Shown here: one piece after another, positions 1 through 32,779 of the stretch
Position numbering within the stretch: position 1 is the stretch's first letter
Layout: every line of letters starts with the position of its first letter
From: Rubrobacter taiwanensis
GTDB lineage: Bacteria > Actinomycetota > Rubrobacteria > Rubrobacterales > Rubrobacteraceae
DNA: 32,779 nt
Assembly: GCF_004337705.1 (NCBI RefSeq)
Contig: NZ_SKBU01000022.1
Span: 1 to 32,779, forward strand
Reading direction: 5' to 3'
Position numbers and translations under genes: made by a program
Notes under the pieces: generated by a model
What the model saw: the letters and a program-made list of their open reading frames with translations, nothing else
The model's database searches: none
What the model was told of the DNA's origin: nothing

Positions 1-967
1 GGTGTCTGCAACCCTCGAAGCTAATGGCCGCTCACCCCCTCCTCGGGCACCTTTCAGTCTCCTATGTAGCGGAGTGGTGTCTGCAACCTAACGCGCTCCA
101 CCATGCGTCACGTGCTCGACTACTCTTTCAGTCTCCTATGTAGCGGAGTGGTGTCTGCAACCGGCATAGAATGCCGGGTATGGGGAAGAGGAAAAGCCCC
201 TTTCAGTCTCCTATGTAGCGGAGTGGTGTCTGCAACGGAGGGGGCGGCGAAGCGGGTGCGCGGCGCGAAGATCTTTCAGTCTCCTATGTAGCGGAGTGGT
301 GTCTGCAACTCCAGCGAGTCGGAAGCAACCCCGGCGCTGCGGCCCACTTTCAGTCTCCTATGTAGCGGAGTGGTGTCTGCAACCTTAGCGGTAATCTGGA
401 GCCGTGAGGCGGGGTGAGTCTTTCAGTCTCCTATGTAGCGGAGTGGTGTCTGCAACTTCCGGGAGTTCGACGCAAATGGCGAGCTGCTGCACCTTTCAGT
501 CTCCTATGTAGCGGAGTGGTGTCTGCAACCCCTGAACGTACATTGAGAAGACGTACTTCTCGCCCGCTTTCAGTCTCCTATGTAGCGGAGTGGTGTCTGC
601 AACCTACGGCTTCCTGCGCTCCACCCCCGGCTACTCGGACTTTCAGTCTCCTATGTAGCGGAGTGGTGTCTGCAACTGGCACCGCGCTGAGCGCGAGGCC
701 CTCGCCGAGAACTTTCAGTCTCCTATGTAGCGGAGTGGTGTCTGCAACCCACACGAACCGCTCCATGGCGTCCGCCAGCCGTCCCCTTTCAGTCTCCTAT
801 GTAGCGGAGTGGTGTCTGCAACATACTACGCCGAGCTCCTCGCGCAGAAGTCCCTGCGCTTTCAGTCTCCTATGTAGCGGAGTGGTGTCTGCAACGATCA
901 CCTCGCCCCGGGAGTCCATGATCGCGCAGCCTTTCAGTCTCCTATGTAGCGGAGTGGTGTCTGCAAC
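1..967 (-). CRISPR. CRISPR array, type I-D associated, 13 full repeats plus one partial
   Basis: Thirteen identical 37-nt repeats begin at 51, 125, 200, 273, 347, 420, 493, 567, 640, 712, 786, 859 and 931. The last 12 nt of another repeat occupy 1-12, so the array continues left of the window. Spacers are 35-38 nt and unrelated to each other. On the plus strand the repeat begins CTTTCAGTCTCC and ends GGTGTCTGCAAC. On the minus strand it holds a CTCC/GGAG stem followed by exactly ACTGAAAG, the form of the 8-nt 5' handle left by Cas6 cleavage. I therefore infer leftward transcription, with the leader at 968-1235 and the newest spacer at 896-930. No repeat is degenerate, so the far end of the array is probably not close. 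Confidence 0.98.
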
Positions 968-1235
968 CAGACCCATGCAACAGATTGTATGGTATATATT
1001 TCCGCGAAGATTCGCGGTTTTCAAGGCTCAAGTGTTCGTTTTTGGATGCTAGCATGATCCTGCAGATGAAGCTACCTTCGAAAGCTGGGCTTCTGCACCG
1101 GCCGGCGGGGAGTTTGCGAAAGACATTTTGTCGCAGGTTTGCAGGTAAAATGAGCTGCTACCGGATAATGCTGCAAGCTTACTCGGAAGGATTGGCACAC
1201 CTTGCTACAGGGGTTTGCGAAAGAGGGGGGCTGAG
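968..1235 (-). promoter_or_regulatory. CRISPR leader / intergenic region
   Basis: This 268-nt stretch lies between the last repeat and the WYL gene. It has no convincing coding frame and is richer in A+T than its flanks near the array. It contains the putative array promoter on the minus strand, a perfect 16-bp palindrome at 1002-1017, and a 12-bp direct repeat GTTTGCGAAAGA at 1112-1123 and 1213-1224. A shorter GTTTGC copy lies at 1137-1142. A weak plus-strand -10 candidate, GATAAT at 1164-1169, could serve the WYL gene but has no good -35 partner. The leader role is inferred from repeat orientation. Confidence 0.7.
984..1024 (-). promoter_or_regulatory. Putative pre-crRNA promoter with palindromic spacer
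   Basis: Reading the minus strand, TTGAAA (1024-1019) is followed after 17 nt by AAATAT (1001-996), with overlapping TATATA (998-993) and a downstream TACAAT (989-984). The 17-nt spacer contains the palindrome CCGCGAAGATTCGCGG (1002-1017). A start here would lie 10-25 nt before the first repeat and fits array transcription. The exact -10 is uncertain. Confidence 0.5.
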
Positions 1236-2156
1236 GTGAGCAGGATGGGGGCTACACTGGGCACGCTCGCGGTGCTGAAGATCCTCTCGGAGGGGGCTGC
1301 ATCGAGAGAGAGGCTCTTGGCCCGGCTCGAAGAAGAGTTCGGCATCGGGCGGGACGAACGCACGCTCCGGCGTTACGTGAGCGCTCTGCGGGAAGCCGGG
1401 TTCGAGATCCGTAGCCATAGCGGAAAGCTGGAGCTTGTGAGCTCTCCCGTCCGGCTGCCGTTCGATGAGTACGAGGCCCTGGCCGCCCTCAGCCTGCTGG
1501 AGTCCGTAGCCGGGCAGGAGCCTGTGTATGGCGGTCATCTCGCTTCTGCAGCGGGCAAGCTGCGCCGCGCTCTGCCGGAGGGAGTTTTGAAGTTCGTGGA
1601 CCGGGGGCGGGTGGAGTTTGATCTCTCTCCGGCCAGCGATCCTCCTGAGGATCCCCACGTAATAGATACCCTCCGCCAGGCAGCTTACCGCAATCAGCGG
1701 ATAGAGATGCACTACTATAGCCTCTCCTCGGGCGAGTCGCGCTGGAGAGTAGTCGAGCCCGTGCGGGTCTATCACGCGCAGAGGGCGCACCGGCTCTACG
1801 CCTACGACCCCGAGTCGAACGAATACCGGGAGTTCCGGGTCAACCGCATCGGGGAGGTGAAGATGCTGCCGGATAAGTTCTCCCCCGAAGCCCACACCCG
1901 GCAGCTCAAGCCCGCCCGCGTCTGGCTCAACGAGAAGACCTTCGCCGCTTACGGCAAATACGTCATCCCCGACCCCCACGCCACGGTGAAACCTCAGGAC
2001 GACGGCACCGCGATCGTAGAGGGCTCCGTAGCAAACATCTTCTGGACCGTCCGGGATATCGCCGCTCTGGGACCCGGCGCCCGAGTCCTCGGCGGCCCGG
2101 AACTCAAGGAGGAGTTCCTGCAATTCCTCCGCCTCACATTGAATCAGTATTCATAA
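1236..2156 (+). CDS. WYL-domain transcriptional regulator
   Basis: A DNA-binding regulator that probably controls the adjacent array and cas genes. The N-terminal ~65 residues read as a winged helix with an ERTLRRYVSALREAGFEI recognition-helix region typical of DeoR/WYL repressors. Residues ~140-220 match a WYL ligand domain, including a VVEPVRVYHAQRAHRLYAYD segment where the Trp-Tyr-Leu triad is changed to Arg-Leu-Tyr. The remainder resembles the WCX extension. I chose the GTG at 1236 because AGAGGGGGG lies a few bases before it; an in-frame TTG at 1215 and an ATG at 1245 are alternatives. WYL proteins often accompany CRISPR loci and are thought to sense nucleic-acid-derived ligands. The ligand here is unknown. 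Confidence 0.85.
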   Translation: MSRMGATLGTLAVLKILSEGAASRERLLARLEEEFGIGRDERTLRRYVSALREAGFEIRSHSGKLELVSSPVRLPFDEYEALAALSLLESVAGQEPVYGGHLASAAGKLRRALPEGVLKFVDRGRVEFDLSPASDPPEDPHVIDTLRQAAYRNQRIEMHYYSLSSGESRWRVVEPVRVYHAQRAHRLYAYDPESNEYREFRVNRIGEVKMLPDKFSPEAHTRQLKPARVWLNEKTFAAYGKYVIPDPHATVKPQDDGTAIVEGSVANIFWTVRDIAALGPGARVLGGPELKEEFLQFLRLTLNQYS

Positions 2157-2268
2157 TCTCCGAAAAAATCAGAAAATCTATCGCTCCGGTCCTGTCGTGT
2201 CCGGTTTCTTCTGGAGAATAGACCGCAGATTACTAAAGGCTTATGCGTTTGGTTACGAGAATAGTAGG

Positions 2269-3270
2269 GTGACCGAGGTATTCGTAGAAGGTTTTGGGGT
2301 ATCGGTGGGGAAGAAGAGCGAGCGCCTGGTCGTGAAGAGGAGGGGGGAGGTGATCTTCGAGCGCCCCTTCTTCGACGTCGAGCGCGTCATCGTCTCGACC
2401 GAGGGTGCTACCATCTCTGCGGCCGCGATCCACGAGTGCTCCCGGCAAGGGGTGCCACTCGAGTTCCTCAGTTATTCCGGAGCTCCGTACGCGAGCGTCA
2501 TCTCTCCGAATCTCGGGGGCACGGTCAAGACGCGGCGGGCGCAGCTTCTGGCCTATGAGGATGCCCGCGGCGTGGAGCTTGGGAAGTCCTTCGCCACCGG
2601 AAAGCTCAGGAATGCGGCCAACAACCTCAAGTACTTCGCAAAGTACCGCAAGGCGAAAGACCGCCGCGTCTACGACTACCTCTACCGCCGGATAGACAGG
2701 ATCGAAGACCTCGTACGGCAGGTGAACGCAATAGAGGGGCGGTGTGCGGACGAGGTGCGTGGCACGCTGCTCAACGCCGAGGGGCGCGGTGCCGCCCTGT
2801 ACTGGGAGGGGGTGGCGCGGGTAGCGCCGGGGTTCGCCGGGCGCGAGGGGCGGGGAGCTAAGGATCTCGTAAACTCCCTGCTCAACTATGGGTACGGTAT
2901 CCTCTACCATCGCGTCCTCTCGGCGGTGACGCGGGCGGGGCTGGACCCGTTCGCCGGGTATGTCCACACCGACCGTCCCGGCAAGCCCTCGCTCGTCCTC
3001 GACCTCATAGAGGAGTTCCGCCAGCCGGTCGTGGACCGGGCCGTCTTCGGGATGCTCGGGACCGGGTTCAAGGTGGGGATGGACGGCGAGAAGCTCGACG
3101 AGCCGACCAGGAAGCTCGTCGCCGGGAAGGTGCGGGAGCGGCTTGCAACCCGGGTGAAGCACCGGGGCAAGAGGCACGCCCTGGAGAACGTCATCCACGT
3201 TCAGGCCCGCTCGGTAGCCAGCTTCGTGCGGGATGGAGTTCTGTATAAGCCGTTCGTGGGGAGCTGGTAG
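2269..3270 (+). CDS. cas1: CRISPR-associated integrase Cas1
   Basis: Metal-dependent integrase that, with Cas2, inserts new spacers at the leader end of the array. Catalytic residues are visible as Glu171 (NAEGRGAALYW), His233 (YVHTDRPGKPSL) and Glu248 (DLIEEFRQPVVD), with the typical helical C-terminal domain. I start at GTG 2269 so the protein begins with the normal first strand (TEVFVEGFGVSVG) and has the family length of 333 residues. An in-frame GTG at 2197 would add 24 residues without similarity to Cas1. The 112 nt between the WYL stop and this start are AT-richer than the surroundings, but I see no clear promoter. The cas2 TTG follows the stop directly, so the two are probably co-translated. 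Confidence 0.97.
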   Translation: MTEVFVEGFGVSVGKKSERLVVKRRGEVIFERPFFDVERVIVSTEGATISAAAIHECSRQGVPLEFLSYSGAPYASVISPNLGGTVKTRRAQLLAYEDARGVELGKSFATGKLRNAANNLKYFAKYRKAKDRRVYDYLYRRIDRIEDLVRQVNAIEGRCADEVRGTLLNAEGRGAALYWEGVARVAPGFAGREGRGAKDLVNSLLNYGYGILYHRVLSAVTRAGLDPFAGYVHTDRPGKPSLVLDLIEEFRQPVVDRAVFGMLGTGFKVGMDGEKLDEPTRKLVAGKVRERLATRVKHRGKRHALENVIHVQARSVASFVRDGVLYKPFVGSW

Positions 3271-3525
3271 TTGGGCTACGTGCTTCTCATCTACGACATA
3301 CCGGATGACCGGGTTCGCCATCGCGTCTCCGAGCGGTGCAAGGACTACGGCTTGAGTCGCATCCAGTACTCCGCGTTCGCCGGGGATCTGGACCGCAACC
3401 GCCGCGAGGAGCTGATGCTCAGGCTCAAAAAGACCCTCGGAAAGAAGGAGGGCGTAATCCGCCTGCAGCCGGTGTGTAGCCGCGACCTGACGCTCGCGAA
3501 GGAGATCGCCGTTGAGGGGGCATGA
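3271..3525 (+). CDS. cas2: CRISPR-associated protein Cas2
   Basis: Small ferredoxin-fold protein that forms the structural core of the Cas1-Cas2 integration complex. The first strand and conserved acidic residue are seen in LLIYDIPDDRVRHRV (Asp9). The 84-residue length is normal. The TTG start follows the cas1 stop with no gap, and GGGGAG in the end of cas1 lies 6-8 nt upstream as a ribosome-binding site. The 3' end overlaps cas4 by 14 nt, which implies coupled translation of the adaptation module. Confidence 0.95.
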   Translation: MGYVLLIYDIPDDRVRHRVSERCKDYGLSRIQYSAFAGDLDRNRREELMLRLKKTLGKKEGVIRLQPVCSRDLTLAKEIAVEGA

Positions 3526-4102
3526 TCTCACCGTCACCGACGTCCGCCAGCACGTCTACTGCCCGCGCATCCCGTACTACCGCTACAACATGCCGCTGGA
3601 GCGTCCGGTAACGGCCAAGATGGACCTCGGTAAAGAGGAGCACGAGTCCGCCGCGGCGAAAGAAGCCCGCCGCACCCTGAAAGCGTACGGGATAAAGAAG
3701 GGCGAGCGCCGGTTCGGGGTTAATCTCTACTCGGAGCACCTGCGGCTGCGCGGGAAGATCGACATGGTAATCTTCACCCCGCAAGAGGTCATCCCCGTAG
3801 AGTACAAGATGACCTCCGGCGTCGGGTTGCACCACAAGTGCCAGCTCGCAGCCTACGCCATGCTCGCCGAACACACCTGCTCGCGCACCGTAAGCCGCGC
3901 CTTCGCCTACCTCACCCCGGCCAAAAGGGCCGTCGAGATCCCCATAACCGCCGCCATGCGCGACTACGTGCGCAAAGTGCTCGAAGAGCTGCGCGCCTCG
4001 ATGGAGCGCGAGCAGCTCCCCGGGCCCACTCCTTACCGCAAACGCTGCACCGGTTGCGAGTACCGCCGGTTCTGCGGCGACGTGCTCACCGGAGGAAGCT
4101 GA
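3512..4102 (+). CDS. cas4: CRISPR-associated exonuclease Cas4
   Basis: RecB-like nuclease with an iron-sulfur cluster that trims prespacers and helps select the PAM. Nuclease motifs appear in order: RLRGKID (GxxD) near residue 75, PVEYK (ExK) near 92, and HKCQLAAYAML (QxxxY) near 105. Four cluster cysteines are present: one in VYCPR near residue 17 and three in CTGCEYRRFC near the C-terminus. AAGGAG lies 7 nt before the TTG start, which supports this start inside the end of cas2. At 196 residues it is of normal length. A second Cas4-family gene, csa1, follows after 3 nt. Confidence 0.95.
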   Translation: MRGHDLTVTDVRQHVYCPRIPYYRYNMPLERPVTAKMDLGKEEHESAAAKEARRTLKAYGIKKGERRFGVNLYSEHLRLRGKIDMVIFTPQEVIPVEYKMTSGVGLHHKCQLAAYAMLAEHTCSRTVSRAFAYLTPAKRAVEIPITAAMRDYVRKVLEELRASMEREQLPGPTPYRKRCTGCEYRRFCGDVLTGGS

Positions 4103-4105
4103 GCT

Positions 4106-4963
4106 ATGTTTATGCCTACCGCAGAGGAGAAAAAACGCCTCCTGCGGGGCACCATCCCGCGCGCCCGCAAGCTCGGCGTGGACGACACGCTGCGCGGCTG
4201 GAGTTGGTCCGCCCCGCCGCTCCTCTCTCCCTACGAGGTGCCGCTCGGGCTCTCCGAGGTCGCCAACGCCTACTGCGCTACGGGCCGCGACATCTACGCC
4301 CGGCGCGTCCTCGGAGCGGAGACGGAGCCCAACGAGAAGATGATCCTGGGCTCCGCGCTGCACTCGACGCTGCGGGAGTGGACCGTCCACGCCAAGCGGA
4401 AGCTCTACGAGTCCGGGGCGGAGGACATCGAGCGGGCGGTGCGGGAGATCCGGGCCTTCCCCGAGCCGGACCTCCCCGAAGCCCGCAGCCTCGTCGCCTA
4501 CGAAGCCGACGCCATCGAGTTCCGGCTGCGCGAGGCTATAAGCCAGTTCCCCCGCATCGGCACCGACGCGCTCGTAGCCCAGGTGCTGCCCGTCACCTTG
4601 GGCCAGATGCTCGACGGAGCCTTCCTCGGCCTCAGCCGCCGGCTCTCCACCGACCTGCTCAACCTCGGCGAGCCGGCCGTCCTCAACATAATCTTCAACG
4701 ACGAGAAGAGGAGCTTCCACCCGCTCACACTCGCCGGATACGCCCTCGTGCTCGAAGCCGTGTACGAGTTCCCGGTGGATGTGGGAGTCACGGTGTACGC
4801 CAGCTTCCGGAACGGCCGCCTCCAGATAGAGCGCGAGTTCGCCGTTTTGGGCGACGAGCTCAGGATGGAGTTCATAGAAGTGAGAGATGAGAAACAACGC
4901 ATGGTCGCCGACGAGCTAGACCCCGGCCCCTGTGAAGAATGCGAAGCGTGGTGCTCGAAGTGA
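4106..4963 (+). CDS. csa1: Cas4-like adaptation protein Csa1
   Basis: Second Cas4-family nuclease of the adaptation module, resembling the Csa1 (Cas4-2) proteins usually found with type I-A systems. GSALHSTLREW near residues 82-92 fits the N-terminal histidine motif of RecB-like nucleases. Cys57 (NAYCATGR) plus the C-terminal CEECEAWC could hold an iron-sulfur cluster. The ATG at 4106 follows GGAGGAAGCTGAGCT, a good ribosome-binding site. In Pyrococcus the two Cas4 proteins specify opposite ends of a prespacer; a similar split of labour here is inference. The last 72 nt of this gene have a diverged copy at 5724-5795. Csa1 is a firmer call than its exact role. Confidence 0.85.
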   Translation: MFMPTAEEKKRLLRGTIPRARKLGVDDTLRGWSWSAPPLLSPYEVPLGLSEVANAYCATGRDIYARRVLGAETEPNEKMILGSALHSTLREWTVHAKRKLYESGAEDIERAVREIRAFPEPDLPEARSLVAYEADAIEFRLREAISQFPRIGTDALVAQVLPVTLGQMLDGAFLGLSRRLSTDLLNLGEPAVLNIIFNDEKRSFHPLTLAGYALVLEAVYEFPVDVGVTVYASFRNGRLQIEREFAVLGDELRMEFIEVRDEKQRMVADELDPGPCEECEAWCSK

Positions 4964-4970
4964 ATGAGAA

Positions 4971-5025
4971 TATAATGACCACAAACGATATACGAAAGGC
5001 ATCAGCATGGCACGTTTTGTGGTCA
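4971..5025 (+). promoter_or_regulatory. vapBC promoter with inverted-repeat operator
   Basis: TATAAT at 4971-4976 lies just after the csa1 stop and is a consensus -10; no clear -35 is seen. A perfect 10-bp inverted repeat, TGACCACAAA (4976-4985) and TTTGTGGTCA (5016-5025), flanks the vapB ribosome-binding site and ATG. Arm centres are exactly 40 bp apart. This suits autoregulation by the ribbon-helix-helix antitoxin, or an mRNA hairpin enclosing the start codon. Confidence 0.6.
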
Positions 5026-5270
5026 CGATACCGGACGAGTTTCTCAAAGAGGTGGATGCTCGGGCGAAAGCCGAGCACCGGAGCCGGAGCGAGCTGGTTC
5101 GAGAGGCGCTTCGGAACTACCTGCGTTCGGGAGAACGTAAGGAGGACATTTCGAACAGGCCCGATTTTAAGAGGGCCGTCCGGTTTCAGGACGAGATGCG
5201 GCGTCGCCACGAGGGGTCGGGGTACAGCGGATCGGCGGTCGTGCGGGAGATGCGGGACAGGATCTATTGA
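5007..5270 (+). CDS. vapB: VapB-type ribbon-helix-helix antitoxin
   Basis: DNA-binding antitoxin of the toxin encoded next. Residues 1-45 form a ribbon-helix-helix (strand RFVVTIPDEFLKEVD, then RSRSELVREALRNYL). The C-terminal half (FKRAVRFQDEMRR onward) should bind and mask VapC. The 87-residue length is normal. AAAGG lies 7 nt before the ATG, and the stop overlaps the toxin's TTG start, so production is coupled. It probably represses its own promoter through the inverted repeat around its start. It is clearly related to the second antitoxin at 5840-6109, sharing the RPxxxRxxxFQDxMRRxxEG segment. Its position between adaptation and interference genes ties its expression to the cas operon. 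Confidence 0.85.
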   Translation: MARFVVTIPDEFLKEVDARAKAEHRSRSELVREALRNYLRSGERKEDISNRPDFKRAVRFQDEMRRRHEGSGYSGSAVVREMRDRIY

Positions 5271-5695
5271 GCTACCCCTTCCGGGCCGCCGTCCTCGACA
5301 CCTCCGTCGTGGTCAAGTGGTTCATCCACGAAGAGGATTCCGAGAGAGCCGCGAACCTGCGACACGCTCATGGTCGGGCCGAGCTACTACTCCACGCGCC
5401 GGATATATTGCTGATGGAGCTGGCGAACGCGCTGCGATATTCACCCCTGGTATCCGTAGAGGAAACATCGCAGGCCCTACTGCTATTCTCCGGCCTGGGG
5501 ATCACCATCGTCCCGTTCGATCTGAACGCCCTGATCTCCTCCGTCTCCCTCAGCCTGGAGCACGACCTCGCCGTCTACGACGCGTACTTCCTCGCCCTCG
5601 CTCGGGCGTTGGAGATGCCACTCGTAACCGCCGACCGGAGAATGCTCTCCCGCCTCACCGCCGAGGGCGGTGCTGTAGACCTCAAGAGCCTCTAA
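5267..5695 (+). CDS. vapC: VapC-type PIN-domain ribonuclease toxin
   Basis: PIN-fold RNase expected to cleave RNA when freed from its antitoxin. The four acidic metal ligands are in place: Asp11 (VLDTSVVVKWF), Glu51 (LLMELANAL), Asp105 (VYDAYFLALA) and Asp123 (TADRRML). It is complete at 142 residues, so it is likely active. Its TTG start overlaps the antitoxin stop (TTGA). After its stop, only a short remnant and the second antitoxin separate it from cas3. Its RNA target cannot be told from sequence. Toxins inside cas operons are often proposed to act as addiction modules or as a last-resort dormancy arm. Confidence 0.88.
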   Translation: MSYPFRAAVLDTSVVVKWFIHEEDSERAANLRHAHGRAELLLHAPDILLMELANALRYSPLVSVEETSQALLLFSGLGITIVPFDLNALISSVSLSLEHDLAVYDAYFLALARALEMPLVTADRRMLSRLTAEGGAVDLKSL

Positions 5696-5723
5696 CTCAA
5701 TATCTCATCTGGCGCCGTCTACA

Positions 5724-5795
5724 AAACAGCGCATGGTTGCCGACGAACTGGATCCTGGTCCCTGCGAAGGATGCGAGGAATGGTGCGCGAGGTGA
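5724..5795 (+). pseudogene. Remnant of a second csa1 gene (last 23 codons plus stop)
   Basis: Translated in frame, this stretch reads KQRMVADELDPGPCEGCEEW then CAR and a stop. It matches the csa1 C-terminus at 4892-4963 at 19 of 23 residues. I count 58 of 72 identical bases, and most differences are silent third-position changes. The similarity starts abruptly at 5724 and ends at the shared TGA. It therefore derives from a diverged csa1 allele under protein-level selection, not from a recent tandem copy. No start codon or upstream csa1 sequence remains. Confidence 0.85.
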
Positions 5796-5839
5796 TCAAG
5801 TCCTGTATATTGAAATATGGAAAGGGAGAGGAAGACAAA

Positions 5840-6109
5840 GTGACCTGGATGATTATTGAACCGTCTGGCGAACTGCTCCAAGAGCTGGACAGCCATATGC
5901 AAGGCAGCAGTAAGAATATCTCGGACCTCATCCGTGAAACATTAGAGAGCTACTTCCGCCAGCATCCGCTAATAAGACCGGGAGGAGAGATCTCCGGGCG
6001 TCCGGAAATTCGGCGTACGATCCAGTTTCAGGACGATATGCGGCGTCTGTTGGAAGGTAGCAGCTTCAGCACATCAGAGACTATTCGCAAGATCCGAGAT
6101 GGCGGATGA
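5840..6109 (+). CDS. Orphan VapB-type antitoxin next to cas3
   Basis: A second ribbon-helix-helix protein of about 89 residues, homologous to the VapB at 5007: both have RPxxxRxxxFQDxMRRxxEGSxxS and end in (R/K)(E/I)(M/R)RD. No PIN toxin follows it; its stop overlaps the cas3 ATG (ATGA), so it is coupled to cas3 instead. I start at GTG 5840, after an AGAGGA ribosome-binding site; ATG 5849 is possible, and the 23 upstream codons of the open frame are remnant sequence. A small palindrome, ATATT-GA-AATAT (5807-5818), lies just upstream. It could repress the interference operon or neutralise VapC in trans; both are inference. Confidence 0.75.
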   Translation: MTWMIIEPSGELLQELDSHMQGSSKNISDLIRETLESYFRQHPLIRPGGEISGRPEIRRTIQFQDDMRRLLEGSSFSTSETIRKIRDGG

Positions 6110-8841
6110 ACATGGAGTTCGTCGTTACTAATGAGCCCCCAAAGGGGCAAAAATGTGAGGAACTACCTGGGCGGCTAATTGAGATCTTCCGCGCGGGAGC
6201 AAGGAGCCAAAGCGCAGAACCTTTCTGGCATCAGGCTCAGGCATTCAGCCGTCTCCTGGATGATCAAGAGCTGGTGCTCGTTGCAGGAACAGCATCAGGA
6301 AAGACGTTGGCCGTTGGTACGCCTCTCTTCTATAAACTCCAGCGGGGTGAAATCCACAAAGTCCTCTTGATGTATCCGACACTGGCATTGCTTGAGGATC
6401 AGCGACGCGTCTTGCAGTTGTTGGCCGAAACAACCGATCTGACAGAAGAAATAGGCCAGTTGCGAGGGGGAATGTCGCGCAGTGCGCTTATACATAACCT
6501 TAACAAGCGGGTCCTGCTTGCCACGCCTGATGCTGTTTACTGGTTCTTCCGCAAAAATGTCAAGTACAACGCTTTGCTGGTGTATGGTTTGTGCCAGGTG
6601 GATGAATTCGTGTTGGACGAAGCGCATCTATTCAATGGTCTAATGCTGCGCAACGTCGAGCATCTATGGCAGCGGCTTAAGTTGCTGGCCGGGTGTTTAA
6701 ACAAGACGCCACGACTTCACATCCTTACCGCGACTCCGACTACTGGATTGCGAGAGTTGAGTGGAGCAGAAGATATACCGGGAAAATCCAAGTGCAATAG
6801 CGTAAGCGTAGAAATCCGACCGAGCGGGCGATTTGATCGCAGAGATCAGTTCACGAAAGCGATTAATGAGATGCTCGATTCTGGACAGCGCAAGGTGCTG
6901 GTCGTATGCAATTCGGCGCGCATGGCCCACCAGCTTTTTGAGAAGTATAGGGTAGCAGACATAAGTGCGATCGCTCTTGAACATCGTTTGAAGTTTGGCA
7001 AGGTGAAGCTGGACGACCTGATGAGGTGCTTAACAGAAGCAGGCGTTCAGAAGGAATCTACCGACGAGCTGAGTGTGCGGCTATCTGGCGAGGGAGATGT
7101 CGTCTTAGCGGACATACCCGATGGTACGGAGCTCAACCTGCCTTTGCAAGAAATAGTGGCACAGGCAACCGAGGCTCTGGAGAATCAGGGCTGGCTCGTC
7201 AAACGGGCATTGCGGGATCGAGCTCAATATCCAGGCGAGACGTGGGAGGCGCTGCTGAAAAATCGTCCCTTGCCCTGTCGCATCGTCGCAGCCGTGCGCC
7301 AACGTCTAGAGGCGGCAGTAAACCTCGATGAACAACAAGCCACCGTAGACGAGTGGCTCGCGAGTGTGCTGGAGAGATTGAGTACCATCTCCGACGACCA
7401 GATCTGCTGTAAGGCAAGGGATTTCGATTCTCTCACAAAGACTTTTGTCACGGCGGGCCTAGATAAGAGAGCAGCTTCGTTGCTAACGAAACGGCTAACG
7501 TTCGAGATGAAAGCAGATCCAGCCCAGCTTCCAAAGCAGAGTCTGAGCCACCGTCCCGTTTATCTACGGTGGCTGGATTGGGCTGTGAAAGATGACGAAA
7601 AGGAGAAGGTGCGCGAAGCGGTTAAGTCGGACTTGGCGTCGGGTGAACTCAACGCGGAACTTCGACACATAGGGTTATGGAGTAACACCGACGTACCCGT
7701 TATCGTCTATTCGGGCAGCATGGCCAAAGGGGCGCGTGAAGGCTTGATCGACGCTTTCTCCGACATGGAGAGAGCGGTCTTGATCTCTACCTCTGCGGTG
7801 GAGGTCGGAGTGGATTTTCACGCTGATGCCCTGATCACCGAAGAATGTGAAGGCAACTCGTTCCTCCAGCGGTTCGGACGTGTGGGACGACATGACAAAA
7901 GCAGCAAGGTTGTCGCTCTTGTAAGCGGAGACGCTTACGCAGCTCTTAGCGAACTTGACGAGGCAAATATCAGCCGCGAAAGATTCTCCGAGAAGATCAC
8001 CGACGTTTTTCCGCGTTATAACTATGCGTCAGCTTCGCAAATGCTTGATGCTGGCCACTACTTGATCAACGAACAATTGGGCCGCATCGGTGGAAGGCTG
8101 AATGGTGTGCCAGAATTGCAAGAAGCGAAACCTATGGCCGAGCGATTTCGCACAGCTGGTATACAGCTTAACTTCGGCCTGCGGAATACTATGCCACAGA
8201 TAACCTTGCGCGATGGTGTGGGCAGAGATCCCTTCTACCTGTTGCGTTATGTGGATGACGATAAGTTGCGTCCTGCTGATTCGCCATTTGAGGTGGCACG
8301 GGCGACAACGTGGTTTACTGGCTTGATCTTCCAGGGCGCGAGGTTCGATGTGATCGTGGATCTGGAACAGACGCTCAAGGCGAGCCAGCATGTGTTTTTG
8401 TCATCGAAAGATGGATTCGATATCTGGTCGCGGCCTGGTGCTGGCTTAGCGTATCTCCAGAGAATGAATGATCATTTCGGGCGGACGGGTGGATGGAGCA
8501 AGTGGCATCCGGGAAATTTGATGCTGCTGAACGGTGACGTTTACCTGTCCCGCATTGATCGTGATCATGAGATGCCGGTTCCTGAAGCTGTCTTCGACAG
8601 CGAACAGAATCCGCTATTCATACCCAATCAGACCTATCTGGTGCTGTGGGGATGGACAGATGCCGAGGAAACGCGCGAACTACTTAAAGACATTGTCGAC
8701 TGGGAGGAACTTTACTACGACTGGGATAGGCTGCAATTTGAGTGGGCAAAGGCTATGGTGATCCTGGAGAATACAGCTGGCGCCTGCTTCGCTGCGTACA
8801 GAGAGTTGGTGGAATATGTTGGTCGCCAAGTTCAAAGGTAA
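6106..8841 (+). CDS. cas3: Type I-D CRISPR helicase Cas3' (no HD domain)
   Basis: Superfamily 2 helicase that unwinds target DNA after Cascade binding. Walker A AGTASGKT is at residues 60-67, DEAH at 171-174, TATPT at about 208-212, and motif VI QRFGRVGRH near 588-596. A long insertion (about residues 300-540) separates the two RecA folds. There is no HD nuclease domain; that activity is encoded by the next gene, which starts 26 nt before this gene ends. The 911-residue length suits type I-D helicases. Base composition drops here: I count 32 G/C of 60 at 6361-6420, against 42 of 60 in cas1 at 2941-3000. This suggests the interference genes have a different origin from their flanks. Confidence 0.9.
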   Translation: MNMEFVVTNEPPKGQKCEELPGRLIEIFRAGARSQSAEPFWHQAQAFSRLLDDQELVLVAGTASGKTLAVGTPLFYKLQRGEIHKVLLMYPTLALLEDQRRVLQLLAETTDLTEEIGQLRGGMSRSALIHNLNKRVLLATPDAVYWFFRKNVKYNALLVYGLCQVDEFVLDEAHLFNGLMLRNVEHLWQRLKLLAGCLNKTPRLHILTATPTTGLRELSGAEDIPGKSKCNSVSVEIRPSGRFDRRDQFTKAINEMLDSGQRKVLVVCNSARMAHQLFEKYRVADISAIALEHRLKFGKVKLDDLMRCLTEAGVQKESTDELSVRLSGEGDVVLADIPDGTELNLPLQEIVAQATEALENQGWLVKRALRDRAQYPGETWEALLKNRPLPCRIVAAVRQRLEAAVNLDEQQATVDEWLASVLERLSTISDDQICCKARDFDSLTKTFVTAGLDKRAASLLTKRLTFEMKADPAQLPKQSLSHRPVYLRWLDWAVKDDEKEKVREAVKSDLASGELNAELRHIGLWSNTDVPVIVYSGSMAKGAREGLIDAFSDMERAVLISTSAVEVGVDFHADALITEECEGNSFLQRFGRVGRHDKSSKVVALVSGDAYAALSELDEANISRERFSEKITDVFPRYNYASASQMLDAGHYLINEQLGRIGGRLNGVPELQEAKPMAERFRTAGIQLNFGLRNTMPQITLRDGVGRDPFYLLRYVDDDKLRPADSPFEVARATTWFTGLIFQGARFDVIVDLEQTLKASQHVFLSSKDGFDIWSRPGAGLAYLQRMNDHFGRTGGWSKWHPGNLMLLNGDVYLSRIDRDHEMPVPEAVFDSEQNPLFIPNQTYLVLWGWTDAEETRELLKDIVDWEELYYDWDRLQFEWAKAMVILENTAGACFAAYRELVEYVGRQVQR

Positions 8842-9583
8842 CCTTGGCAAGTCATCACACGGTGGTGAGTCACTTTACGATCACACTATGGATTGTGTGA
8901 AGGTGGCCCACAAAGTCTTGACCGACGAGCGATTTGCGCCGGTCGACTATCTCAAACAAAAGCGTGACCAACTGCTGTTTGCGATGTTTATCCACGACGT
9001 CGGCAAGCTCGACGCGGACTTTCAAGCGATGCTGCGTGCCGCCCGCGCTGGCGAGCCGCTGCCACCCAAGCGTGTAAAGCACGAAGCGAGCACGTCGGAT
9101 TTTGAGCAGTTGGTCGTGGAGACCCAGGATGAGGTCAAGGAGCACCTGTGGGACGTACTCGGCTACAAGTTCACAGAAGAGATTAACCTCAACGACGCGT
9201 TGGCGTTCACCGTGAGCCATCATGGGATGTTCTACCTATCTTTCGAGGCGCGCAACGGGCAAGTGCTTAGACGCGTTCGGCGAGAGTGGACGGTCTTCAA
9301 CTACGGCGAGCAACGGCGCATCACTCTGGCGGACCTGTTGTTCGACTACCACCCACTTGGAGGGCTGGTCATCATCGCCGACCTACTTGGCTCTTTCTGC
9401 TACGAGCAACGTATCGCTGACGCCGACGAGATCATCGAGAGAGCCGGGTCTCTGCGCGAGCTGATCGAGACGCTGCTCCACGAGGGAGCAGCGGAAACGG
9501 TTGAGGAAAGCATCAACCAGTACGATCCGCGCACCTACGCGCTGCGAGATCTGCTCACTCTGCTGGCAGGAGGCTTGGCCTGA
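8816..9583 (+). CDS. Stand-alone HD nuclease (Cas3''-like)
   Basis: Metal-dependent HD-fold nuclease expected to degrade the target strand unwound by Cas3'. Ligands are visible as His23 (LYDHTMD), His60-Asp61 (FIHDVGKLD), His89 (KHEAST), His135-His136 (SHHGMF) and Asp189 (IIADLLGS). In well-studied type I-D systems the HD domain forms the N-terminus of Cas10d. Here it is a separate 255-residue protein, and the following Cas10d begins without any HD motif. The gene overlaps cas3 by 26 nt and its TGA overlaps the cas10d ATG, so stoichiometric coupled synthesis is likely. The enzyme class is secure; exact membership in the Cas3'' family is inferred from context. Confidence 0.85.
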   Translation: MLVAKFKGNLGKSSHGGESLYDHTMDCVKVAHKVLTDERFAPVDYLKQKRDQLLFAMFIHDVGKLDADFQAMLRAARAGEPLPPKRVKHEASTSDFEQLVVETQDEVKEHLWDVLGYKFTEEINLNDALAFTVSHHGMFYLSFEARNGQVLRRVRREWTVFNYGEQRRITLADLLFDYHPLGGLVIIADLLGSFCYEQRIADADEIIERAGSLRELIETLLHEGAAETVEESINQYDPRTYALRDLLTLLAGGLA

Positions 9584-12411
9584 TGGAAAACGTCATAGAT
9601 ATCGTTCGGCGGCAAGCCGAGGAGACGATCAGGAACCTGGGTGTAGAAGAGGTAGTCACGGCAGAGCAGGTCGCCGACAGCGTGCTGCGCCAGACCGCCT
9701 ATTGGGAGATGTCTATATCAGATGGAGAGAAGTTACTGTTCGTGCGCTTCTTCTCGCCTGTTGTCCAGCGCGAGGAGGTTTCCCTAGGAAACATCCTGTT
9801 CAACTCCTTCTTAGGCAAAGCCTTCACCCGCGCCGTTGTCGAGAACGATTCGAGCAAAGCGGAACTGGTGGCGAACGATCTGGAGAGCTACTACTTCCTG
9901 ATACGCACTACTTCCGACGTGGCGCAGTTAGCTGACACATTCCGCTCCGAAGTCGAACGTAGCTTGCCGGACCTGTTCTTCGGCGAGCAGGACAAAGCGA
10001 AAGGGATTTACGGCGATCTGAGCCGTATGTTCACATTTCGTAAGACCGACTTTGAGCCTTTCCCCGTTTATGCCGTTCCGCAATTCCTTGCTCCGCAGCT
10101 TGAGAAAGCGGTCCGCAAAGAGTTGAATAAGTTGTTGAACCCGAGTGTGTTCCTCAATCGAGTCAGAACAGCGCTCGCCACCATTACTTTCTTCTACGGA
10201 CGCACGAGTGGTGGTAGTGGAGATGTGCAAAGCCCTGCAAATTTTATTGACCGTCTTGTAAACGAAGAGGATTACGACGAGCTTCTTAAAGTCGACGAAG
10301 TGAAGAAGGCTTTTAACGTTGCTGAGGCCAAGAAAACCACCATCAAGAAAAGCATTGACGACGAAACGTACAGCGTAGAGCGGCTACTTGACCTGTTGTC
10401 CAAATTATCGCGAACTTTTCATGCCAGTATTGATAGTGGATCCACCAAGTGGCTCATGGGCTTCCTCTACAAGGACGAAAAGTTCGTAAGCTTGGAGCCG
10501 ACAGATTACCTCAGTGTACTGTTAGCGGACGTACAGCTTGGATACCAACCATTTGCGAGACCGTCTGCAGGAAACGTCGTACCGTGCCGCCTCTGCAATG
10601 TTTTGTACGCGTCTGTGGAAGAACGTTATGTCACAACAGGGTTGAACTCTTTTAAATTCGACAATCAGAGGGTTCGACGACAGGCAGAGAAGGCGTGCGC
10701 CAAGTGTGCACTGCATTCCTACTTAGCTCAAAAGCTATTGGGCACGGAAATGGTGTCCGCAGGGCGCAAGCTGCCGCAAGTTCCCAAGACCTACAATCTC
10801 ATCTTTCACTACGGCAAGCACGATGATGAGGATATCAACCACCTCACTCGCACCATCGACCTAGTTTGGGGCTTGGTGCAACAGCGTCGTGAGGCCGAAC
10901 AAATTCGCCGGGAAGCGAATGAACAGATCAAGACTTTAGAAGATAGGCTTGAACGAGAAGAGGATGAGCAGAAGAAGCAGGAGTTGGAGACCGAGCTCGC
11001 TGAAAAAACTGCAAAGTTAGAACAGGCGCAGGCTACCATCTCAAAGAGCGGGGATGGGATCTATGCAACCTGCCCGTGGCTTAAAGAGTCAGGCGCGTCT
11101 CCGGTACCCTGGGAAAATACCTCGCTAGATGCGCTCGCCAATATCCAACTGTCCGAGACGAAAGTCGAACGGCATGTACTAGGGTTGGGTCTGGATGGAT
11201 ACCGGATGATCCTTTTTATATTACCGCAAATACGTGCGCCGCGTAATGCGAAGGAACACGACTTTGCCCAGCGCCGTTTCTCCGACAGCCGCGTGACGGT
11301 CACGGCGCTGCTTTCGTTCTTGCGCAAGCTATGCGGATGCGATGGACCTTTCTACTACCAGTCACTCCCTACGCTCACGCCTGAAGGCTTTGACCCGAAA
11401 ACTTTCTACGTGCGGGATGAGCAGATTAGTATTCAGCAAGCGCAAAATGAGTATGAGGTCGTTACACAATTAGCGTGGAAGCTCGTCTGGCAACGCGGCA
11501 GCGATGGCTTTGTACGCAAGGTGATTCTTGCCGAGAAGCTGCTGGAAGACCCGCTCGGGACATTTGCTACCGTAATGCGCGACAGCGCAATCTTCGAGCA
11601 AACCGGGACCAGAGGACGGTATAAGCGGTTGCCACGTAGCTACAAACAGGAGTGGAAGGCCTGGGATCTGACCGAGTACGCAAAGTTTATCCAGCGGCTT
11701 TCGAAACTTCAGGAGGTGAATGGCATGGCGCTTAACGTCGATCGAAAAGAGTTGGATGAGTTCTGTACTAAGCTCTTTCGAGCGTTAGATAACCTGGGGC
11801 TGCTACCGCGCCGGTTGGATTGGAAGCGAAGCTCTTCTGGGAAGTTGCAGCGGGTGGCACCAACAGAGCTCGAGAAGTACCCTCGCTTATTGTTCGGTAG
11901 CATTCAACGCTATGGCGATGTAGAAGCAGGGTTCAGGGAATGGGAGAGTCGTGTGCTTCGCGATGTCAGATCCCCATCTGTCAGAGAAGCGCACTACCCT
12001 GATCTCGAGTCCTTGCGCCAGTGGATGGTGCAGCATAAAGATATATTCACCAAGAATAAGGCAAACATGCAGCATCTGCGCGCTAGCCTCTACGCGCGGG
12101 CTTTCCAGTATCTATACCCGCGTCGCGTGCTGGCGAACGTCTTCTGCGAAAAGCAGAAGGGTAGCCCCGATGCCATCGAGCCAGAGTTCTTGGCGGAGGC
12201 ACTGCCCAACTCTATCGAAGGGGATGTTCAAAAGTTACGTGAGGCTTATAGAGATGAGTGGGAGGAGATAGTCGGCGACACACGAGACAGTCTCGTTGCT
12301 AACGCTGCCTATTATCGTAGGGTGCTGCGTGGCGAAGAACCTATGGCTCCACCGGCAGAAGAGGTCGAAGAGGCGGAGGAAGAGGCTGAACTTGAGGAGG
12401 TGGTACGGTGA
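9583..12411 (+). CDS. cas10d: Type I-D large subunit Cas10d (Csc3)
   Basis: Large subunit of the type I-D Cascade. A four-cysteine zinc site is formed by CRLC near residues 333-336 and CAKC near 370-373, matching Cas10-family proteins. A charged coiled coil spans roughly 430-490, and the C-terminus ends in an acidic tail rich in Glu. I see no GGDD palm motif, so cyclic oligoadenylate synthesis is not expected. No HD motif occurs in the N-terminal 150 residues. The stop overlaps the csc2 start by 4 nt. G+C is low for the window: 26 of 60 at 10381-10440. The call rests on zinc finger, size and position between the HD nuclease and csc2; sequence divergence is high. Confidence 0.85.
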   Translation: MENVIDIVRRQAEETIRNLGVEEVVTAEQVADSVLRQTAYWEMSISDGEKLLFVRFFSPVVQREEVSLGNILFNSFLGKAFTRAVVENDSSKAELVANDLESYYFLIRTTSDVAQLADTFRSEVERSLPDLFFGEQDKAKGIYGDLSRMFTFRKTDFEPFPVYAVPQFLAPQLEKAVRKELNKLLNPSVFLNRVRTALATITFFYGRTSGGSGDVQSPANFIDRLVNEEDYDELLKVDEVKKAFNVAEAKKTTIKKSIDDETYSVERLLDLLSKLSRTFHASIDSGSTKWLMGFLYKDEKFVSLEPTDYLSVLLADVQLGYQPFARPSAGNVVPCRLCNVLYASVEERYVTTGLNSFKFDNQRVRRQAEKACAKCALHSYLAQKLLGTEMVSAGRKLPQVPKTYNLIFHYGKHDDEDINHLTRTIDLVWGLVQQRREAEQIRREANEQIKTLEDRLEREEDEQKKQELETELAEKTAKLEQAQATISKSGDGIYATCPWLKESGASPVPWENTSLDALANIQLSETKVERHVLGLGLDGYRMILFILPQIRAPRNAKEHDFAQRRFSDSRVTVTALLSFLRKLCGCDGPFYYQSLPTLTPEGFDPKTFYVRDEQISIQQAQNEYEVVTQLAWKLVWQRGSDGFVRKVILAEKLLEDPLGTFATVMRDSAIFEQTGTRGRYKRLPRSYKQEWKAWDLTEYAKFIQRLSKLQEVNGMALNVDRKELDEFCTKLFRALDNLGLLPRRLDWKRSSSGKLQRVAPTELEKYPRLLFGSIQRYGDVEAGFREWESRVLRDVRSPSVREAHYPDLESLRQWMVQHKDIFTKNKANMQHLRASLYARAFQYLYPRRVLANVFCEKQKGSPDAIEPEFLAEALPNSIEGDVQKLREAYRDEWEEIVGDTRDSLVANAAYYRRVLRGEEPMAPPAEEVEEAEEEAELEEVVR

Positions 12412-13415
12412 GCGGGATAGAAAAATTCAGTGAGGCGCTGGCGAGCGTGCAAACGTTGGCACCGCGTGTAGTGAATAAGAATAAAGTAGCGCAGGCGATC
12501 TACACGCGGCAGGTTGTTACAGTCGTAGGAGTAAAAACAGCTACAAGCCGTTTTCTGCCCGTTTCACACGCAGGTTACTCGAATGAGACCTACGTGGACA
12601 AGCTCGACCTGCTCGACAAGACGCGTGCAGAGTTCATCGGACGTAAGTTGAAAGGTGCTGAGCGGCGGGCACATATGACTCTCTTTCGTCAAATGACAGA
12701 GGCTGAAACAAACAATGGCTGGCGTGGCTTTTTCTCCGATAAGTTCGGCAGAGAGTGTGCCATTCCCGACGGGTTATGCATTGCTTGCTGGAACTGCTCG
12801 CTATTTGGTGGTTTACAGGCCGGTGGAGTAGCGACGTTCTCGCGTGTTCGATACTTCGATACTTTTTCGGTTGAAGACGGTGTCGAGTGCATACAGACTG
12901 ATGAAGCGCCGGAACAGATGGCTATCGGTAACACTGTTGGTGAAGACTTGAGTGTGGAGCGTGGCGAGGCATCTTTCCATCGCTACGAATACGTCAAGGC
13001 AGGCACGCGCTTCCCGTTCATTACCATCATCGAAAGCCCGACGCTGCTTGATGTGGCGGGTTATGTGGCAGCGGTCAAGCTGGCCGACCAGCACGGCTAC
13101 GGCAAATATTCGGCCAACCACGGTAAGTTCTCTACGGAGTTCCTTGCCGTGTCCACAGGCTATCCGCAGTTCTCCGTGCTGGACATGCTAACGTGGCTGG
13201 AAAACGGCGAGCAGGAAGAAACCGGGAATGGTAATCCCGGGAATGAGAGAGCCGAGGGTACAACGACGGAGAACAAGATAGCCGACAAGCTGAAGTTTGA
13301 GGCGGCTGTTGGTGAACCTGTGTCGCTGTTTGGTAGTGAAATCACCGAAATTCGGAAGGAGCTAGACAAAGAATTCAAATCCTACCTCAACGCGCTCAAC
13401 AACGCGGGCAAATGA
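12408..13415 (+). CDS. csc2: Type I-D Cas7-family backbone protein Csc2
   Basis: RAMP-fold subunit that polymerises along the crRNA to form the Cascade backbone. The early segment VVTVVGVKTATSRFLP and the glycine-rich FGGLQAGGVATFSRVRYFDTF fit the Csc2 fold. A cysteine cluster, CIACWNC near residues 124-130, is the expected zinc-binding site. There is a low-complexity Glu/Gly/Asn stretch near 265-285 before the last helices. The 335-residue length is typical. The GTG start overlaps the cas10d stop (GTGA) and the stop overlaps the next ATG (ATGA). Csc2 also contributes to PAM and target-strand contacts in studied type I-D complexes. Confidence 0.92.
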   Translation: MSGIEKFSEALASVQTLAPRVVNKNKVAQAIYTRQVVTVVGVKTATSRFLPVSHAGYSNETYVDKLDLLDKTRAEFIGRKLKGAERRAHMTLFRQMTEAETNNGWRGFFSDKFGRECAIPDGLCIACWNCSLFGGLQAGGVATFSRVRYFDTFSVEDGVECIQTDEAPEQMAIGNTVGEDLSVERGEASFHRYEYVKAGTRFPFITIIESPTLLDVAGYVAAVKLADQHGYGKYSANHGKFSTEFLAVSTGYPQFSVLDMLTWLENGEQEETGNGNPGNERAEGTTTENKIADKLKFEAAVGEPVSLFGSEITEIRKELDKEFKSYLNALNNAGK

Positions 13416-14704
13416 GACGAGAGAACGTGCTCTATGCGCGAGCCTTGTTGCTGCGGAACTGCGGGCGGTTCACGCACATCAGCTCCGACTTTGGCTCGCA
13501 ATACCGCACACATGCCTTTGCCAGCAGCGAGGCGCTATATGCCAGCCTTACGCGAGGAGCCACATGGCGTCACGCGAACAGGTTCGTGGATTTAAAAGAG
13601 GACGCCAAAAAGTCCGCGAACGAAGATTACTTCTTCTGCGACTACGATGTGAAGAAAAAACCGGTTTGGTTCACACCAGGTGTCTTCGTAGACGAAGAAC
13701 TTCGTTTGTTGGCAAAGCAGCGCGGCGTGGTGGACAGAAACGATTTTAACGTTGTAGACGAAGGCTACCCGGGCACAGGGGGAAAGCGAGTAGATGGCAA
13801 AAAGCGCCAGTTCTTTGCTCCCACTTATGGAAATATCGAGAGCATTTTGCCCGATCACCAGCTACTCACATGTGCCTTGTCGCCGCGAAAGAGCGAGCTG
13901 GAAGGGTTCGCGCATGGACAGACGTTTCTAATGGGCAAAAAGCGGACAATGTTCCAACTCAGAGGCGTTTCTGAGGTTGCAGGGTTGGTCGAAACAGAAG
14001 GCGATGCGCCTATCGAAGAGTGCCAACCTGTACAAGTCAGGATGGACGAAGTCGGCAACTTCCGCGAGTACGAGATTCTTGCCGGAACCGCACGCTATCT
14101 GCTGGTGCGAGGCCGCACCTCGGAAGCATCCCTGGCGGCATCGTTTACTAACCCTGATAAGACATTGGAACTAAGACGCGTTTTGCCCGCGTTCTGGGTG
14201 GAACGAGTATCACAAATTCTCTCTGAGCCAAGAGAGGCAGCTAATCAGAACAGTGTGCTGGCCGAGGTTGTCTCAGAGCTAAAGATGGGACTGGGAGACG
14301 ACCTGATAGCCGTCGTCTTGTTTGGCTCTCGCGCTCGCGGGGAGGCGTGGGAAGGGAGCGATTGGGACCTCCTGGTGGTTGCCCGCAATTTGCCCGAGAG
14401 GACCTTGCAGCGCATCGTCTTGCTCAAAAAGATGCTTCCTTCCGCCTGGCGTGGGGAGGTGAGCTTGTTGGCAAAGACACCGGAGGAGTTTACCGCCGGT
14501 CTGCCGGAGCTCTACCTGGACATTGCCGTGGATGGTGTGATCCTTTACGACACCGGCGAGTACATGGCGAGAAGGCTACAGGCTTTGAGAGATTTGATCC
14601 GGCGCAAGGGGCTGCGCCGTGAAAGGGAAGGACAAGATCTGATCTGGCACTGGCAGGAACCGCCTGGAACTGAGTGGTCACTGGAGTGGGAGGAGGGCTC
14701 ATAG
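13412..14704 (+). CDS. csc1: Csc1 (Cas5) fused to a minimal nucleotidyltransferase
   Basis: Residues 1 to about 270 are Csc1, the Cas5-family subunit that caps the 5' handle of the crRNA; this portion alone has the normal Csc1 length. After a short linker, residues ~285-400 form an MNT domain with FGSRARG (near 303-309) and SDWDLLV (near 315-321), the nucleotide-binding loop and paired catalytic aspartates of the polymerase-beta fold. A Glu in WRGEVSLLA may be the third carboxylate. MNT proteins normally act as antitoxins that modify HEPN toxins, and a HEPN gene follows, overlapping by 31 nt. The reading frame is continuous through the junction. An internal ATG near 14285 could also give free MNT, although no ribosome-binding site is obvious. 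Confidence 0.85.
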   Translation: MRRENVLYARALLLRNCGRFTHISSDFGSQYRTHAFASSEALYASLTRGATWRHANRFVDLKEDAKKSANEDYFFCDYDVKKKPVWFTPGVFVDEELRLLAKQRGVVDRNDFNVVDEGYPGTGGKRVDGKKRQFFAPTYGNIESILPDHQLLTCALSPRKSELEGFAHGQTFLMGKKRTMFQLRGVSEVAGLVETEGDAPIEECQPVQVRMDEVGNFREYEILAGTARYLLVRGRTSEASLAASFTNPDKTLELRRVLPAFWVERVSQILSEPREAANQNSVLAEVVSELKMGLGDDLIAVVLFGSRARGEAWEGSDWDLLVVARNLPERTLQRIVLLKKMLPSAWRGEVSLLAKTPEEFTAGLPELYLDIAVDGVILYDTGEYMARRLQALRDLIRRKGLRREREGQDLIWHWQEPPGTEWSLEWEEGS

Positions 14705-15132
14705 CCGGCAGCGAACAGGCAGCTTACCGGCTCAAGCTGGCCCGCGGTTTTCTCGAAGAGGCACGGCAGGATGCCAACTTGAGTCGCTGGCGGTCCGCTG
14801 TGGATAGTGCTCAACTGGCGGTCGAAAACGCGGCCAAAGCCGTGCTCACGATGGCCGGACGGATCGGCCGCACCCACAACCCGGCTACTCAGGTACGGCG
14901 GTTGATCGAAGAAGGCCGGTTTGATGCTGGCTTCTCGGAGAGATTGGAACGTCTGGCAGAGCTAGCTGAGCTTTTGGGTCCGGACATCCACGTCCAGACG
15001 GACTACGGCGACGAAGTGGGAGGGCGCACGCCGTGGGAACTCTTTGATGAGTCCGATGCTCGTGAGGCGCTCGCCATCTCTGAGGAAGCCGTGGGCCTTG
15101 CTGAGCAGTTGCTTCGGGAAGTTTCGCCATGA
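14674..15132 (+). CDS. HEPN-domain protein, partner of the MNT domain
   Basis: All-helical HEPN protein of about 150 residues. The core SAVDSAQLAVENAAKAVL is characteristic, and R63-IGRT-H68 gives an Rx4H motif that could be an RNase site. HepT toxins carry a tyrosine two residues after this His that MNT enzymes adenylylate; here the sequence is H-N-P, so that tyrosine is missing. The start is uncertain: GTG 14674 and GTG 14686 both lie within the end of csc1, and GGAGGAGGG downstream is too late for either. The stop overlaps the next gene's ATG (ATGA). It may be a toxin held by the Csc1-fused MNT. Alternatively it may be a non-catalytic HEPN that binds the MNT or its substrate. Confidence 0.8.
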   Translation: MVTGVGGGLIAGSEQAAYRLKLARGFLEEARQDANLSRWRSAVDSAQLAVENAAKAVLTMAGRIGRTHNPATQVRRLIEEGRFDAGFSERLERLAELAELLGPDIHVQTDYGDEVGGRTPWELFDESDAREALAISEEAVGLAEQLLREVSP

Positions 15133-16376
15133 ATGGCGAGCCCTGGAATTTCGCCAGAGCCATCATCCTGCTCGCTTCGCGGCCGGAGACGGTGGAGATC
15201 GCGGTGGAGAAGCTGCGGCCGGAGAGGGTGGGGATCATCTCCTCCCAGGAGGTTCTGGAGGCTGTCGTGCTGAAGTGCGCACAGTTGAAGGGATCGGGCG
15301 TGAAGTTTACCTACCATCTGGTGGACTCGCCGATGGAGATCTCGGACGCCTTCGACCGCTTCGAGCGCCTGCTCTCGGAGCTGGAGGGCGAGGGGTATGG
15401 GCGGGAGGAGATCCTGCTCGACGCCACCGGCGGCACGACCCCAATGCGCCTCGGCGCGGCGCTGGCGGCGATGACGCGCGGGATCTCGATGGTGCACCAG
15501 CGGGTGCCGCAGCGGTACATCGAGGGCAACTGGGTGCGCGACGAGTCCCAAGAGGTCGAGGTCGTCCCGATGGAGAACCCGCTGGAGGCGACGGGCCTTC
15601 TGCGCGAGGGGCAGGCGGTCGAACTGTTTAACCGGCGGGACTACGCGGCTGCGGCGCTGGTCTTCGGGGATATCGTAGGGAAGGTGAGCGGTCTGGGACG
15701 GCGCACGTACTACCGGGGCCTGTTGCTCCTCTCGGAGGGGTATGCCTCTTGGGACGTGGCGGACTACGCTGTTGCCCTGGAGAGGCTGCGGGCGGCGCGG
15801 GAGGAGCTTGGGGCAGGGTTCTCCGACCCGGAGCTGGCCGACAGAGCCGGGGTGCTGGTGGACAGGATCTCGGCGCACCTGCCCTTCCTGGGGAAGGTGC
15901 GGGGGAGGCTCTCGGTAGAGAATGTGGCAGACATGCTGGAGAACGCCCGGAGGCGCATAGTGGACCAGGGGCGCTACGACGACGGGGTGGCGCGCCTCTA
16001 CCGCTGCGTCGAGATGTGGCATCAGTGGCGGCTGCTGCAGCACTACGGGATCTCCGCGGGCGAGGTGGACTGGGCGAAGGTGGATGAGGGAGTCCGGGAG
16101 CGGTTCCTGCAGGAGCAGCATCTGGAGGAGCTGCCGGGGGAGATCGGCCTCAGACAGGCCCGGCTGCTGGACCGGCTCTTGAGGGGTGAAGAGCCGGAGG
16201 AGGAGAGCACGCTCCGCGACCTCTTGCAGAAGCGCAACCGCTCCATTCTGGCGCACGGGCTGGAGCCCATAGGAGGGGAGTCCGCCCGCCGCTTCCTGGA
16301 GTACGTGGATGCAATGGTGGAGGTGCCCGGGGAGGTCCGGGCCGGGGCGGAGCACGCCCGGCTGAGGAGGCTCTAG
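15129..16376 (+). CDS. CARF-HEPN ribonuclease, TIGR02710-like
   Basis: Predicted ligand-activated RNase. The N-terminal ~160 residues form a CARF domain with the signature D98-ATGGTTPM-106, the site that binds cyclic oligoadenylate in Csm6/Csx1-type proteins. The C-terminal HEPN domain carries RNRSILAHG near residues 367-375, the Rx4-6H catalytic motif. Such effectors normally work with type III systems whose Cas10 makes the ligand; no GGDD is visible in the Cas10d here, so the activator must come from elsewhere or differ. G+C returns to the high level of the chromosome (41 of 60 at 15181-15240), which suggests this gene and cas6 have a different history from cas3-csc1. The gene abuts cas6 with no gap. 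Confidence 0.85.
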   Translation: MNGEPWNFARAIILLASRPETVEIAVEKLRPERVGIISSQEVLEAVVLKCAQLKGSGVKFTYHLVDSPMEISDAFDRFERLLSELEGEGYGREEILLDATGGTTPMRLGAALAAMTRGISMVHQRVPQRYIEGNWVRDESQEVEVVPMENPLEATGLLREGQAVELFNRRDYAAAALVFGDIVGKVSGLGRRTYYRGLLLLSEGYASWDVADYAVALERLRAAREELGAGFSDPELADRAGVLVDRISAHLPFLGKVRGRLSVENVADMLENARRRIVDQGRYDDGVARLYRCVEMWHQWRLLQHYGISAGEVDWAKVDEGVRERFLQEQHLEELPGEIGLRQARLLDRLLRGEEPEEESTLRDLLQKRNRSILAHGLEPIGGESARRFLEYVDAMVEVPGEVRAGAEHARLRRL

Positions 16377-17357
16377 GTGGCGCTGGAGCTGCACTGCCAC
16401 GAGGTGACGGTGAGGTTTCTGGAGCGGGCGGTGGTGCCCCCTTATGAAGGGTCCATGATCCGGGGCGCCTTCGGCCGCGCCTTCAAGGAGAGCTGTTGCC
16501 CGTTCCCCCACGACGGGGGCGGTTGCCCGCTGGGGGACAAATGCCCCTACGGATACGTGTTTGAGACCTCGCCGCCGGAGGGGGCGCGGGAGTACGCGAA
16601 GAACCGGGAGGTGCCCCGGCCGTACGTCTTCGAGCCGCCGCAGAGCACCCGGCTGGAGTACGGGCCCGGCGAGAAGATGCGCTTCGGGTTCACCGTGGTG
16701 GGGCGGGCCGCGGACTACATGCCGTACTTCATCTACGCCCTCTCGAAGATGGGCGAGATGGGGGTGGGGAGGAAGAGGGCCCGCTACCGCCTGGAGCGGG
16801 TGGTTGCGAAGAACCCGCTGCGGGGCGTGCGGAGGGAGATCTTCGACGGCGAGGTGGCCAGGAATGTGCGGGTGCCCACCGTATGGGAGGATGCGGTGTG
16901 CGCGGCGAGGCGGCTCTCCGGGGATCGGATCGGGGTCGAGTTTCTGACGCCGGCCCTGATCAAGTTCCGGGGGGAGATCTCCCCCGAGGCCCCTTCCTTC
17001 GCGGCGCTGGTGCAGGCGCTCCTCATCCGCATCCCGATGCTCGCGGCCGTGCACTGCGGGGAGCTCTGGCGGGAGGACTTCGGGGGGATGGTGCGGCGGG
17101 CGGGGGAGGTCGCGACGGTGCGGGACAATACTTCCTGGGTCTCCTTCCGCCGCCACTCGGCATTCAAGCGGCGGACCGAGCCGCTGGAGGGGGTGGTCGG
17201 GTATGCGGAGTATGCGGGACCGCTGGAGGAGTTCCTGCCGCTCTTGTGCCTGGGGCAGCTGGCGCATGTGGGCAAGCGGGCGGTCTTCGGGCTGGGACGG
17301 TACAGGTTGTCGGCCGGTCCTTCTCCGGGCGCTGTCCCGCACATCTCCCCGACCTGA
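16377..17357 (+). CDS. cas6: CRISPR RNA-processing endoribonuclease Cas6
   Basis: RAMP-fold endoribonuclease that cuts the repeat at the base of its hairpin to release crRNAs with an 8-nt handle. The start MALELHCHEVTVRF is a ferredoxin-like first strand. A cysteine cluster (Cys40, 41, 50 and 56) within SCCPFPHDGGGCPLGDKC is typical of the DUF2276/pfam10040 branch of Cas6. The C-terminal glycine-rich loop is GKRAVFGLGRYRL. The GTG start follows the CARF gene stop directly, and GAGGAGG lies 6 nt upstream. This is the last gene of the island. The predicted product matches the ACTGAAAG handle in the array. Confidence 0.88.
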   Translation: MALELHCHEVTVRFLERAVVPPYEGSMIRGAFGRAFKESCCPFPHDGGGCPLGDKCPYGYVFETSPPEGAREYAKNREVPRPYVFEPPQSTRLEYGPGEKMRFGFTVVGRAADYMPYFIYALSKMGEMGVGRKRARYRLERVVAKNPLRGVRREIFDGEVARNVRVPTVWEDAVCAARRLSGDRIGVEFLTPALIKFRGEISPEAPSFAALVQALLIRIPMLAAVHCGELWREDFGGMVRRAGEVATVRDNTSWVSFRRHSAFKRRTEPLEGVVGYAEYAGPLEEFLPLLCLGQLAHVGKRAVFGLGRYRLSAGPSPGAVPHISPT

Positions 17358-17361
17358 GTGA

Positions 17362-17367
17362 TAGAAT
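17362..17367 (+). promoter_or_regulatory. Putative surE -10 box (TAGAAT)
   Basis: TAGAAT follows the cas6 stop by 4 nt and precedes surE by about 57 nt. The same -10 hexamer recurs before other genes in the window. No convincing -35 is present. It marks the likely right boundary of the cas transcription unit. Confidence 0.4.
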
Positions 17368-17424
17368 CATATCCCTCTGGCAAAAAGAGAATTCAGCCTT
17401 ACTCTCAGAGAGATGTGATCGTAT

Positions 17425-18225
17425 ATGCGAGTGCTCCTGACAAACGACGATGGCATAGACGCTCCCGGCATCCAGGCCCTGAAGCGGGAGCTGGAGAGGG
17501 TCGGCGAGGTGCTGGCCATAGCTCCCGACCGCAACCGGTCGGGGGTGGGGCGGAGCATCTCCATCGCCACCCCGCTGCACGTGGAGGAGCGGACACTGGC
17601 CGACGGCTCGACGGGATATGCCTGCAACGGAACACCGGTGGACTGTGTGCGGCTGGTGGCGCTGGGGCTGATGGATTTCGAGCCGGACGTCGTTATCTCG
17701 GGGATCAACCACGGGGAGAACCTGGGCGACGATATAACTTACTCGGGGACGGTGGCGGCCGCGTTCGAGGGCATCGTCATCGGGGTGCCGGGGATAGCTG
17801 TCTCGCTCTCGGTGGACCGGGCCTGGCATGCCAACGGGGCCGGAGAGCTGCACTTCGAGCCCGTCGCGGAGTTCACCGCCCGGCTGGCGCGCGTGGCGGT
17901 GGAGAAGCTGCCGCCGGAGCGCATCCTGAACATCAACGCTCCGAACGTCCCGCGGGAGAGGGTCCGGGGCGCGCGGATCACCCGGCTCGGCCGGCGGGTG
18001 TACATGGACGAGCTGGTCGAGGTGGAGGATGAGAACGGTCGGACCTGCTACGACATCTACAACCACCCGCCCCACTACCGCGAGGAGGAGGGGACGGACT
18101 TCGCGGCCGTTGCGGCGCGGGAGATCAGCGTCACCCCCGTGCATTTGAACCTCACGGACCACACCGGCCTTCAGGAGCTGGAGTCCTGGGATGTCCGGGA
18201 GCTGCTCTCCCGGAGCCGCGGTTGA
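17425..18225 (+). CDS. surE: 5'/3'-nucleotidase SurE
   Basis: Metal-dependent survival protein that removes phosphate from nucleoside monophosphates. The N-terminus MRVLLTNDDGIDAPGI carries the paired metal-binding aspartates. APDRNRSGVGRSISI and VVISGINHGENLGDDITYSGTVAAA are the other SurE signatures, with the Asn and Ser ligands in place. The protein is complete at 266 residues. The ATG is preceded by AGAGAG. Its TGA overlaps the TTG start of the HAD gene, so the two phosphatases are co-translated. It is unrelated to the CRISPR island upstream. Confidence 0.95.
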   Translation: MRVLLTNDDGIDAPGIQALKRELERVGEVLAIAPDRNRSGVGRSISIATPLHVEERTLADGSTGYACNGTPVDCVRLVALGLMDFEPDVVISGINHGENLGDDITYSGTVAAAFEGIVIGVPGIAVSLSVDRAWHANGAGELHFEPVAEFTARLARVAVEKLPPERILNINAPNVPRERVRGARITRLGRRVYMDELVEVEDENGRTCYDIYNHPPHYREEEGTDFAAVAAREISVTPVHLNLTDHTGLQELESWDVRELLSRSRG

Positions 18226-18896
18226 ACCTTAAGGCCGTACTCTTCGACTTCGACGGCACGCTCGTGGACACGACCGAGCTGATCTACCGCTCCATGCGCC
18301 ACGCGAGCCGGGAGGTGCTCGGGCGCGAGCTGCCGCGGGAGGTGCTGATGCGGAACGTCGGGCAGCCGCTCTTCCGGCAGATGCGGCTGCTGGACCCGGA
18401 GCGTGCCGCCGAGCTGCTGGAGGTCTATACCCGGCACAACGAGGAGATCCACGACGAGGCGATCCGGGAGTTCCCCGGCGTGCCGGGGGCTCTGGAGCGC
18501 CTGCGCGGCGCCGGATATCGCATCGCCGTGGTGACCTCCAAGCGCCGACCCACCGTGAAGCTGGCGCTCCGGGTCTTCCCGGAGCTGGACGAGCTGGTAG
18601 AAGAGTTCGTCACCATGGAGGACACCGCGGAGCATAAGCCCCATCCGGCGCCGCTGCTGCGCGCCCTGGAGCTGCTGGGCGGCATCCCGCCCAAAGAGGC
18701 CGCCTATGTGGGAGACTCGCCCTACGACATCGCTGCCGCCAGAGCGGCCGGGGTGCTCGGTGTGGGGGTGAGCTGGGGCGCGTTCTCCGCGGCCGAGCTG
18801 CGCGCCGCGGGCCCCGACGCGCTGTTCGGAGATGTCGGTTCGGCGGCGGAGTTCCTGCTGGGCCTCGGGCGCGGGCGGGCGGGGGAGTCCCTTTAG
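18222..18896 (+). CDS. HAD-family phosphatase (Gph/PpaX-like)
   Basis: Haloacid-dehalogenase hydrolase with motif I DFDGTLVDT (nucleophile Asp9 or so), motif II VVTSK, motif III lysine in EHKPHPAPL, and motif IV YVGDSPYDI. The helical cap between motifs I and II is like phosphoglycolate phosphatase or pyrophosphatase PpaX; substrate cannot be fixed from sequence. The TTG start overlaps the surE stop. The TAG stop overlaps the stop codon of the convergent bioY gene within a TTAG tetranucleotide. Confidence 0.88.
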   Translation: MNLKAVLFDFDGTLVDTTELIYRSMRHASREVLGRELPREVLMRNVGQPLFRQMRLLDPERAAELLEVYTRHNEEIHDEAIREFPGVPGALERLRGAGYRIAVVTSKRRPTVKLALRVFPELDELVEEFVTMEDTAEHKPHPAPLLRALELLGGIPPKEAAYVGDSPYDIAAARAAGVLGVGVSWGAFSAAELRAAGPDALFGDVGSAAEFLLGLGRGRAGESL

Positions 18897-19441
18897 CCCC
18901 TCGCCGGCGCTATCTGGGGGGCGGCCGCCGTGGCCACCAGCGCGGCGACCCCGACCTTTATGAGGTCGAAGATGACGAAGGGCAGCACACCCTGCGCTAT
19001 CGCGGCCGCGGCCGGGAGCTGCATCTGAAAGGCGAGCCAGGCCGCCCCGAGGGCGTAGATCACGGCCAGTGCGGCCAGGCCCGCGGCGCAGCTCGCCGCG
19101 AGCGCCCGGCGGCGTTCGGAGCGGGCGGCCGCGCCCGCCGCCAGCCCGGCGACCGCCGCGGCCAGAGGGTAGGAGATCAGGTACCCGCCGGTCGGGCCCA
19201 GGATCACGCCCAGCCCGCCGGAGAAGAAGGCGAAGACCGGGGCTCCGGCGGCCCCGATCAGGACGTAGACCGTCTGGGCGAGCGCCCCGTAGCGCACCCC
19301 GAGCAGGAGGCCGGAGAGGATCACCATCGGGACCTGCAGGGTGAACGGTACGGGCGAGAAGGGCAGGGGGATCACGATCTGGGCCCCCACGGCCGTGAGA
19401 GCCGCCATCAGCGCCACCCGCGCCATCATGGATACGCTCAA
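18893..19441 (-). CDS. bioY: Biotin transporter substrate-binding component BioY
   Basis: Integral membrane S-component of an ECF-type biotin importer. The segment LPFSPVPFTLQVPMVILSGLLLG and the later GPTGGYLISYPLAA are BioY hallmarks, and about six hydrophobic helices follow one another. I chose TTG 19441 because GGGAGG sits 9 nt upstream; ATG 19429 would leave a long spacing. This gives 182 residues, normal for BioY. No bioM or bioN genes are in the window, so it may share an ATPase encoded elsewhere or work alone. It lies 47 nt after the aminotransferase gene on the same strand, probably in one operon. Confidence 0.9.
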   Translation of the reverse strand: MSVSMMARVALMAALTAVGAQIVIPLPFSPVPFTLQVPMVILSGLLLGVRYGALAQTVYVLIGAAGAPVFAFFSGGLGVILGPTGGYLISYPLAAAVAGLAAGAAARSERRRALAASCAAGLAALAVIYALGAAWLAFQMQLPAAAAIAQGVLPFVIFDLIKVGVAALVATAAAPQIAPARG

Positions 19442-19488
19442 CTCCCGGAACCTCCCTTGTCGCTCGGAAAACCTTCGCCCGCCGTAGC

Positions 19489-20625
19489 TTACAGCCTGCT
19501 CACGGCGTCCGCCAGTGCGTCTAGCTCCTCTTCGGTGTTGAAGAGGTGCACGCTGGCCCGCACGTAGGGGTGGGGCTCCGGGATGGAGCGCAGCACGAAG
19601 CCCTTTCCGTGCAGCCGGTCTACGGCCTCCGGGGAGCTCATCCCTTCCACCGTGAAGCTGACCAGCCCCGAGGCGGCGGGCTGCGGCGAGTGCACGGTTA
19701 TGTCCGCGAGCTCTGCCAGCCGCCGGGTGAGGTGGCCGGCCTTGCGCCGGATCTCCTCGTATTGCTCCGGGCCGCGCTGCGATGCGGCGCCGGCGGCCGC
19801 CGCGAAGCCGGCGGCCAGAGCGGGGTTCGGCGTGGAGCCCTCGAACCGGCGCGCGCCCGCCCACAGCTCGCCGCCGCCCTCGTAGTCGAAGGAGGCGGGG
19901 TCGGAGAGGGAGAGGTACCCCAGATTCGTGCTGCGCGCCTCGACGCCGGGGCGGACGTAGAGCGTGCCCATTCCCTCCGGGCCGAGGAGCCACTTGTGCC
20001 CGGTGAGGGCGTAGAGGTCCACGCCGAGCTCCTTTACGTCCACCGGGACGTTGCCGACGGACTGCGCGCCGTCCGCCAGCGTCAGCACACCCCGGGAGCG
20101 GGCCAGCCCGCAGATCTCGCGCAGCGGCAGCACCTCGCCGGTCGTGTAGAGGACGTGCGAGAGAGAGATGAGGCGCGTGCGGGGGGTGAGGGCGGATTCT
20201 ACCTTCTCTGCCGTGATGGGCGGTTCGAGCAGCTTTACCCGGACCCCGTAGCGGCGGGAGAGTTCGTAGAGCGGCAGGAGCCCTCCGGGGTGCTCGGCGC
20301 GGGTGGAGATCACCTCGTCTTCCGCACTCCAGTCCAGCCCCGCGACGGCGAGGTTGATGCCGTGGGAGGTGTTCTGGGTCAGGGCTAGCTCGTGCGGGGC
20401 GGCCCCGAGGAGTCCGGCGGCCGCGGCCCGGGCGCGGGCCAGCAGGTCGCCCTGCAGCTCGAAGAGCCCGGCACCCGCGAGGTAGGCGGGACCGGAGAGG
20501 CGATCTTCGGCCTCGCGCATCGCCCTCAGGACGTAGCCGGGGGGTGGGCCGCTGGCCCCGGAGTTCAGGTAGACGGCGCCGGCGGAGCACAGGGCCGGAA
20601 TATCCGCGCGGGTGATGGGGATCAA
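19489..20625 (-). CDS. Class V PLP-dependent aminotransferase
   Basis: Pyridoxal-phosphate enzyme of the class V fold, related to cysteine desulfurases and isopenicillin-N epimerases. The Schiff-base lysine is Lys211 in ALTGHKWLLGPEGMG, with the cofactor-stacking and pyridinium-binding residues in TQNTSHGINLAV and LADGAQSVGNVPVD. The C-terminal RASVHLFNTEEELD is the usual substrate-side arginine region. Only two cysteines exist (13 and 172) and neither sits in the desulfurase catalytic loop, so cysteine desulfuration is unlikely. The 378-residue length is typical. The likely operon with bioY might hint at biotin-linked metabolism, but that is weak inference. Confidence 0.85.
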   Translation of the reverse strand: MIPITRADIPALCSAGAVYLNSGASGPPPGYVLRAMREAEDRLSGPAYLAGAGLFELQGDLLARARAAAAGLLGAAPHELALTQNTSHGINLAVAGLDWSAEDEVISTRAEHPGGLLPLYELSRRYGVRVKLLEPPITAEKVESALTPRTRLISLSHVLYTTGEVLPLREICGLARSRGVLTLADGAQSVGNVPVDVKELGVDLYALTGHKWLLGPEGMGTLYVRPGVEARSTNLGYLSLSDPASFDYEGGGELWAGARRFEGSTPNPALAAGFAAAAGAASQRGPEQYEEIRRKAGHLTRRLAELADITVHSPQPAASGLVSFTVEGMSSPEAVDRLHGKGFVLRSIPEPHPYVRASVHLFNTEEELDALADAVSRL

Positions 20626-20707
20626 AGCCCGTTCGCCTCCTTCCCGGGGTTCCGTGCAGCAGCGGGTAGTATATCTGCGGTCGGCGGGAATTCTCTACCC
20701 CGGGGTA

Positions 20708-20713
20708 TATAAT
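20708..20713 (+). promoter_or_regulatory. -10 box of the penicillin-binding protein gene
   Basis: A perfect TATAAT lies 9 nt before the GTG start. Transcription would begin only a few bases before the start codon, so the mRNA is predicted to be nearly leaderless. No ribosome-binding site is seen between them. Confidence 0.6.
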
Positions 20714-20722
20714 AACCGTTCG

Positions 20723-22948
20723 GTGGACTACGACGGCATCACAAGAGTGGGCCGCCGCCGGCGGCGGCGGCAGAAGCGGAACTCCGGCAGCCTGGGTGCG
20801 TTTCTGGGCATCGTTGCCGCTGCGGCCGGGCTGGCCTGCATAGCCTTCTTCGCGAGCTTCGCCTACACCTACGCGCGGGTTGCGGAGAACCTGCCCCAGG
20901 TCGGGGAGTACAACGTGGGCCCGCTGGCGCAGACCTCCATCGTCTACGATGCGGACGGCAACGTGGTAGACGAGCTGCACGGCGGCCAAAACCGCTTCGT
21001 GGTCCCGATGGAGGAGATCAGCCCCTACCTGCGGGACGCGGTGGTCGCGATCGAGGACCACCGCTTCTACGAGCACCGCGGGCTGGACTTCGAGGCCATA
21101 GCCCGGGCCGCCCGGGAGAACATAACCTCGATGTCCATCCGGGAGGGCGGCTCCACGATAACCCAGCAGCTCATCAAGAACACGTTCATAGATCCCGAAT
21201 ACCGGTCCATCCCGAGCTTCCAGCGCAAGATCACGGAGGCCTCGCTGGCCTGGCAGTACGAGAAGACGCACACCAAGGAGGAGATCCTGGAGCAGTACCT
21301 GAACACGGTCTTCTTCGGAGCCAACGCCTACGGGGCCGAGGCCGCGGCGCGCACCTACTTCGACAAGAGCGCCAGCGAGCTTACGCTGAGGGAGGCGGCG
21401 CTGCTGGCCGGGATCATCAACCTCCCTGGGGCCTACGATCCTTTTACCGACCCCGAGAGCGCCAAGAAACGGCGGGATGTGGTCTTAGACCGGATGCTGG
21501 AGTACGGCTACATCACCCGGGAAGAGCACGACCGGGCCGTCTCCAGCGGGCTGGGCCTCAACCGCGGCCGGCTGGAGCAGCAGGACAACGACAACGAGTA
21601 CTTCCTGAACGCCGTGCAGCGGGAGCTGGCCGCGGAGTTCGGGAACGAGATGGTCTACGAGGGCGGGCTGCATATCTACACCACCTTGGACTCCGAGCTG
21701 CAGCAGATGGCGAGCGAGGCCGTCTCGAGCGTCGTCAACCCGGAGGCCGGGGACCCGTCGGCCGCACTGGTCTCCATAGAGTCCGAGACCGGGGCCGTGC
21801 GGGCGATGGTCGGCGGGTCGGACTTCGAGGAGGTGAAGTTCAACCTGGCGACCCAGGGGCAGCGGCAGGCGGGCAGCGCCTTCAAGCCCTTCGTGCTGGC
21901 CGAGGCGATAGATCAGGGGATCTCGCCCGAGACCATGTACGTCTCCCGGGATCTGAGCATAGATATCCGGGGGCAGGCCGAGCCCTACGAGGTCAGCAAC
22001 TACGGCAACGTCCAGCGCGGCCCGATAGACCTCGAGGAGGCGATGGCCCAGTCGGATAACACGGTCTTCGTGCAGCTCGCGCAGGACTTGGGCATGCGGA
22101 ACGTGGTGGAGATGGCGCACCGGCTGGGTATCGAGAGCGAGCTGGACCCCTACCTGTCCACGGCGCTCGGCGGCCTGCGGGTCGGGGTGACGCCGCTGGA
22201 GATGGCCTCGGCCTACTCTACGTTCGCCAACCGGGGCGAGCATATGAAGCCCTTCCTGGTCACGAAGGTGACCCGGATAGGGGAGGACGGCCGGGAGGAG
22301 GTGCTGCTGGAGCACGAGCCGGAGGGCGAGCGGGTGCTCTCTGAGGACGAGGCGGCGACGGTCACGGAGGTGCTGCGGGCCGTGGTCGAGCGCGGTACGG
22401 CGAGTCGCTTCCACAACCTGGACGCGGCCCTCGGGCGGCCCGCGGCCGGCAAGACCGGGACCACCGACAGGTTCGTGGACGCCTGGTTTGTGGGATACGT
22501 CCCGCAGCTGACGACCAGCGTGTGGGTCGGCTATCCGCAGAGCAGCCGGCCGATGATCAACGTCCGGGGCTACCAGCAGATCAACGGCGAGAACTTCCCG
22601 CTGGACATCTGGGCCGCGTACATGAGCCGGGCCGTGCAGAAGTACCCCTACGCGGAGTTCGAGGAGCCGAGCGACACCCTGAACCTGGAGGTCAAGCGCG
22701 ACGGCCGGGCGTACAGCCGCCCGGAGAGGTCAGGACGCGGCGATGTGGCCTCCGGCGGCCGGCGGCAGGCTTCGGCGTCGCCGGGCGGGGGGCAGCAGCA
22801 GGCTTCGTCGTCGCCGGGCGGGGGCGATGTGGTCTACTACTACCGGCCGCCGCAGCAGTCTCCGCCGCCGATCTACTACCACCCGGGCACGGGTCAGCAG
22901 TTCCAGCAGCCGCAGCCCGGCGTGCGTTACAGGATCATCCGTCCTTAG
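20723..22948 (+). CDS. Class A penicillin-binding protein (transglycosylase/transpeptidase)
   Basis: Bifunctional peptidoglycan synthase. A very basic cytoplasmic tail (VGRRRRRRQKR) precedes one membrane helix near residues 25-50. The GT51 domain shows EDHRFYEHRGLD and EGGSTITQQLIKN; the transpeptidase shows SAFK (serine near 383), SDN (near 443) and KTGTT (near 576). The last ~65 residues are low-complexity, rich in Gln, Pro, Ser and Tyr, with a repeated ASxSPGGG unit, probably exposed in the wall. I start at GTG 20723, just after the TATAAT box; an in-frame ATG further upstream would lie before the promoter. The TAG stop overlaps the stop of the convergent gene. Confidence 0.93.
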   Translation: MDYDGITRVGRRRRRRQKRNSGSLGAFLGIVAAAAGLACIAFFASFAYTYARVAENLPQVGEYNVGPLAQTSIVYDADGNVVDELHGGQNRFVVPMEEISPYLRDAVVAIEDHRFYEHRGLDFEAIARAARENITSMSIREGGSTITQQLIKNTFIDPEYRSIPSFQRKITEASLAWQYEKTHTKEEILEQYLNTVFFGANAYGAEAAARTYFDKSASELTLREAALLAGIINLPGAYDPFTDPESAKKRRDVVLDRMLEYGYITREEHDRAVSSGLGLNRGRLEQQDNDNEYFLNAVQRELAAEFGNEMVYEGGLHIYTTLDSELQQMASEAVSSVVNPEAGDPSAALVSIESETGAVRAMVGGSDFEEVKFNLATQGQRQAGSAFKPFVLAEAIDQGISPETMYVSRDLSIDIRGQAEPYEVSNYGNVQRGPIDLEEAMAQSDNTVFVQLAQDLGMRNVVEMAHRLGIESELDPYLSTALGGLRVGVTPLEMASAYSTFANRGEHMKPFLVTKVTRIGEDGREEVLLEHEPEGERVLSEDEAATVTEVLRAVVERGTASRFHNLDAALGRPAAGKTGTTDRFVDAWFVGYVPQLTTSVWVGYPQSSRPMINVRGYQQINGENFPLDIWAAYMSRAVQKYPYAEFEEPSDTLNLEVKRDGRAYSRPERSGRGDVASGGRRQASASPGGGQQQASSSPGGGDVVYYYRPPQQSPPPIYYHPGTGQQFQQPQPGVRYRIIRP

Positions 22949-23742
22949 TGGGGGTTGAGCATCTTCAGGAGTTCGCCGTGCACCCGGCCGTTTGAGGCGA
23001 GCATGGTCTCGGCCTCGAGGCTCCAGTGCCGGCCCGAGAGGTCGGTGACCCGGCCGCCGGCCTCGGAGACGAGCAGGGCGGTGGGGGCGTAGTCCCAGAT
23101 GGTGTTGCGGGTTCCGATTGAGACGTCTATGTACCCGGCGGCGAGCCAGGCACCCCGGATACCGGCGCTTCCGAGGGCCCGGATCTGCCACGAGGCTCCC
23201 AGCAGCCTCTGGAGGGCGGGCGTCTCGTAGGAGAGGCTCTTCGCGCCCTTCTTGCCGAAGAAGGAGAGGTCCGCGCCCAGGAAGGCGTCCTCGAGGCGGG
23301 AGGTGGGGCTGACGCGCATCGGCTCGTCGTTCCGGTAGGCTCCGCCGCCGAGCCGGGCGTGGTAGACGTCGCCCAGCCGGGGGGCGGCGACGGCGGCGTG
23401 GGTCACCCGCCCGTCCTCGACGACCGAGACGCAGACGCAGAACAGGGGGTTGGAGCGGGAGTAGTTCGCCGTGCCGTCCAGGGGGTCCAGGAGCCAGGTG
23501 CGCCCGGAGCCGGAGATCGCGCCGCCGCGCTCCTCGGAGAGTATGGCGTCCTGCGGGCAGTGGCGTGAGATCTCGGAGATCAGGAGCTCCTCGCAGAGGA
23601 GGTCCACCTCGGTTACCAGATCCTTGGGGCCCTTCTCGCGTACCCGGCCGGGGTCCTGGTAGCGCTTCAGCTGCAGCTCGCCGGTCCTCCGGGCGAGGTC
23701 GCGGATGAAGGCGTGCAGGTCGGGGCTAGCCGAGGTACTCAC
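22945..23742 (-). CDS. Inositol-monophosphatase-family phosphatase
   Basis: Lithium-sensitive-type phosphatase fold. Metal ligands are visible in [15 protein letters not shown] and [15 protein letters not shown], the three family signatures. Possible substrates include inositol-1-phosphate, histidinol phosphate, or phosphoadenosine phosphate; sequence does not decide. The 265-residue length is normal. The GTG start lies inside the end of rpoD (17-nt overlap), so it is co-transcribed with the sigma factor gene. Its TAA stop overlaps the TAG of the penicillin-binding protein gene on the other strand. Confidence 0.9.
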
Positions 23743-24799
23743 GCAGGTTCTGGGTGCGCCGCTGCTCCCGCAGCAGGGAGAGGGTCTTCATCTGGATCTG
23801 GCGCACGCGCTCGCGGGTTATGTCGAACTCGCGGCCGACCTCTTCCAGCGTGCGGGGCCGGTCGTCCTTCATGCCGAAGCGCAGCTCGATGATCTGGCGC
23901 TCGCGCTCGGGCAGCTCGTTCAGTGCCTCGCGGATGTGCGCCTTGAGCAGCGACTCGGAGACGGCGTCCGTGGGGGTTATGGAGTTGCCGTCCTCCAGGA
24001 AGTCCCCAAGCTCCGAGGAGTCCTCATCCCCGACCGGGGTGGCCAGGCTGATGGCCCGCTGGCTGATCTCCTGCAGCCGCAGGATCTCCTCTACCGGCAC
24101 GTCCATCTCGGCCGCTATCTCCTCGTCGGTGGGCTCCCTGCCCAGAAGCTGGGTCATGCGGCGGTGGGTGCGGTGGAACTTGTTCACCTTCTCGACCATG
24201 TGCACCGGGATGCGGATGGTGCGGCCCTTGTCGGCGATGGCCCGGGTTATGGCCTGCCTTATCCACCAGGTGGCATACGTGGAGAACTTGTAGCCCTTGC
24301 GGTAGTCGAACTTTTCGGCCGCCCGGATGAGTCCCAGATTGCCTTCCTGGATCAGGTCCAGGAACGACACCCCGCGGTTGCGGTACTTCTTGGCGATCGA
24401 GACGACGAGGCGCAGATTGGCCTCGACGAGGCGGTCTTTGGCGCGCTTGTCGCCGCGGGCGATGCGCCTGGCGAGCCGGATCTCGTCCGCGTGGGTGAGG
24501 AGCCGGACGCGCCCGATCTCGGCCAGATACATGCGGATGGAGTCCCCGGTGGCCACAGCGTGGGCTATGTGCTCGGCCGGAGCCTCGGGCGACCGGGCGG
24601 CGGGCGGGGCGTCGCCGTCTAAGATGGAGATCTCCTCCTCTTCGAGGGTCGCGTAGAGGTCTTCTATCTCGGCCTCGGAGAGGTCCACGTCCTGCAGGAA
24701 CTCGGAGATCTCGTCGGTGGTCAGGTAGCCCTGGCTCCTGCCCCGGTTGACCAGCTCGTCGGTGCGCTCCGCCAGTACGGTAATGCTCTCAGTCGCCAT
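23726..24799 (-). CDS. rpoD: Primary RNA polymerase sigma factor RpoD
   Basis: Group 1 or 2 sigma-70. Region 1.2 begins near [16 protein letters not shown]. Regions 2.1-2.4 follow with [40 protein letters not shown] and [18 protein letters not shown]. Region 3 is [10 protein letters not shown] onward, and region 4.2 is [20 protein letters not shown]. An acidic N-terminal segment (residues ~30-70) takes the place of a long region 1.1. The 357-residue length and complete regions favour the housekeeping factor. AAGAGG lies 6 nt before the ATG. The -10 elements seen across the window (TATAAT, TAGAAT, TATAGT) fit its expected specificity. Confidence 0.93.
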
Positions 24800-24815
24800 C
24801 GATCACCTCTTCTTC

Positions 24816-24843
24816 ACGCAAAAAGTGACACCGGTTTTTGCGT
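24816..24843 (-). promoter_or_regulatory. Inverted repeat in the rpoD 5' leader
   Basis: ACGCAAAAA (24816-24824) and TTTTTGCGT (24835-24843) form a perfect 9-bp inverted repeat with a 10-nt loop containing ACCGGT. It lies just upstream of the rpoD ribosome-binding site. It could act as an mRNA stem-loop or as an operator. There is no T-run after it, so it is not a standard terminator. Confidence 0.55.
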
Positions 24844-24930
24844 TGAACTTCGGTAACAGTCCCGCCTCAAAATTAACCCGGCTAGGGTACCACACGAACC
24901 GGCGCGAGTCAGCCCAACAGACACGGCTCT

Positions 24931-24936
24931 ATTCTA
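24931..24936 (-). promoter_or_regulatory. Putative rpoD -10 box (TAGAAT)
   Basis: On the minus strand GATAGAATAG includes TAGAAT about 130 nt before the rpoD ATG. A start here would give a ~125-nt leader containing the inverted repeat at 24816-24843. The -35 is unclear. Confidence 0.45.
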
Positions 24937-24948
24937 TCTTCTGCGGCG

Positions 24949-24996
24949 GCGGAACCGAGGCGGTTCCGCGAACATTTTTCGCGCTCTTGCTACACT
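24949..24996 (+). promoter_or_regulatory. murE promoter with two overlapping inverted repeats
   Basis: TACACT at 24991-24996 is a -10 box 7 nt before the murE GTG, predicting a leaderless mRNA. Upstream, GCGGAACCG (24949-24957) and CGGTTCCGC (24961-24969) form a perfect 9-bp inverted repeat. CGCGAA (24967-24972) and TTCGCG (24978-24983) form a second one that overlaps it. Both lie between the divergent rpoD and murE start points, so they are more likely protein-binding DNA sites than RNA hairpins. Confidence 0.5.
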
Positions 24997-25003
24997 ACGC
25001 AGC

Positions 25004-26470
25004 GTGATCCTGAACCGTTCAGAGCTGGAGGAGCTGTTGCAGACCCGGCTCCCGCCCGGGGTGGAGGGGATCTCCGGCGTCACCCACGACTCCCGCGCCG
25101 CCGGGCCCGGGGATGCGTTCGTGGCCGTCTCCGGCTTCAAGCGCGACGGGGCGGAGTTCGCCCCCGAAGCCGTGCGCCGCGGAGCGGTCCTGGTCGTGGC
25201 CGAGCGGGAGCTAACCGGGCTGCCGGTGGTCGTGGTCCGGGACGCGCGCGAGGCGCTGGCGCGGCTGGCGGCCGCGGTGTGCGGCCACCCGTCGCACCGC
25301 ATCCCCGTCTACGGCATCACGGGTACGAACGGCAAGACGACGACCTCCTACGCGCTGCACGCCGTGTTCTCCGGCGCGGGGCCGTGCGGTCTTCTGAGCA
25401 CGGCGGAGATCATCGTGGGGCGAGAGCGCCGCCCCGCGCTGCGGACCACGCCCGAGGCCCCGGAGGTGCAGAGCGCCCTGGACGGGATGCTCCGGGCGGG
25501 GATGGAACGGGTGGTGATGGAGGTCTCCTCGCACGGCGTGGAGCTGAAGCGCGTGGCCCACACACGCTTCGCCGGTGCGCTGTTTACCAACCTGAGCCGG
25601 GACCATCTGGATCTGCACCCCACGATGGAGCACTACTACCGGGCCAAGCGGCGGCTCCTGGAGTGGGCGGAGGGACCGAAGCTCTCCAACGCCGACGACG
25701 AGTGGGGCCTGAGGCTGGCCGGGGAGGTGGAGGGGGTGCTCACCTTCGGTCGCACCCCCCGCGCCGACTACCGGATCGAGGGTGTGGAGGACGGGGGCGC
25801 GGGTATGCGCTTCAGACTGCGCCACCCGGAGGGCGTGCTGGAGCTGGAGTCCCCGCTGCTGGGCGACTACAACGTCTCCAACGTGGCCGGGGCGGCGGCG
25901 CTGGCGCTGGCCGCGGGCATCCCGGAGGAGACGGTGGTCCGGGCGGTTAGGGAGATGCCCCAGATCCCCGGGCGCTTCGAACGGATCGGGTGCGGTCAGG
26001 ACTTCGAGGTGGTGGTGGACTACGCGCACACGGACGTGGGGCTGGCGGCGGTGCTGGAGGTCGCGCGCGCTCTGGCGGGGCGCTCCGGGGGGCGTGTGAT
26101 CTGCGTCTTCGGGGCGGCGGGAGAGCGGGACAAGGCCAAGCGCCCGAAGATGGGCGCGGTCTCGACCCGGCTTGCGGACTGGAGCGTGGTGACCACCGAT
26201 GATGCCTACTCCGAGGACCCCGGCGAGATAGCCCGCCAGGTGGCCGCCGGAGCCGCTCCGGGGAGATACGAGGTGATCCTGGACCGCCTGGAAGCCATCC
26301 GCCGCGCTCTGAGGCTGGCGCGGCGGGGGGACGTGGTCGTGGTGGCCGGCAAGGGACACGAGCGGGTGCAGCACCTTCCGGAGGGCGACGTTCCGTTCCA
26401 CGACGCGAGCGCGATCCGGGCCCTGCTGCGCCAAGACGGGGAGGTGGAGGTTGCGCGAAGAAGCGGCTAA
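25004..26470 (+). CDS. murE: UDP-N-acetylmuramoyl-tripeptide synthetase MurE
   Basis: ATP-dependent ligase that adds the third amino acid, a diamino acid, to the peptidoglycan stem. The Mur ATP loop TGTNGKTTT is near residues 105-113, followed by EVSSHGVELKR, DYAHTDVGLAAVL and CVFGAAGERDKAKRPKMG. Where meso-diaminopimelate enzymes have the DNPR motif, this protein reads TTDDAYSEDP near residues 397-406. That argues for another residue such as L-lysine, which fits Rubrobacter walls. The 488-residue length is standard. The GTG start is leaderless. The 3' end overlaps the CsoR-like gene by 20 nt. Confidence 0.93.
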   Translation: MILNRSELEELLQTRLPPGVEGISGVTHDSRAAGPGDAFVAVSGFKRDGAEFAPEAVRRGAVLVVAERELTGLPVVVVRDAREALARLAAAVCGHPSHRIPVYGITGTNGKTTTSYALHAVFSGAGPCGLLSTAEIIVGRERRPALRTTPEAPEVQSALDGMLRAGMERVVMEVSSHGVELKRVAHTRFAGALFTNLSRDHLDLHPTMEHYYRAKRRLLEWAEGPKLSNADDEWGLRLAGEVEGVLTFGRTPRADYRIEGVEDGGAGMRFRLRHPEGVLELESPLLGDYNVSNVAGAAALALAAGIPEETVVRAVREMPQIPGRFERIGCGQDFEVVVDYAHTDVGLAAVLEVARALAGRSGGRVICVFGAAGERDKAKRPKMGAVSTRLADWSVVTTDDAYSEDPGEIARQVAAGAAPGRYEVILDRLEAIRRALRLARRGDVVVVAGKGHERVQHLPEGDVPFHDASAIRALLRQDGEVEVARRSG

Positions 26471-26711
26471 GGACGTGCTGCGGCGGCTGAAGACCGTAGA
26501 GGGCCACGTCCGGGGCATAGCCCGCATGGTCGAAGAGGGAGACGCCACCTATGCGGAGGTCGTTCAGCAGACCAACGCGGTCTTCTCCGCGCTGCGCCGG
26601 ATAAACACCGTCCTGCTCAAGGACTTCGTGCAGGAGCGCGCCGAGCGGGACGGGGCCTCGGAGGAGCTGGCGCAGGACCTGATCAAGGCCATAGACCGGG
26701 TGGTGAGGTAG
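26451..26711 (+). CDS. CsoR/FrmR-family protein lacking metal-binding residues
   Basis: All-helical DUF156 repressor fold: VLRRLKTVEGHVRGIARMVEEG then VVQQTNAVFSALRRINTVLL. Copper-sensing CsoR uses Cys-His-Cys ligands; aligned by eye, these positions are Thr/Tyr, Phe (LLKDFVQ) and Arg, and the whole 86-residue protein has no cysteine. It therefore cannot sense Cu(I), or formaldehyde by FrmR chemistry, and its ligand is unknown. GGAGGTGGAGG precedes the TTG start inside the end of murE, so it is translated with murE. It may be a DNA-binding protein acting on cell-envelope genes, but the context gives only weak support. Confidence 0.8.
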   Translation: MREEAAKDVLRRLKTVEGHVRGIARMVEEGDATYAEVVQQTNAVFSALRRINTVLLKDFVQERAERDGASEELAQDLIKAIDRVVR

Positions 26712-26713
26712 CG

Positions 26714-26935
26714 GTGCATCCCCGGAGGCTGCTCTTTACCCTCCTGGGCATCGTCCCCCTGTGCGTGCTCGGAGCCGGGATCGCCGCCTTCCTGCTGCAG
26801 CGGGCCGGTTACGGCATCCTCGTCTGGGCTCTGGCGCCGCTCGCGGGGCTGCTGGTCGTCGCCGTGGTCGTCGGGGGAATCTTCGGCCGGGCTGCGGGCC
26901 GCTACCGGCGCAATTCCTCCCGGGATGATGTATAG
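26714..26935 (+). CDS. Small two-helix membrane protein, unknown function
   Basis: A 73-residue protein with two hydrophobic segments (about residues 6-27 and 33-57), a basic N-terminus (MHPRR) and a basic C-terminal tail (RAAGRYRRNSSRDD). The GTG start follows the CsoR-like stop by 2 nt, so it belongs to the murE operon. I recognise no family. The topology suggests both ends in the cytoplasm by the positive-inside rule. The -10 of the next gene overlaps its last codons. Confidence 0.7.
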   Translation: MHPRRLLFTLLGIVPLCVLGAGIAAFLLQRAGYGILVWALAPLAGLLVVAVVVGGIFGRAAGRYRRNSSRDDV

Positions 26936-26936
26936 T
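26931..26936 (+). promoter_or_regulatory. -10 box before the small coiled-coil gene and pyrE
   Basis: TATAGT lies 11 nt before the GTG at 26948, with no ribosome-binding site between, so the transcript would be nearly leaderless. The box sits over the stop codon of the preceding membrane protein gene. Confidence 0.5.
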
Positions 26937-26947
26937 CCTGCGAAACC

Positions 26948-27202
26948 GTGAACGAGGTCGGAGACATCCGGGAGCTGGAGCGGCGGCTCGAAGAGCTGGA
27001 GCGTCTCGCCGCTTCCATGGACGAGGCCGGACTCTCCGAGCTTCCGGGCCTGCTGGAGCGCACGGTCGAGCTGCTGAAGGAGCTCAACTCCGCGGTGGAT
27101 GACCGGCTCTCCTCGGCCGAGCGGGCCGTGACCGAGCTGGATGAGCTGCTGGACGGCGTGGACCTGGAGTCTTTCGACGAGGAGCTAAAGGAGCAGGAGT
27201 GA
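26948..27202 (+). CDS. Small acidic coiled-coil protein (XseB-like)
   Basis: An 84-residue, highly charged, all-helical protein. The pattern LERRLEELERLAASMDEAGL, then LERTVELLKELNSAVDDRL and AERAVTELDELL, resembles the two-helix hairpin of the exonuclease VII small subunit XseB. XseA is not in the window, and the match is by pattern only; a generic coiled-coil protein is as likely. Its TGA overlaps the pyrE GTG (GTGA), so it is translationally coupled to pyrE. Confidence 0.65.
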   Translation: MNEVGDIRELERRLEELERLAASMDEAGLSELPGLLERTVELLKELNSAVDDRLSSAERAVTELDELLDGVDLESFDEELKEQE

Positions 27203-27714
27203 GCCTCTCAGAGAGGGTGCGGGACGCGGCCCTGCTAAAGGGGGACTTCGTGCTCTCCAGCGGCCGCCGCAGCAGCTTCTACGTGGACAAGTACCTCTTC
27301 GCAACCGACCCGGCGCTGCTGCGGGACCTCGCCCGGGAGCTGGCCGGGCGCGTGCCGGAGGGCGTGGACCGGCTGGCGGGCGTCGAGCTCGGGGCCGTGC
27401 CGCTGGTCGTAGCGGTGGCGCTGGAGACCGGGCTGCCGTACGTGATCGTGCGCAAGGCCGCCAAGGAGTACGGTACGGCCCGCAGCGTCGAGGGGAGGCT
27501 GCGGAGAGGTGATCGGGTGGCGCTGCTGGAGGACGTGGTGACCACCGGAGCGCAGGCCGCAAGGTCCGTGGAGACGCTGCAGAGGGAGGGGGCGGTGGTG
27601 GAGAAGGTGATAGCGGTCCTCGACCGCCGGCCCCGGCCGGAAGGGCACCTCGGCGGCGCCGCCTTCGAGGCGCTCTTCCGGCTGGAAGATCTCGGCGTGG
27701 ATCCGGCTACCTGA
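27199..27714 (+). CDS. pyrE: Orotate phosphoribosyltransferase PyrE
   Basis: Joins orotate to phosphoribosyl pyrophosphate to give orotidine monophosphate in pyrimidine synthesis. The PRPP loop is VALLEDVVTTGAQAARSVE, near residues 109-127, with the acidic pair replaced by Glu-Asp. The N-terminal LLKGDFVLSSGRRSSFYVDKY is the orotate-binding region, and KAAKEYGTA the flexible catalytic loop. The 171-residue length is slightly short but complete. pyrF, the next enzyme of the pathway, lies downstream beyond the HU gene. The 3' end overlaps a small convergent gene by 8 nt. Confidence 0.93.
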   Translation: MSLSERVRDAALLKGDFVLSSGRRSSFYVDKYLFATDPALLRDLARELAGRVPEGVDRLAGVELGAVPLVVAVALETGLPYVIVRKAAKEYGTARSVEGRLRRGDRVALLEDVVTTGAQAARSVETLQREGAVVEKVIAVLDRRPRPEGHLGGAAFEALFRLEDLGVDPAT

Positions 27715-27829
27715 AGAGCCTCCTGACGGCCCGGTAGCCCCGCCGGCGCGCCGCCCGCTTGTGGTAGGTGCCGCGGCCGAGCGCGCGGGCGTCCAGGAAG
27801 ATCCGCAGAAGCTTCAGCAGCGCTCTCAT
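27707..27829 (-). CDS. Small basic protein, 40 residues, unknown
   Basis: A short gene with strong signals. AAAGGAGG lies 7 nt before the ATG, and TATATT (27867-27862) lies about 33 nt upstream. The product begins MRALLKLLRIFLDARALGRG, a likely amphipathic helix, followed by an Arg/Lys-rich stretch ending VRRLFR. It could be a nucleic-acid or membrane-surface binder; I recognise no family. Its 3' end overlaps the end of pyrE by 8 nt in convergent orientation. Its promoter sits back-to-back with that of the HU gene. Confidence 0.6.
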   Translation of the reverse strand: MRALLKLLRIFLDARALGRGTYHKRAARRRGYRAVRRLFR

Positions 27830-27861
27830 CTCCCGTCCTCCTTTACCGTCTCCATCCCCGG

Positions 27862-27867
27862 AATATA
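27862..27867 (-). promoter_or_regulatory. -10 box of the 40-residue gene
   Basis: TATATT on the minus strand, with a short leader that contains the strong AAAGGAGG site. No clear -35 was found. It supports the reality of the small gene. Confidence 0.4.
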
Positions 27868-27947
27868 GAACATGTGGCGCGGCGCGGGTAGGGCCGGCGG
27901 GGCAGGAGCTCGGGCAGCTGTTCCCGGAAGCCGCTTGGAACGGGCAA

Positions 27948-27976
27948 TTGAGAGGAGTGGGAGGCTCTGGTATAGT
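27948..27976 (+). promoter_or_regulatory. HU gene promoter
   Basis: TTGAGA (27948-27953) and TATAGT (27971-27976) are separated by 17 nt, close to the sigma-70 consensus. The start would lie about 35 nt before the HU ATG, leaving room for the AAGGAGG ribosome-binding site. Confidence 0.75.
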
Positions 27977-28018
27977 CCCTCCAACCACTGTGGAAGCGGC
28001 GAAGGAGGATCTCAGACG

Positions 28019-28291
28019 ATGAACAAGACGGACCTGATCCAGAGGATGGCCGACCAGGCCAACGGCACCAAGAGCGAGGCGCAGAAGTACTTCGAGGCCT
28101 TTACCGACGTGGTGACCGAGGCCCTGAAGAAGGGCGAGACCGTACAGGTTACCGGCTTCGGGAAGTTCTACGTTCAGGAGCGTGAGGCGCGCGAGGGCAT
28201 CAATCCGCAGACCAAGGAGAAGATGACCATACCGGCCTCGAAGGTACCGAAATTCACGGCGGGCAACGCTCTGAAAGAGGCTATAAAGTAG
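28019..28291 (+). CDS. hup: HU-family nucleoid DNA-binding protein
   Basis: Small dimeric protein that bends DNA and compacts the nucleoid. MNKTDLIQRMADQANGTKSEAQKY... opens the typical helical N-terminus. The segment GFGKFYVQEREAREGINPQT leads into the DNA-binding arm, with the arm-tip proline in INPQTKEK. The C-terminus PKFTAGNALKEAIK is standard. It is 90 residues, the exact length of bacterial HU, without the basic extension found in mycobacterial HU. GAAGGAGG lies about 10 nt before the ATG. It has its own strong promoter and a hairpin after its stop, so it is probably monocistronic. Confidence 0.95.
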   Translation: MNKTDLIQRMADQANGTKSEAQKYFEAFTDVVTEALKKGETVQVTGFGKFYVQEREAREGINPQTKEKMTIPASKVPKFTAGNALKEAIK

Positions 28292-28312
28292 CGGACGGCG
28301 ACTCCTCCGCGC

Positions 28313-28340
28313 GCCGCGGGGGTGAAATCCCGCGGCTCTT
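28313..28340 (+). terminator. GC-rich hairpin between HU and pyrF
   Basis: GCCGCGGG (28313-28320) and CCCGCGGC (28329-28336) form a perfect 8-bp stem with an 8-nt loop, followed by TCTT. It lies 21 nt after the HU stop and ends 7 nt before the pyrF ATG. It is a plausible weak terminator, or a structure controlling pyrF translation, since no ribosome-binding site precedes pyrF. Confidence 0.5.
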
Positions 28341-28343
28341 TCC

Positions 28344-29189
28344 ATGCAGGCTCTCCTAGAGGCCGCCCGCCGGAAGCGCTCCCCGGTGGTGGTGGGGCTG
28401 GACCCCGACCCCGCCCGCATCCCTGCGGAGGTCCGCGAGGGGGTCTCCGAACCGGAGGCCGTCCGGAGGTTCTGCCTGGGGATCCTGGAGGCCGTGCGGG
28501 AGGAGGTGGCGGCGGTCAAGCTGCAGGCCGCCTGCTTCGAGCGGCTGGGTCCGCCGGGGATGGAGGTGTATGCGGAGCTGATCCGCACGGCGCGCGAGCT
28601 GGGGCTGCCCGCCATAGCGGACGTCAAGCGGGGGGACATAGGGACGACCGCCGCCGCTTACGCCGAGGCGCACCTGCGCGTCTACGGCGCGCTCGCCGTG
28701 ACCGTAAACCCGTACATGGGCGCCGACGCCATAGAGCCGTTCCTGCGCGAGGCGCGCGCTCTCGGGCGCGGTGGCGGGGCGTTCGTGCTGGTGGCGACCT
28801 CCAACCCTTCGGCGGAGGCCATCCAGGGCGCGGGAGACCCGCCGCTGGTGGAGCGCGTGGCCGGGCTGGTGGCCGCGCTCGGCCGTCCCGGTCCGGGGGG
28901 GTACTCCGACGCGGGGGCGGTGGTCGGCGTCACCCGGCCCGCGCGCGGACGGCGGGTGCGGGAGCTGCTCCCGGAGGCCCTGTTTCTGGCTCCGGGCTAC
29001 GGGGCTCAGGGCGGCGGGGCGCGGGATGTGCTGCCGCTTTTGGACCGGCGGGGCGGCGGCGTGCTGGTGAACAGCAGCCGCGGGATACTGTACGCCTACG
29101 AGGGTGCCGGCGGGGACTACCGGGACGCGGCGCGGGCGGCGGCGCGCGGGATGCGGGACGAGCTGCTGGCGGCCGGGGTGGGTGTCTAG
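28344..29189 (+). CDS. pyrF: Orotidine 5'-phosphate decarboxylase PyrF
   Basis: Last step of UMP synthesis: decarboxylates orotidine monophosphate. The catalytic Asp-Lys-Asp array is in ADVKRGDIGTTAAAYAEAH, with VVGLDPDP at the N-terminus and VNSSRGILYAYE near the phosphate site. The ~281-residue length and sequence put it in the longer, group 2 branch common in actinobacteria. The ATG directly follows a GC-rich hairpin and has no visible ribosome-binding site. The TAG stop overlaps that of the convergent thioredoxin-fold gene. Confidence 0.93.
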   Translation: MQALLEAARRKRSPVVVGLDPDPARIPAEVREGVSEPEAVRRFCLGILEAVREEVAAVKLQAACFERLGPPGMEVYAELIRTARELGLPAIADVKRGDIGTTAAAYAEAHLRVYGALAVTVNPYMGADAIEPFLREARALGRGGGAFVLVATSNPSAEAIQGAGDPPLVERVAGLVAALGRPGPGGYSDAGAVVGVTRPARGRRVRELLPEALFLAPGYGAQGGGARDVLPLLDRRGGGVLVNSSRGILYAYEGAGGDYRDAARAAARGMRDELLAAGVGV

Positions 29190-29740
29190 TCCGCTCCGGT
29201 GCCGGAGGTGAGCTCACGCTCCAGGGTCTCGCGGATCACCTCCACGTTCTCCGGGTAGTAGTCGTTCTGGACCAGCGCGATCCTGCCGTCGGAGATGACG
29301 AAGAGGCGCGGGATCTGCTTCACGTTGTAGTACGAGGTCAGGTTGCCCGTGCGGTCCTGGAGCACGGCGTAGGGTGCGTCCTCCTCGGAGGCCGGGACGT
29401 TGCTCACATACACCGCGGCGAACCGCACGCCCCGCCCCTCGTACTCCCTGGCGAGGGCGGCGAAGGCCGGGCGGGCCTCCATGCTGTTCTGGTTCAGGCT
29501 GCTCCAGAAGGTGAGGACGTACACCCCCTCGTCCGAGAGGCGGAAGATGCCGCCGTCGTGGCGGTTGACGACGAAGGTCTGCGCGGCCTGCCCCACGTTC
29601 GGGGCCGGGCCGGGCAGGGTCAGGGTGCCGCCGGTCCCCAGCTCCGGGGAGCCGAGCGTGCGGTAGGCCACGGAGGCCACCGCCACCAGCAGGACGACCA
29701 GCAGGACCCGTCTCACGGTCCGGATGAGAGAGCGCGGCAC
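29186..29740 (-). CDS. Membrane-anchored thioredoxin-fold protein without catalytic cysteines
   Basis: TlpA/ResA-like protein with one N-terminal membrane helix (residues ~9-27) and an extracytoplasmic thioredoxin fold. The active-site region of the family, FWASWCPPCRAEMP, is here FWSSLNQNSMEARP (residues 78-91), with Asn83 and Ser86 in place of the two cysteines. The protein has no cysteine at all. The cis-proline loop is kept (KQIPRLFVI). It cannot do disulfide exchange, so a binding or chaperone-like role is likelier. The GTG start lies 13 nt after a TAGAAT -10 box. It is divergent from the carboxypeptidase gene, which hints at a wall-related role. Confidence 0.85.
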   Translation of the reverse strand: MPRSLIRTVRRVLLVVLLVAVASVAYRTLGSPELGTGGTLTLPGPAPNVGQAAQTFVVNRHDGGIFRLSDEGVYVLTFWSSLNQNSMEARPAFAALAREYEGRGVRFAAVYVSNVPASEEDAPYAVLQDRTGNLTSYYNVKQIPRLFVISDGRIALVQNDYYPENVEVIRETLERELTSGTGAD

Positions 29741-29753
29741 ATACCGGTAAATA

Positions 29754-29759
29754 ATTCTA
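29754..29759 (-). promoter_or_regulatory. -10 box of the thioredoxin-fold gene
   Basis: TAGAAT on the minus strand, 13 nt before the GTG start, predicts a leader of only a few bases. The same AT-rich spacer (29741-29775) must also hold the start region of the divergent carboxypeptidase gene. Confidence 0.5.
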
Positions 29760-29775
29760 TCCGTTCCGGGGGCGC

Positions 29776-30951
29776 TTGTCCGACGGGGCGGGCTCCGGTA
29801 ACCTCTGCGTGGTGGGCTCCGGACGGCACACGCTCCTCTTCCTGATCCTCCTCCTCCTGCTCCCGGCGGGACCGGCCGCGGCGCAGGAGGAGGGGGCCGG
29901 AATCCGGGTTGAGGCCGCGGCCTGGGCCGTGGCGGACGCCGCGACCGGCGAGTACCTGCTCGGGGAGAACGCCGACGAGCGGCTCCCGATGGCCTCTACG
30001 ACCAAGATCATGACCGCGCTCGTGGTGCTGGAGAGCGGCGTGGATCCGGAAGAGGAGGTCGTCGTCTCGGAGCGGGCGGCCTCCTTCGCGCAGCCAATCT
30101 ACAGCAACGTCGGGCTCCGGGCGGGGGACCGCATCAGCGTGCGGGACCTGCTCGCGGCCCTCATCGTCGCCTCCGGCAACGACGCCGCCCACGCCCTGGC
30201 CGAGCACGTCGGGGACGGGAGCGCGGAGCGGTTCGTGCGCATGATGAACGAGAAGGCCGCCCGGCTGGGGCTTGAGAACACGCGCTTCGCCAACCCCGAG
30301 GGCCTGGACGAGGAGGGGCACTACACCAGCGCGCGGGATCTGGCGACCCTCTCCGCCCGCGCCATGCGGCATCCGCTCTTCCGGGAGCTGGCGGGCACCG
30401 CCGCCACCGTCATAGCCACGCAGGACCGGGAGATCCCTCTTATAAGCACCAACGAGCTGCTTGCGGCCTACCCGCCCGCGACCGGGATCAAGACCGGCAC
30501 CACCGCCGAAGCGGGGGCCACCTTCGTCGGATCTGCCGCAGCGGGCGGCGAGTCGTACTTCGCGGTCGTGCTCGACGCCCGGCAGGACCGCTTCGCAGCC
30601 GCGCGGAGGCTTCTGGAGTACGCCTTCGCCCGCTACGAGCGCGAACCGCTGGTGCGCGAGGGGGAGACGTACGCCACCGTCCCGGTCCCCTACCGGCGGG
30701 GGGAATTCGTGGAGCTGGCGGCCGCCGGGAGCGTGGAGGCCCTCACCGATGTGGGGGACGTCGTGGAGTACCGCGTCTCGGCCGAAGACCCCCTGCCCGG
30801 AGGGGCGCGGGAGGGGCGGCGGCTCGGGGAGATAGAGGTCTTCGTGGACGGGGAGCGCGTGGGAAGCAGTCCGCTCGTCGCGGTACGGGGATACGAGGAG
30901 GCCTCAATCTGGGATAAGATTCGCTATGCGGTGGGGGAGATACGGGAGTAG
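29776..30951 (+). CDS. D-alanyl-D-alanine carboxypeptidase (DacA-type)
   Basis: Secreted low-molecular-mass penicillin-binding protein that trims the stem peptide. A signal peptide is evident (LLFLILLLLLPAGPAAAQ, cleavage after AAA or AAQ). Catalytic motifs are STTK (Ser74-Lys77), SGN (133-135) and KTGT (near 239-242). The C-terminal ~110 residues form the beta-rich PBP5-type domain; the final helix (SIWDKIRYAVGEIRE) may associate with the membrane. The TTG at 29776 is the longest start; GTG 29809 would give a shorter n-region and is plausible. No ribosome-binding site is obvious for either. Confidence 0.9.
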   Translation: MSDGAGSGNLCVVGSGRHTLLFLILLLLLPAGPAAAQEEGAGIRVEAAAWAVADAATGEYLLGENADERLPMASTTKIMTALVVLESGVDPEEEVVVSERAASFAQPIYSNVGLRAGDRISVRDLLAALIVASGNDAAHALAEHVGDGSAERFVRMMNEKAARLGLENTRFANPEGLDEEGHYTSARDLATLSARAMRHPLFRELAGTAATVIATQDREIPLISTNELLAAYPPATGIKTGTTAEAGATFVGSAAAGGESYFAVVLDARQDRFAAARRLLEYAFARYEREPLVREGETYATVPVPYRRGEFVELAAAGSVEALTDVGDVVEYRVSAEDPLPGGAREGRRLGEIEVFVDGERVGSSPLVAVRGYEEASIWDKIRYAVGEIRE

Positions 30952-30975
30952 CGGGACAAGGGAGGATTTTAGGAG

Positions 30976-31938
30976 ATGATCCTGACCGTGACGCTCAACG
31001 CCGCCGTGGACCGGACGGTGGTGGTACCGAACCTGACCCTCGGGCACCGGCACCGGGCCCCCGAGAACCTCACGCTCGCCGGCGGCAAGGGTATAAACGT
31101 CGCCCGCGGGCTGAAGGCGCTGGGGGTCCCGGTGCTGGCCACGGGGCTCGCCGGGGGGCGCAACCGCGACGCCATCCGGGACGGGCTCTCCGAAGCGGCC
31201 ATCCCCTTCGACTTCGTAGAGATAAAGGGCCAGTCGCGCACCTCCACGGCCATCATAGATCCTACCAGCGGGACGCAGACCGAGATCAACGAGTACGGCC
31301 CCCGGGTGCTGCCCGAGGAGGCCGAGGAGTTCGCCCGGCGCTTCAACTTCCTGCTGGAGTACGCCACGGCCGTGGTCTTCGCCGGCAGCCTGCCGCGCGA
31401 CATGGAGGAGAGCTTCCTGGCGCGGCTGATCCAGGACGCGCGCGGGCGGGAGCTGACGACCGTGGTGGACTCGACCCCGACCGTGCTCCGGGCGGCGCTC
31501 AAGGCGAACCCTTCCCTCGTGAGCCCGAACCAGCACGAGGCCGAGAGCGTCGTCGGCTTCGACTTCATCGAGCGCGAGGACTTCCCGCGCGGCGTGCGCC
31601 GGCTGGTCGAGCTCGGCGCCGGACGGGCCTGCATCACCTCTCCCGAGGGGCACTCCTACCTGACGCTGGACGGTGAGAGCGTCCTGGCCGCCCATGCGCC
31701 GCGGGTTGAGCCCCGCTCCACCATCGGGAGCGGGGACGCATATCTGGCCGGGCTGCTGGCCGGGCTTTTGCACCGGGAGCTGGACCCGCTGGAGGCCATC
31801 CGGCTCGCCGCCGGATGCGCCGCGGCCAACGCCGAGATGCTGGGGGCCGGGGTCTTCGACCCCCGGCGGGCCGAGGAGCTGGCCCGCGAGGTGGAGGTCG
31901 AGATCCTGGAGGGCGGCACGGAGAGGGACGCCGTGTGA
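30976..31938 (+). CDS. PfkB-family sugar kinase (1-phosphofructokinase-like)
   Basis: Ribokinase-fold kinase, closest in pattern to 1-phosphofructokinase FruK and tagatose-6-phosphate kinase LacC. The N-terminus MILTVTLNAAVDRTV and AGGKGINVARGLKALG are substrate-site signatures. The catalytic motif is GSGDAYLAGLLAG (usually GAGDAF) near residues 252-264, with Asp as base. The 320-residue length is normal. GGAGGATTTTAGGAG precedes the ATG. No fructose PTS gene is in the window, so the substrate is uncertain. It lies 24 nt after the carboxypeptidase stop, possibly co-transcribed. Confidence 0.88.
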   Translation: MILTVTLNAAVDRTVVVPNLTLGHRHRAPENLTLAGGKGINVARGLKALGVPVLATGLAGGRNRDAIRDGLSEAAIPFDFVEIKGQSRTSTAIIDPTSGTQTEINEYGPRVLPEEAEEFARRFNFLLEYATAVVFAGSLPRDMEESFLARLIQDARGRELTTVVDSTPTVLRAALKANPSLVSPNQHEAESVVGFDFIEREDFPRGVRRLVELGAGRACITSPEGHSYLTLDGESVLAAHAPRVEPRSTIGSGDAYLAGLLAGLLHRELDPLEAIRLAAGCAAANAEMLGAGVFDPRRAEELAREVEVEILEGGTERDAV

Positions 31939-31969
31939 GCGGCCGGGAAAAGCCGGCCCCGGCGCGTGC

Positions 31970-31975
31970 TAGAAT
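31970..31975 (+). promoter_or_regulatory. trxA -10 box (TAGAAT)
   Basis: TAGAAT follows the kinase gene by about 30 nt and precedes trxA by 47 nt, with GAGGAGG further downstream as ribosome-binding site. No good -35 is visible. Confidence 0.5.
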
Positions 31976-32022
31976 AGTCGGGCGAATCCTGGAGTAGTAG
32001 CGGCGAGGAGGTTGCTTAGGAC

Positions 32023-32340
32023 ATGGCGGTTGCAGTAGGGGAGGTAACGGACGCCACCTTCGAGGAGGAGGTCCTCAAGTCCGACAAGCCGGTTATCGTG
32101 GACTTCTGGGCTCCGTGGTGCCAGCCGTGCAAGCGGATAGCCCCGATCCTGGAGCAGATAGCCGGGGAGCGGGACGACGTGCGGGTCGTCAAGCTGAACG
32201 TGGATGACAACCCGAACACGGCCATGACCTACAGCATCACGAGCATCCCGACCGTGGTCCGTTTCGAAGGCGGCGAGATAACCCGCCGGGTTGTCGGGGC
32301 CCTGCCGAAGGGGCAGCTCATCTCCGAGCTGGGCCTCTGA
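32023..32340 (+). CDS. trxA: Thioredoxin
   Basis: Cytoplasmic disulfide reductase of 105 residues, the standard length. The active site is FWAPWCQPCKRIAP with Cys33 and Cys36; the usual Gly between them is Gln, which is a known minor variant. The cis-proline loop is SITSIPTVV, and the buried Asp is in VIVDFW. It is complete, unlike the cysteine-free fold at 29186-29740. GAGGAGG lies about 12 nt before the ATG. It sits between a sugar kinase and the chaperonin gene with its own promoter. Confidence 0.95.
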   Translation: MAVAVGEVTDATFEEEVLKSDKPVIVDFWAPWCQPCKRIAPILEQIAGERDDVRVVKLNVDDNPNTAMTYSITSIPTVVRFEGGEITRRVVGALPKGQLISELGL

Positions 32341-32349
32341 AAGGCCGCA

Positions 32350-32378
32350 TTGCACCTCCCTTCCCGCCCGGTTAAAAT
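32350..32378 (+). promoter_or_regulatory. groES promoter
   Basis: TTGCAC (32350-32355) and TAAAAT (32373-32378) are separated by exactly 17 nt. The ~80-nt leader to groES holds no CIRCE inverted repeat, so HrcA control is not indicated by this sequence. Confidence 0.65.
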
Positions 32379-32464
32379 TCCGGCGGACGACGCGGGGGAA
32401 CGCTGTCCGGCGGAAGTCCGCAGTGCCGATGGTCACTAACAAAGTACCGGAAGGAGGTTCGAAG

Positions 32465-32731
32465 ATGAAGTTCAAGCCGCTGGGAGAGCGTGCGCTGGTG
32501 AAGCTGGTCGAGCGGGAGGACAGGACCGAGTCCGGCATCGTGCTGCCGGATACGGCCAAGGAGAAGCCGCAGACCGCCGAGGTAATAGCCGTCGGGGATT
32601 CCGACGAGGTCAAGGTCAGTGCGGGAGACACGGTGGTCTTCGCCAAGTACTCCGGCACCGAGATCAAGCTCAACGGCGAGGATTACCTGATCCTGGACGC
32701 CGACGACATCCTGGGGGTCGTCGAGGAGTAG
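32465..32731 (+). CDS. groES: Co-chaperonin GroES
   Basis: Ten-kilodalton lid of the GroEL folding chamber. MKFKPLGERALVKLVE opens the typical beta-barrel, SGIVLPDTAKEKPQTAEVIAVG contains the mobile loop that docks on GroEL, and GDTVVFAKYSGTEIKLNGEDYLIL is the family signature. The 88-residue length is slightly short but complete. AAGGAGG lies 8 nt before the ATG. groEL is not present in the 48 nt that remain; either it follows beyond the window edge or it lies elsewhere, as in many actinobacteria. Confidence 0.96.
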   Translation: MKFKPLGERALVKLVEREDRTESGIVLPDTAKEKPQTAEVIAVGDSDEVKVSAGDTVVFAKYSGTEIKLNGEDYLILDADDILGVVEE

Positions 32732-32779
32732 GCTCACCTCGCAAGAGCCCGCCGGCTGCGACCCCCGATTCAAGGCGCG

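Follow-up and report, generated by a model that had tools for sequence, protein, structure and literature searches.

A csa1 remnant between the adaptation and effector genes of a Rubrobacter taiwanensis CRISPR locus: a probable scar of effector cassette exchange

A stretch of 72 nucleotides in a CRISPR-cas locus of Rubrobacter taiwanensis encodes the C-terminal end of a second Csa1 and is probably the scar of an incoming effector cassette that was joined behind the resident vapC gene. The finding is a new, well-marked example of the known exchange of CRISPR modules, in which a seam this readable is seldom caught.

Organization of the locus

The window, i.e., the whole stretch of DNA that was analyzed (32,779 nucleotides), is one whole contig of a 3.0 Mb genome in 57 contigs. 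The genes of the locus are arranged in the order CRISPR array, WYL, cas1, cas2, cas4, csa1, vapB1, vapC, the fragment, vapB2, cas3' and HD, followed by the large subunit, csc2, csc1 (one ORF with an MNT domain), a HEPN-like gene, CARF and cas6. The features, all on the plus strand, are the following.

1215..2156, +, WYL-domain regulator (PF13280; 52-64% in relatives), left end of the conserved frame
2197..4102, +, adaptation genes cas1, cas2 and cas4 (NCBIfam/Pfam; 77-89% at the amino acid level in relatives)
4106..4963, +, intact csa1 (Cas4/Csa1; TIGR01896, 186.9 bits with a cut-off of 103; PF06023)
5007..5270, +, vapB1, ribbon-helix-helix antitoxin (PF01402; 79-83% to vapB of R. radiotolerans, L002 and G022)
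5267..5695, +, vapC, PIN-domain toxin (PF01850; 64-84% in relatives)
5696..5723, +, probable joint between the resident and incoming blocks, without significant csa1 similarity
5724..5795, +, second csa1 allele, last 23 codons and stop, probable scar (alignment, search, shuffles, tail comparisons)
5840..6109, +, vapB2, antitoxin-like, without toxin partner, overlapping the start of cas3'
6106..14180, +, low-GC effector cassette with cas3', HD cas3'', large subunit, csc2 and csc1
14181..15132, +, pair of MNT, which shares one ORF with csc1, and a HEPN-like gene, at the cassette's right border
15129..17357, +, CARF (TIGR02710) and cas6 (70-82% at the amino acid level in relatives), right part of the conserved frame

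The neighbors are those listed in the earlier note, namely csa1, an RHH antitoxin, a PIN toxin and a second antitoxin overlapping cas3'. In the vapBC pair (5007-5695), the RHH antitoxin gene overlaps the PIN toxin gene (PF01402, PF01850). The second antitoxin-like gene, vapB2 (5840-6109), has no toxin gene of its own and is directly followed by cas3'; its product is 35% identical to vapB1 and 42% to the counterpart in a genome of another genus (G016), and a Pfam search with it yielded no match. Among the effector genes, csc2 is named by TIGR03157, cas3' and HD by Cas3 families, csc1 by similarity to G016 and to another relative, G022, and the large subunit by its location and its resemblance to that of G016 alone; cas6 owes its name to its similarity to the cas6 annotated in R. 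radiotolerans. The MNT domain scores 32.9 bits with the MntA model, below the cut-off of 60, and the adjacent gene, which has no family match, is termed HEPN-like from its position beside MNT and its sequence.

In the window, csc1 and the MNT-type nucleotidyltransferase form a single open frame of 430 amino acids (13412-14704). In G022, csc1 ends before CARF, and the MNT-HEPN pair is located behind CARF, unfused to csc1. The fusion perhaps represents the right seam of the cassette. Before vapB1, the sequence TATAATGACCACAAACGATATACGAAAGG (4971-5000) forms part of an inverted repeat and shows hardly any change in R. radiotolerans, G022 and L002, a pattern suggesting that this region is likely the promoter and operator of vapBC.

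The fragment is the end of a separate csa1 allele

The fragment aligns without gaps with the end of csa1 (4892-4963), with 58 of 72 nucleotides and 19 of 23 amino acids identical, and its in-frame translation is KQRMVADELDPGPCEGCEEWCAR, followed by the stop. It is homologous to the csa1 C-terminus (Cas4/Csa1, TIGR01896/PF06023), is read in the same frame, and comprises only the last 23 of the 285 csa1 codons, i.e., an incomplete gene. A protein search of the source genome detects the fragment at E = 1.2e-7 and no third copy of the csa1 tail. A comparison of the vapC-vapB2 gap with csa1 tails of other genomes yields a score of 102, with a maximum of 40.5 among 300 dinucleotide shuffles. Because of this E value and the distance of the score from the shuffle maximum, the likeness to csa1 is more than chance. 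An older csa1 remnant at 5705-5723, to which the similarity would continue upstream, was considered and rejected: the similarity upstream of 5724 lacks significance, since 28% of the 28-mers drawn at random from the window are equally good.

Nine of the 13 altered codons are synonymous, and the 14 altered bases fall on codon positions 1, 2 and 3 in numbers of 1, 3 and 10, respectively (binomial P = 0.004 versus an even spread). For comparison, csa1 tails were taken from six Rubrobacteraceae loci. The fragment differs from the csa1 tail of the window at 14 of 69 nucleotides, and the latter from the tails of L002, G026 and R. radiotolerans at 13, 14 and 13, respectively. Tails from different genera mostly differ at 11-18 of 69 positions (3-8 for close pairs), and csa1 tails from outside Rubrobacteraceae match at only 31-41 of 69. 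Given this distance on the scale of genera and the poor match outside the family, the source was a separate Rubrobacteraceae csa1. At the 14 differing sites, the majority base of the family is found 8 times in the fragment and 6 times in the csa1 of the window, so that neither tail simply descends from the other. The shortness of the fragment precludes a tree. The private changes of the fragment comprise four synonymous codons and one non-synonymous codon, and about 20% of random single changes in it would be synonymous under neutrality; therefore, the tail was selected as a protein until recently. Taken together, the tail comparisons identify the fragment as the product of a separate Rubrobacteraceae-type csa1 that, judging by its sequence, was functional until recently. 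Realignment thus reproduces the identities reported in the earlier note as well as its statement that the changes are mostly silent, and its claim that the two alleles diverged under selection before they were joined stands, on the third-position bias and the synonymous private changes.

Direction of the exchange

The same locus is found, among other relatives, in Rubrobacter radiotolerans and in a MAG named Rubrobacteraceae. A cassette swap can be observed directly in two genomes of one genus, G026 and G027. Their identity is 95.4% from cas4 up to a point 4 nt short of the csa1 stop, is lost altogether for the next 7.3 kb, and resumes at the CARF border with 97.2%; the left break thus lies within the final csa1 codons. 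This is module exchange, with a conserved frame and unrelated effector genes between its parts; neither genome has a second tail behind csa1.

In the window, GC3 is 0.88 in csa1 and 0.73-0.80 in vapB1-vapC (0.80 in vapC), drops to 0.61 in the fragment (stop codon excluded), 0.59 in vapB2, 0.58 in cas3', 0.61 in the large subunit, 0.60 in csc2 and 0.61 in csc1 (0.72 in the small HD gene), and rises to 0.89 in CARF and 0.91 in cas6. Effector GC3 is lower than frame GC3 also in the loci of R. radiotolerans and G016, so that composition alone is no proof of recent entry. At the DNA level, the window and R. radiotolerans are 76% identical in the left frame and 75% in CARF-cas6, with no DNA match in the effector genes; the respective values for G026 are 82% and 80%, and the effector genes of the window are unrelated to those of G026 and R. 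radiotolerans or barely recognizable. Among members of the family, the left and right frame genes mostly show 70-89% protein identity, while the effector genes belong to three or more unrelated sets. In composition and divergence, the block from the fragment to csc1 stands apart from its surroundings; therefore, the simplest direction is that this block came in. Thus, the fragment probably belongs with the low-GC effector cassette, and the cassette is probably the incoming part, a reversal of the direction proposed before. Of the earlier account, the origin of the tail from a second functional csa1 allele is supported, and recombination between two related loci remains the best explanation; the proposal that csa1-vapB-vapC was brought in is not retained, given that composition and family comparison make that block resident. 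For an origin of the window locus itself by such an exchange speak the GC3 step and the foreign tail; searches of the order and the phylum yielded no donor or sister locus for it.

It is unlikely that, in the opposite direction, the csa1-vapB-vapC block was the incoming part and recombined into the resident csa1, leaving the resident tail next to the antitoxin and effector genes of the original locus. The same final structure is expected in that case, and vapB and vapC, which occur in loci whose cassettes differ, may travel together with csa1, but the left block matches CARF-cas6 in composition and divergence, the odd stretch being the one from the fragment to csc1, and the clean swap between G026 and G027 exchanged effector genes, not the left block. 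A tandem duplication of csa1 tail-vapB-vapC within one locus, after which the copies diverged and the second vapC was lost, would account for the repetition of tail and antitoxin in the same order, and the order in G016 is similar. We regard it as very improbable because of the third-position bias: a dead tail should not gather mostly synonymous changes. The divergence is also unequal, the tails being 81% identical at the nucleotide level, with protein constraint, versus 35% at the amino acid level for the antitoxins, and there is a GC3 step at the tail.

The preferred explanation, an incoming cassette joined behind vapC, can be outlined as follows. The loci of this family share a conserved frame, whose left part is WYL-cas1-cas2-cas4-csa1, often accompanied by vapBC, and whose right part is CARF-cas6; the effector genes enclosed by these parts are exchanged as a cassette, as seen in G026 and G027. 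In the window, a donor cassette csa1'-vapB2-cas3'-HD-large subunit-csc2-csc1 would have replaced the resident effector genes. Its left end would lie inside the donor csa1, so that the csa1' tail and vapB2 were carried along and joined behind the resident vapC. The incoming piece would thus start in a csa1 tail but be joined behind vapC, leaving both tails visible. The 72-nt stretch itself would be a non-functional scar, the csa1 end of another Rubrobacteraceae-type CRISPR locus; it has no start region of its own and presumably encodes no working protein. An assembly artifact was considered and rejected, given that the cassette and the frame genes of one type on either side of it lie in one contig, and that the same order is found independently in G016.

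Traces of the tail in relatives

Of the order's 39 genomes, G016 alone has the large subunit in common with the window. In this genome, whose contig begins within vapC, the vapC part present (84% identical to the window vapC at the amino acid level), a csa1 tail, a vapB2-like gene and cas3' follow one another in the same order as in the window, and the tail is decayed, with a 9-nt deletion and a TAG stop. This decay suggests that the window tail will erode, too. The order of vapC and csa1 tail common to both genomes requires that they share an older joint or that the event was repeated, and the joint behind vapC may be older than the last exchange. In G022, the adaptation genes have been lost here and a damaged csa1 tail precedes an intact vapBC; this tail may be a leftover of csa1 deletion. 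The csc2-csc1 remains of G022 are about 78% identical to the window at the nucleotide level, as close as its frame genes, so that the cassette could be old in the family. In the vapC-cas3' gap of R. radiotolerans, the csa1-tail score is reached by 1 of 300 shuffles, several loci having been tried, and the gap may hold a more decayed csa1 tail. An alignment of L002 to csa1 tails reveals no tail between vapC and the effector genes.

The earlier note had held that conservation as a functional element would speak against a leftover. The deletion and stop in G016 and the absence of the tail from the csa1-effector gap of other relatives imply that the fragment is not such an element, and suggest that it is better read as a decaying scar. 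That the tail is kept as working DNA, either a promoter or leader of vapB2-cas3' or a 20-aa microprotein from an internal ATG, is extremely improbable: its 23 codons are intact and G016 and G022 also keep a csa1 tail before an antitoxin gene, but both of those tails are damaged, L002 lacks one, and no promoter match was obtained in 4850-6150.

The G022 locus (L038, 11406-15172) is wrecked: csa1 is reduced to its tail and csc2 to its 3' part, CARF contains an inverted piece, and vapC is followed by an MNT/HEPN fragment.

Search for a donor

A relative with csa1 directly before the 5840-6109 antitoxin had been predicted. Such an arrangement was detected neither by a csa1 search in the 39 genomes of the order, genome contigs and viral contigs nor by a vapB2 search in the order. 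The predicted arrangement has thus not been encountered, which does not refute it: intact csa1 is present in only 5 of the 39 genomes, the source genome included, and because csa1 is so sparse the failure is weak evidence against the prediction. In 396 genomes of the phylum, matches to the Csa1 family (PF06023) outside Rubrobacteraceae have quite different tails, and outside the family a csc2 search of the phylum, plasmids and viral contigs yielded nothing of use. One match of the Csa1 model in a different family of the phylum (L057, G242:C57:16444-16716) is confined to the C-terminal third and lies in an open frame of 104 amino acids.

Relation to known systems

Exchange of CRISPR adaptation and interference modules has been reviewed for Sulfolobales (PMC4390879), and a bacterial type I-E case is cited in that review; such exchange has been inferred largely from disagreeing trees (PMC4390879). 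As in those cases, the adaptation and effector genes described here have separate histories and are swapped as blocks. Unlike in those cases, the seam in the window is visible as a leftover csa1 tail from another locus, and the breaks in G026 and G027 can be placed, on the left within the final codons of csa1 and on the right at the border of CARF. Pairs of vapBC genes interspersed in cas gene cassettes have also been described (PMC4390879). The window likewise has a VapBC-type pair between cas genes, but this pair is located at the border of the adaptation and effector genes, beside a second antitoxin gene without a toxin. The effector genes resemble type I-D in that csc2 exceeds the curated cut-off and cas3' and HD cas3'' are separate. 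They differ in that Csc2 (Cas7d) just passes (TIGR03157, 40.1 bits with a cut-off of 38) and the large subunit (9583-12411) has no match in an NCBIfam search for Cas10d, which makes this a divergent I-D-like effector set. In the collection of papers searched, none joins Rubrobacter, CRISPR and type I-D.

The fragment alone is a minor evolutionary scar. The seams in Rubrobacteraceae, however, are readable base by base, as a clean swap in one genus and as csa1 tails in others, and let one ask where crossovers fall and whether border toxin-antitoxin genes favor them. A doubtful but conceivable generalization is that exchange recurs at the csa1-effector border in this family and that the toxin-antitoxin genes lining this site (vapBC and CreTA-like units, with MNT-HEPN on the other side) mark and stabilize new cassettes, these guard genes being swapped along and csa1 tails left behind.

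A CreTA-like unit is located behind csa1 in G027 (L016, 7110-7290) and in the same place in G015 (L014). It contains a TATAAT and two degenerate CRISPR repeats, of which the second is like G015's own repeat at its 3' end (22 of 24 by eye count); the pseudo-spacer matches a site about 70 nt further on at 22 of 35 positions, a value reached by 3 of 300 shuffles. In L002, degenerate CRISPR repeats immediately precede the vapB promoter region and recur after vapC (2300-2400 and 3140-3330). The second pseudo-spacer agrees at 20 of 34 positions with a promoter-like site ahead of a small ORF, a value that 15 of 300 shuffles reach.
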